Position numbers and translations under genes: made by a program. A stretch of 47,464 bases of DNA from a virus, in the IMG/VR virus record IMGVR_UViG_3300032304_000862, positions 1-47,464 of that record. One strand, given 5' to 3'. This document shows positions 1 to 47,464 of this stretch, piece by piece. The notes under the pieces are model-generated. The model did no database searches. It was not told where the DNA came from and saw nothing but the letters and a program-made list of their open reading frames with translations. Within the stretch, counting starts at the first letter, position 1, and every line of letters starts with the position of its first letter.

Positions 1-14
1 GATGTTAGTGCCAT
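1..14 (-). CDS. Start of an unidentified minus-strand late gene (partial)
   Basis: Only the first codons (M-A-L-T) lie in the window. The ATG occupies 14-12 and is preceded on the minus strand by a good Shine-Dalgarno (CAGGAGAA, about 8 nt away) and, 33 nt further up, by a CTAAATA late promoter. That arrangement makes a real gene start likely. The product cannot be named from four residues; its neighbours (dNMP kinase, gp13-15) suggest another virion or late gene. Confidence 0.5.
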
Positions 15-47
15 ATCGCCTATTCTCCTGGTAATAGTTGCTCATAA

Positions 48-54
48 TATTTAG
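48..54 (-). promoter_or_regulatory. T4-type late promoter CTAAATA
   Basis: CTAAATA on the minus strand, 33 nt upstream of the ATG at 14 and followed by a normal Shine-Dalgarno. It matches the T4 late consensus TATAAATA and the CTAAATA form reported for T4-like cyanophages. It recurs before 28173 and 35728. Confidence 0.6.
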
Positions 55-107
55 CATACTATTCCAAAAACAGCAAGTTAGGTGCCGAACAAAAGGGGTC
101 TAAAAGG

Positions 108-114
108 GTAAATA
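108..114 (+). promoter_or_regulatory. Late-promoter-like GTAAATA abutting a start codon
   Basis: GTAAATA ends 4 nt before the ATG at 119. A T4 late transcript starts roughly 6 nt beyond the motif, so the mRNA would have almost no leader. An AAAAGGG tract at about 102-108 could act as a ribosome site only for transcripts that begin further upstream. Confidence 0.4.
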
Positions 115-118
115 TCAA

Positions 119-457
119 ATGCGACCACTATGCAAGGCCTGCGCACAGCGACCTAGAGCCATTAATTATTACAAAGGCACCCGTACCTACTATAGAACAC
201 TGTGTGAAATTTGTTTATCACACGGTGCAGGTGCGCATATTCCTCGTTGGCAACGTGCAGGATACAAACCCAAAACCGTGTGTGAAAAATGTGGATGTCG
301 ATCTCAACACACAGAGGTATTTCGTGTGTTCCACATAGATGAAAATCTCAACAACTGTAGGCCCAATAACCTCAAAACTATATGCTTAAACTGTGCTGCT
401 GTCTTAGGCAAAGAAGGCATCACTTGGAGGCAGGGCGATCTTGTGGCCGACTACTAG
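119..457 (+). CDS. HNH-like Cys-rich zinc-ribbon protein
   Basis: A 112-aa basic, Cys-rich protein. Visible pairs are C5/C8, C29/C32, C55/C58 (plus C60) and C89/C92, enough for at least two zinc ribbons. The segment from H72 (HIDEN) through N83-N84-L85 to CLNC (89-92) resembles an HNH-nuclease core, in which an H, an N and a final H lie in a beta-beta-alpha fold. Here the last His is missing (CLNCAAV instead of C..CH), so nuclease activity is doubtful and it may only bind nucleic acid. Similar small proteins occur in T4-like cyanophages. Its 3' end overlaps the dNMP kinase gene on the opposite strand by 54 bp. I am confident that it is a gene and moderately confident of the HNH relationship. 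Confidence 0.75.
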   Translation: MRPLCKACAQRPRAINYYKGTRTYYRTLCEICLSHGAGAHIPRWQRAGYKPKTVCEKCGCRSQHTEVFRVFHIDENLNNCRPNNLKTICLNCAAVLGKEGITWRQGDLVADY

Positions 458-1060
458 ATTTGCACTTTGTTCATAAAGCTCATCGATAGAGCTGTTGTTG
501 TTAATAATGCTGTCAAAATCACTGCCCAGCCATGCCCATTCCGATGCATGTATTTTTCGCATCTTCATGGCATTAAGACCCACGTTGTTGCCCTGATTAG
601 CACTGATAGCATCTTCATACCATTCGGGCAACTCACCACGCTGTACCCAAACAATCTGACCGCCTGCATCTTTAATTGATTTGATTTCGTTGGGGAATCT
701 GCAGTCTGAGATAACTATGTGGTCTTTGCTGGTGCGTAGTTTGTTTTCCAATGAAGCAATCCAGATGTCGTCGTGAAACGATCTACGACAGACTTCTGTA
801 CCCCAGTATTGTAGAACCCATCTAGGAGTTAGTGTAGGCATGTCTAGTCTCTCTGCCCACCAAGGATCTACTTGTTCCCGCCACTCGCGAGCCTGTGCTG
901 TGCGTCCTTCCAGCATGGTTCGATCCCATCCAAACACACTAGCTACAGCATCTTTGAGAGTTGAAGCAAAACTTTCTCTGCGAAATTCGTGAAAATTAAC
1001 TAGATAATCGGCCACGGTGTCTTTGCCCGAGCCTATAAAACCACATACACCTATAATCAT
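404..1060 (-). CDS. 1: Deoxynucleoside monophosphate kinase (T4 gp1-like)
   Basis: A 218-aa P-loop kinase that would phosphorylate dNMPs to dNDPs for phage DNA synthesis in the cytoplasm. The N-terminus carries the Walker A loop GFIGSGKDT (residues 7-15). A conserved DRTMLEGRT-type segment follows near residue 45, then WVLQYWGTEVCR near 80-92 and an ISDCRFPNE Walker-B-like strand near 117-125; these are typical of the T4 gp1/dNMP kinase family (T4 gp1 is 241 aa). The start at 1060 has a strong Shine-Dalgarno (AAAGGGGAC). The gene is tail-to-tail with the HNH-like gene and overlaps its last 54 bp. It is the only clear nucleotide-metabolism gene in the window. Confidence 0.88.
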   Translation of the reverse strand: MIIGVCGFIGSGKDTVADYLVNFHEFRRESFASTLKDAVASVFGWDRTMLEGRTAQAREWREQVDPWWAERLDMPTLTPRWVLQYWGTEVCRRSFHDDIWIASLENKLRTSKDHIVISDCRFPNEIKSIKDAGGQIVWVQRGELPEWYEDAISANQGNNVGLNAMKMRKIHASEWAWLGSDFDSIINNNSSIDELYEQSANLVVGHKIALPPSDAFFA

Positions 1061-1105
1061 AAATTGTCCCCTTTAGAACAATTATAATATAGATTAGTTA
1101 TAAGG

Positions 1106-1864
1106 TCAACCAGTTATCCAGGTATAGCCGCTGCCGCCGGGAACCAATTTCATCAGATCGTCGGTGAGTTTTTCCATCTCGGTTTGAGCTTCTGTGATCA
1201 ATGCTGTGCCATTGAGCTGTGTGCCGCCTTGTGGGCCTGCAATCTGTCCAAACTTGCTTCGGGCCTGTCCTAGCATCATCTTGCAGTTGGCCAATGCATA
1301 GTCCTTGATCCACTGTCCAGAATACACATCATCGACAATAGCAAAATCGGGTCGACTGTTGTATACCTGTAGCATTACAGATTCTTCGCCTCGAGGACGT
1401 TGATGTATGATCAGCTTGTGGCTCTGTGGATGCCATGTAAAGTTAATAAATGAGCCAAACATCTTGCCTACCAGCTCTTGATACTGGCTAAACAATTCAT
1501 AGGTTAGTAAGCCGCCCATGTTTGTTGAGCTTAAAAGATAGGTATTTGAATATGCTAGATTGAATGGCTCAAATACTGTACCACCGGTTCCGTTACCAGT
1601 TCTTGATCCCACTGATCTACGGAATATTTGACGTACCTGTTGTATTTCTTTAGGTAGTATATATTCGTTGGTGCTCTCAGTAAGGGTTAAAAACGCATAA
1701 CTTTCTTCTACAGCATTATCGCTACGCTGACGGAAAACTGCTAGAGCACGATTAAGTGCTGTGTCGTAATGTATAGGGTCTAGTTCTACGTCTACCATAC
1801 CATCGCCTAGCATGGCTTTGCAGTAGTTGTAAACAGAATTTTTGGCTTGGTCTGATGTGCTCAT
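1106..1864 (-). CDS. 13: Neck protein, T4 gp13-like
   Basis: A 252-aa protein that I assign to the T4 gp13 family, the neck protein that helps close the packaged head and joins it to the tail. The N-terminal segment (MLGDGMVDVELDPIHYDTALNRAL) follows the gp13 pattern in which a predicted helix leads into a VELTPDQI-like strand and a helix of the connector type. The C-terminal segment matches too: WIKDYALANCKMMLGQARSKF (about 185-205), then an LNGTALITEAQTEMEKLTDDL helix and a short hydrophobic tail. T4 gp13 is longer (309 aa). The gene is divergent from gp14/gp15, whereas in T4 genes 13-14-15 run together. The ATG sits 5 nt after an ATAAATA late promoter with no Shine-Dalgarno. Confidence 0.75.
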   Translation of the reverse strand: MSTSDQAKNSVYNYCKAMLGDGMVDVELDPIHYDTALNRALAVFRQRSDNAVEESYAFLTLTESTNEYILPKEIQQVRQIFRRSVGSRTGNGTGGTVFEPFNLAYSNTYLLSSTNMGGLLTYELFSQYQELVGKMFGSFINFTWHPQSHKLIIHQRPRGEESVMLQVYNSRPDFAIVDDVYSGQWIKDYALANCKMMLGQARSKFGQIAGPQGGTQLNGTALITEAQTEMEKLTDDLMKLVPGGSGYTWITG

Positions 1865-1869
1865 ACGAG

Positions 1870-1876
1870 TATTTAT
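1870..1876 (-). promoter_or_regulatory. Late promoter ATAAATA for gp13
   Basis: GATAAATA on the minus strand, with exactly 5 nt (CTCGT as read) before the gp13 ATG at 1864. The expected T4 late start point, about 6 nt past the motif, is the A of the ATG, which predicts a leaderless transcript. It is paired head-to-head with the motif at 1884-1890. Confidence 0.65.
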
Positions 1877-1883
1877 CGTAGCG

Positions 1884-1890
1884 GTAAATA
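1884..1890 (+). promoter_or_regulatory. Late-promoter-like GTAAATA for gp14/gp15
   Basis: GTAAATA lies on the plus strand, 7 nt before the ATG at 1898 and 1 nt before an in-frame ATG at 1892. Together with 1870-1876 it forms a compact divergent late promoter in a 27-bp intergenic gap. Confidence 0.5.
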
Positions 1891-1891
1891 T

Positions 1892-3289
1892 ATGACTATG
1901 CCAAGACTCAGTTTATACCGACCCGAAAAGGGCAACGATTTCCGCTTTATAGATAGATCCGCCTGGGAAATGTTCCAAGTCGGCGGAACAGATGTGCTGG
2001 TACACAGATACATCGGGCCCGGTGCATCCATACAGGGCGATACTCCAAGTACTCCTAATTATACCAGCGATAATGTGGCAAACATCCAGGACCTACTATT
2101 TTTAGAAAATCGAGATCGCAAGTACGATCCCGATGTGTATCTGATGCGTGGTGTTTATAATATCAGCGACATAGATTTTAACCTCAGCCAGTTTGGACTA
2201 TTCCTACAAAATGACACTATTTTTATCACGTTTCATATCACTGATACTGTAGAAAAATTAGGTCGTAAAATCATAGCAGGCGATGTGATAGAATTACCGC
2301 ATCTTAAAGATGAATATGCGTTGAATGATCTCACATTTGCCTTGAAACGTTTCTTCGTGATAGAAGAAGTCAGCAGAGCAGCCGAAGGATTTTCAGTCAC
2401 ATGGTATCCACATTTATATCGTGCCAAGTGCAAGCCATTGGTAGATAGTCAAGAATTTAAACAGATCTTAGACGACATTGCAGATAGAGAATTCTACAAA
2501 GGCGCTTATAATGCCAACATCACGTATTATCCTGATGATGTTGTACTTGCTGCCAATGGAAAAAAATATCAAGTCATACAAGAAGTAACAGGTGTTGCTC
2601 CTCCTAGTACCACATATTATGCATTAGCAGATACCTTACGAGACGTAGTCAGTACCTATGAAAAAGAAATGCAGATCACTGCTGCGGTATTGAATCAAGC
2701 AGAAGCAGATGTACCACGCAGCGGCTATGATACCAGCAAGTACTATACCCTGCAACGTACCACAGACGGTAACATAGAATTAGCTAGTGTAGATGCAGAG
2801 TCAGTGACAGTGGATGCACAAACACAGGCCACTGACGAAGCAGGTAATCTACTATACGACACAGCCGGTAATGCGATATACGTTGGGCAGACTGCTAGCT
2901 CAGTGATATTACCATCAGACGGAGATGGCTATGAAGGGTATCTTACCAAAGACGGTGTGCCCCCTAACGGAGCTCCGTTTACCGCAGGCATATCGTTTCC
3001 GAACAATCCTGTGAATGGACAGTTTGCACTACGCACAGATTATCTACCTAACAGACTGTTTAGATTTGATGGCACAAGATGGCGCAAGTTCGAAGACAAT
3101 GTTCGAACGACTATGAGCAATCTAGGCGCCAGTGATGTTGCTGCTGGAAATACTTTTGCAGGCAAGGATGTGCGACAGACACAGAAGGCCACATTTATTA
3201 ACAATACCACTGTGAACACCATAGACGGACAAACAGTAAAAGAAAAACAGAGTCTCAGTAAGGCTCTTAGACCTGAGGCAGACCTATAA
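1892..3289 (+). CDS. 14: Neck protein, T4 gp14-like (cyanophage type, with extra modules)
   Basis: A 465-aa homologue of the head-completion/neck protein gp14. The first 180 residues hold the conserved core, including VGGTDVLVHRYIGP (30-43), LLFLENRDRKYDPDVY (68-83) and FNLSQFGLFLQNDTIFITFH (96-115), which I recognise from T4-like cyanophage gp14. The C-terminal tail KQSLSKALRPEADL is also typical. T4 gp14 is about 256 aa; the extra length is a Tyr/Trp module at about 203-245 (YPDDVVLAANGKKYQV), like the repeats in the giant fibre proteins, and a second small module near 368-401 (PNRLFRFDGTRWRKF). Translation may begin at ATG 1892 or 1898; the promoter position favours 1898. Its stop codon overlaps the gp15 start. 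Confidence 0.85.
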   Translation: MTMPRLSLYRPEKGNDFRFIDRSAWEMFQVGGTDVLVHRYIGPGASIQGDTPSTPNYTSDNVANIQDLLFLENRDRKYDPDVYLMRGVYNISDIDFNLSQFGLFLQNDTIFITFHITDTVEKLGRKIIAGDVIELPHLKDEYALNDLTFALKRFFVIEEVSRAAEGFSVTWYPHLYRAKCKPLVDSQEFKQILDDIADREFYKGAYNANITYYPDDVVLAANGKKYQVIQEVTGVAPPSTTYYALADTLRDVVSTYEKEMQITAAVLNQAEADVPRSGYDTSKYYTLQRTTDGNIELASVDAESVTVDAQTQATDEAGNLLYDTAGNAIYVGQTASSVILPSDGDGYEGYLTKDGVPPNGAPFTAGISFPNNPVNGQFALRTDYLPNRLFRFDGTRWRKFEDNVRTTMSNLGASDVAAGNTFAGKDVRQTQKATFINNTTVNTIDGQTVKEKQSLSKALRPEADL

Positions 3290-4866
3290 TGGATTTTCAT
3301 TACGACGGACAGATAAGACGCTATGTCACGCAGTTCATGCGTGTGTTTATTGGATTCAAGTACCAAGCGGGGGATGGCGAGCAGAAACAGATACCTGTGA
3401 TGTATGGTGATTTGTCTAGGCAGGTAGCAAGTATTATCAAGGAAAACTCTGAAAATAAAATGCCTACGGTGCCAAGGATTGCCTGTTATATCACAGGCAT
3501 CGAAATGGACACTTCGAGGCTCAGCGACCCTACATTTGTTTCAAAGATACATATTCGTGAACGTAGGTTCACAGATGCCAATGGCACTAGGGAATACTCC
3601 GGTGCACAGGGCGGCAGCTATACTGTGGAAAGACTAATGCCCACACCATTCAAGCTGACCATGAAAGCTGATCTATGGACAACAAACACTGATCAGAAAC
3701 TGCAATTGTTAGAACAGATCATAGTGCTGTTTAATCCCAGCTTGGAATTACAGACCACTGATAACTACATCGACTGGACCAGTCTCAGTGCCATGTATCT
3801 CACTAGCACTAATTTTTCTAGTAGAACCATTCCACAGGGTGCTGAATCAGATATAGACATCTGCAGTCTAGAATTTGAAATGCCGGTCTTCATATCTCCG
3901 CCAGCCAAGGTGAAAAAACTTGGTATAGTTCAAAGCATCGTGGCTAATGTGTTTACAGATGAAGGTGATGTGATAAATCTTTCAGATCTCATATATAATA
4001 CTGCACAGCCGAACACTTCACTTATTACAAAAACCTATGGTAATTACAGAGTGTTGCTGTTCAAATCCAACACAGGTGTGGTCAATGACAATCAATATGA
4101 TCTAACCATAGTCAATCCTACAGATGCTGTGCAGAACCTAGGGCTAGATCAACGAGAATACAAAAATGGCGAACCGGTAGAATGGTCAACAATTCTAGAG
4201 GTCCAAGGCGGATATGTTCCAGGTAGCGAAGTGTTTTTCAAGAAGGCTAGTGGCTATGAAATTGTAGGAACCTTTGTGATCAATCCTCTTGATGCCACTG
4301 TGCTTACTGTGACTCTTGACGCAGATACCTATCCAGCCAATGACGATATTGCCAGCAGTATTGTAGGTATTGCTGCTAGAGGCACCGTAGATGCTATCAT
4401 AGATCCTTACAAGTATAATCCGTTAGAGGTCTATGGATCACATGCACAGATACCACTGGGGTTGCGATTCCTAATGTTAGATGATGTCAACAACAGCGAG
4501 AACCGTGGAGGATTTATAAATCTTCCTTCTAATCCTGCAGACAGCACTAAAATTCCATATAGAGGACCTCAAGCCTGGAGAGATCCCAGCAACAACGACT
4601 CTAGCTGGGAAAATCAAGATGGTACAGATCCTGTTATCAAGGCCAATTCCATTGTAGAGTGGGATGGCAGCACCTGGGTCACAATATGGGATCCAGATGA
4701 CAATACCATAGAAGCCGCAGATATTGTAGGCGAGGAATTTTCGGCCACACATATCCAAAATATCCGCACTGGTATCAAATACAAATGGGACAGCTCACAA
4801 TGGCTCAAGGCCTTTGAAGGTGAGTATATGCCAGGAGAGTGGGACTTCAAGACTGCTGGCGGATAA
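3289..4866 (+). CDS. 15: Tail sheath stabilisation/completion protein, T4 gp15-like
   Basis: A 525-aa protein whose N-terminal 215 residues match T4 gp15, the hexameric protein that caps the tail tube and sheath and joins tail to head. The opening FHYDGQIRRYVTQFMRVF followed by IPVMYGDLSRQ parallels gp15's opening (FYNSSFRRYATL, then IPVTYAS). The central part has PTPFKLTMKADLWTTNTDQ, LLEQIIVLFNPSL and a final LEFEMPVFISPP strand, all gp15-like. T4 gp15 is only 272 aa. The added region (about 215-525) is beta-rich and includes two EWDGSTW-type modules near 470 and 510, similar to those in phage fibres. It overlaps gp14 by one base and runs into the Nudix-like gene 9 bp after its stop, so the plus-strand genes form one operon. 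Confidence 0.85.
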   Translation: MDFHYDGQIRRYVTQFMRVFIGFKYQAGDGEQKQIPVMYGDLSRQVASIIKENSENKMPTVPRIACYITGIEMDTSRLSDPTFVSKIHIRERRFTDANGTREYSGAQGGSYTVERLMPTPFKLTMKADLWTTNTDQKLQLLEQIIVLFNPSLELQTTDNYIDWTSLSAMYLTSTNFSSRTIPQGAESDIDICSLEFEMPVFISPPAKVKKLGIVQSIVANVFTDEGDVINLSDLIYNTAQPNTSLITKTYGNYRVLLFKSNTGVVNDNQYDLTIVNPTDAVQNLGLDQREYKNGEPVEWSTILEVQGGYVPGSEVFFKKASGYEIVGTFVINPLDATVLTVTLDADTYPANDDIASSIVGIAARGTVDAIIDPYKYNPLEVYGSHAQIPLGLRFLMLDDVNNSENRGGFINLPSNPADSTKIPYRGPQAWRDPSNNDSSWENQDGTDPVIKANSIVEWDGSTWVTIWDPDDNTIEAADIVGEEFSATHIQNIRTGIKYKWDSSQWLKAFEGEYMPGEWDFKTAGG

Positions 4867-4874
4867 GTATCTGC

Positions 4875-5273
4875 ATGCAACAGCGTGCCGGATTACTATT
4901 TTTAGCAAAAAACACAGGTAGGATTCTTCTGATCTTAGATGCAGAACGATGGACTGTGCCTACATTCCAGCGTAGCGCCAGTCTCTTAGAAGATTCTCAG
5001 GTGCTGCTAACTCAATATGCACAGGGTCGGATCGTGCCTATTGAACTGTATATGTCCGAAGATCGTGGCTTTGAATACGGCACATACGTGTGTGTGGTAG
5101 AACAGGAGTTTTTAACTCTAGCATCAAAAACTATTTGTTGGAGTGATTTGGACAGTTTACCGAAACAACTTCATTCAGGCCTGCGCACCACATTAAATAA
5201 TCAAGTAATACGTGTAAAAATAGAAACCATATTGGAGTTAGAAAATGTCAAATCTATTACAAAGATCCAGTAG
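4875..5273 (+). CDS. Degenerate Nudix-like protein
   Basis: A 132-aa protein. The opening AGLLFLAKNTGRILLILD resembles the first strand pair of Nudix hydrolases. WTVPTFQ stands where Nudix proteins have W-x-L-P-G-G, and later parts (EYGTYVCVVEQEF, CWSDLDSLPKQLHSGLR) resemble the T4-like cyanophage Nudix proteins. The catalytic Nudix box (GX5EX7REUXEEXGU) is absent: there is no Gly-rich turn and no REUXEE run, so hydrolase activity is unlikely. I take the ATG at 4875, since an in-frame ATG at 4839 would overlap gp15. It overlaps the next gene by 29 bp. Confidence 0.6.
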   Translation: MQQRAGLLFLAKNTGRILLILDAERWTVPTFQRSASLLEDSQVLLTQYAQGRIVPIELYMSEDRGFEYGTYVCVVEQEFLTLASKTICWSDLDSLPKQLHSGLRTTLNNQVIRVKIETILELENVKSITKIQ

Positions 5274-5523
5274 ATTTCAAGAGGACTGTACAAAATATCG
5301 AACCGCTATTGATAGCATGCCTGACGGTGCAGCCAAACAGGAATCTCAACAACTGCTGAACAAACTAATTGCAGAAATAAAAAAATTAGATAGCATGCAC
5401 ATGGAGATGATCTACAGTCGACAGCTGCCTACCATGGGCGACGAAATGAAGCAGGATATTATAACTATAAGAAAAAGATTAGAAACCAGGATCAAAGACT
5501 GGTTACAAGCACCACGCAATTAA
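5245..5523 (+). CDS. Small helical protein of unknown function
   Basis: A 92-aa, highly charged protein that looks almost entirely alpha-helical (runs such as KLIAEIKKLDSMHMEM and DIITIRKRLETRIKDW), with possible coiled-coil. It has no signal peptide or membrane segment. A good Shine-Dalgarno (TTGGAG, 8 nt) precedes the ATG. It is the last gene of the plus-strand neck operon and ends at the convergent hairpin. Its size and helical character recall the 89-aa protein at 47083-47352, but I see no convincing alignment. Function unknown; a tail-completion or assembly factor is possible from context only. Confidence 0.6.
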   Translation: MSNLLQRSSRFQEDCTKYRTAIDSMPDGAAKQESQQLLNKLIAEIKKLDSMHMEMIYSRQLPTMGDEMKQDIITIRKRLETRIKDWLQAPRN

Positions 5524-5553
5524 ATACTTTCAACGTTTTTAATTGCAATGGTG
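5510..5553. terminator. Convergent (bidirectional) hairpin terminator candidate
   Basis: A long inverted repeat: GCAATTAAA (5516-5524) pairs with TTTAATTGC (5538-5546). The pairing extends outward through CACCA/TGGTG with a small bulge. The loop contains the T-tract 5536-5540. It lies between the plus-strand operon ending at 5523 and the minus-strand gene ending at 5574, where a two-way terminator would be expected. Confidence 0.6.
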
Positions 5554-5573
5554 CATCTACTACGCTAATATCT

Positions 5574-8500
5574 TTACGCCTGTGCTTCGCCCCAACGTAG
5601 AATAACGTTTACAGGCGTAGCTGATCCTGCAACCTTGTACACGTTAATAGCCAATACGTCTGGACCGTTGGGGAATGTACCTCGTCCGCCAATGGCCGTA
5701 CTGGTGAGTTCTTTCAACGCATCTAGATCCAATCGTTCAGTGTTACCGGGGTTGGCAATAAAGGAGAATACCTGCTCACCTGGCAGTGCATATTGTGCAC
5801 CAAATTGCCATGTGATAGTAGCACCAGACGCAATAGTGGTATTAGCTGATTGGTTAAACACCACTCTGTAAACTGTGGTAGCTCCGAAGGTTCTTGATTC
5901 CACTGCTGTTATACTAGATCCAGCTGCAAACTGTGTGTTACTAGTAGCCAATTTGGTACTGACTCCTGCATTACTGGCTAACCAAGATCCCGATGTAAAG
6001 AACAAATAGTTTTTATTCACGTATGAAGCTGCAGATAGTGCAGCTGTGATCGTAACAACTACACTGTTAGCAGAACCTGCTCCGGATGTAAGGTTGGCAT
6101 TGCCACTCATCACAATCCTGGTATAAGGAATTGTACTGATTGTAACATAACTAGGAGTGATACTGGTAATAGTCTGGCCACCAGTGATAAATGTCTGCAG
6201 AGTATAAGTTAGTCCTGTTGGTGTGCCCGCACCTGTAGTAATAGCAGAACCACCTGTGGTAGTTAATGTAAATGTCGTTGATCCATTAGTGACAGAAATC
6301 CTATAGGTTGTAGGATTTGCGTAGCCAGTAATAGATCCGCCGCCACCAAAAGTGCCACTAATTACAACGTTCATACCAACAGCAAGATATGTCGATGCAC
6401 AACTAAATTGACCTGCTGATCCTGTAATTGCCACAGTAGACAAAGTAGCGCCTTGGCTCGAAATACTCAGTACATCATTGACAGCTATTCCAGATCCTAT
6501 AGCATTACTATCGGCGACTAAAAAATCACTTCTTGTAGATGATATAGCTGAACCATAGGCAGCTGTGATCGCGCTGGTACTGGTCACTGACACGTTATTG
6601 CCAGAGCCGGAAGTGCTAGATGCTGTGGCATTTGCGCTCATGATTATTCTTGCATATGCTGTTCCACTCAATGTAACATAACTCGGTGTTATGCTTGAAA
6701 TAGTTTGTCCGCCTGTGAGCACTGTTGCAGCAGTCAACACATCCGAAACAGCAATAGTTGTTCCTTCATACTCTGCCTGCGTTACAAGGAAATCATTTCT
6801 ACTTGTGGATAACGCTGTGTTGAATCTTGCGGCTTGGCTGCTGGTCACTGTGACTGTGACAGCACTGGAGCCATTGCTGGTTGGTAATACGCTGTTGCTA
6901 CCGCCGACTACAGACATAACAATTCTAGCATAGACAGTACCTGCTAGGGTTATGTAGCTCGGTGTGATCGCTGAAATAGTAGTACCGCCGGTTATGCCGG
7001 CGCCGGATAGTGTGTCGCCTACAAACAGCGTGGATGTTAACGCTGTATATGCTGATTGTGTGATCAAGAAATCTTGTCGAGTAGTTGAAATTGATCTGTT
7101 ATATATTGCAGGATTAATTGTCAATGTAACGTTTTGTCCATTACCTGGTGTACTTGTTACTGTTGGTAAATTGTTAAGAACAATTCTTGTGTATGCTCCA
7201 CCCAAATAGGCTCTAGTCACTGACTGGACGGTGCTGTTAACACCAGTGCCAGCGATCAAATCTCCAACTTCTATGGGATTCACTAATCCATCAAATTGTA
7301 TGTTTGTAATCAATACATCGCTACGTGCGGTGCTAACCGCGCTGACATAGGCACTATTACCATAGGGCTGAGGGTTGTTGAATCCCTGAGCTGAGACCGT
7401 CTGTCCAAAACTTGCGGCTGTTAGCGTCTGAGTAATAGCATTGAATGATCTTGCTGTGAGTGCGTTGGTAACTGCTGCCTGACCAGGAGATGTAAGTGTG
7501 GTACTAAATGCTCCCTGTACTGTTGAAGTAGTAGTGGTAACGTTACCGCTCCATGTTACAGAACCACCACTTGCTACTTGTGCAAAACTAGGTTGTCCAC
7601 CAGCAGCTTGTGTGATCAAACTTCCCCAGGTTATATTAGCTGGGTTTATAGGATAATTGATTGGATTCAAAACTCCTTCAACAACAATGGCTCCTCCGCC
7701 AGCAACGGTGTCACTTGTAATAGAAAGACTCGACAATAACAACTGCGCACGATTCAACAGTTCTCTTTCTCCAAGATCACCGATTAGCGCATTGCTCACG
7801 CTGGGTGCTAGTCTAATCAAGAAAGCAGTGACTTTGTCAACCGATGCTGATAGACCGGTAGCAGCGTAGTTAAAGATATAACCACGATCTGAATCAAATT
7901 GTCCGTCTATCATAAATGCTGAACCCCAATGGCTGATGATCGGAGTCACTGTGTTGGAGACCAATACCACACCACTGCGTATAACATGACTGGCAGCTGT
8001 GCCTGCGCTGAAAGTTCTAGACGAGCCCGCTACAAATTGATTTAGGGTAGTGGCTCTAGTGCAACCGGTCAACGCTGAGCCACTGTTACCAGTGAAGCTA
8101 ATCAACTCATTATCTATATACACAGTTCCTGAATTTGGAAACCAAAACAAGTCGTCTGCACTCATAGGTATTGTGGTCTGGCTGTTGTTCATTGCTGCTG
8201 ACAATCTGCCTTTGAAGCCTTCGTTGATCACTTCATATCTCACCGGTTGGTTACCTGTACGCATGTAAGCTTCAAAGTTCACGTTGCTGTTACGGAATCT
8301 ATGCACAAATGTATAGTTGCCGTCTGGGCCTCGCATCATAAAATCAATAAATCCAGCACCATACCATGTGTGCTGTATACTGATCATCTGCATCTTGGTT
8401 ACGTCTATGTTATATCCGCTGGGCCCAGATCCATCCATGGTATCTAAGTTCCATTCGCTTTGAGGCACTAGAGTATCCACAACTTTGGTTATCTTGACAC

Positions 8501-11500
8501 TGTTGACATTGCTAACACCGCGCCAATCCGGAGTCACAGTCATTGATGTGTTTGAAGTCACACTGGAAACCACGTGAGTCATACCACGGATGACAATCCT
8601 ATCACCTGATGCTAATTGTTCTGTGAATCGAGTGTTGTTACCTGTTATTGTGTTGGCATTTGCATTGATACTGATAGTACCTGCAATTTGGAATGTGCTG
8701 CTTCTTCTGCAAACTGCCATTCTTATACCATCATACTGGAAAAACATGCCGTTCTGATCATCAAATATACCTGCTCGAATAGTAGAACCATGCCAATTCT
8801 TTACACTCATCAAGCAAGGACTACCTAATACCGGGGTTGCACTGCCCAAGGTCTGCGTGGCTACAAAACTTAATTGTCTTTCATTGGTTATATTACTAAC
8901 TGTGTAAGTGCCATTATATCCAGGAGTAGTAACACCGCTAATTGTGATAACACCTCCGACTTGACATCCATGATCAGTATCATCATTGATTATAGTAATG
9001 ATGCTGCCTACTGCTGTGCCTGTGGCAGTAACTGAACGTATATCGTAACTAGGAGCAAATAGAGCACCAGTGTTATACATAACACCCTTGCCTGATTGAT
9101 AACGTATGTATTTTTTACTCATACGTATAGCAGTAGAACCGTGTGCTGGGCCAGCTGTGCCTAATTGCACACCGCCGTCAAATGGTCTGTGTATGAAGAA
9201 CGAATCTGGTCTACCATATACTTGTCCGACTAAAGTGTTGTCTATGGTACCAGCAGCTCTAGCTGTATAACGTAAAGTGGTCGGAGAAGGTACACTTTCT
9301 ACAAAGTAAGCACCAGCTGCTAATTGAGCATTGGCACCTGCACTTGTGATCTGTACCGTAATAGTGTTACCTGGTACAAACCCATGCGCTGTGGCAAATG
9401 TGGCTTGTATAGTAGAAATAGCTGAGAATGTAATACCGGTATTACCGCTGGCTATTTGAGCAGTAGTCGGTTCAGTGATGGTAAACGCACTGATAAAGTT
9501 TTTTGTAGGGGCTGTAATCGCTGTACCTGCCACAGTGGCAGATTGAATTACACCGCCAGGAGTCACTGTAGCCACTGTGAGTTGTGCCTGAGCATGTAGG
9601 GTAGCTACATCAAATGTGCCGCCAGCACCGCCGCTTTGTACCACTGTTAGTGTATCGCCAATAGTGTACCCGGATCCCGGACTAGTGACTGTGACTGAAG
9701 CAATGCCGCCGGAGCCATCGTCAACAATACTTACCGTGATGTTCGTGCCAGTGCCGCCCGTAGTTAATAATCCACTGGCAGTGGTATATCCCGTGCCTGC
9801 TACTATTGTGTCAGCAGTGCTGACACGACCAGCAACGCCTACAGTGATAACTTCGTTGGCTGCGTAGCCGCTGCCACCTTGGTTAATAGTAACAGCTGTG
9901 ATAATTCCAGCTGACGCAGTGGTGTTTACTGTAAGTCCTGTGCCTGAACCGCCACTGGTTGTAGGTTCTCCAGCAGCAGTCAAATATCCTGTGCCTCCTA
10001 GGGTAATTGCACCAAGTGTTGCAACCACATTTAATGGCGAGGCTGAAGTCACAGTAATGGTTGCATTGTTCGCAGGAGTAGCGCCATTTAGAGTAGCGCC
10101 TAGAATAGTTACAGTATCATTGGCTACATACCCTTCGCCCGGAGTAGTCACTGTGACACTGTACGTAGGACTTCTTGATATGCTGAATTGTGCTCCAGAA
10201 CCTGATCCAGAAGTGGCGCTTTGTGTGAGACCAGTATAGGTTTTAGTTGTGCCTACGATTGCTGAAGTCAATGCTCCACTAAGAGTAACTGTGTTGCCTG
10301 TAACATCTGTTACTCTTAATGCCTGTCCGTTACCACGATCAAACACCAGTCCGGGGCCAATGCCTGTGGTACTGGTAACATCTATGGTAGTATCACCAAT
10401 ATCAGCATTGGAAATAAGAGTAGTCGATGCTGCTGCACCGCCAGATCCTGTAACTGCTGTGATCTGTGTGCCAGCATTAACTCCAGCGCCGCTTATAGGT
10501 GCGCCGATTTGTGGATTCCCCGAACTAAATCCAATTGTTGTGCTGCTGATAGGTGTGATCAAACTGGTAGTTATGGTTCCTGAACTGCCGCTTGCTGCCA
10601 CGGCGAAACTAGGAGATCCCACAGCAGAGCCAGTGTAAAAGCCGCCTTTTCTTAACTGTGTATAGGTGCTGGCCAATACTTCGCCGTTGGTGGTTCCTAC
10701 TTTGGCTTTGGCATAATAAGATATCTGTGTTGGTGATCCTACTACCGCAACTAAAAAACTTCCTTCAGATCGACTAAAACCCTGCACACTGTTACTTAGA
10801 GCTTTAATGGTTATAGGGTCATTAACAGCTAATCCGTGAGCAGCTGTAGTAGTCACTGTGATAAGACTCGCACCTATTCCGCCGGTGCCTGAACTAGCAT
10901 CTGTGGTTACATTGGTTACAGGAATGTCAGATCCTGGTATTTCGTAGATGCTAGGGTAGTTGCGCATCAATGCAATGGCCTGCCACTTGGTAGGTTGAAG
11001 TCCATACTCAAAGTCAGCGTCCAACATGCTTTGCGGAATACCTACTTTTTGTCTTTCCATGGCATCAGTGGCTATGGAGTTCATACGCACTGTCTGTTCT
11101 TTGGCCTCAACAAAAATCTGTATGTTGTCAGTGACCATCATGGCACTGGTATCTATGTCAAGCGTTATGGTGGTGATTTTATCTACACCGTATAATGCTC
11201 CTGGAAAACTGTCATCATAATTTTCTGAATAGGTAATTTCTGCAGCTAAACTATCATCAGCAAAATTATACATGATGATATTACGCGAACTGTTAGTGAT
11301 CAGTAGTAGATCTTTGAGTTTGTAAAAGCCGGGTACTTTGACGTAACCGCGATTGCTGATCTTGGTCGGCAATCTCGAAATTCCAAATTCAATTACGTCC
11401 AGCACGATATTACTGAGTTCTTTTAACCTAGTCTGTGATGGTTGCTCTACTGTATAGGACAGATCGCGAACTTGACTAACTAGAATCTGTCTAGCTGTAA

Positions 11501-12413
11501 ATGCCACATTTGCCCAAATAAAGTTGTCTATTAGATCTCTAATAAAGGTATGTGCGTATATTTCAGGTTGACGATCACCATCTACCTGTGCAACACCGTT
11601 TTCCCAATATTTTTCTGCATTGAAATAGGTCTGTCTATTACCGCCTTTTTTCAAGTCGCTGAGATAACCTTCTAAAATGTAACTAACATCTCGTCTGCAC
11701 TTTTCTGCATTGTATGTGTAATTCGCATAAGGTGAAATATTATTATCAACATTATATTGGATATACGCAATAGTTTCTTCTTGTATAAATCGTTTGTTTG
11801 CTTCAAAAAGATAAACAGCATTGGATAGTAGGCCGCCGCCTTGACTATCGGGTGCTACTGGAGCAGGTAGTGTACTAAGTCCTACACCAATTACGTCGAT
11901 GATAATGCTGGACAGGGCAAGGAATGCAGAATATGCACCAGCTTCTGCAGTAACACCTAGTAGAACTTGAGATTCGCCTACAAGATTCAACACCGATGAA
12001 TCAGCTTCGTTGGGTAGGATTATATCATTGATCTGTGTTCTAATCGCAGTTTGCACATCAACTTCAACTGCGCCTGATACTACCTGCAACACACCATTGA
12101 TATAGTATCGTGAAGCGTTGGCATAGGTTAGAGAATTTCCGCCATAAGTAAGATCATAGATATACCCATCTAATACATATTCTATGTCTCTTTTACATTT
12201 CAATTCTCTTGTAGCATTGTAAACATAACCATACCAGAAACTGCCAGTATTAGCAACGTTGGCAGCTATTTGATCTTTGATATATTGGTTGGCTTCTTCT
12301 ATTATAAAATTCTTGTTGGAAGTGATCAACGCCACTGCGTTTGGATACTGGCCGTAGGCAGGGGGCACCACTCCAGGAAAAAATTTATAATTGCTTAACT
12401 GTTTCTTTGCCAT
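5574..12413 (-). CDS. Giant repeat-containing virion/tail-fibre protein (2279 aa)
   Basis: A Gly/Ser/Thr-rich, beta-rich structural protein. The N-terminus has two copies of a helical module (NKNFIIEEANQYI ... CKRDIEYVLDGYIYDLTYGGN at about 30-110; NKRFIQEETIAYI ... CRRDVSYILEGYLSDLKKGGN at about 205-285). The middle has several GxGY strands (EGYVANDTVTILGA, GSGYTIGDTLTV) and HG(L/F)xxGxxI modules. The C-terminal third has about five tandem repeats of some 90 aa (STSRNDFLVTQAEY ... ISSITPSYVTLSGTAYARI), one carrying an inserted domain. There is no enzymatic motif. An AAGGACAAC Shine-Dalgarno precedes the ATG. Its length and modular make-up fit a long fibre or whisker protein of marine T4-like phages; which virion part it forms is not shown. 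Confidence 0.8.
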   Translation of the reverse strand: MAKKQLSNYKFFPGVVPPAYGQYPNAVALITSNKNFIIEEANQYIKDQIAANVANTGSFWYGYVYNATRELKCKRDIEYVLDGYIYDLTYGGNSLTYANASRYYINGVLQVVSGAVEVDVQTAIRTQINDIILPNEADSSVLNLVGESQVLLGVTAEAGAYSAFLALSSIIIDVIGVGLSTLPAPVAPDSQGGGLLSNAVYLFEANKRFIQEETIAYIQYNVDNNISPYANYTYNAEKCRRDVSYILEGYLSDLKKGGNRQTYFNAEKYWENGVAQVDGDRQPEIYAHTFIRDLIDNFIWANVAFTARQILVSQVRDLSYTVEQPSQTRLKELSNIVLDVIEFGISRLPTKISNRGYVKVPGFYKLKDLLLITNSSRNIIMYNFADDSLAAEITYSENYDDSFPGALYGVDKITTITLDIDTSAMMVTDNIQIFVEAKEQTVRMNSIATDAMERQKVGIPQSMLDADFEYGLQPTKWQAIALMRNYPSIYEIPGSDIPVTNVTTDASSGTGGIGASLITVTTTAAHGLAVNDPITIKALSNSVQGFSRSEGSFLVAVVGSPTQISYYAKAKVGTTNGEVLASTYTQLRKGGFYTGSAVGSPSFAVAASGSSGTITTSLITPISSTTIGFSSGNPQIGAPISGAGVNAGTQITAVTGSGGAAASTTLISNADIGDTTIDVTSTTGIGPGLVFDRGNGQALRVTDVTGNTVTLSGALTSAIVGTTKTYTGLTQSATSGSGSGAQFSISRSPTYSVTVTTPGEGYVANDTVTILGATLNGATPANNATITVTSASPLNVVATLGAITLGGTGYLTAAGEPTTSGGSGTGLTVNTTASAGIITAVTINQGGSGYAANEVITVGVAGRVSTADTIVAGTGYTTASGLLTTGGTGTNITVSIVDDGSGGIASVTVTSPGSGYTIGDTLTVVQSGGAGGTFDVATLHAQAQLTVATVTPGGVIQSATVAGTAITAPTKNFISAFTITEPTTAQIASGNTGITFSAISTIQATFATAHGFVPGNTITVQITSAGANAQLAAGAYFVESVPSPTTLRYTARAAGTIDNTLVGQVYGRPDSFFIHRPFDGGVQLGTAGPAHGSTAIRMSKKYIRYQSGKGVMYNTGALFAPSYDIRSVTATGTAVGSIITIINDDTDHGCQVGGVITISGVTTPGYNGTYTVSNITNERQLSFVATQTLGSATPVLGSPCLMSVKNWHGSTIRAGIFDDQNGMFFQYDGIRMAVCRRSSTFQIAGTISINANANTITGNNTRFTEQLASGDRIVIRGMTHVVSSVTSNTSMTVTPDWRGVSNVNSVKITKVVDTLVPQSEWNLDTMDGSGPSGYNIDVTKMQMISIQHTWYGAGFIDFMMRGPDGNYTFVHRFRNSNVNFEAYMRTGNQPVRYEVINEGFKGRLSAAMNNSQTTIPMSADDLFWFPNSGTVYIDNELISFTGNSGSALTGCTRATTLNQFVAGSSRTFSAGTAASHVIRSGVVLVSNTVTPIISHWGSAFMIDGQFDSDRGYIFNYAATGLSASVDKVTAFLIRLAPSVSNALIGDLGERELLNRAQLLLSSLSITSDTVAGGGAIVVEGVLNPINYPINPANITWGSLITQAAGGQPSFAQVASGGSVTWSGNVTTTTSTVQGAFSTTLTSPGQAAVTNALTARSFNAITQTLTAASFGQTVSAQGFNNPQPYGNSAYVSAVSTARSDVLITNIQFDGLVNPIEVGDLIAGTGVNSTVQSVTRAYLGGAYTRIVLNNLPTVTSTPGNGQNVTLTINPAIYNRSISTTRQDFLITQSAYTALTSTLFVGDTLSGAGITGGTTISAITPSYITLAGTVYARIVMSVVGGSNSVLPTSNGSSAVTVTVTSSQAARFNTALSTSRNDFLVTQAEYEGTTIAVSDVLTAATVLTGGQTISSITPSYVTLSGTAYARIIMSANATASSTSGSGNNVSVTSTSAITAAYGSAISSTRSDFLVADSNAIGSGIAVNDVLSISSQGATLSTVAITGSAGQFSCASTYLAVGMNVVISGTFGGGGSITGYANPTTYRISVTNGSTTFTLTTTGGSAITTGAGTPTGLTYTLQTFITGGQTITSITPSYVTISTIPYTRIVMSGNANLTSGAGSANSVVVTITAALSAASYVNKNYLFFTSGSWLASNAGVSTKLATSNTQFAAGSSITAVESRTFGATTVYRVVFNQSANTTIASGATITWQFGAQYALPGEQVFSFIANPGNTERLDLDALKELTSTAIGGRGTFPNGPDVLAINVYKVAGSATPVNVILRWGEAQA
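5800..7380 (-). repeat. About five tandem ~90-aa repeats in the 2279-aa protein
   Basis: Each unit has (S/T)TxRxDFLxT, then VxDxLxxAxxxTGGxTIxxITPSYxTL, then YxRIVMS and a Gly/Ser-rich link. DNA marks of the unit recur at about 6146, 6676 and 6950. The 530-bp gap between the first two reflects an inserted domain; the normal spacing is about 275 bp. These are protein-coding repeats, probably stacked beta domains. Confidence 0.75.
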
Positions 12414-12430
12414 TTATTGTTGTCCTTGTT

Positions 12431-12907
12431 TCAACTTAGTGCCACTGAAAAAGCAATCGCTCTAGAATCTGTGTAACGTTTGTTGGTAGCATGTGTTGGT
12501 AATTGCGGAGTCTGGTTGATTACAACATTAGCATTAGCTGTGATGTTATTAGTCACAGTCAATGAAGTTAATGTGCCCACACTTGTTAAATTGGATTGAA
12601 TCACTGTTGCAGATAAATTTGGGCCAGTCAATGTTCCTGCAGCAGCAGGTACAGTTATATTTTGACTACCGTCGAAACTAACACCATTTATGAGTCGTCC
12701 AGTCTGTAAACTTGATGCAGTACCAGTGACATTGCCAGTGACATCGCCGACTAAATCTCCTGTGATGGTCCCGGAAGCTGTGATATCGCTGAAACTAGGA
12801 GATACAATCGGTTGCACTTCCCATGTTGTTCCGCTCCACTTCCATGTATCAGCTCCCACCGCTATGATGTCATTTACTGCTGGGCTGCTTGGAAAATTAA
12901 TGGCCAT
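12431..12907 (-). CDS. Small tail-fibre-like protein (158 aa)
   Basis: A 158-aa fibre-type protein. The N-terminus has FPSSPAVNDIIAVGADTWKW and GTTWEV, a short module common in phage fibres. The middle is a low-complexity beta-strand region (GDLVGDVTGNVTGTASSL) followed by NGVSFDGSQNITV, a phrase frequent in tail-fibre shafts. The C-terminus ATNKRYTDSRAIAFSVALS resembles the ends of other fibre proteins in this window. It has its own late promoter (12926-12933) and an AGGAT ribosome site. It probably forms a trimeric shaft piece together with its neighbours, but its exact role is unknown. Confidence 0.7.
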   Translation of the reverse strand: MAINFPSSPAVNDIIAVGADTWKWSGTTWEVQPIVSPSFSDITASGTITGDLVGDVTGNVTGTASSLQTGRLINGVSFDGSQNITVPAAAGTLTGPNLSATVIQSNLTSVGTLTSLTVTNNITANANVVINQTPQLPTHATNKRYTDSRAIAFSVALS

Positions 12908-12925
12908 ATATTATCCTATTATTCG

Positions 12926-12933
12926 TATTTATT
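12926..12933 (-). promoter_or_regulatory. Late promoter AATAAATA
   Basis: AATAAATA on the minus strand, 18 nt before the ATG at 12907. A short AT-rich leader with AGGAT lies between them. Confidence 0.55.
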
Positions 12934-12935
12934 GG

Positions 12936-15032
12936 TTATATCGTAGCAAAATTCTTGATTGTGATGGTGCCTACCATAGGAGCATGAGAAGCACACTGAT
13001 ATCTGTAGTTGCCGCTAATACTATCCGGAATCTTCCAATACAATGTTCCTGATGATTTTGCCTGTGCGTTTGATCCTGTACTAACTAACCCATCAGTGGC
13101 AACGTGTACTAACCCAGTGCTATAATTTGTGCCGGTGTTGTCCTGTATCAAGAAAGGGTGCCCGGCAGCTCCGGATAAATTAAATGCTATGGTAGTAGCA
13201 TTGATGGCATATATCGTAGGGTCATCTGTGGTGCCGTATTGATCAAATCTATAGGCAACAGAACCATTGGCAGTGACATTTAATCTCGTAATTGCCGGTA
13301 GATAGAACTGATCAACTGTGAGCCCTGCAGTGTAAACTTCTGTAACACTTGACAATGCAGTGGAGCCACCGCCTCCTGAATACTCTGGTATATTCAAAGT
13401 GTTGCCAATAAAAGTAGCTGCGCCACTTGAACCAGTGGTGGTTAATGTAATAGGTGATTGATAATCGGTTCCGGCTGTGGCAGCTGTGAGAGCATTTGCT
13501 CCATTGCCTTTGACAATGCCACTGATCGTTCCAATAGGTGCTTGATAGTCAGTTCCAGATACCGCGGCTGATATAGCAGTAGAGTTGCCTTTTAATAATC
13601 CAGTGATACTGGTAGCGATGGTAATTGCAGGTGTTGAACTAGCAGTAGCTACAGAGCCGGTAAATCCATTTGCAGAGACAACAGATACAGTAGTAACTGT
13701 GCCAGCGCCAGCACCGCCGGCTGTGGCGTCTGCATCATTGATCCAAGCTGAACCGTTATATTTCAATACTTGACCAAGACTTGGGGTAGTAATAGTTACA
13801 TCGGTTAATCCGTCTAAAGTAGATGCAGAAGAAATTGAAACAGTACCACCAAGGCTAACACTGGTACCATTTATTGTAATACTGCTGTTGGTCAATGCAC
13901 TATTGCCAATGTTGGTAATAGTATTCGATGCGCCACTTATGGTCTTATTGGTTAATGTCTGAGCACCTGTTAATGTACTAACCACTGTGGTATCAATGGC
14001 CAACGTAAGAGTTGATCCTGCTGATCCTGCTGATCCGCCTGTGATGCCTGTGCCGGATTGTACGCTGGCAACATAGTTGCCCGAGGTACTGGTTCCTAGA
14101 ACAATTCCGCCAACTGTTGCAGAAATAGTATTGCTTACATCATTGTAACTAAAACTAATACCAGTATGTGTACCAGTTGCAAATAACGAAGCAGCCCCGT
14201 CTTGAGCATCTTCTAGTGTAATACCGCCGCCGCCACTGCCGGTCACAGCATTTATAGTGTACACGCCATTATTGTTTGATACAGTTACGTTATTGCCAGC
14301 CAAGAGTCCAGTGACTCCGACATCCGAGAAATTGGCCAACGGAACCCAGGCACTTGCATGTGCTACATATACACGTCCGGTAGCATGCACATGAGCAAGC
14401 ATGCCATGCCATGTAGTTGGATTAGCTTCGTTGTTGAGATCAGCAAGGGTGTCCCAATGAAATCTCATATAGTTTTTCTGAGCGGTCGCACTGATCGCGC
14501 CGGTAATACTAAGTGTGCTATCAGCCCAACCAATAGTAGACAAGTCATCTACTGTTGTGCCAGCACTGGGATAGTAAGCAATTTTGCCTGCTAAACCGCT
14601 ATTCACTGTGCCACTACCACTACCGCCTCCACTACCGCCTCCAACACTAGGAGTCATGGGCTGAACCCACTGCAGGCTAGTGCCATCATTGTAATAGATA
14701 TACAATTTACCCGTGCTGGTGTTAAACCAAATGGTTCCGGCAGCAGCCGTTGGGGGAGTATCTCCTAGTACAGCACCGATTCCTGCTCCGATAAATTGGG
14801 TAGCCGTAACAGTACCTGTACCAAAATTTACGTTTTTATTAAGAGCTGCTGATGAAATATTAGAAAGATCGTCTTTGAGAAGGTTGATTCCACCAATTTC
14901 TCCAGTGTACAACCGCAGGGTACCGATGTCGTCGTCGATGAAAATTTCACCGCGATTTCCAGATCTTCTATCAAGAAAATCCGCTTCTCTGGGTATGATT
15001 CTTACTGCGTCAAGTACTGGTATCTTTGCCAT
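12936..15032 (-). CDS. Tail-fibre protein with cupredoxin-like C-terminal tip (698 aa)
   Basis: A 698-aa fibre protein. The N-terminal 75 residues (AVRIIPREADFLDRRSGNRG, then DDDIGTLRLYTGEIGG) look like the virion anchor found in marine phage fibres. A long Gly/Ser/Thr-rich shaft follows, with repeated AGTDYQ(A/S)PI and KGN motifs typical of fibre repeats. The last 80 residues resemble a cupredoxin: HPFLIQD (His625), then YRYQCASHAPMVGTITI with Cys680, His683 and Met686. The C-x2-H-x2-M spacing is that of amicyanin-type blue copper sites. It may bind copper, or only use the fold. The ATG sits 5 nt after an AATAAATA late promoter with no Shine-Dalgarno. Confidence 0.8.
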   Translation of the reverse strand: MAKIPVLDAVRIIPREADFLDRRSGNRGEIFIDDDIGTLRLYTGEIGGINLLKDDLSNISSAALNKNVNFGTGTVTATQFIGAGIGAVLGDTPPTAAAGTIWFNTSTGKLYIYYNDGTSLQWVQPMTPSVGGGSGGGSGSGTVNSGLAGKIAYYPSAGTTVDDLSTIGWADSTLSITGAISATAQKNYMRFHWDTLADLNNEANPTTWHGMLAHVHATGRVYVAHASAWVPLANFSDVGVTGLLAGNNVTVSNNNGVYTINAVTGSGGGGITLEDAQDGAASLFATGTHTGISFSYNDVSNTISATVGGIVLGTSTSGNYVASVQSGTGITGGSAGSAGSTLTLAIDTTVVSTLTGAQTLTNKTISGASNTITNIGNSALTNSSITINGTSVSLGGTVSISSASTLDGLTDVTITTPSLGQVLKYNGSAWINDADATAGGAGAGTVTTVSVVSANGFTGSVATASSTPAITIATSITGLLKGNSTAISAAVSGTDYQAPIGTISGIVKGNGANALTAATAGTDYQSPITLTTTGSSGAATFIGNTLNIPEYSGGGGSTALSSVTEVYTAGLTVDQFYLPAITRLNVTANGSVAYRFDQYGTTDDPTIYAINATTIAFNLSGAAGHPFLIQDNTGTNYSTGLVHVATDGLVSTGSNAQAKSSGTLYWKIPDSISGNYRYQCASHAPMVGTITIKNFATI

Positions 15033-15037
15033 ATTAT

Positions 15038-15045
15038 TATTTATT
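15038..15045 (-). promoter_or_regulatory. Late promoter AATAAATA for the 698-aa fibre
   Basis: AATAAATA on the minus strand, exactly 5 nt (ATAAT) before the ATG at 15032. There is no purine-rich ribosome site, so the transcript should start at or next to the ATG. It lies just past the end of the accessory operon (stop at 15050), so the fibre gene can be transcribed independently. Confidence 0.65.
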
Positions 15046-15049
15046 CAAA

Positions 15050-15919
15050 TTAGTAATAACGATCTTTAGCCAAATAATCTATGTATGTTGCGATGCCCTC
15101 ATGCACTTTGGTGAAACTTTTGACATCTACCCCTGATTTTGTTAACAATTTCGTATCAGCTAATGTATTTATTTGATACTGTTTTTTAAGATCATCGGGC
15201 ATATCTACAAATCTTTTTTTACCTTTGTTTGTATTAGCTATTACAAGATCTGCTACAGTTTCAAAGTCCATGCTGGACCCGCTGCCGAGGTCATAAATTC
15301 CGGGTTGATAATTTTCAAACATAAAATGATGTATGGTTTTTGCTATATCTTCGACCCATATAAAATCTCTAAAATAATTCTTGCTATTTTCGAATATCTT
15401 TATTTCCCCAGTTTCTTTGATTTGATCAAACCAATGTAAAATTGTAGAAGCCATTCTGCCTTTGTGATACTCGTTAGGCCCATACACATTGAACAATCGA
15501 AGGACAACTCCTTCCACTTCATTTTCACTAAGTAGTTTGCTAAATGCGTATTGATTCATCGGGCCAGAGCCGTTGCCATACACCGATGCGCTAGAAGTAA
15601 AAATAAAAGGTATTTTGCGTTGTTTACAAAATGCATTCCATTTCCTTGTAGATTTAACATTCGTTGTATAAATTGAACTCCAGTCTTTTTCTAGAGTATT
15701 GGCGTTGGCACCAATGTGTATAACTCCAGTGATATCTTCATCAATCGATTCGATGTCATCCATAGAAACAAGTTTTTTGTACTGTTTACCTATGAGATTT
15801 TTATACTGATTTTGATAAGGCAGATCGTCGACTACGATAATATCGATGACTTGTTGAGAATTTAAGTATCCTAATACCACGCTGCCAATAAATCCGCCAG
15901 CACCAGTTAGTATAATCAT
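15050..15919 (-). CDS. rfaD: ADP-L-glycero-D-manno-heptose 6-epimerase
   Basis: A 289-aa short-chain dehydrogenase/epimerase that interconverts ADP-D-glycero- and ADP-L-glycero-D-manno-heptose using NADP. It has the nucleotide loop GAGGFIG (6-12), TSSASVYG (108-115) and the YxxxK pair Tyr124/Lys128. HldD-specific signatures are FNVYGPNEYHKGRMAS, IFENSKNYFRDFIWVEDIA and the C-terminal DDLKKQYQINTLADTKLL, all closely parallel to E. coli HldD (310 aa). It is the last gene of the accessory operon and overlaps the kinase stop as ATGA, with an AGAGGAAAT ribosome site. With the next two genes it supplies the end of the ADP-heptose pathway. A general nucleotide-sugar epimerase is much less likely given these signatures. 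Confidence 0.9.
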   Translation of the reverse strand: MIILTGAGGFIGSVVLGYLNSQQVIDIIVVDDLPYQNQYKNLIGKQYKKLVSMDDIESIDEDITGVIHIGANANTLEKDWSSIYTTNVKSTRKWNAFCKQRKIPFIFTSSASVYGNGSGPMNQYAFSKLLSENEVEGVVLRLFNVYGPNEYHKGRMASTILHWFDQIKETGEIKIFENSKNYFRDFIWVEDIAKTIHHFMFENYQPGIYDLGSGSSMDFETVADLVIANTNKGKKRFVDMPDDLKKQYQINTLADTKLLTKSGVDVKSFTKVHEGIATYIDYLAKDRYY

Positions 15920-16683
15920 GTGATTTCCTCTAGTCTAGGAGCATAGACTCCAATATGTTGTACTGTGATCGACGATGCTTTGTTTGCAAACTTAACAGCA
16001 TCGGGCATGTGTCCAGTTTTCAAAAACTCATATACTAATGCTGCTAAAAATGTATCTCCAGCACCACACACATCAGTTACATCGCCTACAATTTCAGCGG
16101 CATATACCCAACCATTCCATTCTGCACCGTCGCCACCGTGTGTCACAATCAACTGTTCTGGGTCAGGTAAACTTGTTGCACGACTTTTTTCTAATGCATT
16201 AATCTTAACATAACATCCTGCTAGTCTTTCCAAGTCCGTTTTCTTTGTATCTACAAAGATGGGCACGTTGGCTACTTTAACTAGTTCTTCAATAAGTTCA
16301 TAGGTCACTGTGCCTTTGTTGTAGTCACTGATTACAATGGCATCATATCCAGGCGGTATTGCGGTTTCAAATGTGATGGGTTCGCTGGCAACATCTTTGT
16401 CCATACGCAATAATTGTTGCTTGGTACGTGCATCAATTAATCTATTCTTTTCGCTGGATTTGCCGTGTAGAAAGTTAACTGTGCATCCTAATGCTTCTAG
16501 ATTCTTACACACGTTGCCTGCCATGCCATCTTTGTGAATGGTATAGTGCGGTTCAAAGACGGGAACCGGTGCTTCGGGACTGATTCGATTTACATAACCG
16601 TAGGTGTAAATGTCGTGACAGTTGTCACCTATTAGTAATATCCTGAATTGTTTTAGTTGTTGAATAGTCGCTGACTCTGTCAT
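15916..16683 (-). CDS. rfaE1: D-glycero-beta-D-manno-heptose-7-phosphate kinase (HldE kinase-domain type)
   Basis: A 255-aa PfkB-family sugar kinase. The N-terminal ILLIGDNCHDIYTYGYVNR, then RISPEAPVPV (33-42) and MAGNVCKNLEALGC, are characteristic of the HldE/RfaE kinase domain. YDAIVISDYNKG (113-124) and the catalytic GAGD (207-210) are present. It would add the 1-phosphate to heptose 7-phosphate. The protein is shorter than the usual 315-330-aa kinase domain; the missing part lies around residues 75-105, where the segment between strands is reduced. The ATG has an AAAGGT site and lies within the 3' end of the adenylyltransferase gene (59-bp overlap). In E. coli the two domains are fused, kinase first; here they are separate and in reverse order. 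Confidence 0.87.
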   Translation of the reverse strand: MTESATIQQLKQFRILLIGDNCHDIYTYGYVNRISPEAPVPVFEPHYTIHKDGMAGNVCKNLEALGCTVNFLHGKSSEKNRLIDARTKQQLLRMDKDVASEPITFETAIPPGYDAIVISDYNKGTVTYELIEELVKVANVPIFVDTKKTDLERLAGCYVKINALEKSRATSLPDPEQLIVTHGGDGAEWNGWVYAAEIVGDVTDVCGAGDTFLAALVYEFLKTGHMPDAVKFANKASSITVQHIGVYAPRLEEIT

Positions 16684-17023
16684 AATATAATACCTTTGGT
16701 ACGTGTGCTTCGCCTACTATGCGTTGCCCACGATAGTCACTGCCTTTGACCATCACACTTGGTTTGTACAGCTTGATTAATGCTATTAGTTCTTCTTCGC
16801 TATCAAAAAATTCTACAATATCAACAGCTTTTAAATTTTGTAACATCACTCTACGATCAATCTGGGTGTTGATCGGACGGCTTTCGCCTTTTAATTCTCG
16901 AACTCTTCTGTCTGTATCGATGCATACAACAAGATAATCTCCTAGACCACGGGCTGTGTTCAACATAGCAACATGCCCAGGATGCAAAATATCAAATGTG
17001 CCGTTAACTATTATTGTAGACAT
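16625..17023 (-). CDS. rfaE2: D-glycero-beta-D-manno-heptose 1-phosphate adenylyltransferase (HldE C-domain type)
   Basis: A 132-aa cytidylyltransferase-like enzyme that joins AMP from ATP to heptose 1-phosphate. The signature GTFDILHPGH (8-17) is the HxGH nucleotide-binding motif. LKGESRPIN (about 44-52), DRRVMLQNLKAVDIV, MVKGSDYRG and the C-terminal STTKTIQDI follow E. coli HldE's second domain nearly step for step. The protein is complete for this domain. It is the first of three successive heptose genes and starts one base after the upstream oxygenase gene ends. I see no strong Shine-Dalgarno (TTGGATCA only), so translation may be coupled. Confidence 0.9.
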   Translation of the reverse strand: MSTIIVNGTFDILHPGHVAMLNTARGLGDYLVVCIDTDRRVRELKGESRPINTQIDRRVMLQNLKAVDIVEFFDSEEELIALIKLYKPSVMVKGSDYRGQRIVGEAHVPKVLYYDRVSDYSTTKTIQDITNR

Positions 17024-17024
17024 A

Positions 17025-17594
17025 CTAGTGATCCAATGAATACCACCCGGTTATAATGTATTTGTAACCCTTATATATGGGATTCCCTCTGTGAGGGTGA
17101 GTAAAATAGGCAGGCCAAATAACTAATTTGCCAGTTTCTGGTTTAATCTTAAGGCCTTGATAAAGAAATTCTGTTTCGCCGCCCTCTTCAATATCATTGA
17201 GATACAATGTATAGGCTAGAATTCTATTGGCTGATGATTGATCTGCATTTTCACAATGCCACGCATGGTAACCTTGGCGCGGGCCGGTTCTCTGTACGCT
17301 CATGCCCTTGGGTGTGTGTTGAAAACAAAATCCAAGACTCTGATATTTTTCAAAATACTGTTCTATATAATACTTGTTTAGGGTTTTATAAAAGAAAGAA
17401 CACAGGTCAGGATCTACGCTGAAATTTTGTTGACTGTGAAATGCCCAATCAAAAAATATTCGATCGTCCTGATTTTTCATCATGCTATTTTCTGTGAGAT
17501 GTTGGCCCATTTTGACCATATCTTCAAATCTTTTTATGATAATTTCACAGTAGTCTTTGGGAAATGCGTTTGGGTACTCTTCAATAAAATTCAT
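17025..17594 (-). CDS. 2OG-Fe(II) oxygenase, prolyl-hydroxylase-like
   Basis: A 189-aa protein of the P4H-like 2-oxoglutarate/Fe(II) superfamily. The iron triad appears as His113-x-Glu115 (WHCEN) with distal His166 (THPHRG). Lys178 in GYKYIITGW takes the place of the Lys that binds the 2OG carboxylate in prolyl 4-hydroxylases. Other family features are LAYTLYLNDIEEGGETEF and KPETGKLVIWPA. The common HxD is replaced by HxE, which should still be able to bind iron. It overlaps the cupin stop as ATGA, with a GGAGATAG ribosome site. The substrate (protein side chain, sugar or lipid) cannot be read from the sequence. Confidence 0.8.
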   Translation of the reverse strand: MNFIEEYPNAFPKDYCEIIIKRFEDMVKMGQHLTENSMMKNQDDRIFFDWAFHSQQNFSVDPDLCSFFYKTLNKYYIEQYFEKYQSLGFCFQHTPKGMSVQRTGPRQGYHAWHCENADQSSANRILAYTLYLNDIEEGGETEFLYQGLKIKPETGKLVIWPAYFTHPHRGNPIYKGYKYIITGWYSLDH

Positions 17595-17953
17595 CGTTGA
17601 CTATCTCCGGAAAATATTCTAAAATTATCTTCTACTGAATCAGGAGTACTTACTTCAACTATGATTGAATTGTCTTCTAACGCTTCAAGTTGATGTGGTA
17701 ATCCTGCAGGATTATGCCAATTATCACCAGTGTTTAAGATTTTTTCCTGCATCGTGGCAGTCTTTGTGTCTATGTATCTCAATAAAAAACGACCTTGATT
17801 GACATTCCAGCTTTCATCTTTAACCAGATGATAATGCATACTGAACTTGTTGCCAGTCTTGGCGAACACTAGATATTTTCCACAGTATTGATCGGTGGAG
17901 GAAAATATTATTTCGTGTCCCCAACCTTTTTCTATTTTACCAAATAATTTCAT
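17591..17953 (-). CDS. Cupin-fold protein, sugar-phosphate-isomerase-like
   Basis: A 120-aa single-domain cupin. Cupin motif 1 is seen as MHYHLVKDESWNVNQGR (His40, His42 and an acidic pair 46-47), and motif 2 as HNPAGLPHQLEAL (His87). The start KGWGHEIIF and end IIVEVSTPDSVEDNFRI are like the C-terminal cupin of mannose-6-phosphate isomerase/guanylyltransferase proteins and small phage cupins. It may isomerise a sugar or sugar phosphate, or merely bind one. Its place in an operon with heptose genes makes a sugar role plausible. Its stop overlaps the next gene's ATG (ATGA). Confidence 0.75.
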   Translation of the reverse strand: MKLFGKIEKGWGHEIIFSSTDQYCGKYLVFAKTGNKFSMHYHLVKDESWNVNQGRFLLRYIDTKTATMQEKILNTGDNWHNPAGLPHQLEALEDNSIIVEVSTPDSVEDNFRIFSGDSQR

Positions 17954-18462
17954 TTTTGAATATAATTTAAATTAATAATAATTCTTCTTTTTGCATCTGT
18001 TGCACTTTTCATTTTATGAGAAATATTAGTATCGAAAATTAGTATCCTATTTTCAACAGAATCAATCTCGATTATTTCGTTTTCAACATTTATCATCGTT
18101 TTAGCATTACATGTGGTTAGATATAATATAACTGTTTTAGAATTTTCATAAGAATTATCAACGTGCCACGAAGATTCATATCTATCTTCGTTACTTATGG
18201 TCATATTTGATCTAACTTCTATTAACGAAGCTATGTTTAATTTAGCTAAAAATGGTTCTAACAAATTAAAGTAAGGACTATAAACATGGTTTTTTAAAAA
18301 GAAGTTATGTGTAAAATAGCACATACCGTTCTCATCGTCCGATGTCATATTGTCTCTATAAAACCAATTCATATCCAATGATGTTAATGTATTTTTTATT
18401 GTATCAAAATATTCTTTATCTAAAAAATTATCTATTACTTCGTACTGTGATTTTTCAGTCAT
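17950..18462 (-). CDS. 2OG-Fe(II) oxygenase-like protein (AT-rich gene)
   Basis: A 170-aa protein with a standard iron-site pattern: His100-x-Asp102 (WHVDNSYE), a VILYL strand, distal His149 (NISHK) and Arg159/160 as the 2OG-binding residue before IIINLNY. It is probably a small dioxygenase. The gene is visibly richer in A/T than the rest of the window (about 30% G+C in the line at 18061, against about 53% at 34201), so it may have been gained more recently. An AGCGGAG ribosome site precedes the ATG. Substrate unknown. Confidence 0.72.
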   Translation of the reverse strand: MTEKSQYEVIDNFLDKEYFDTIKNTLTSLDMNWFYRDNMTSDDENGMCYFTHNFFLKNHVYSPYFNLLEPFLAKLNIASLIEVRSNMTISNEDRYESSWHVDNSYENSKTVILYLTTCNAKTMINVENEIIEIDSVENRILIFDTNISHKMKSATDAKRRIIINLNYIQK

Positions 18463-18479
18463 GATAAAATTCTCCGCTA

Positions 18480-19040
18480 TTAGCCGTAGATTGCTGCCGC
18501 GTCATGATCTTGTACTGATACATCCATGTTCCACGAAATGATTGTTTTAGTTTCTTGTGAAGTATTAATTGGAGCTCGATGAATCACCCAGCTAGGAAAT
18601 GTGATGATATCACCTTCACGTACATCAAATGAATGAACATGTTTCGTTATAGGATCTATCCATTCTGTTTGAGCACTGCCTTCAGGCAAATGCACATAAT
18701 ATACGTTGGTAAAGTTATTGCTATGAGTGTGCCAGGCATGCTTGCCTCCAGTGGCATACTGTTGAAACCAAATCTCTGTAATGCCAAATGTTTGATAGCC
18801 CATGGTATTACACCATTCGTTGAGATGAACAGCCAGAGGATAATTTATAATTTTAAGCCACTCTCTTTCGCCGTCACATCGGGATGTACTCCAATCACAT
18901 CTAATGATATCGCTGTTAAATGCCAGCATGTGTTCTACTTGATCTTGTCTCGAAATAGCATCTATTACTTGTTGTTTTAGTTGAGTATGTTCCGCAAATG
19001 GTTTAATACTTATAGGAAACGGTATAACAGCAGATGACAT
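18480..19040 (-). CDS. 2OG-Fe(II)_Oxy_5-like protein, HxH variant
   Basis: A 186-aa protein resembling the TIGR02466/2OG-FeII_Oxy_5 family: HAWHTHSNNFTNVYYVHLPEG (101-121), then REGDIITFPSWVIHRAP (141-157) and KTIISWNMD. The metal ligands would be His104-x-His106 and His154, with His where most dioxygenases have Asp. Lys165 is in the place of the usual Arg before the last strand. Such HxH proteins are frequent in marine myoviruses. Its ATG overlaps the stop of the upstream gene (TAATG). Function unproven; an oxygenase is the best guess, a non-catalytic sugar or protein binder the alternative. Confidence 0.7.
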   Translation of the reverse strand: MSSAVIPFPISIKPFAEHTQLKQQVIDAISRQDQVEHMLAFNSDIIRCDWSTSRCDGEREWLKIINYPLAVHLNEWCNTMGYQTFGITEIWFQQYATGGKHAWHTHSNNFTNVYYVHLPEGSAQTEWIDPITKHVHSFDVREGDIITFPSWVIHRAPINTSQETKTIISWNMDVSVQDHDAAAIYG

Positions 19041-19651
19041 TAGAACAGGCTACCTTGTCTTTTTATCACTATGTTTGATGCAAACACAACTCTTGATTCA
19101 TCTGTTTGGTTATAGAATACATAGTGTTCAAGGCAAGATGGGAATATTATCAATATCCCTTCCTCCATTGGTGGCTTGTATATGTTTGGATAGTGATCTT
19201 GCGGATCTAATTCTAGATATTTTAAATGATTTGATAGACTAGGAGTCCTAAACACCAGCTGGCCCGAATCTGCATTAGGTTGTTTTAGTATAATCACACA
19301 TGAAAATGCTGGTACATTTGTTGTTATATGATTATGCAACTGTTGATGATCATATTGATTATGCACATTATACCATGTATCTATTTCAACCTTATAAGGA
19401 AATTGAAACATAAAGGAATCTATGTAAGACTGGATGTAGGGTGCAGGCAGTAATGTGTCATTCCATTTTTTAAAAAAATCAGCATCACTCCAGCGTTGAG
19501 ATGCATTCTTAGAAATCCTACTTTCTTCGCCTTTGTATTCATTTTCTTCGCCATTTAATATCAATGGAAGATAATGATCCTGTAGCATTTTTAAATCTCC
19601 AGGATTCAATCGAGAAATACTTACCGGATATCCTTCAAGTTGTATCATCAT
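19040..19651 (-). CDS. 2OG-Fe(II)_Oxy_5-like protein, divergent
   Basis: A 203-aa relative of the preceding family. The core is LHNHITTNVPAFSCVIILK (His106-x-His108), QLVFRTPS, EGILIIFPSCLEHYVF (His176) and DESRVVFASNIVIK (Arg187). The order strand - HxH - strand - FPS..xH - R matches 2OG-FeII_Oxy_5, with Asn between the two His. The middle has a longer insert (about 137-162, Pro/Tyr-rich). It overlaps its neighbours by a base on each side. Similarity to the 186- and 209-aa proteins suggests that these three are old paralogues. Confidence 0.68.
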   Translation of the reverse strand: MMIQLEGYPVSISRLNPGDLKMLQDHYLPLILNGEENEYKGEESRISKNASQRWSDADFFKKWNDTLLPAPYIQSYIDSFMFQFPYKVEIDTWYNVHNQYDHQQLHNHITTNVPAFSCVIILKQPNADSGQLVFRTPSLSNHLKYLELDPQDHYPNIYKPPMEEGILIIFPSCLEHYVFYNQTDESRVVFASNIVIKRQGSLF

Positions 19652-20376
19652 TAGATATTATCTTTGGTATACATGCCAGTTTTAAATTCCGTTGTGAGAT
19701 CCACAAGATCACCGGTGTTAAAAAACTTAAGAACTTTGTCTGCTAAAATTTTATGGTTGACTTCTGAAAAGTGATTATAACGCAGATCGCTGGTTTCAGC
19801 ACGATATTTTGCAGCCGTTTCCTCTGAGTCAAACTCAGAGCCTGAGGCTTTGAACAGGGTTCCTTCTACTCCCGCGACAGTGTGAAACCCTGGCAGAATC
19901 AAACATCGAATACCTTGTTGTCCATATAGCATAGTTCTAAAAGTTATCGCATCAAGAATTGCATCATAGTGTAGCAAAAGACGGTGATCGGAATACAAAT
20001 GTCGTTGATACATTTCCAATGCCTTGGCTTGTTCTTTTGTAACATGAACTCCTGGCACCCATTTTGCATTTATGAAATTCGCCATGCCTGGTTTATCTTC
20101 AAAAAACCATTCTCTGTAATAAGAAGTAAGTTGTATTATAACACAGTCACCAGTTTTAAATAACGATTCGCGAGTTCTTAGGGTATGCAAAATATACTCA
20201 TTGGAACAACCGAGCACAGCGTCATTTACATGATTATCATTCCCGATTATATTTTCACTAACAATCCTAGTCCAATTCTTTTCTAACGGCATGAACGTTA
20301 TCAGACCTTTAGGCCCAATAACTTCATTCTTGTGTGCATCGGGTACACTAAAACTATCGCCGAAAATATATAACAT
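19651..20376 (-). CDS. SGNH/GDSL-hydrolase-like protein
   Basis: A 241-aa protein. It opens with LYIFGDSFSVPD: block I of the SGNH fold with Ser8 as candidate nucleophile. LGCSNEYIL (55-63) supplies the Gly/Asn of blocks II/III, and HFSEVNHKILADKV (202-215) looks like the C-terminal block V with His208 as candidate general base. The usual Asp three residues before the His is Glu205. SGNH enzymes remove or transfer acyl groups on sugars; here a role in acetylation state of a glycan is plausible, but not shown. It overlaps both neighbours by one base. Confidence 0.68.
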   Translation of the reverse strand: MLYIFGDSFSVPDAHKNEVIGPKGLITFMPLEKNWTRIVSENIIGNDNHVNDAVLGCSNEYILHTLRTRESLFKTGDCVIIQLTSYYREWFFEDKPGMANFINAKWVPGVHVTKEQAKALEMYQRHLYSDHRLLLHYDAILDAITFRTMLYGQQGIRCLILPGFHTVAGVEGTLFKASGSEFDSEETAAKYRAETSDLRYNHFSEVNHKILADKVLKFFNTGDLVDLTTEFKTGMYTKDNI

Positions 20377-21005
20377 TAATTAGTTGCTCCTGTTTCTAAC
20401 AAAATATTAAAAGACAAGCTAATACGATCCTCATTGGTTGTATTTTCACCAACACTGTGATCTAAATAGCCAGGCCACAAACTTAATCTACCTTGTTCTG
20501 GAGCGAATGCGTTTTCATGAGCATATGAACTACCAATTGGATTGCATTTTAATGCTTTAAGAGCATTTCTAAAAACTAGATCACCGTCTTGTCCATTTGT
20601 TTTAAACCAATACACTCCACTGACGTGGCTAGTACCGTGATCGTGAACATGAGCATACTGACCCGGTTTAGTTAGTGTAAGCCATGAGGTTTCGATGGCT
20701 GCTTTGTACAGCGGTTTAACATCCATCATTCTCATATAATTAAAACAATGATGCATAATACACGAGGTGATCACTCTCATTTTTTCGTCTTTTAAAATAG
20801 ACTGGTTAAAATTACCTTGGTTAGATAGGTGATGAGTGCTGGAATTCCAATATGGATTTGGTCCCCAACGATTTTCTAGGTGCAGTTTATCAACCACGGT
20901 CTGTATCTCGGCTTGTATTTCTTCATATTCTGTACTTTCTGTTTTATATGTGTATAAAGGTGTGGGAAACAATGAGTAAATTCGGCCCTGGGTTTGATTG
21001 TTCAT
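20376..21005 (-). CDS. 2OG-Fe(II)_Oxy_5 family protein
   Basis: A 209-aa protein and the clearest 2OG-FeII_Oxy_5/TIGR02466 member here. It has the family start IYSLFPTPLYTY, W(N)SSTHHLSNQGNF, SWLTLTKPGQYAHVHDHGTS (His119, His121 and Asp122/His123), SGVYWFKTNGQDGDLVFRN, GRLSLWPGYLDHSVGEN (His183) and DRISLSFNIL (Arg194). Iron is probably held by His119 or His121, the acidic residue and His183. Many marine phages carry this family, but its substrate is unknown. It ends at the start of the SGNH gene and is preceded by a short gap after the next oxygenase gene. Confidence 0.8.
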   Translation of the reverse strand: MNNQTQGRIYSLFPTPLYTYKTESTEYEEIQAEIQTVVDKLHLENRWGPNPYWNSSTHHLSNQGNFNQSILKDEKMRVITSCIMHHCFNYMRMMDVKPLYKAAIETSWLTLTKPGQYAHVHDHGTSHVSGVYWFKTNGQDGDLVFRNALKALKCNPIGSSYAHENAFAPEQGRLSLWPGYLDHSVGENTTNEDRISLSFNILLETGATN

Positions 21006-21018
21006 TTTTCCTCCATAT

Positions 21019-21609
21019 TTAAATAAACATCATCTGATTAATTCTGTAGGCATCTCCGACAAACCAATCAGGCTGCATTACTGCTGTGTGAATATCAGTT
21101 TGTCTATATAATGTCAATCTATTAAAAGCCATTTCTGCATATCCTAGTTGTTGTCCGGTTTCAGAATAAAAAGCTGTACCGCCGTGAGATTCGTCATTGT
21201 AATTTAAATATACCGATGCTGCGAATCTACCCGGATCTGCACTATCTCTGTGAGGAGTTGGCTGGTCTTGCCCTTGCATTACATTTACTATAAATGTTAT
21301 AAACTTGAATGTTTCACGTATGTCTTTGTCGATCTTACGAGGACCGTCATTGAAATTTTCACTGATTAGTTTAACAAACGTATCGGCTAAACTTGTTAGA
21401 TTGATACCAAGACTAATTGACAAGCCAGGGTATGTGTTTCTAATCATGCTCTTGGATGCTGGAATAGAAAGAGCCAATTCTCTAACTTTGTCAGGATTAA
21501 GATAAAAGTTATCAACAATGACACATTTGGTATCACCTAACTGATGTACATGTACTTCAAAATTAGGATTAACTGCAAATATGTCTTGTTCATTTATTTT
21601 TTTAATCAT
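21019..21609 (-). CDS. DUF6445-like 2OG-Fe(II) oxygenase
   Basis: A 196-aa protein with the standard facial triad: His120-x-Asp122 (TPHRDSADPG), distal His174 (TDIHTAV) and Arg189 (DAYRINQ). AASVYLN and HGGTAFY between them are typical of the DUF6445-type phage/bacterial oxygenases. The N-terminus (VIVDNFYLNPDKVRELAL) is the usual lead-in of this family. It overlaps the carbamoyltransferase stop as ATGA. Substrate unknown. Confidence 0.78.
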   Translation of the reverse strand: MIKKINEQDIFAVNPNFEVHVHQLGDTKCVIVDNFYLNPDKVRELALSIPASKSMIRNTYPGLSISLGINLTSLADTFVKLISENFNDGPRKIDKDIRETFKFITFIVNVMQGQDQPTPHRDSADPGRFAASVYLNYNDESHGGTAFYSETGQQLGYAEMAFNRLTLYRQTDIHTAVMQPDWFVGDAYRINQMMFI

Positions 21610-23429
21610 GCTCTGTCATTGTGTTCAATCTCTACCATCATTTTAACAGCTGGAAAATAAATGTAATTAATTCCCGAGTTGTAAAGAGTACGCATAGCAT
21701 CGTCGATGGTTTCGACCAGCGGCTCGCCGCCTAGATTAAAGCTGGTATTAAACAATGCAGGAACGCCTGTTTGATTTTTAAATTCTTTGATTAGATTATA
21801 CCAATGAAAGTTTTGTTCTTCAGTCACTGTTTGAATTCTGCAGGTACCATCAACGTGTATAACTGCTGGGATCTTTTCTTTCACGCCAGGCTGACAATTT
21901 ACAGCATACATCATAGACGGAGAATCTTCCATGCCACGTAGATCAAACCATTCATGTACATCATCTTGTAATACTGATGCAGCAAATGGTCTAAAATATT
22001 CTCGTTTTTTAATTAAATTAACAAAATCTTTACCGTCGGCAAATGTTGGATCAAACATCAGTGATCTATTGCCTAGTGCTCTAGGACCGTTTTCGCATCG
22101 TTCTTGAAACAATGCCACAATGTTTTTAGACCTGATAGTTTTAATAACATCTTTGTAATCAACATTTATTGTTACGCTGCCACCGTATTTGGCCGCAGTT
22201 TCTATAACTGCATCTTCAGTGATATGTTGTACCGGACCTAAAAATAAATTTTCATCTTTTGATCTTACTTTTGTATCTTGAGATGTTTTATAGTAATGAT
22301 AAAATGCTGCACCCATAGCTGTACCTGCATCGTTCGAAACAGGTTCAACATATATCTTTACACCTTCCGGTAAGTGCTGTAGGTAGAAATAGTTGGCAAC
22401 ACAATTCAATCCATACCCGCCGCTGATAACGATATTTTTATTACCTGTACGTTTAATTGATTTTAGAATCAAATCAAGTACTAGTTGTTGCGATTCAGTT
22501 TGGACATTGTAAGCCATGTTTCTTCTAGAAGCCAATTGTGTTAGATCTTCTGCATCAGCTTCCATCATTTGTTGCTCGTAACGCTGCATCTGTCGTTGAT
22601 CGTTAGGGTCAGTCACTGATCTATGAATTACTTTCGGATCGTACACTCTGTCATCTAGCTCAGCATAGCCTTCTTCATTGACCAGTGCGCCGTTAGGATA
22701 TGTACTAGTAAATAGATCTTTATTACCGCCAAAATTACCATAAATCTTAGGTGCTTTGTTCGGTTCTCCGTACGGAAACAGCCCCATAGTTTTACCCGCT
22801 TCTATTGAGTCGAAACCACAAAATCTAGTTACTGCTTCATATGCTTTAACAATACCTGTTTTATCATTAATTATAACTTCTGTACCGTTCCCATTACTAT
22901 TGTAGTGTTCAGTCTTCCAAGGTCCGTTGCCTCCAAAATGCTTGTACACTTCCTCAAAGTTTGCAGGGTATGAACAATCATATATACTTTCAACTTCAAA
23001 CATGGTTTGACCGTCTAGGCGTTCAATAAATGTACCTGCACCATCTACAATGATAGCACTTGCTTTATCAAACCCAGATCTATAAAATGCACATGCGGCG
23101 TGACTTCTATGATGTTGATCGTGATATTTAAATACTTGGGTATTAACATCGTCGATTAATCTCAACTTCCTAGCAAGTGCAGAATACACATCTTGCCTTA
23201 CAAAATCGTTTATTGGTTCGTCATGACCTTGTGTGTGAGATATTACCAAATAATCAATCTTGTCAGTATAGTTAAGAATTTTAATCATACTCGCAAGCGG
23301 GCCGCCGTCATATTTGTAGCGAGATAGTCTTTCTTCTTCAATAGAAAATACAATTTGTCCATCTTTTAAAAGGCAAACTCCTGCATTATGCCCTCGAGCA
23401 ATACCTGCAATGTATCCTGTTTTTTTCAT
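21606..23429 (-). CDS. Carbamoyltransferase, NodU/CmcH/TobZ family
   Basis: A 607-aa enzyme from my chosen start. It transfers a carbamoyl group, made from carbamoyl phosphate and ATP through carbamoyl-AMP, to a hydroxyl of a small molecule or sugar. The N-terminal Kae1-like domain has GHNAGVCLL and the metal/ATP-site cluster HDQHHRSHAA, followed by IIVDGAGT. The C-terminal YrdC-like part has CENGPRALGNRSL and KKREYFRPFAASVL, both highly conserved. Both domains appear complete. I choose ATG 23429, which has AAGGA 6 nt upstream; an in-frame ATG at 23447 would place that site inside the gene. Carbamoylated heptose is known from the Pseudomonas LPS core, a suggestive parallel for this operon. 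Confidence 0.9.
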   Translation of the reverse strand: MKKTGYIAGIARGHNAGVCLLKDGQIVFSIEEERLSRYKYDGGPLASMIKILNYTDKIDYLVISHTQGHDEPINDFVRQDVYSALARKLRLIDDVNTQVFKYHDQHHRSHAACAFYRSGFDKASAIIVDGAGTFIERLDGQTMFEVESIYDCSYPANFEEVYKHFGGNGPWKTEHYNSNGNGTEVIINDKTGIVKAYEAVTRFCGFDSIEAGKTMGLFPYGEPNKAPKIYGNFGGNKDLFTSTYPNGALVNEEGYAELDDRVYDPKVIHRSVTDPNDQRQMQRYEQQMMEADAEDLTQLASRRNMAYNVQTESQQLVLDLILKSIKRTGNKNIVISGGYGLNCVANYFYLQHLPEGVKIYVEPVSNDAGTAMGAAFYHYYKTSQDTKVRSKDENLFLGPVQHITEDAVIETAAKYGGSVTINVDYKDVIKTIRSKNIVALFQERCENGPRALGNRSLMFDPTFADGKDFVNLIKKREYFRPFAASVLQDDVHEWFDLRGMEDSPSMMYAVNCQPGVKEKIPAVIHVDGTCRIQTVTEEQNFHWYNLIKEFKNQTGVPALFNTSFNLGGEPLVETIDDAMRTLYNSGINYIYFPAVKMMVEIEHNDRA

Positions 23430-23452
23430 TATTTTTCCTTGTGACATTTATT

Positions 23453-24439
23453 TTAAACACAGCCAGGTGCAGAACACCCAGCAGGTTGTTTAGGTTCAAC
23501 ATATGCCTTGGCAGTTTTACTCAAAGTATTTTTAATTCCTTTGGTAATTGTCTTGATAGTTTCGTCATTGAGCACCATTAGATTTTCATTGTGTCTATCA
23601 ATTCTAATGTCTACCGCAACTCTTATTGGAGAATATTTTCTTTCGTCTTTGCCGTTATCGATTATAGTAAGTGTGCTGCTACCAGGATACGAAATGTTTT
23701 CAGGGAATGTACCGCCTATAACCACCGTGCCTGGTTTCTTCAAGGCATGTGCAATATGTTGTCCTACCGAGTCACAGCCCAAGAAATAATCAGCAGCATT
23801 GATAATTGCAGTCCATTGTAATAAACTAACACTCTCCGGTACCATTACTCCTAGTGCTTTGTTTCCAGGAATTTTTAACTCGCTCATCATTATAACAGCA
23901 TAATCTTTATTCAGTTCTTCAAGTATTTTTACAATATCATCAACTTCAAATGATCTACCACTTTCGTCAATGATGGTATTGCCCTGTAATCCAGCTGTTT
24001 TTCCAAATGGTTGGAAGATTACTACTTGTTGCTTTTTAAAATGATTTCTAGCTTCGTTGACTAGTTCGTTTGCTTGTGCAATATCCTTTTTGCCAATAAA
24101 GATATTATATTCTTTTGTTTCTGGGATGATTTCGGGCGGAACATCGTAGTTGATCAACATGTCAAACGCCTGCACAAGATTGCATCTTTGAGTAAAGTAT
24201 GCATTTAGTTTATACGGTTCGGGAGTTATGATTTCTCTATCTTTTAATTTTTCAAAAAGATCTGGGTTGGTAGCATGATGCACATTATTTGCTAATATTT
24301 TGCTGGTTAAATATAGATCGATCCAACCTTCAACAACAATAACTGCTGTTGGATCAGTGTTTTTAACATAGTGCTCTAGTGCGGGAATGGCACATAGTAC
24401 TCGGCCTGCGCCGCCATTTATAAAAAATGCTTTTTTCAT
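23453..24439 (-). CDS. GT9-like glycosyltransferase (heptosyltransferase superfamily)
   Basis: A 328-aa protein with the two-domain GT-B look of family GT9 (ADP-heptose:LPS heptosyltransferases). The N-terminus INGGAGRVLCAIPALEHY corresponds to the GxGDxxxxxPal loop. VVIFQPFGKTAG begins the second domain, and INAADYFLGCDSVGQHIAHAL (214-233) matches the donor-site strand with Asp223 and His228 (D-T/S-x-x-x-H in WaaC/WaaF). The C-terminus ends with a Cys-containing tail (GCSAPGCV). Donor preference cannot be read, but the three ADP-heptose genes in the same operon make heptose the natural candidate. It is the first gene of the operon, 30 nt from its late promoter. Confidence 0.78.
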   Translation of the reverse strand: MKKAFFINGGAGRVLCAIPALEHYVKNTDPTAVIVVEGWIDLYLTSKILANNVHHATNPDLFEKLKDREIITPEPYKLNAYFTQRCNLVQAFDMLINYDVPPEIIPETKEYNIFIGKKDIAQANELVNEARNHFKKQQVVIFQPFGKTAGLQGNTIIDESGRSFEVDDIVKILEELNKDYAVIMMSELKIPGNKALGVMVPESVSLLQWTAIINAADYFLGCDSVGQHIAHALKKPGTVVIGGTFPENISYPGSSTLTIIDNGKDERKYSPIRVAVDIRIDRHNENLMVLNDETIKTITKGIKNTLSKTAKAYVEPKQPAGCSAPGCV

Positions 24440-24469
24440 TGATATCGTAACCTTTGCTATCTAGTACGA

Positions 24470-24477
24470 TATTTATT
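24470..24477 (-). promoter_or_regulatory. Late promoter AATAAATA of the accessory operon
   Basis: AATAAATA on the minus strand, 30 nt before the ATG at 24439, with an AAAGGT ribosome site in the leader. I see no other promoter-like motif between here and 15050, and most of the 13 genes overlap or abut. It probably drives the whole 9.4-kb operon late in infection. Confidence 0.65.
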
Positions 24478-24517
24478 TTGAGGGCTAGGCCTCTAAGAAT
24501 AATGTGAGCGAGCGTTG

Positions 24518-24545
24518 AGTATTGTGCTGTTGCCAGCACAATACT
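24518..24545 (-). other. Perfect 12-bp RNA hairpin with GCAA tetraloop
   Basis: AGTATTGTGCTG and CAGCACAATACT form a perfect 12-bp stem closed, on the minus-strand RNA, by GCAA (a GNRA tetraloop). It lies 9 bp after the tail-chaperone gene and upstream of the operon promoter. No U-tract follows, so it may protect or process the 3' end of the structural mRNA, rather than being a classical terminator. The whole gap 24440-24553 holds only this hairpin and the late promoter. Confidence 0.7.
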
Positions 24546-24553
24546 ATTCGAAA

Positions 24554-25270
24554 TTAATGAACGCCTGGGGGTAGATTTTGTAAAGCATCAGCATCGGAGG
24601 CATCTCTGTCTGCGATTCTAATAACCTGAACGTGCTCATCTTCAAACTCCATGTTAGGCCCGTCTTCAGGACTCCGCGGAAATCTTACAAGATAATTAGG
24701 AACCTCTAACCAATCGTCGGGAAGGTCTCTGAGTTTTTGTCTATAATCCAACCATTGTTGTTTTAGAGATTCTGGCATATCTGGAGCAATTTTGCCATCA
24801 CTTGCAGCTAGTTTTGAATTTCTTATACTTCTGAGCCATTCATCACTTCTATCTCTTTTATTCTCAAAGAATTTAAGAGGTGCTGTGTAATCTACAGTTA
24901 CGCTGTCTTTGTCATAAACAACTCTAATATCTGAAGGATCTACAACTGTGGCATTTGGTTGATCAACCGGGCCAACAGAAACTTCGTAGATCTTTGGTGC
25001 TTCTAATCCGCCGTAGATCAATCCAATTTTGCAGCAGTTTATGTCAGTGTCTGCTTTTAATATTTCTCTTTTGAGATTCAATGGTAGTGGACGATCGGGT
25101 TCATCTTCTGGTGCATAGGCCTCCATCAAGTACCCAGTTTCTTTATCGAGCCACAAGACTATTTCTTCTGGGCCTTCGTATAACTGTGTACTAGTTTTAC
25201 CTAACGTATTTTCCAACGAATATAAGTAATCCGGTACGCTATATCTCAGCATTTTGGTTATTTTTGCCAT
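24554..25270 (-). CDS. Tail-assembly-chaperone-like protein (Phage_tail_APC-like domain)
   Basis: A 238-aa protein. Residues about 140-200 (RDRSDEWLRSIRNSKLAASD, ... LKQQWLDYRQKLRDLPDDW, ... PNYLVRFPRSPED) closely match the Phage_tail_APC type domain: an R-x-x-R-(N/D)-x-L-L-x-x-(S/T)-D helix, then a W-x-x-Y-R-Q-x-L-R-D-L-P helix and a P. This domain is frequent in fibre-assembly proteins next to receptor-binding proteins. The first 130 residues are a separate region of unknown fold (PDYLYSLENTLG, IVLWLDKETGYL). An AAGGAG ribosome site precedes the ATG. Lying directly after the Cys/Gly-rich pair, it may act as their chaperone or attachment factor. Confidence 0.75.
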   Translation of the reverse strand: MAKITKMLRYSVPDYLYSLENTLGKTSTQLYEGPEEIVLWLDKETGYLMEAYAPEDEPDRPLPLNLKREILKADTDINCCKIGLIYGGLEAPKIYEVSVGPVDQPNATVVDPSDIRVVYDKDSVTVDYTAPLKFFENKRDRSDEWLRSIRNSKLAASDGKIAPDMPESLKQQWLDYRQKLRDLPDDWLEVPNYLVRFPRSPEDGPNMEFEDEHVQVIRIADRDASDADALQNLPPGVH

Positions 25271-25280
25271 TTATTTCTCC

Positions 25281-26108
25281 TTAACTATATGTTATTCTAA
25301 CAAGGCCACCTGCACCGAAACTGCCCCAGCAGGCACTAACTGATGCGGTGGCATGTCCTGCGCCACCGCCACCTGGGAAAGCTGCGTGTGCTGAACAGCA
25401 GGCCAAGTTTCCTACGCACATATGTTTACCGCCAATGCCGTGTCCTGCTGAAATTGGTCCGGAAGGTGAACCTGCAACAGAGAAGTGATCAGCACAGCAG
25501 TCATATTGAGCATTGTATGATCCAGAGGTTCCTCTAAAACACATATCAGATCCGTATACTGGACTATCACAAACGTTGGTAATCCAACCAGCATTGTAGT
25601 TGCCTACGTTGCATTGAACGTTACCAATGTGGCAGTTATAACATTGTGAGATCATGTCCCATGAAGTTGAACCGCCCATGCCACCAATGGCACAGAAGTT
25701 GCTGAGACCAGTGCCATTAACAAAGCTGGTACATCCATGACGGCAATTTTGGTTACATGAACAGCAACAGCTACAATCAGATGATCCAGCAGCACACACC
25801 GTGTACACAGTACCATCTGTAAATCCATTCACTGACTTGGTCAATGTTCTTACGCCATAATTTCCGCCTTGGCCTCCACAGCCGTGATCATAGTCACCAC
25901 CTGATGAACCACCTGGGCCACCACCTGACAGTATTTCAAACTTGATTGAAGTGGTGCCGTTAGGTACTGTCCAAGCGCAACAACGACCTCCGTTTTGAGG
26001 ACTCCAGTTGTTGACGTTCCAAATGTATAATTCATTTAGTTCTGCAATTTTACATTGGTGTTGGCTGTTGCCATAAACGATACCATTGTTCGATAATTGT
26101 ACTGGCAT
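25281..26108 (-). CDS. Cys/Gly-rich putative adhesin, copy 1 (275 aa)
   Basis: A 275-aa protein with 24 cysteines and many Gly-rich turns. Residues 1-50 hold a conserved head (LNELYIWN, NWSPQNGGRCCAW). Next is a glycine-rich domain of phage-fibre type: VPNGTTSIKFEILSGGGPGG (48-67) and a TYTV-like strand, ending FPGGGGAGHA ... GSFGAGGLVRITY (244-274). Between lies a Cys cluster CSCCCSCNQNCRHGC (112-126). The fold class resembles glycine-rich tip adhesins, in which Gly loops carry receptor specificity. The cysteines may form a disulphide net or bind metal. An AAGGAG ribosome site is present. It is a tandem duplicate of the next gene. Confidence 0.75.
   Translation of the reverse strand: MPVQLSNNGIVYGNSQHQCKIAELNELYIWNVNNWSPQNGGRCCAWTVPNGTTSIKFEILSGGGPGGSSGGDYDHGCGGQGGNYGVRTLTKSVNGFTDGTVYTVCAAGSSDCSCCCSCNQNCRHGCTSFVNGTGLSNFCAIGGMGGSTSWDMISQCYNCHIGNVQCNVGNYNAGWITNVCDSPVYGSDMCFRGTSGSYNAQYDCCADHFSVAGSPSGPISAGHGIGGKHMCVGNLACCSAHAAFPGGGGAGHATASVSACWGSFGAGGLVRITYS
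25731..25775 (-). other. Metallothionein-like Cys cluster (coding)
   Basis: These bases encode residues 112-126 of copy 1, C-S-C-C-C-S-C-x3-C-x3-C (8 Cys in 15 residues when the flanks are counted). The cluster is unchanged in copy 2 (+842 bp). Dense clusters like this bind metals such as Zn or Cu in metallothioneins; here they might equally form disulphides. Confidence 0.6.
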
Positions 26109-26122
26109 TTTCTAATTTCTCC

Positions 26123-26950
26123 TTAGATATATGTTATTCTAACAAGGCCGCCTGCGCCGAAACTGCCCCAGCAGGCATTAACTGAGTCAGTTGCATGTCC
26201 TGCGCCGCCTCCCCCTGGGAAAGCTGCGTGTGCTGAACAGCAGGCTAGATTGCCTACGCAGCGATGTTTGCCGCCGATTCCGTGTCCTGCAAAAAACGGA
26301 CCGCTTGGTGAGCCTTGAACTGAGAACGCATCAGCGCAACAGTTGTACTGATGATTATATGACCCAGATGTTCCTCTAAAACATACATCAGATCCGTATA
26401 CTGGACTATCACAAACTTGATTAACCCATGGGCCGTTGTAGTTGCCCACGCTGCATTGAATGTTACCAATGTGGCAGTTATAGCAGTTAGAGATCATGTC
26501 CCATGAAGTTGAACCACCCATGCCACCAATGGCACAGAAGTTGCTCAAGCCAGTGCCATTAACAAAGCTGGTACATCCATGACGGCAATTTTGGTTACAT
26601 GAACAGCAGCAGCTACAATCTGACGAGCCTGCGGCACACACTGTGTATACTGTGCCGTCTGTAAATCCATGTACTGATTTTTGCAGTGTTCTTACGCCGT
26701 AATTTCCGCCTTGCCCGCCAACGCCGTGATCAGAGTCACCACCGGATGAGCCACCTGGACCACCACCTGACAATATTTCAAATCTGATCGAAGTGGTCCC
26801 TGTGGGTACTGCCCAAGCGCAACAACGGCCTCCGTTTTGAGGACTCCAGTTGCTGGCATTCCATATGTATAATTCATTGAGTTCTTCAATGCGGCACTTG
26901 TGTTGCCCGTTGGCAAAAATTATTCCGCAATTCGATAACTGTACTGGCAT
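26123..26950 (-). CDS. Cys/Gly-rich putative adhesin, copy 2 (275 aa)
   Basis: A 275-aa duplicate of the preceding gene, offset by 842 bp, also with 24 Cys and the same Gly-rich loops. Most Cys line up; copy 2 gains Cys8 and loses Cys77 (Val). Differences lie mainly in the N-terminal 30 residues and at about 170-220 (GNYNGPWVNQVC; NHQYNCCADAFSVQGSPSGPFF). The central DNA stretch around 26463-26622 is almost identical to 25621-25780. The duplicates may be an alternate pair of tips or two subunits of one adhesin. An AGAGAG ribosome site precedes the start. Both copies follow the S74 fibre. Confidence 0.75.
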   Translation of the reverse strand: MPVQLSNCGIIFANGQHKCRIEELNELYIWNASNWSPQNGGRCCAWAVPTGTTSIRFEILSGGGPGGSSGGDSDHGVGGQGGNYGVRTLQKSVHGFTDGTVYTVCAAGSSDCSCCCSCNQNCRHGCTSFVNGTGLSNFCAIGGMGGSTSWDMISNCYNCHIGNIQCSVGNYNGPWVNQVCDSPVYGSDVCFRGTSGSYNHQYNCCADAFSVQGSPSGPFFAGHGIGGKHRCVGNLACCSAHAAFPGGGGAGHATDSVNACWGSFGAGGLVRITYI

Positions 26951-26952
26951 TT

Positions 26953-27828
26953 TTAATTCTCTCTTTTCATATCTTCAATTTCTGCTTTTAGAGCCTTAAC
27001 AGCCTCTATCAGCAAGGGAATTAATTTGTCATATCTCACAGCAAGATAGCCGTCTTCTCTTTCGACCACAGCTGATGGTACTATTTCTTTTACTTCTTGA
27101 GCAATAACTCCCACGTCCTGCATGGTGCGTTCTGGGTACATTTCTTGCGCAATTTTATTCCAGTGATATTCATATCCTGATATTTTTAATAATTTTTCTA
27201 GGCTATTATCGATCTTTGAAAGATTTTCTTTTAGTCTGATATCCGACGATGCATATGAATATATATCTGCACCTACATACAATGCTCCACTGATACCAAC
27301 CCCGCCAGTAACAACCAATGTTCCACTAGTGATGTTGCTCGCAGTCTGCGCACCGGCTAAAGTCATTCTACCAGTGCTTGGCTGATATGTCGCTTTGGTA
27401 GTTGACACGTTTGCAGTTGCTAAATTGCCTGAGGTGGAAGTGGTAAACATAACATAGTGGGTGCTTGCCGACGCTGTTTCATCCTGAATTGCAATAGATT
27501 TTGATGTCCAGCTCAATGTTCCAGACGAATTGGTTGTTAGTACTTGACCGTTCGAGCCGTCAGTGGCAGGCAGTGTCCATAACACATCAGCTGTTACTGT
27601 TGCAGGAGCTTGAAATCCTACCCAATTCGAAGAATCAGCATCTCCGAACCTCAGATCGGTCTGTGCATTTAATTGAAAATTTGCAGTAGCAACGACCCGC
27701 CCGGTGCCGCCCGGGCTAAGAGTAATATCTTGATTGGCCGCGGTGGTCAAGGCTTGTTCGGGCGAAATTTGAATAGATCCTACTAGTGCAGGGCTACCCA
27801 CAAGTCCGCTATTGATTTTTCTTGCCAT
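26953..27828 (-). CDS. Tail-fibre protein with S74 intramolecular chaperone
   Basis: A 291-aa fibre protein. The N-terminal ~190 residues are beta-rich shaft (TLSPGGTGRVVATANFQL, LRFGDADSSNWVGF and TGGVGISGALYVG repeats). The C-terminal ~100 residues are a Peptidase_S74 (endosialidase ICA) chaperone: SDIRLKENLSKI (195-206) with the Ser195/Lys200 cleavage pair at the known i, i+5 spacing. GYEYHWN, QDVGVIAQEVKEIVPSAV and AVRYDKLIPLLIEAVKALKAEI (coiled-coil) follow. The chaperone would trimerise the fibre and then cut itself off before Ser195. An AAAGGATAAG ribosome site precedes the ATG. Confidence 0.88.
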   Translation of the reverse strand: MARKINSGLVGSPALVGSIQISPEQALTTAANQDITLSPGGTGRVVATANFQLNAQTDLRFGDADSSNWVGFQAPATVTADVLWTLPATDGSNGQVLTTNSSGTLSWTSKSIAIQDETASASTHYVMFTTSTSGNLATANVSTTKATYQPSTGRMTLAGAQTASNITSGTLVVTGGVGISGALYVGADIYSYASSDIRLKENLSKIDNSLEKLLKISGYEYHWNKIAQEMYPERTMQDVGVIAQEVKEIVPSAVVEREDGYLAVRYDKLIPLLIEAVKALKAEIEDMKREN

Positions 27829-27843
27829 GATCTTATCCTTTTA

Positions 27844-28173
27844 TTAAGCTGTTGCCGTTTCGATACCGTAGACCACAGCATTTACGCTCGAAGCACTGGA
27901 TCTTACCACCAATCTTTTATCTGCATCCATAACAATACCGGTTCTTTCTAGCACACCCTTGGCAGCTAAACTTACATCAAATTCAAGGTATTCCGACGGA
28001 TCAGGGGTTGCTGCCGTTGCCGCAGTGCAAATTGCCACTTGAACGGTAACTGCTGATGCGCTGCGATTACATATGCTGAGTGTTACTACTGCAAATGTAT
28101 TGTCTGGTACGTCATACACCTGGGTGTTGGTCGCCGCTGATAGATTTGCTACTCCTAGTCTTCCTGTTGCCAT
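27844..28173 (-). CDS. Small beta-sandwich virion protein (109 aa)
   Basis: A 109-aa beta-rich protein whose pattern (VVTLSICNRSASAVTVQVAI, then GVLERTGIVMDADKRLVVRSSASSVNAVVYG) is shared with the 110-aa protein at 41762-42094 and the 133-aa protein at 45115-45516. All three have an N/S-rich VTVxI strand followed by a conserved G-I-V/E-R turn and a short final strand. Such proteins are found in fibre clusters of T4-like marine phages. I infer a small sandwich domain for fibre assembly or decoration. It has a CTAAATA promoter and a GGAG ribosome site. Confidence 0.6.
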   Translation of the reverse strand: MATGRLGVANLSAATNTQVYDVPDNTFAVVTLSICNRSASAVTVQVAICTAATAATPDPSEYLEFDVSLAAKGVLERTGIVMDADKRLVVRSSASSVNAVVYGIETATA

Positions 28174-28192
28174 AATTTATTCTCCATGTATA

Positions 28193-28199
28193 TATTTAG
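28193..28199 (-). promoter_or_regulatory. Late promoter CTAAATA
   Basis: CTAAATA on the minus strand, 19 nt before the ATG at 28173, followed by TATACATGGAG with a clear Shine-Dalgarno. It lies in the short gap after the 2510-aa gene and would drive the fibre, adhesin and chaperone genes 28173 to 24554. Confidence 0.65.
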
Positions 28200-31100
28200 T
28201 TCAAAAAGTAATTGAATGCTATAGGCAATCCAATAACACCGCCTCTGAATTCAAAGACTGCATTCATCTTGATTGGTCCTGCAGTTGTGGTAGTGATTAT
28301 GTTAGAGCTGATAAAAATACTACCTGCTGTCACAGAGTTCACGTTCAAGCTAGCACCACCACCACCGATCTGTCCAGCAATAAATGCTTTGATTGCTCGT
28401 TGTGTAGGCACAATATTGTCCGAATCAGCAGTAAAGAACGGATCTGTTGAAAATTCCGTAATAGTAGCTGATCCGCCACCTAGCGTTACGTTGCCTAGGT
28501 TAAGTTCTTGTAGTCCTGAAATATTAAACGCATCAGCATTCAATGTAGCAACACCAGTGCTTTGTTCAATAGCAAACAAGTCGCCAACTCGGAAATTACC
28601 GTCCTGGTCTGTGGATGTAAAGAACACTCGTCCACCGCCTTGTTCCACAGTTTCATTTGCAGGAATTGGCGCTTGCAGTGGTAGTCCTGGGTAATTGGTC
28701 TCTATGAAGCTGCCTGTGCCAATGTCTAAGAAGTCATGTCCCGTGAGTCGAACTTGACTATATTTCAATCGCATAGTAACGGCTGCACCGTCAGGTGGAG
28801 CTTCCGATATAGTAAGTGCAGGACTGAGCTGCAGAAACGCTGTGTAAGATCCGTCATTTGCACCAAGGAATGTGATGACATTCACTAACTTGAATACTCT
28901 GTTAGGCAAATGACTGAATACCACGTTGGAGCCTGGTGTAGGTTGTTGATTGAGTCTGCGAGTGGCCACAAATGTACCAGATTGGAATAGATCTGAATAG
29001 CCGTCGCCGGTGTTTATTTCACCGCTGCCTGTGACAAATTGTGAGCCTCTGTTTACAAAGCTAGGATTGGCCAATACACCACTGTTTTTCCTTACTGTTA
29101 CTGGAGATTCAAATGTGTTGTTAGGATCAGTGAATGTGATGTTAGGCACAGTGGTATAACCTGATCCAGGTTCTGTGATATTGACCTGGAACAGTTTATT
29201 AGCAGCCACTTTGGCGCGACCTCTAGCGGTGGCTCCAGTTCTGATATACGTGGCTGTATCACCTGTGCCGCCTCCAACTCCTACAAACAAGCCGTATCTA
29301 TTTCTGTTACCAAAGGTGATAGCTGAGAAGCCACTAGCTGCTGTGCTGGTAGCTCTTAGAGTCCATGTAACACCATCTGGCGAAGTTGCTGCTGCTGTGG
29401 TTGTGCTCACAGCAAGGAATAATCCCTGACCGTAGGTAACAGATGTCCATAGTGCTGTGGCTGGCAATGTGCTAGCTGCCCATGTAATTCCATCCAAGCT
29501 GTATGCAGCTATAGTTCCGCTGGTGTTTGAAATAGCAACGAATCTATTGTTACCATATGCAATGCTGTTCCAGTTTGAGCTAGAAGGCAATGTGCCTGCA
29601 GTCCAAGTGCCTGTGACTGTGGTCGATGTAGCATGATTAGTTACGTTAGTACCACTCTTGATTGCAACAAATCTGTTTTTACCGTAAGCGATAGCTGTAA
29701 ATCCAGTGGTAGTTAATGTACCAGTTTGATCCCAATTTTCGCCGTCGTTGCTGATTCGCACTGTGGTTACATCGCTAGCTAGTGCTACAAATTTTTGGGC
29801 ACCAAATGTCACATCGACCCATGTAGCAGAAGTCACCATGCTTCTTGCAACCCAGGTAATACCATCTGCACTGTATGCACCTGTTGTGTTGGCGCTTGTG
29901 CCTGCCACTGCTACAAATCTGCTGACTTTGCTCAAAGAAGAATTATCATCAAAAAGACCTACAGCCATAGCATCCCAGTTTGCTGCACTTGGCATCAAGC
30001 TGGCTCTTGTGGTCCATAACTGGCCGTCTTCGGACGTTGCACCCACTGTGCTGCCTGCTCTTAAGGCAACATATCTACCACCAATGCCGTAGCCGCTGTG
30101 ATCAAAGTCTATGATAGCACCTGTGGTAGAATTCACTGCGGTGATTGTGATCACCAAATCGTTGGCAGTGCTGAGGCCGCCTAGACTTGTACCTAAAATA
30201 GTTATAGTCTGTAATCTAACATATCCTGTACCTGCGGTTTGAACAGATGGAGTGTATTTCCATCCGTTGCGCACTACTGTAAATGTAGCGCCTACTCCTG
30301 ATCCTGCATAGGTGCCTATGACTGAGGTATAAACTGCGGCAGTTTCACCATATTTTACAGCTCTCCATGCTCCGCTGGTTGGCAATGTGCTTGCTGTACT
30401 GGTATATCCAGGGGCAGCAAATGTCACTCTCGGCTCAATGATGTATGTAGTAGAAGCATCTGGTGTTACAATTGCTGTGCCTGCTATTAAATGATCAAAT
30501 CCTGCAGTGCCGTCTGATTCTTTAACCAATCCAGCTACTTTAGTACCTGAATTATATGTGTTAATAATACCAAACTGACCTACACCTGCTCCGCCTGTGA
30601 GCACAATCTTCATGCCTATGTAAGCAGTGCTGGATTCTCCGTCTGTAGCAGCGATAGTAACTGAAGTAGAAGTACCGCTCTGTGCAGTGTTAGAGTTGGT
30701 AATATATCCAAAGCCACCAAGATTGCCTTCGGCTTCTGGAGCATTTGTACTATCTTCTACCAAATCCAACATGCGAACTTCAAATACAGCATCGTCACGG
30801 AATTCATCAGTTTCAATAACTTGACCTGAACCGCCACCTGTGATTGTATAGCTAACTTCTGTGTAATCTATGCCAGCATTTTGATATTCTATTTGAATCA
30901 ATGCTGATCCGTTAGTGATTACACGATCAATCACAGCTTCAAACTGTAGTCTGTTATCAACAATACCTGTGTCTGGTGTTTCTGATGCGTCAAATCCTTC
31001 TGCCACAGAACCAAAATCACCGTATGAATTGTTGCCGTTGGTAGCTCTAATACGTCCACCATTCTCTGCTAGGTATGCAATGTGTGCATAGTATGAGAAC

Positions 31101-34100
31101 ACCGATACCAATTCAGCACGACCGTTGTTGGTAATCCAAGCTCCGATACCATCGCTTAGGACCTGTGTAAAGTCATTGCTAACTATAGAATCGTTACCGC
31201 CGTTGTGCAATGCACCGTCAATCTTTTGGCCAACGCAGGCTGTGCCTATGGTGGTTACACCTTGTACATATGGTGAACGTGTGATGATCCATGCACGATA
31301 GTCTTCAGGTCCCCATCCTGGATCAAGAGATGCATATGCACCTGCGGATACTCTTGATGTACCAAATTCATTTTCGGCCAACAAGTCACCAGTAAGTCCT
31401 TGCAGAGTTTGATCTCTAACGCCAGTAGCGTCTCTGAGATAATACATGTCCTCTTCCAAACTGCCTGTTACGCTGTTAGCGTAATATCTAGCTGCATATC
31501 TGGATTTGTAATTACCTGGATATTTCAAATCGTACTTGATTGCATCAATGTAAGTGTTAACATCTCTGAGACAGGCTGTGCTGCTGTAGAACAGAGACAC
31601 AGTCATCGAACCACTGCTGACAGCAGCGATATCAATATCAAACGCTGTGTTTGAATCTCTTGTTGTAGCAATCTTGAAAGTAGTTGCACTGACCACATTC
31701 TGCACATAATAAGTGGTTGTGGTATTCACTCCGCCAAATACGGTACCTGTGAATCTTATAGCAGCATTTCTTGTCATCCATGCTGTTGATGTGCAAGTGA
31801 ATACGTCTGTGGCTTCTGTGGCAGCTGTGACTGTGGTAGTGTATGTTGAATCAATGTACGCATCAATTTCTGATACAATATATGATCTGTTGCGCTCTAA
31901 TTGCAGCACAGCATAATCAACCATTCTGTTGCCAGTGGCACAGCGACTTCCGTCGTTGGTAGCACCGTAGACAATATCATCTAGTGTAGTCATTAATGTT
32001 TCAATACGAGCTTGGGCGGTTGCATCACCACCCACGTTGGCTTTGGCCAATCCTTTTACGTATGCAAACGCTGCACGAGTAGCTGTTTTCTGATTCAGTG
32101 AATACACATCGCTGGCGCTAGCCCGCAGATATGCGTAAGCAGCTTCTCTAGTTTTAAAGTTGCTGTTGAACATAAAGTCAAACATCACTGCTTCTAAGAT
32201 AAGTCTTGTATCTCTTTCGCATTTAGCAGAGTTGTAGACCAGTGCAGGATAGTTAGTGCTGAGATATGTAGTAGCAGCAGCGACTATGGTTTCTTGTGCA
32301 GCATCTAGAGTCACGGCAGCAGCAATCAACGCAGTGGTTGATGTAACAGCATTAGTAGCAGTAGGATAATCTATAACTTCTACAGGTATGCTGATGCCGG
32401 CACCATTGGTAAACGAAGATAACACACTTCCGCCATATGTAGCTGCAAGCTGGAATGTGTTAGTGGTTACTGTGCCTACTACCCAATATTTGACACCGTT
32501 GGTCAATCCGTTGCTAGTTTCTCTCGGAATCACAGCATCGCCTATGCTTAATCCATGATTGTTACTAGTCAACGTGTTCAATGAAGCTATGGTAGTAATT
32601 GTAATCTGTGGTGTTGTAGCCTCAGTGGAGTCACCTTGTATGATATTAGTGATGATGTCTACCAATGCTCCTACTGTGCCAGCAGCGGCGGAACCGCCTG
32701 GTAAATTAGCACTGGTCCATTGAGTAGCAGTATTGCCTGTGGATTTGATCACGCCCGTATTGGCAACGATCAATTGTGCCACAGCCTTTAATCTACCGTA
32801 AGCTGCCACAGTAGCAGCGATTTCTGTGCTGTCAATCTGTAGTGATGAGCTGTTATCTCCGTCAAAGTATGCTGTGCCAGCTACTAGAGTAGCCCAGGTT
32901 CCGCCATAGGTCAAATCATAGCTCATAGCATCAACGATAAATGCTACATCGCGTTTGCATTTGGTTCTGCTGTATTTTACTGTGGGATAGTTTACTGTCA
33001 AAAATGCAGTGATTTCTTCTTTGATAAATTCTTTGTTTTCACGTAACAGTGCTCTTGCATCACCAAATCCTGATAGGAATGATATGTTATATCCTGTGGG
33101 GTCTGCGGAACTCAACATGAATGTAGAGCTGATCTTGAAATCAATCTGATGCTGCATAACTCTAACCAACTGTGCTGCATCTGCTGCTTCGTCGGTACTG
33201 GCATATGGAAATGCTACACTCTGTGTGGCAGTGTTACCGGCGCTTTCTGTGACATTAGCTCCTCTTACAATTTGATCAACCACTGTTTGTAATCTAGTTA
33301 ATGCACCTACACTGTAGCCAGCATCTGATCTATTTGTCAAACTACCTGCAGGACCTGCATTGGTCGAACGCAGTTCGTCTCCTTGTACACAGGTTTGTTC
33401 TGGCACAATGATCGGTAATGTTTCTCTATACTGACCTGTAGCTATATTGATTAGATTGCTAGGACTGTATCTTGCTGGTACACTGGCTATGGCAGCTGCT
33501 ATCTGAGGTGCGGTAACCGCTGCTGCTCTAGCTGTGATAGCATTTGTAATCAGTGTTACACTTGCTGTTATCGTAGGAAGTGCAGTAGTTTCTGCTGTGA
33601 GATCTGCATTGAAATATTGAGCCACTGTGGCAGTGGAATTATCGCCGTTCAGTGTCTGATAATTTATTGTCGGAGCTGTCTGTGCTAAAACATTTCCAAT
33701 AACTGTGAGCATGTAGTTGTAGGCAGCTACTGATTCGTCGCCTTCAATGGCCAATCCTGGATATGCTTCTGTTTCACCTTCGCTGAGTCCGCCAATCAAT
33801 GAATTAGCAACACCGCGTGATTTAACATTGCCACCATGGCACAGATCATAGATCACTGCATCTAATGTAAAGCCTACATCTCGCTCACATTTGAAATCAT
33901 TGTAGACAAATGCTGAAGTAAATGGTGCTGTGTTTGTGGTGATTTGACGCTGAATAAATTCTGTGACTTCGCGTTGAATAAACACACGGTTGAGTTCTAA
34001 CAGATATCTTGCGTCGGGATTGCGAGGACCACGTTCTACCTGTTCACAGGCATATCGAATGGTTTTAAATGGTTTATCCCAAGTTCTGCCATGCACTGGT

Positions 34101-35728
34101 GAAGGCCCGTCAACACCTGTAGTTGCTACAAAATATGTATAATCTGTTTCACCTAGAGTGACCCATTCTGGATCTACTCCTGTAGAAACTAGGACCTGTC
34201 CTTCTCGGCCAATTGGCAGTCTTGTAGGGCCTGAACCGCCGTAGTAAACTAAATCGCCTCTTACTGAAAGAATATCAGTTTCAGATCCTACGCTTAATAG
34301 ACTCCAGTATGTGCCTGTGCTGTCTTGATCGGGTCTGCTGTTGGCTTGGCCGCCGCCAGCTGCGCCTACTGTAGATCCATCGTCGCCTTCTGATCTGTGA
34401 GCTAGCATACAAATATAAGCATTAGCGCCAAATCTCACAGCATCACCTAGCAGATAATCTCTGTCATCTGCCCATAGACCTTGCCAGCTGATACCAGCGT
34501 TGAGACTTGACCAGTATGCGGTGTTTGGTGGTTCTGCTGATACCACAGCAGTCATTGAACCTGATGCGTTTGCAGTAACGTTAAATGTTGCACCGCCTGG
34601 AGTTGTACTCACTGTGATGTTACCGGCTGCTACAGTTTTTACATAATATCTGGATGTGGTAAACACATTGCCAAATGTTGAGCCAGTGAATCTCACTGTC
34701 ATACCTACTACTATGCCTGTGGTATCAGCTATAGTAAATGTATCAGTAGATGCTGTGGCTGCTGTAACAGTATAAGTGTTTGATGGTGAATCTTGTGCTG
34801 CCAAATAAGTATAGCCGCCTACTCTGACTACTTCACCTATCTTGTATGATGTGGTGTTTGTCCATGCAGATTGAAATTTAAACCCTTCTGTATACAGATC
34901 CCATCTAGACGCTTGTGTTGTGGGTGTTTCTGTAACACTTGCGGCAGTATGCACAGTTTTTGCTATGTATTGATTACCGCCATATACAACAATGTCTCCA
35001 GGTTGATACAGAGTTGCATTATTCCATGTGTTTTCAAATTCAGTGCCTTCGGTGAACTGGGTCCAACGACCTGCGCCACTGTCAACTAGGAACGAAGCAT
35101 CTGCGGTATGTTGAATAGCACAGATCCACAGTCCAGCACCGTATTTTACTACATCATTGAGCTTGTATCTAACAGCAGTGGACCATGTGCCTTTGTATTC
35201 TACACCAGGATTGAATGTGTCCCATTTGGCTTGATCTGCTTCCAGACCAGATGCTGCGGTAGAAGCTGAAGTGTGATGAAGATTACACACATAGGTGTAT
35301 CCGCCGTACTTGACTAGGTCATTTACCTTGTAACGAGTAGACGTTGTCCAATTGGTTTTCCAATCAAATCCTTCTGCATACACAGTCCATTTGGCTTGAT
35401 CTTGTTCTAATCCCAACGCAGTGGTAGCTGCAGAAGTGTGACTATCGTTACAAATGTATAGCAGTCCGCCGTACTTGACTACATCGTTGAGTTTGTAAAA
35501 AGTACCAACATTCCAGTCGCCGGTCCACGATTGACCGTCGCTCATTTGATTCCATTTGGTTGGACTGTATTCTAGATCTGTATTAAAATCTGCAGCAGAA
35601 GTATGCCCTACCGCACAAATATATGTGCGAGCACCGTATCTGACAACGTCATCAATATAATATGTTGTTGACGCGGTCCATGTATTCTTCCATACAAATC
35701 GAATTCTACCTAATTTAAATTCTGCCAT
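28196..35728 (-). CDS. Giant fibre-like virion protein A (2510 aa)
   Basis: A modular 2510-aa protein. (1) Residues 1-460: seven Trp/Tyr repeats (KxNDVVKYGGxxYxC..HTS), like CBM5/12 or chitin-binding modules. (2) WDKPFKTIRYACEQV and a pectate-lyase-like beta-helix part. (3) Four helical modules (NKEFIKEEITAFL ... CKRDVAFIVDAMSYDLTYGG and relatives). (4) A conserved stretch QGVTTIGTACVGQKIDGALH followed by SNDFTQVLSDGIGAW (in the 31000-31260 region). (5) About seven propeller-like blades (29215-30085). (6) A C-terminal FRVGDLFAIEQSTG and TDPFFTADSDNIVPTQRA region ending in a hydrophobic tail. It is paralogous to the 1867-aa protein. It probably forms a long proximal fibre or whisker; no enzyme motif is seen. 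Confidence 0.82.
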   Translation of the reverse strand: MAEFKLGRIRFVWKNTWTASTTYYIDDVVRYGARTYICAVGHTSAADFNTDLEYSPTKWNQMSDGQSWTGDWNVGTFYKLNDVVKYGGLLYICNDSHTSAATTALGLEQDQAKWTVYAEGFDWKTNWTTSTRYKVNDLVKYGGYTYVCNLHHTSASTAASGLEADQAKWDTFNPGVEYKGTWSTAVRYKLNDVVKYGAGLWICAIQHTADASFLVDSGAGRWTQFTEGTEFENTWNNATLYQPGDIVVYGGNQYIAKTVHTAASVTETPTTQASRWDLYTEGFKFQSAWTNTTSYKIGEVVRVGGYTYLAAQDSPSNTYTVTAATASTDTFTIADTTGIVVGMTVRFTGSTFGNVFTTSRYYVKTVAAGNITVSTTPGGATFNVTANASGSMTAVVSAEPPNTAYWSSLNAGISWQGLWADDRDYLLGDAVRFGANAYICMLAHRSEGDDGSTVGAAGGGQANSRPDQDSTGTYWSLLSVGSETDILSVRGDLVYYGGSGPTRLPIGREGQVLVSTGVDPEWVTLGETDYTYFVATTGVDGPSPVHGRTWDKPFKTIRYACEQVERGPRNPDARYLLELNRVFIQREVTEFIQRQITTNTAPFTSAFVYNDFKCERDVGFTLDAVIYDLCHGGNVKSRGVANSLIGGLSEGETEAYPGLAIEGDESVAAYNYMLTVIGNVLAQTAPTINYQTLNGDNSTATVAQYFNADLTAETTALPTITASVTLITNAITARAAAVTAPQIAAAIASVPARYSPSNLINIATGQYRETLPIIVPEQTCVQGDELRSTNAGPAGSLTNRSDAGYSVGALTRLQTVVDQIVRGANVTESAGNTATQSVAFPYASTDEAADAAQLVRVMQHQIDFKISSTFMLSSADPTGYNISFLSGFGDARALLRENKEFIKEEITAFLTVNYPTVKYSRTKCKRDVAFIVDAMSYDLTYGGTWATLVAGTAYFDGDNSSSLQIDSTEIAATVAAYGRLKAVAQLIVANTGVIKSTGNTATQWTSANLPGGSAAAGTVGALVDIITNIIQGDSTEATTPQITITTIASLNTLTSNNHGLSIGDAVIPRETSNGLTNGVKYWVVGTVTTNTFQLAATYGGSVLSSFTNGAGISIPVEVIDYPTATNAVTSTTALIAAAVTLDAAQETIVAAATTYLSTNYPALVYNSAKCERDTRLILEAVMFDFMFNSNFKTREAAYAYLRASASDVYSLNQKTATRAAFAYVKGLAKANVGGDATAQARIETLMTTLDDIVYGATNDGSRCATGNRMVDYAVLQLERNRSYIVSEIDAYIDSTYTTTVTAATEATDVFTCTSTAWMTRNAAIRFTGTVFGGVNTTTTYYVQNVVSATTFKIATTRDSNTAFDIDIAAVSSGSMTVSLFYSSTACLRDVNTYIDAIKYDLKYPGNYKSRYAARYYANSVTGSLEEDMYYLRDATGVRDQTLQGLTGDLLAENEFGTSRVSAGAYASLDPGWGPEDYRAWIITRSPYVQGVTTIGTACVGQKIDGALHNGGNDSIVSNDFTQVLSDGIGAWITNNGRAELVSVFSYYAHIAYLAENGGRIRATNGNNSYGDFGSVAEGFDASETPDTGIVDNRLQFEAVIDRVITNGSALIQIEYQNAGIDYTEVSYTITGGGSGQVIETDEFRDDAVFEVRMLDLVEDSTNAPEAEGNLGGFGYITNSNTAQSGTSTSVTIAATDGESSTAYIGMKIVLTGGAGVGQFGIINTYNSGTKVAGLVKESDGTAGFDHLIAGTAIVTPDASTTYIIEPRVTFAAPGYTSTASTLPTSGAWRAVKYGETAAVYTSVIGTYAGSGVGATFTVVRNGWKYTPSVQTAGTGYVRLQTITILGTSLGGLSTANDLVITITAVNSTTGAIIDFDHSGYGIGGRYVALRAGSTVGATSEDGQLWTTRASLMPSAANWDAMAVGLFDDNSSLSKVSRFVAVAGTSANTTGAYSADGITWVARSMVTSATWVDVTFGAQKFVALASDVTTVRISNDGENWDQTGTLTTTGFTAIAYGKNRFVAIKSGTNVTNHATSTTVTGTWTAGTLPSSSNWNSIAYGNNRFVAISNTSGTIAAYSLDGITWAASTLPATALWTSVTYGQGLFLAVSTTTAAATSPDGVTWTLRATSTAASGFSAITFGNRNRYGLFVGVGGGTGDTATYIRTGATARGRAKVAANKLFQVNITEPGSGYTTVPNITFTDPNNTFESPVTVRKNSGVLANPSFVNRGSQFVTGSGEINTGDGYSDLFQSGTFVATRRLNQQPTPGSNVVFSHLPNRVFKLVNVITFLGANDGSYTAFLQLSPALTISEAPPDGAAVTMRLKYSQVRLTGHDFLDIGTGSFIETNYPGLPLQAPIPANETVEQGGGRVFFTSTDQDGNFRVGDLFAIEQSTGVATLNADAFNISGLQELNLGNVTLGGGSATITEFSTDPFFTADSDNIVPTQRAIKAFIAGQIGGGGASLNVNSVTAGSIFISSNIITTTTAGPIKMNAVFEFRGGVIGLPIAFNYFLN
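29215..30085 (-). repeat. About seven propeller-like blades in protein A
   Basis: The repeating unit is (R/K)FVA(V/I)...(A/S)YSxDGxxW...LP...W.SIAYG. I count six clear blades plus a partial seventh, the number of a classic seven-bladed beta-propeller. Fold assignment is inference from the repeat pattern. Confidence 0.65.
34300..35725 (-). repeat. Seven N-terminal Trp/Tyr modules of protein A
   Basis: Seven units of about 45-65 aa, each with a W near the start, then Y(K)xNDVVKYGG(x)YxCxxxHTS and a final W. The sixth carries an inserted beta module. They resemble small chitin/carbohydrate-binding domains. The same unit occurs once inside gp14. Confidence 0.75.
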
Positions 35729-35746
35729 TTTCTACTCCGTATTCTA

Positions 35747-35753
35747 TATTTAG
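35747..35753 (-). promoter_or_regulatory. Late promoter CTAAATA for giant protein A
   Basis: CTAAATA on the minus strand, 18 nt before the ATG at 35728, followed by TAGAATACGGAG with a Shine-Dalgarno 6 nt from the ATG. Confidence 0.65.
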
Positions 35754-35769
35754 TTTGTTATGTGGTTCA

Positions 35770-38700
35770 TTAGAAAGACTTGTAAAACATTGTTTGTGCT
35801 AACATCAAACCAGTTATTCCAGATGCTGCACCATTAAATTCTGCTACTACCGGTACTATAACACGCAGATTCGCCACGTTGCCGATTCTATCAGGACCTA
35901 CTAGAATAGTACCAGCGATAAAACTGCCTACTGCAATTTCCGAACCACCAACGCTTAATCTTGAAGCAAGATATGCTGCAATGGCACGCTGAGTTGGTAC
36001 TATGTTGTTGGAATCTGCAGTGAACAATGGGTCTGTGGAGAATTCTCGAACCACTGCTCCGGTTCCTCCTACTCTAATACCACCCAATCTCAATTCTGAC
36101 AATCCAGCTAGATCGAAGAAATCAGAACTAATAGTTACTATACCTGTGCTCTGCTCAACAGCAAACAGCTCGCCGACTCGGAAGTTACCGCTTTGGTCAG
36201 TTGAACTATAAAACACCCTGCCTCGATCTAGTTCTACTACTTCGTTTTCTGGAGCAGGGGTATAGAATCCTGCATACAATTCAGGATAATTAGTTTCTTC
36301 AAAATTACCTGTACCTATATCTAAGAAATCGTGACCTGTAATTCTACACTGGCTAAACTGTGATCTAATTGTGATCGCTGTAAGATGTTGTAGATTATCG
36401 CGAACTTTAATTTCTGGCGTAATACGTATTCTTGCAGCTAGTCCTCTATCGGTAGGACCTATCTCTTCAAGGGCCACTAATGTGTATGATCCAGTTAACC
36501 CTGTGATTACTAAATTAGCACCGAGAGTTGGATATGTGGTCAAATCGTTTATGACAATAAATTTACCAAACGGTATAACATCTGCAAATCCGTTGCCGGT
36601 AACTGTGACTGTGGTACTGAGAGTACGATATCCTAGTCCTCGATTAATCCAACTAGTGCTGCCTATAACACCGTCAGCGGTTCTTGTTTCGACAAGTGCT
36701 TCAGTTCCATTGTTAGGATCGACTAATGTACATGTAGGTCCTTGTGTGTATCCTGAGCCCGGATCCCATAATTTCACCGAACGTATGATACCGGAACTTA
36801 GTGTAACTCGTCCCAGGGCTCGTGCACCGGTCTGAATCTTATTGAATTTATCGGTGTTGTCTATGGCTATCCACATTGGTGAGTTTTTGCCTACTGTGGA
36901 ATCTCTAGCATCTATATAAGGATTACCAAATGCCACGCTGACCCATTCTGCAGTAGAAGCCAATGTTCTTGATGTCCATACTATACCATCTGCAGACTGG
37001 GCTGCATAGTTTGAAGGAACTTCCGCAGGATCGGCACCAACATCACGACCCCCAGTGTCACCTATGGCAAAGAACACCCCTTGTGCGTAGCGAATCTTCT
37101 TCCAGTTGTGTGCTGTGCTTCCGTCTTGTGATGGCATAGTAGCTGGCAACCAATCTTCGCCAGTGAAACTGTAGGCTACATCTCCTGTGTTAGATATGGC
37201 AACAAATCTGTCGTTGCCATAAGCAATGCTGACCCAATTTTTGGCGCTGGAATCTGCAATCACATCCATGATGTAAAAATTCCACGACCATGTGTTTAGT
37301 GTAGAGTTGTATGTGCCCTTGGCCACACTGTTTCCATTGTTTCCTAACACCACGTAAGTATTTTTTCCGTAGGCTACATCTGTCCATTCATTAAGAGTAG
37401 AATCGCCTGACGGCAGTGTTACACTAGTCCAACTAGTGCCATTCAAACTGTATGCTGCTGAATTTGAATCAGTGGCTATAGCAATGAACACTCCGCCGCC
37501 GTATATGACTGAATTCCACAGTCGTGATGCTGGCATAGTTCGAGTTGTCCAGTTTATGCCGTCTGGTGAACTAGCTGCAACATTACTGTCTTGACGTATG
37601 GCTACAAATTGATAACTACCTACTGCAGGATAGGTTACTCTACCTGCTGCCAAACATTTCCAGTCGCCTGGAGTTGGCATGTTAAATTGATTCCATTCAA
37701 CACCGTCTTCACTGTAGAGTGCAGCCGATCCGCCTGATGAAACTGCTACAAATCGTCCGCTAGCAGCTTCGTTATCTTCGCCTGTGCCGTAGGTTTTTTG
37801 TTGTGCAGCCAATATTGAATTAGTGCTGTCGTCGCTGACATCAGTAACTAAAATAATTAAATCATTGACTGGTGTTGCACCGCCTAGGAGACTGCCATTA
37901 ATGGTTAGTAGCTGTCCAGCTTGATACCCTGCGCCGCCGTTGTTGATAGTTAGAGTATAATTTCTGCCATGTTTTACCACATTAAATGTGGCTGTTGCTG
38001 CTACAATAGTTCCTAGGGTCGTACCTGTACCGGCTTCAGTGACTGCTATATTAGTATAAGTCTCTGTGGTTTCACCGTAGATTATGTCTTTCCAAGTAGT
38101 GTTAGTTGGAGCAATTACTTCTTGTGCTGAATATTGAGGAGCTGCAAATATCACTCTAGGTTCTATTCTGTATGTGGTGTTGGTCAACAACGGTATTGTA
38201 AGAGGTTTACCAGGAACCACATGATCCCAGCCTGGCTGATCATCGGATTCTCTAGCTACTGTTATTACTTTTGAGATATTGTTGTAGGCAGTGATGTAAC
38301 CATATTGTCCTGTACCTGCGCCACTAGTAATAATAATACGCATGCCGAGATATTGTGTGATGGAGTTTGCATCATTAGAAGCTATAGTAATAGTAGTAGC
38401 ATTGCCTGTTTGTGCGTTGTTCTGTACTAGAATGTATCCACCGCCACCGATGGTCTGCGAAATAAGTGCGGTGCCTGCGTTACCATCTAGTAGTCTAGCT
38501 TCAAATACTGCATCATCTCGAAAATCTTCAAATATCACATCAGCATCAATACCAGCTCCAACAAAGTCAGCTGTCACGCTGGAATAATCTTGTCCTGCAT
38601 TGGTCCATTCTAAAATCTGTATCTCGTCAACAAAGTCCCCAGCAAATGCTGCTGCCACTATGGCCTGTTGTGCTCTGGTGTAGTTTCTTGCTATCACCGG

Positions 38701-41373
38701 TGTTTCTGTAGAATTAATGCCATCTGAAATAACACCATAAGACCCGTATGAGCAGTTACCATTGGTGGCTCTAATAATTCCACCATTTTCTGCCAAGTAT
38801 CCGATGTGTGCATAGTATGAGAACACAGATACCAACTCTGCTCTGGCATTGTTTAATACCCATGCACCAATACCATCGCTGAGCACTTGTGTAAAGTCAT
38901 TAGACACTATAGATCTGTTGCCGCCGTTGTGTAGTGCGCCATCTACTTTTTGTCCAACACAGCCTGTGCCTATAGTGGTTACACCTTGAATGTACGGAGA
39001 GCGTGAGTCAATCCATGTGCGTGTGTCTGCAGGACCCCATCCTGGATCTAGTGACACATATGAACCTCCCAATGGAAGTTGATACAAGTCAAATGCCACA
39101 GGTGGACTTAAAGATGACTCGAGTCCTTTTAGTGTGCAGTTTCTAATGCCTGTGGAATTTCTCACATAAAACATGTCTTCATATTCTGTGCATCCTAGCA
39201 CACTGTTTGTGTAGTATCTTGCTTCTAACAATGATTTGTAATTACCAGTATAGATTATGTCATATTTCCAAGCGTCTATCCATCTACGCACATTTGTTTT
39301 ATATAACTCTGCGTCAAATACGTATGTGGGATACACAAACTGGATAAACGCCACAGCTTCTGCAGCCAAGAATTCTTTATTGGCTTCTAGTACCAATAAT
39401 GTGTTGGTATATGGTGTAGATGTTATCTCAGTATTTGTACCTACTAATTCTGGATCTGATCCTGTTGAATTAATATAAAAATTAATATAGGATATCATGT
39501 TGGCAATTTTAGCCTGAATAGCTATTGCAGCAATGTTGCTGGTGCTGAGATTTTGTGTTACTGTGTCAAAAATTTCTAGGCCGAACTCGTCGTATCGGGG
39601 AGGAACAAATGATGCTGGAGCTTGCTCTGTTAGTACAACAGGATTTAAAATATTTCCGGCAGATTTTGCAGGACTAATTGTTGTTCCTGCTACAATTGCT
39701 TGGATCACTCCTGAAATTCTATTCAGTGCTGCAATAGTATAAGGACGATCTGCTGTGGATAATATCGATGGAGAGGCTTTGATAGTTGTAGATCTCAATT
39801 CTGCACCCAGGACCACAGTATTGCGTGGTACCATGATAGGAGTAATCTCTACGTATTCTCCCACTGCAACTTTAATAGTGGTGTTGCCGGCAAATCCGTC
39901 ATCTACTCGTTCGCAGGCATAGCGTACAGTTCTCCAAGGAAGAAACTGACTGGTGCCACGTTCTGGATCTGTATTGTCATCAATGCCGTCTAAACTCACA
40001 TATCTCACTCTAGCAACATCACCCCAAAACGCATAGTCAACACTGTTTTGATCGTTAGCTATGACTACTTGATTTTCTAATCCAACAGGAACAGACGCAG
40101 GACCAAATGAGCTGCCGTCTCCTTGTAAGGCTCTTGAAAGATCATATGTCAGCAGATCCCCTCGTAGGCTCATGCCAGACTGTTGTCCAGCTTGTAGAAT
40201 TAGATCCCAATAGAAGAAACCTGATCCGTTGTCTCCTGGAAGATTTTGATCTGCAGCCACATGTTCAAAATTACAAGCGTATGTGTTGCCAAGATATATC
40301 ACAATATCGTTGACACTGTAAGAGGTACCTATGTCCCACGGGCCGCGCCAATTTTGTGAAGTAGTAACTACTTGCCAATTTTGTGCATCTAAATAATCCA
40401 ATGAACTACCATCGTGAGTGGTATCTGCTGTGGCTATATAGAGATTGCCTCCGCGGCGAACAACATCGCCAATTTTATAATCTGCATCGGCATTCCATGT
40501 ACCTACGAATTCTACTGCCTTGGATAATACAGTCCAATTTACGCTGTCCTGTGACGGACTAATACTGGCGTAGTTGTTAGCAGCAGCCACATAGAGATAG
40601 CCACCATGTCTAACTATGTCACCAACAGCATAATAAACTGTGTTGGTCCATGAGTTATAAAAATTCTGTCCAGAAAATTCAGTGACAAAATTAGCATTAG
40701 TAATGTTTGCAGCAGCCACATGGCCTACCACACATCGAAGAACACTGCCGCCGTATTTTACAAGATCGTTGGGTCTGTATCTAGTAGCAGAAGTCCATTC
40801 TCCTACATAAGCTATACCTTCGTAATAAATCTGCCACAGTTCTCCAGTACTATCATCCTGAGTATCATTGTTGCCTATCTCTAATCCCAACGCTGTAGTT
40901 GACGATGTATGTTCTACTATGCAACGATAGACTATACCGTTGTATCTTACCACATCTCCTATGCCGTAGCGTGTAGCCGGAGCCCAGGCTAATCGCCAAT
41001 TGTCTGCGGAAAGGTAAACAGCCCAATTTGACGAGCCGGCAGCAAATGTTGCTGATGAGGTATGACTGGTAACACATAGATATATCACTCCGCCGTACAG
41101 AGCAAGATCGCCTGGATTGTATAAAGTAGTGCCAGCCCATGTGGCTCTCCATGCATACCCGTCGGTCATTTTAAACCAAGCTGGTGACGGTGTTGTGTCG
41201 CCTTCGTTGGCTAGATATGTTTGATCAGCAGCGAATGTTCCAGCGGTGTGTTGACGCTGACAGATCCATGTAGATCCGCTATATCTGATCACATCATCAC
41301 GATTGTACGCCGTGGCTGCGGTCCACGAATTTCTCCATGTATATCTAATTCTACTGATTCTAAATTCTGCCAT
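35770..41373 (-). CDS. Giant fibre-like virion protein B (1867 aa)
   Basis: A 1867-aa paralogue of protein A, with the same order of parts: seven N-terminal Trp/Tyr modules (40190-41370), QFLPWRTVRYACERVDDGF and a beta-helix segment (VPRNTVVLGAELRSTTI), one helical module (NKEFLAAEAVAFI ... WIDAWKYDIIYTGNYKS), the QGVTTIGTGCVGQKVDGALH/SNDFTQVLSDGIGAW stretch, a GxGY module, about seven blades (36840-37765) and the C-terminal FRVGELFAVEQSTG and FTADSNNIVPTQRA region. It lacks three of protein A's helical modules. Conservation is highest in the central and C-terminal parts, so these may make the shared contact with the virion. Ribosome site ACGGAAT. Confidence 0.82.
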   Translation of the reverse strand: MAEFRISRIRYTWRNSWTAATAYNRDDVIRYSGSTWICQRQHTAGTFAADQTYLANEGDTTPSPAWFKMTDGYAWRATWAGTTLYNPGDLALYGGVIYLCVTSHTSSATFAAGSSNWAVYLSADNWRLAWAPATRYGIGDVVRYNGIVYRCIVEHTSSTTALGLEIGNNDTQDDSTGELWQIYYEGIAYVGEWTSATRYRPNDLVKYGGSVLRCVVGHVAAANITNANFVTEFSGQNFYNSWTNTVYYAVGDIVRHGGYLYVAAANNYASISPSQDSVNWTVLSKAVEFVGTWNADADYKIGDVVRRGGNLYIATADTTHDGSSLDYLDAQNWQVVTTSQNWRGPWDIGTSYSVNDIVIYLGNTYACNFEHVAADQNLPGDNGSGFFYWDLILQAGQQSGMSLRGDLLTYDLSRALQGDGSSFGPASVPVGLENQVVIANDQNSVDYAFWGDVARVRYVSLDGIDDNTDPERGTSQFLPWRTVRYACERVDDGFAGNTTIKVAVGEYVEITPIMVPRNTVVLGAELRSTTIKASPSILSTADRPYTIAALNRISGVIQAIVAGTTISPAKSAGNILNPVVLTEQAPASFVPPRYDEFGLEIFDTVTQNLSTSNIAAIAIQAKIANMISYINFYINSTGSDPELVGTNTEITSTPYTNTLLVLEANKEFLAAEAVAFIQFVYPTYVFDAELYKTNVRRWIDAWKYDIIYTGNYKSLLEARYYTNSVLGCTEYEDMFYVRNSTGIRNCTLKGLESSLSPPVAFDLYQLPLGGSYVSLDPGWGPADTRTWIDSRSPYIQGVTTIGTGCVGQKVDGALHNGGNRSIVSNDFTQVLSDGIGAWVLNNARAELVSVFSYYAHIGYLAENGGIIRATNGNCSYGSYGVISDGINSTETPVIARNYTRAQQAIVAAAFAGDFVDEIQILEWTNAGQDYSSVTADFVGAGIDADVIFEDFRDDAVFEARLLDGNAGTALISQTIGGGGYILVQNNAQTGNATTITIASNDANSITQYLGMRIIITSGAGTGQYGYITAYNNISKVITVARESDDQPGWDHVVPGKPLTIPLLTNTTYRIEPRVIFAAPQYSAQEVIAPTNTTWKDIIYGETTETYTNIAVTEAGTGTTLGTIVAATATFNVVKHGRNYTLTINNGGAGYQAGQLLTINGSLLGGATPVNDLIILVTDVSDDSTNSILAAQQKTYGTGEDNEAASGRFVAVSSGGSAALYSEDGVEWNQFNMPTPGDWKCLAAGRVTYPAVGSYQFVAIRQDSNVAASSPDGINWTTRTMPASRLWNSVIYGGGVFIAIATDSNSAAYSLNGTSWTSVTLPSGDSTLNEWTDVAYGKNTYVVLGNNGNSVAKGTYNSTLNTWSWNFYIMDVIADSSAKNWVSIAYGNDRFVAISNTGDVAYSFTGEDWLPATMPSQDGSTAHNWKKIRYAQGVFFAIGDTGGRDVGADPAEVPSNYAAQSADGIVWTSRTLASTAEWVSVAFGNPYIDARDSTVGKNSPMWIAIDNTDKFNKIQTGARALGRVTLSSGIIRSVKLWDPGSGYTQGPTCTLVDPNNGTEALVETRTADGVIGSTSWINRGLGYRTLSTTVTVTGNGFADVIPFGKFIVINDLTTYPTLGANLVITGLTGSYTLVALEEIGPTDRGLAARIRITPEIKVRDNLQHLTAITIRSQFSQCRITGHDFLDIGTGNFEETNYPELYAGFYTPAPENEVVELDRGRVFYSSTDQSGNFRVGELFAVEQSTGIVTISSDFFDLAGLSELRLGGIRVGGTGAVVREFSTDPLFTADSNNIVPTQRAIAAYLASRLSVGGSEIAVGSFIAGTILVGPDRIGNVANLRVIVPVVAEFNGAASGITGLMLAQTMFYKSF
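36840..37765 (-). repeat. About seven propeller-like blades in protein B
   Basis: Same unit as in protein A: RFVAVSSGGSAALYSEDGVEW and relatives, spaced about 40-50 aa. Two units are enlarged (those with GTYNSTLNTWSW and DVGADPAEVPSNYAAQ). Six full units plus a terminal partial unit are visible. Confidence 0.65.
40190..41370 (-). repeat. Seven N-terminal Trp/Tyr modules of protein B
   Basis: Seven units such as TRYGIGDVVRYNGIVYRC and TRYRPNDLVKYGGSVLRC, each followed by HTS or a variant. The number and order match protein A. Confidence 0.75.
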
Positions 41374-41386
41374 AATTTATTCCGTT

Positions 41387-41752
41387 TTAACTTGAGTGTC
41401 CAGTGGGGTAGACATAGCCCTGATTTACTCGTTGGGTTAGTCTTCCCTGATTGTCAATGTAGTACAACATGTTTCTATTGTCCCAGCGATATTGCGTCCA
41501 TACTAAATTTTCATATTCAATTTCGTGATCTTGTGTGACACCGTCAAAGTAGTCTATGCCTGGCTCAAAATCTTCAAAGTTTTCATTAGGTGCTCCAGGA
41601 AGATTCAATTCGATGCTGTCTTTGTCTTTGAGTTGATCACTTCTTAAAAGAAATAATTCTCCGTCTTCATTTCTGCGTAGAGCATACCAATACCTTGGCG
41701 AATCTCCTAGTGCTTCATCTGGGCTTTGACCTAAATAATATGGGCTTGGCAT
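41387..41752 (-). CDS. Small fibre-cluster protein of unknown function (121 aa)
   Basis: A 121-aa acidic protein rich in Asp, Glu, Asn and Tyr. PRYWYALRRNEDGELFLLRS suggests a beta-hairpin, and LVWTQYRWDNRNMLYYIDNQGRL another. It has no motif that I recognise. It lies between giant protein B and a 110-aa beta protein, and resembles small structural proteins from T4-like cyanophage tail regions. A virion or assembly role is likely, but not shown. Confidence 0.55.
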   Translation of the reverse strand: MPSPYYLGQSPDEALGDSPRYWYALRRNEDGELFLLRSDQLKDKDSIELNLPGAPNENFEDFEPGIDYFDGVTQDHEIEYENLVWTQYRWDNRNMLYYIDNQGRLTQRVNQGYVYPTGHSS

Positions 41753-41761
41753 AATATATCC

Positions 41762-42094
41762 TTATGATATCTCAACATAACTGATCACAACATCTATACT
41801 GTCTTCAGTATCTGCTTCAACTCGAATTCCAGATGTCGCAGGTAAAATTAATTTTTCACCCTGTGTAATAACCTTGGCTGTGGTGTTGGGAGCTATGACA
41901 ATACCCCGCACATAGGTAGCTTGTGTGGAAAATTCGTCTACCACATACATGTTAACAACCACAGTGTCATAGTCGGTGGTGTTGGCAATATTGCAGCCTA
42001 TCACCGTGGCTCTAACTCCTGCTTGAATCTGTAGAACATCTACCGGAGTAGTTCCGACTGATGTTGTTACTGCGTGTCTAAATAGGGTTGGCAT
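41762..42094 (-). CDS. Small beta-sandwich virion protein (110 aa)
   Basis: A 110-aa protein of the same pattern as those at 27844 and 45115: VDVLQIQAGVRATVIGCNIAN, VVVNMYVVDE, VRGIVIAPNTTAKVI and EKLILPATSGIRVEA, with a last VVISYVEI strand. The size and strand order suggest one compact beta-sandwich per protein. Ribosome site AGGATAA. Its place next to fibre genes suggests a repeated decoration or adaptor subunit; the three paralogues may sit on different fibres. Confidence 0.6.
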   Translation of the reverse strand: MPTLFRHAVTTSVGTTPVDVLQIQAGVRATVIGCNIANTTDYDTVVVNMYVVDEFSTQATYVRGIVIAPNTTAKVITQGEKLILPATSGIRVEADTEDSIDVVISYVEIS

Positions 42095-42101
42095 TTTATT
42101 T

Positions 42102-43154
42102 TTATCCTAGTGCGATGGCAAAGCCCGCTGAAATATCGTTGGCACCAATTTCTGAAACAGCTCCTGATGCGCCTGCTGGAGATGCCCATGATATGCCGTC
42201 CCAAATTTCCAAAGCCTTTGAGTTTATGTTATATCTGGTCATACCTACCACTGCATATGCAGTTGGGCGTTGTCCGTCATCACCTCTAGGTGGAACAAAA
42301 CCGTTGGTGCCTTGTATTTTAAAATATCCTGTGCCGCTTTGTGCTATTTGTGTAATTGCGTTTGTAGACACGTTTGTAATAACATTGTCTACTATACGGA
42401 AATTTCCTAATCTCACACCACCGGAACCATTTCCGTCAATGTAAAGATCCTGACCAGTAGTGGTGGTGATTTCGTTGTCACGGAACATCAAGTTTCCAAC
42501 ATCTAGAGTTGGAACATTTAATGAAGTTGTGAAGAATTCATTGACGTAGATAGATCTCCAACGGAATGTAGGAGATCCTAAATCGTAGGTGTTATCAGTT
42601 TCTGGTACTAGATCACTGCGGATACTAGCATTGATTACAATGTTGTCTGTGAGAGCATCACCAATGGTTATATTGCCGCCGATAACTAGATTTCCAGTGG
42701 CGTTGACATTGCCGGTGACTACAAGATTTCCAGTGATATTGGTATTAGCAATGATGTTAACTGTGCCAGTACCGTTGGGATCAATTTCTATCGAGCTGTT
42801 GCTGACAGTGGTTGATATGATGTTGCCCTGCAGTTGTAGGTCGTCTATCTGCAGTCTTGAATGATAAACAGTGGCTTCGCCTGCTGCTGCTGCAAAATTT
42901 ATAGTGCTGGAATCACTGGTGATTGTGTTGCCAGTAAAGTGTAGATCTCCAACATTTAATTGATTGTCTACGGTGATATTTGTAGACCGAGTGTGTCCGT
43001 TGACATCGAGGTCAACCGTGGGGGTCGCTGTGCGTATTCCGATTCGAGAATTCACAACATCTAGATAGAGTAGGTCTGTCTCGAATGCCAAATTTTCGCC
43101 TGCGCGAAGAAGATTTGACTTCAAGAGCTGACCGGAAATGCGACCGATAGCCAT
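42102..43154 (-). CDS. Fibre-like protein with shared anchor domain (350 aa)
   Basis: A 350-aa protein. The first 60 residues (GRISGQLLKSNLLRAGENLA, FETDLLYLDVVNSRIGIR) are nearly the same as those of the 368-aa protein next to it and probably form the shared attachment domain. The shaft is made of short beta repeats (SIEIDPNGTGTVNIIANTNI, TGNLVVTGNVNATGNL). The C-terminus has PPRGDDGQRPTAYAVVGMTR, then RYNINSKALEIWDG and a hydrophobic tail (AGFAIALG). It has a 100-nt structured leader after an ATAAATA promoter, and a TTGGAGAG ribosome site. Confidence 0.72.
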   Translation of the reverse strand: MAIGRISGQLLKSNLLRAGENLAFETDLLYLDVVNSRIGIRTATPTVDLDVNGHTRSTNITVDNQLNVGDLHFTGNTITSDSSTINFAAAAGEATVYHSRLQIDDLQLQGNIISTTVSNSSIEIDPNGTGTVNIIANTNITGNLVVTGNVNATGNLVIGGNITIGDALTDNIVINASIRSDLVPETDNTYDLGSPTFRWRSIYVNEFFTTSLNVPTLDVGNLMFRDNEITTTTGQDLYIDGNGSGGVRLGNFRIVDNVITNVSTNAITQIAQSGTGYFKIQGTNGFVPPRGDDGQRPTAYAVVGMTRYNINSKALEIWDGISWASPAGASGAVSEIGANDISAGFAIALG

Positions 43155-43260
43155 TAGCTCTCCAATTTACCCGGTGTTACACCGTTAACCAGATTCTCAG
43201 CTTGCGCTCTTTGCCGGTTTACCGCAGTCGAATCCTGCAAAAATGGTCTTTTCTGCAATT
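43155..43260 (-). promoter_or_regulatory. Structured 5' leader of about 105 nt
   Basis: The leader runs from the promoter at 43266-43272 to the ATG at 43154. It can form GCAG/CTGC (43224-43227 and 43235-43238, loop GATTCGA in the mRNA) and CGGTG/CACCG with a 3-nt loop (43172-43184). It is much longer than the usual 10-30 nt leaders here. Function unknown; it could be an mRNA-stability or translation-control element. Confidence 0.5.
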
Positions 43261-43265
43261 AAATT

Positions 43266-43272
43266 TATTTAT
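43266..43272 (-). promoter_or_regulatory. Late promoter ATAAATA
   Basis: ATAAATA on the minus strand, just after the stop of the 368-aa gene (43284), for the 350-aa fibre gene at 43154. The transcript would begin near 43260. Confidence 0.6.
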
Positions 43273-43283
43273 CAATTTTGGCA

Positions 43284-44390
43284 TTATCCCAGTATTGCAC
43301 TGTATATAAATCCAAGATCTTCCATCAATCGTTGAGTAACAATTTCACCACCGCCTGTGGATAGTACCCATACGCTGCCGTCGTAGCTTTCTAAATATTG
43401 GTCTAATGGTACTGTGGTGTTCCAGCGTGTTTCACCTAGTTCAGGATTGGCTCTTCTTTCAGCAGATGTGCCTGCTGGAATTACAACACCGTTGTCTCCC
43501 ATAAATCTCACATACCCGATGCCTGTACTAGAAAAAGTTATGGGAGTGTTTAGCAGATTAGTGATATCGTCGTTCTGCCATCGTGTGGATTCTATGCGTG
43601 TGATGCCAGTGAACGGTAGTAATCGCACATCGTCATTGCTCTGCGATCCTGAAATTTTATTAATTGTTCCATCTAGAGTTAGTTGGTTACTGATTGTAGC
43701 AGTCTGAGGTCTAAGGCCGCTGCCAGGCCATGCACCGGTTGTGATATAAGTCCAATCAGGTGAATGAGCTTGACTCCAACGTCTTGCAGTAGAATCGCCT
43801 GCGTCAGCACCCATGGCAAATGTGAGATCGTCTCCGGGTATGATACTCTGTGTGAAATCAGTGTTTATGGTCACTGTATCAAATGTTTGATTATTACCAA
43901 ATGTCAGTGTACCTAGTCCTGTAAGATTTCCATTCATAGAAATATTACCGTTGACTGAAAGGTCTCCGGTGATATTGGTATTGGTTTTTAACTCTACTGT
44001 TCCTGAGCCGTTGGGGTCTAACACTATGTTACTGTTAGATACACTAGATATAAGATTGCCATCTAGGATAAGATTGTCTGTGCCAAGTCTATCATGAAAT
44101 ATTTCACCGCCACCGTTGATATAAACATCAATACCACCTACGCTGGTAGAAATAGTGTTGGGAGCATTGAAACGCAAGTTGCCCGGAGCAAGTTGTGTGA
44201 CCACTGTGAGATCATTGGTGTAGATGTTGTTGTTAACATCAAGAGTATAAATTGGAGAAGAATCTCTTATACCAATCTGTTGATTAGTTACATTAAGATA
44301 CAGTAGATCAGTTTCAAACGCAAGATCAACACCAGCACGTAACAGGTTGTCTGTTAATACCTGACCACCTATGCGCCCCAATTGACTCAT
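43284..44390 (-). CDS. Fibre-like protein with shared anchor domain (368 aa)
   Basis: A 368-aa paralogue of the 350-aa protein. The N-terminus GRIGGQVLTDNLLRAGVDLA, FETDLLYLNVTNQQIGIR matches it, and the shaft (SNIVLDPNGSGTVELKTNTN, ITGDLSVNGNISMNGNL) is of the same type. The C-terminus has VVIPAGTSAERRANPELGE, TRWNTTVPLDQYLESYDGS and a short hydrophobic tail (GFIYSAILG). Two related fibres with one anchor may be placed at different sites or share a trimer. Its start comes 3 bp after the stop of the 241-aa protein gene. Confidence 0.72.
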   Translation of the reverse strand: MSQLGRIGGQVLTDNLLRAGVDLAFETDLLYLNVTNQQIGIRDSSPIYTLDVNNNIYTNDLTVVTQLAPGNLRFNAPNTISTSVGGIDVYINGGGEIFHDRLGTDNLILDGNLISSVSNSNIVLDPNGSGTVELKTNTNITGDLSVNGNISMNGNLTGLGTLTFGNNQTFDTVTINTDFTQSIIPGDDLTFAMGADAGDSTARRWSQAHSPDWTYITTGAWPGSGLRPQTATISNQLTLDGTINKISGSQSNDDVRLLPFTGITRIESTRWQNDDITNLLNTPITFSSTGIGYVRFMGDNGVVIPAGTSAERRANPELGETRWNTTVPLDQYLESYDGSVWVLSTGGGEIVTQRLMEDLGFIYSAILG

Positions 44391-44392
44391 GA

Positions 44393-45118
44393 TTAGTTAG
44401 CGTATCCGTAGTATACTGTTACGTAGACTGGATTACCGCCTCCTCCTGTGTTTGGTACTGCAGATGTAAATGTGAGGTAATACCCCGCAACTCGCACTTT
44501 GCCTGTGCCAGTAGGTGTTCCGCCAGACTTAGTGAATACTGTACCTACAGTATTTGCACCCGCACCAAATGATGTAAATGTTGTACTTCCCACTGAAGTA
44601 ATTATATAACTAGTACCGTTGTTGGCACTGCTTAATGATGTGGCATTAATTTCAGCGCCCGAACCTGTGGATGTGGGATTCTGATTTATTGTAAAGTTAG
44701 TAGTGGAAATCTGCATGACGTTTTCTACTAACACCAGTACATTGTCTGCACTGGCAGCATACGATGGTGCATAGGTGCTGTTCAACGGTCCAAAAATAGT
44801 ACTAGTACCATCTCCTGGGCCTAAGGTTTGTTTGGTAATAGCAGCAGCAAAGGGGCTGGCCACTGTGACCCAAGCACCGCCTACATAGGCTTCTAGTGCA
44901 GGAATAGTTGTGTTGTATCTGATTGTGCCGTTGGCGTCTGTGGGTTGGCGAACACCGGTCAGCTGTGGACGTTGTGCAGTTGTGCCTTTGGGCAGCATCA
45001 TACCGCCGTTGGCGTTAACTACTATTCTGTTACCTGGTCCATTACCGGCAGGATAGTATATCAAGGCACGATCGTTGATACTGAACTGCGAAATATTTTT
45101 GGTCTTTAAGAATTTCAT
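44393..45118 (-). CDS. Fibre-associated protein (241 aa)
   Basis: A 241-aa protein from my chosen start, where ATG overlaps the stop of the 133-aa gene as ATGA. The N-terminus (MKFLKTKNISQFSINDRALI) is followed by a module also seen in both fibre paralogues: MMLPKGTTAQRPQLTGVRQ, then NGTIRYNTTIPALEAYVGGA and WVTV. The middle has the segment SADNVLVLVENVMQISTTNF, typical of phage fibre beta-sandwich domains, and an inserted ATSLSSANNGTSYIITSVG module. The last strand ends YVTVYYGYAN. It is probably a virion fibre or tip protein. Confidence 0.68.
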   Translation of the reverse strand: MKFLKTKNISQFSINDRALIYYPAGNGPGNRIVVNANGGMMLPKGTTAQRPQLTGVRQPTDANGTIRYNTTIPALEAYVGGAWVTVASPFAAAITKQTLGPGDGTSTIFGPLNSTYAPSYAASADNVLVLVENVMQISTTNFTINQNPTSTGSGAEINATSLSSANNGTSYIITSVGSTTFTSFGAGANTVGTVFTKSGGTPTGTGKVRVAGYYLTFTSAVPNTGGGGNPVYVTVYYGYAN

Positions 45119-45516
45119 ACTGCTAGAACACTCACTGTAACAGCCAACCTCGCAGCTGATGATGTTCCAACCCATATAGCATCGCCGCTGGCTAATACTA
45201 TGCGTTCTTCTGAGAAGAACGCAGTTTCACCTGCAGGTACAACTAGACTGTTAACTACAAGATTGCCTGGACCATAACTCAATCCGCTTCTTACCACGTA
45301 TATATTAACTGTAACTGAATTAGCAGTTTCGTCTGCAGCATCTGGTGCTAGTGTGTTGCACAATGCTATAGTGGTCACAGCATTTTCTCTACCTATTACG
45401 CCACCTGCGATTGGTCCACCTGTGGTCGAACTAGTAAACACTTTTACAGGTATTGTGACACTGCCGGAATCTATCAGTGATAGTGTGCCTTCTGGGTTTT
45501 CATAATTTCTTATCAT
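45115..45516 (-). CDS. Small beta-sandwich virion protein (133 aa)
   Basis: A 133-aa beta-rich protein of the same type as those at 27844 and 41762. It has TIALCNTLAPDAADETANSV, then VTVNIYVVRSG, PAGETAFFSEERIVLASGDA and a last RLAVTVSVLAV strand. A GGVIGRENAV loop is extra. The genes before and after encode fibre-type proteins. Its stop codon overlaps the start of the 241-aa gene. Role: decoration or assembly subunit, inferred. Confidence 0.6.
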   Translation of the reverse strand: MIRNYENPEGTLSLIDSGSVTIPVKVFTSSTTGGPIAGGVIGRENAVTTIALCNTLAPDAADETANSVTVNIYVVRSGLSYGPGNLVVNSLVVPAGETAFFSEERIVLASGDAIWVGTSSAARLAVTVSVLAV

Positions 45517-45525
45517 AGTCGTCTC

Positions 45526-46578
45526 TTAAAATAGCATACTGAATACCAGTGCTTTGTTTTTACTTATTAGCTCGCCGTTTTGTCTAGCAGCTTCTGCACC
45601 GTCATTGACAAAATATATGCCCGAGGTACCGGTGCCTGGTTCGGCTGCGTATACTAGCACATTGTTTGAAACATAACTAGGAACAGTGCCAATTTTTTCA
45701 AACTGCATGGCATAATTTGTGTGTAATTTACCTGTGCCTTGAGTTCTAACAAAAATGTTTTCATTGGTTATGCCGCCACGACTTGTAATTTCATTGCGAT
45801 CTAACCCTCCACCGATTTCTAAATCGCCGACTTCGAATCTATTTGCATAAAACTGTCCGACTAGAGCATTGTCTACTATCACGGAAACTGCACTTTCACC
45901 AAAGGTATTATAACTAGTAGTTGCTGTAAAATATGCCAGCGATCCAGCCGTGCCTGCGAGATTAGGAGAGATATCTTTGTCTGCAATGACCACTCTGGTA
46001 TCTTGAGCCTGTGGTGCTACAATTTGAAATGTGGGATTATTTTGAATTGCATCATCAACAAATTTCTTGTTTGGAATATCATCATCTTCTGTGACTTGAT
46101 CTTCATAATTAATAGTGCCCAACACTTTTACTACTCCGGTGCCTGTACCTATTAGTGTGAGGTCACCTGAATCGGTGGTGCTGTTTGTTAGTATCTGTTT
46201 GAGTCTTAGACTGCTGGCATCAAAGTTAAACGGTCCTGGTGCTGACCCGTGTGCTAGCATCCATGAGTCAGTGCTTTCATCATAAAGGAAGCTGGCGTTG
46301 TTCTGTGGTGATACTGAGGTTGTGTTGCCACGATCAATTTCAATACCAGAATATCCCAGCGATACTCCTGGACCAACTTCTCCATTGTTCAGCGAGATAA
46401 TGTTGTCTTCGATGGATAGGTTGGTGGTACTGATATTAAAGGTATCACCTTCAACTACAAGGTTGCCAGTGACTCTAACCGATCCGCCACTCGCAACAGG
46501 CCCGGTGTCAAGTGTTATCTTGGCACCATCGCCTGCTCGAATGTTGTAGTCACCGTTGACTCTAAGAAACTGTCCCAT
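45526..46578 (-). CDS. Fibre-like virion protein (350 aa, second type)
   Basis: A 350-aa beta-rich protein. The N-terminal GQFLRVNGDYNIRAGDGAKI, then VRVTGNLVVEGDTFNISTTN and LSIEDNIISLNNGEVGPGVS are typical of marine T4-like phage fibre/whisker proteins. NASFLYDESTDSWMLAHG marks a small domain near residue 95-115. YEDQVTEDDDIPNKKFVDDA is a phrase seen in several fibres, and the C-terminus ends KNKALVFSMLF, a hydrophobic tail. No enzyme motif is present. It begins 13 bp after the stop of the 139-aa gene. Confidence 0.7.
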   Translation of the reverse strand: MGQFLRVNGDYNIRAGDGAKITLDTGPVASGGSVRVTGNLVVEGDTFNISTTNLSIEDNIISLNNGEVGPGVSLGYSGIEIDRGNTTSVSPQNNASFLYDESTDSWMLAHGSAPGPFNFDASSLRLKQILTNSTTDSGDLTLIGTGTGVVKVLGTINYEDQVTEDDDIPNKKFVDDAIQNNPTFQIVAPQAQDTRVVIADKDISPNLAGTAGSLAYFTATTSYNTFGESAVSVIVDNALVGQFYANRFEVGDLEIGGGLDRNEITSRGGITNENIFVRTQGTGKLHTNYAMQFEKIGTVPSYVSNNVLVYAAEPGTGTSGIYFVNDGAEAARQNGELISKNKALVFSMLF

Positions 46579-46591
46579 TAGACTTCCTTGA

Positions 46592-47011
46592 TTAAGTTGC
46601 TGTTAGTGCAATATAATCTGATGTTGAATCGTTGAGTAATAACCAGGTATAACGTTTACCGTTAAAGTCTGTTGCAACACGCTTGGTAATCTTTGCAATT
46701 GGGGTCGGTACTGCACCGTTTCCGCCAATGTATCCGTTGATTCTCATTTGACCTGCGGCGGTTGGAATAGTTGATTGTAATTTGCAAACAGCTGTTGCTC
46801 CTGCTTGGTTTGCAACTACAAAAGTTTTTGCACCGCGCTGCTTAACAATATAAGCATAATTAGTTGTTGTGTTATAAGTTGCATCTGTGTATGCTTGAGT
46901 AGTAAATGCTTCAACACGGATACCTCTTGCTGTACCTAGTGGGGTTCCAATTACATCAACGCTTGGGTTTGATGCTCCTCGGTCTTGACTTTTTCTTAGT
47001 GGGCGTCCCAT
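46592..47011 (-). CDS. Small basic/beta virion protein (139 aa)
   Basis: A 139-aa protein. My start at 47011 has AAGGAGAAACAAATG; an in-frame start at 47062 would add an unlikely basic leader. The N-terminus is basic (GRPLRKSQDRG), followed by beta strands (NYAYIVKQRGAKTFVVANQA, VCKLQSTIPTAAGQMRING). The last strand is RYTWLLLNDSTSDYIAL. It looks like a small structural or tail-associated protein, but I recognise no family. It has its own late promoter overlapping the stop codon of the next gene. Confidence 0.6.
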   Translation of the reverse strand: MGRPLRKSQDRGASNPSVDVIGTPLGTARGIRVEAFTTQAYTDATYNTTTNYAYIVKQRGAKTFVVANQAGATAVCKLQSTIPTAAGQMRINGYIGGNGAVPTPIAKITKRVATDFNGKRYTWLLLNDSTSDYIALTAT

Positions 47012-47079
47012 TTGTTTCTCCTTAATGATTGACGTTCTAGGTCTACGCGGCGGGTACCGCATAATTCTTCTAGATACTT

Positions 47080-47086
47080 TATTTAT
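47080..47086 (-). promoter_or_regulatory. Late promoter ATAAATA overlapping a stop codon
   Basis: ATAAATA shares the TAA stop codon (47085-47083) of the 89-aa gene and lies 68 nt before the ATG at 47011. Overlap of promoter and stop codon shows how compact this region is. Confidence 0.55.
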
Positions 47087-47352
47087 CCGCGGCTTAGTAG
47101 ACTCATCAGTTCCATTTTTTCTACTGTGGCTAATACTGTGTTGATAGTGTTGATTTCTTGCTGTGCTTTTTCTAGGTAGCTGCGATTTTTGGTCTGTCTG
47201 TACATGACCATTATTTTACTGTGCGCAGTAATGTGTTGATTTATTATTTTTTCAATGCGTTGCACATCATGGACAAACATAGGAAAGCGATGACGCCATG
47301 CTGTGAACTGATCACGCAGTTGTTTAAAATCCTTGTCCGATTCTACTTTCAT
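47083..47352 (-). CDS. Small helical protein of unknown function (89 aa)
   Basis: An 89-aa helical, charged protein (KDFKQLRDQFTAWRHRFPMF, RIEKIINQHITAHSKIMVMY, AQQEINTINTVLATVEKMEL). I take ATG 47352 as start: it lies exactly 5 nt after the late promoter TTAAATA, whereas the in-frame TTG at 47373 overlaps a terminator. No normal Shine-Dalgarno is visible, only AGG directly before the ATG. Its location beside a gene that ends with a strong terminator suggests a short separate transcript. Function unknown. Confidence 0.6.
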   Translation of the reverse strand: MKVESDKDFKQLRDQFTAWRHRFPMFVHDVQRIEKIINQHITAHSKIMVMYRQTKNRSYLEKAQQEINTINTVLATVEKMELMSLLSRG

Positions 47353-47357
47353 CCTGA

Positions 47358-47365
47358 TATTTAAG
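47358..47365 (-). promoter_or_regulatory. Late promoter CTTAAATA
   Basis: CTTAAATA on the minus strand, 5 nt before the ATG at 47352. The leaderless arrangement is the same as at gp13 and the 698-aa fibre. Confidence 0.55.
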
Positions 47366-47371
47366 TCAAAC

Positions 47372-47395
47372 AAAAAGCACCCGAAGGTGCTTTTT
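47372..47395 (-). terminator. Strong intrinsic terminator with UUCG tetraloop
   Basis: On the minus strand, AAAAAGCACC-UUCG-GGTGCTTTTT: a perfect stem (47372-47381 with 47386-47395) with the very stable C(UUCG)G loop and a U-run. It ends transcription of the gene whose stop is at 47421. Because of the A-run on the other side it could also work in the plus direction. Confidence 0.9.
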
Positions 47396-47420
47396 GAACT
47401 TGCGTTACACGTATTACTGA

Positions 47421-47464
47421 TTAAGCAAAACGTAGGTTAGCGGATGTTACAGCAACAGTCGCTA
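47421..47464 (-). CDS. C-terminal end of a late gene (partial)
   Basis: Only the last 13 residues (ATVAVTSANLRFA) and the TAA stop at 47423-47421 are in the window; the beginning lies beyond 47464. The hydrophobic/Ser-Thr tail and the strong terminator that follows suggest a highly expressed structural protein. The sequence is too short to name it. Confidence 0.55.
   Translation of the reverse strand, partial: ATVAVTSANLRFA

Follow-up and report, generated by a model that had tools for sequence, protein, structure and literature searches.

What does a phage do with two adjacent proteins that each carry 24 cysteines, and what are these cysteines for? The question arises in a window of 47,464 nucleotides, the whole stretch of viral DNA analysed here (IMG/VR record IMGVR_UViG_3300032304_000862). 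If such proteins form the tip of a tail fibre, a tip with 7–12% cysteine that is assembled in the reducing cytoplasm and used extracellularly would pose a question of redox or metal maturation for a part of the virion. A first-pass annotation of the DNA had described two open reading frames of 275 amino acids with 24 Cys each and a Cys cluster at residues 112–126, and had read them as putative receptor-binding proteins. Both reading frames are present on the minus strand at 25,281–26,950, and CSCCCSCNQNCRHGC occupies residues 112–126 of the two copies, hereafter A and B. The features on which the following argument draws are listed in minus-strand order.

28196..35728, minus strand: 2510-aa presumed long tail fibre or structural protein, so assigned from its relative place
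27844..28173, minus strand: protein of 109 aa, weakly matching tail-fibre PHROGs (phrog_11338)
26953..27828, minus strand: short fibre protein with a C-terminal S74 intramolecular chaperone domain (PF13884, 4.5e-15), directly upstream of A
26123..26950, minus strand: copy A, Cys/Gly-rich protein, 275 aa, 24 Cys (PF21722 Gly_rich_2; phrog_4205)
26573..26617, minus strand: DNA coding for CSCCCSCNQNCRHGC in copy A, residues 112–126 (computed from residue numbers)
25281..26108, minus strand: copy B, tandem paralogue, 275 aa, 24 Cys (PF21722; phrog_4205)
25731..25775, minus strand: DNA coding for CSCCCSCNQNCRHGC in copy B, residues 112–126 (computed from residue numbers)
24554..25270, minus strand: tail-fibre assembly chaperone (PF16778 Phage_tail_APC at residues 146–186, 5.3e-9; phrog_9740)

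The neighbours that the annotation had called an S74 fibre and an APC-like protein are thus both recovered by their Pfam domains, and the order on the minus strand runs from the 2510-aa presumed fibre through the 109-aa protein, the S74 fibre, A, B and the PF16778 chaperone to a GT9-like gene and a carbamoyltransferase.

In each copy, Cys makes up 8.7% and Gly (50 residues) 18.2% of the 275 amino acids, whereas the remaining likely genes of the window contain 0–2.8% Cys; against an assumed background of 0.9%, the Poisson probability of at least 24 Cys per 275 residues is about 4e-16. The copies are identical at 239 of 275 residues (87%) and at 696 of 828 bases, and their Cys sets differ at two sites, A having C8 and V77 and B having N8 and C77. 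Synonymous codon differences outnumber non-synonymous ones by 66 to 36, and this excess, together with homologues of similar length in 117 distinct loci, indicates that A and B are real genes. The variable stretches are the N-terminal 50 residues and residues 151–225, and residues 95–154 are free of amino-acid changes. Recent gene conversion was considered as the source of this identical stretch and rejected, since the codon bins for residues 101–150 hold 11 synonymous and no non-synonymous differences. Judged from these codon comparisons, the Cys-rich core of A and B is under purifying selection, with the presumed docking and tip regions free to vary.

Both copies belong to a recognizable family. 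They match Pfam Gly_rich_2 (PF21722) over residues 45–274 with 26.1 and 27.6 bits, above the curated gathering cut-off of 24.3 bits, and phrog_4205, a group of unknown function, at 7.3e-55 and 2.7e-53. A tblastn search with copy A gave no match in cultured phages at E 1e-5, and cyanophage homologues surface at a loose limit. Homologues were collected from IMG/VR by scans that returned 35 close loci and, via the S-SSM7 homologue, 52 loci, and by a profile query whose 319 candidates were reduced to the best 80. The cultured carriers are S-SSM7/S-SSM6a, P-SSM2/P-SSM5, S-CAM1, S-CAM3 and Sf-FS3, in which the proteins are mostly annotated as ‘hypothetical’; the cultured cyanophage members that were counted have 24–36 Cys per protein, and the 211 distinct members of the family have 21–36 Cys each (6.8–11.6%). 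The Cys content singled out by the first-pass annotation therefore does stand far above that of the other window genes, but it is not peculiar to this phage, 21–36 Cys being normal in the family. These Cys/Gly proteins are a widespread, uncharacterised family of aquatic and marine phages, cyanophages among them, and in the literature collection searched no paper linked Cys-rich proteins with cyanophage tail fibres. According to a review (PMC2984593), T4 tail-fibre genes, g34 and g37 among them, cannot be recognised in T4-like marine cyanophages, and structural proteins whose function is unknown may take their place. The three-copy cassette was also observed on contigs that had been placed in MAGs of Actinomycetota, Flavobacteriales, Rhodobacteraceae and Euryarchaeota (L096, L097, L098, L099), which are probably mis-binned phage contigs.

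The window phage itself is not grouped with Kyanoviridae by its neck protein, which is nearest (about 44% identity) to those of the Pseudomonas (PA5oct type) and Agrobacterium (Atu_ph07) jumbo phages. In a 186-kb relative (L132), the major capsid protein is nearest (67–73%) to those of PA5oct, Sinorhizobium phage Phosso and a Vibrio phage. Signs of a cyanobacterial host were sought for the window clade in the form of photosystem (psbA), CpeT and NblA genes, none of which was found in the long related records of the clade. From the neck and capsid affinities and the lack of these genes, we conclude that the cassette is common to Kyanoviridae and to a separate jumbo-like lineage. The family is therefore a candidate receptor-binding tip in several cultured Kyanoviridae as well as in this second lineage, which makes the question testable on phages already in culture.

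The gene order is broadly identical in S-SSM7, P-SSM2, S-CAM1 and S-CAM3. An annotated long tail-fibre gene stands at the relative place of the 2510-aa protein in S-SSM7, P-SSM2 and S-CAM3, similar-sized counterparts of the 109-aa protein lie at the matching place in P-SSM2 and S-CAM3, and the window chaperone is 29% identical to the S-SSM7 protein in the equivalent position. In a count based on a profile of the chaperones themselves, 116 of 117 distinct loci have a chaperone reading frame near their Cys/Gly genes, and in the sole exception (L052) the contig ends within the last Cys/Gly gene. Writing G for a Cys/Gly gene and A for a chaperone, the architectures are GGGA (57 loci), GGA (25), GA (18, some of them possibly contig-limited), GAGA (13) and others (4). 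A chaperone-bearing cassette conserved to this extent supports the fibre-tip system that the annotation had proposed, and an adjacent chaperone of the TFA type is also what accompanies the Pam3 gp24-type tip. The two kinds of gene alternate in L136, L159, L165, L170, L140 and P-SSM2 (L039), and L138 repeats the order S74, Cys/Gly, chaperone. Alternation is what would be expected of cognate adhesin–chaperone pairs, and it suggests that these units are swapped as pairs. The PF16778 protein at 24554..25270 is the probable cognate chaperone of A and B.

Several other genes of the window were noted in passing. A run of small genes at 17950–21609 matches DUF6445 and families of 2OG-Fe(II) oxygenases, with three matches to PF13759 and one to PF13640 that is below cut-off; a NodU-type carbamoyltransferase (21606–23447) adjoins it, and Syn9 has a similar oxygenase run downstream of its fibre cassette. 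At 15050–17023 there is an epimerase (PF01370) with two reading frames resembling a sugar kinase and a nucleotidyltransferase, with an overlap of about 60 bases, and beyond the carbamoyltransferase of P-SSM2 and S-CAM1 there are likewise genes for a nucleotidyltransferase and a carbohydrate kinase; the genes at 15050–17023 are possibly a nucleotide-sugar pathway tied to the fibre cassette. The N-termini of the 2510-aa protein and of a 1867-aa protein (35770–41373) contain repeats of the form W..xTxY..xDVVxYGGxTYxC..HT that resemble small carbohydrate-binding repeats.

What kind of protein A and B are is indicated most directly by predicted structures. The AF2 model of copy A, built with 85 aligned homologues, has a pLDDT of 67.5 and a pTM of 0.70 and is weakest at residues 112–122, in the Cys cluster, and at 158–183 (pLDDT below 50); a better model, with a pLDDT of 82 and a pTM of 0.79, was obtained for L042 copy 1, a distant homologue. 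In Foldseek searches the top solved match of both is the tail fibre of cyanophage Pam3 (7ypx), with E 6e-7 for copy A and E 2e-7 for the homologue and a probability of 1.00 in each case, followed by the Bxb1 tail tip and the ALK/LTK TNF-like/glycine-rich domains. Among predicted viral structures, copy A is closest to the S-CAM3 and P-SSM2 members of its own family. TM-scores to Pam3 of 0.39–0.55 across the two models correspond to a common core with differing loops and no close match, and at this moderate similarity A and B are placed on the TNF-like plus glycine-rich fold of the Pam3 gp24-type tip. A search of solved chains by sequence with the profile built from A1 gave no match; a phmmer match to 7y9n (36 residues, E 1.6e-4) was taken as chance, since it covers one short stretch of a compositionally biased query and the protein is unrelated. 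The annotation had named lack of a glycine-rich tip fold in models as one outcome that would speak against it; the Pam3 match in two models, with a PF21722 score above cut-off, points to the presence of such a fold.

The Cys/Gly protein is thus probably a tail-fibre tip adhesin with which the phage grasps its host, made with its own chaperone. The joint explanation, in which A and B are Pam3 gp24-like fibre-tip adhesins with a cognate chaperone and loops stiffened by Cys, is in our judgement very likely. It builds on homology, conservation of the cassette, the fold match and the constraint on Cys, all of which were computed here. Presence in the virion, docking, receptor binding, pairing with the chaperone and all of the Cys chemistry are parts that we infer. 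A and B would be paralogous receptor-binding tips, each docked to a fibre by a short variable N-terminus (about residues 1–40). Their strands would begin at ‘CCxWTVPxGxxxIxFE’ and be followed by a lattice of glycine loops, which a C-terminal ‘GGLVRITY’ strand would close; the variable loops at about 150–225 would probably be the tip that contacts the host. The downstream PF16778 protein would fold A and B as gp25 does gp24 in Pam3. Some of the copies in L159, L170 and P-SSM2 have a longer, helical-looking N-terminus (e.g. MDILTLGKMNEMAK...) that may act, like the helix of Pam3 gp24, in trimerisation or docking.

Family-wide, Cys is the most retained residue in all identity bins above 25%, ahead of Gly and Trp: the retained fractions are 0.96, 0.89 and 0.85, respectively, at 80–90% identity, and 0.82, 0.64 and 0.53 at 45–65% identity. 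Because Cys is the best-retained residue in nearly all comparisons, we take the Cys content to be functional. Conservation reaches at least 98% at 20 Cys positions within the window clade and at 21 within the S-SSM7 clade. If all Cys were paired, gains and losses should come in pairs and the count should stay constant and even, and neither pattern was found. On parsimony trees of the two clades, a single change is seen on 12 of 15 Cys-changing branches for the window clade and on 30 of 52 for the S-SSM7 clade, there is no convincingly recurrent Cys pair, and odd Cys counts are about as frequent as even ones among the homologues. An obligate disulphide for every Cys is therefore disfavoured, and the peripheral Cys are likely to stand outside obligate intramolecular pairs; for this part of the set, the disulphide lock after release that the annotation had envisaged is weakened. 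The invariant Cys core could, from its conservation, form disulphide cross-links or bind metal. We propose that the Cys are a conserved structural element that would stiffen the loop lattice, with a core of about 20 most likely disulphide-linked, or partly metal-bound, after lysis and a few peripheral Cys unpaired. The role would then be ordinary and the chemistry unusual, and a redox or metal lock is put forward as a hypothesis.

One rival would have the Cys around 112–126, with nearby His and Cys, bind zinc or iron, so that the tip is locked by metal and not by disulphides. The window clade preserves the CxCCCxCxxxCxxxC run and its neighbouring His well, residues 112, 114, 115, 116, 118 and 126 each being Cys in at least 98% of members, and single gains and losses of the other Cys fit metal sites more easily than obligate pairs. 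However, the run is for the most part a feature of this clade (in the wider family, only 15–18% of members have Cys at each of 114, 115, 118 and 122), Pfam and PHROG searches matched A and B to no metal-binding family, and the model is least certain at the cluster itself, so that we consider such a lock somewhat improbable.

A second alternative concerns the number of subunits. In a tree of 90 members, copies 1, 2 and 3 of the S-SSM7 type form largely position-specific clades that are kept across many lineages, and the copies of S-CAM1, S-CAM3 and L099 do so separately. Such long separation is compatible with a set of adhesins that differ in target and equally with subunits of a common tip. 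In the latter case the two or three tandem paralogues would assemble into one hetero-oligomeric tip, which might be a heterotrimer in place of the homotrimer of Pam3 gp24. Three distinct paralogues in fixed order with one chaperone, as in the 57 GGGA loci, are consistent with this. On the other side, copy number is 1, 2 or 3, with single-copy loci that have their chaperone, and in the 13 GAGA loci each of two copies has its own chaperone, so the tip need not be a fixed assembly of three subunits. Within the window clade, copy A DNA is 90.5% identical to the orthologous copy in L001 and 81.6% to the paralogous one, and the pattern of orthology with L010 is mixed; by sequence, A and B seem to keep a separate identity only among near relatives. 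A hetero-oligomeric tip is accordingly a minority possibility, about on a par with the metal lock. A little less probable still is a combination in several lineages, in which a core of about 20 Cys is reduced during assembly and oxidised or metal-bound after release, with two or three paralogues forming one hetero-oligomeric tip; if true, this would be a redox-matured, multi-subunit receptor binder.

In phage T4, gp38 acts only during assembly. That A and B are likewise fibre assembly or accessory factors outside the virion is quite improbable, even though ‘tail fiber assembly’ is the annotation of the Syn9 homologues and virion data turned up for none of the Cys-rich members, since a separate, recognisable assembly chaperone adjoins the Cys/Gly genes in all complete loci and the fold is matched by the tail tip of Bxb1 and by the adhesive portion of gp24, which in Pam3 is a virion protein (PMC9608196).

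The tip adhesin reading can finally be set beside known systems. The long-tail-fibre tip adhesin gp38 of Salmonella phage S16 and of T2-type phages, named as similar to Pam3 gp24 (PMC9608196), resembles A and B in its glycine-rich loop tip, in which receptor binding resides; it differs in that S16 gp38 (6F45) is absent among the 50 matches listed for either model. Syn9 gp38 and gp39 share the PF21722 domain and a similar fibre-end cassette, and the A1 profile matches Syn9 gp38 at E 7e-5, but they contain just 2 and 7 Cys, which makes Cys enrichment a property of the family and not of the fold. In Pam3, gp24 and gp25 (PDB 7ypx, 7yfw) combine a TNF-like plus glycine-rich domain at the fibre end with a paired assembly chaperone, as proposed for A, B and the PF16778 protein. 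As chaperone, gp25 wraps around the distal portion of gp24, virion mass spectrometry detected gp24 and not gp25, and the paper never mentions cysteine (PMC9608196). Identity of A and B to gp24 is only about 16%, with the TM-scores given above, and Pam3 has one simplified fibre, whereas in the window a large presumed fibre gene and a separate S74 fibre precede the two tandem paralogues. Further counterparts are the ‘hypothetical’ phrog_4205 proteins of Kyanoviridae, which differ in identity (about 30% or less), copy number (2 or 3) and length (261–356 aa), and yet are likewise tandem and Cys-rich, in cassettes that share with the window the long fibre, the Cys/Gly genes, the chaperone, the GT9-like gene and the carbamoyltransferase.
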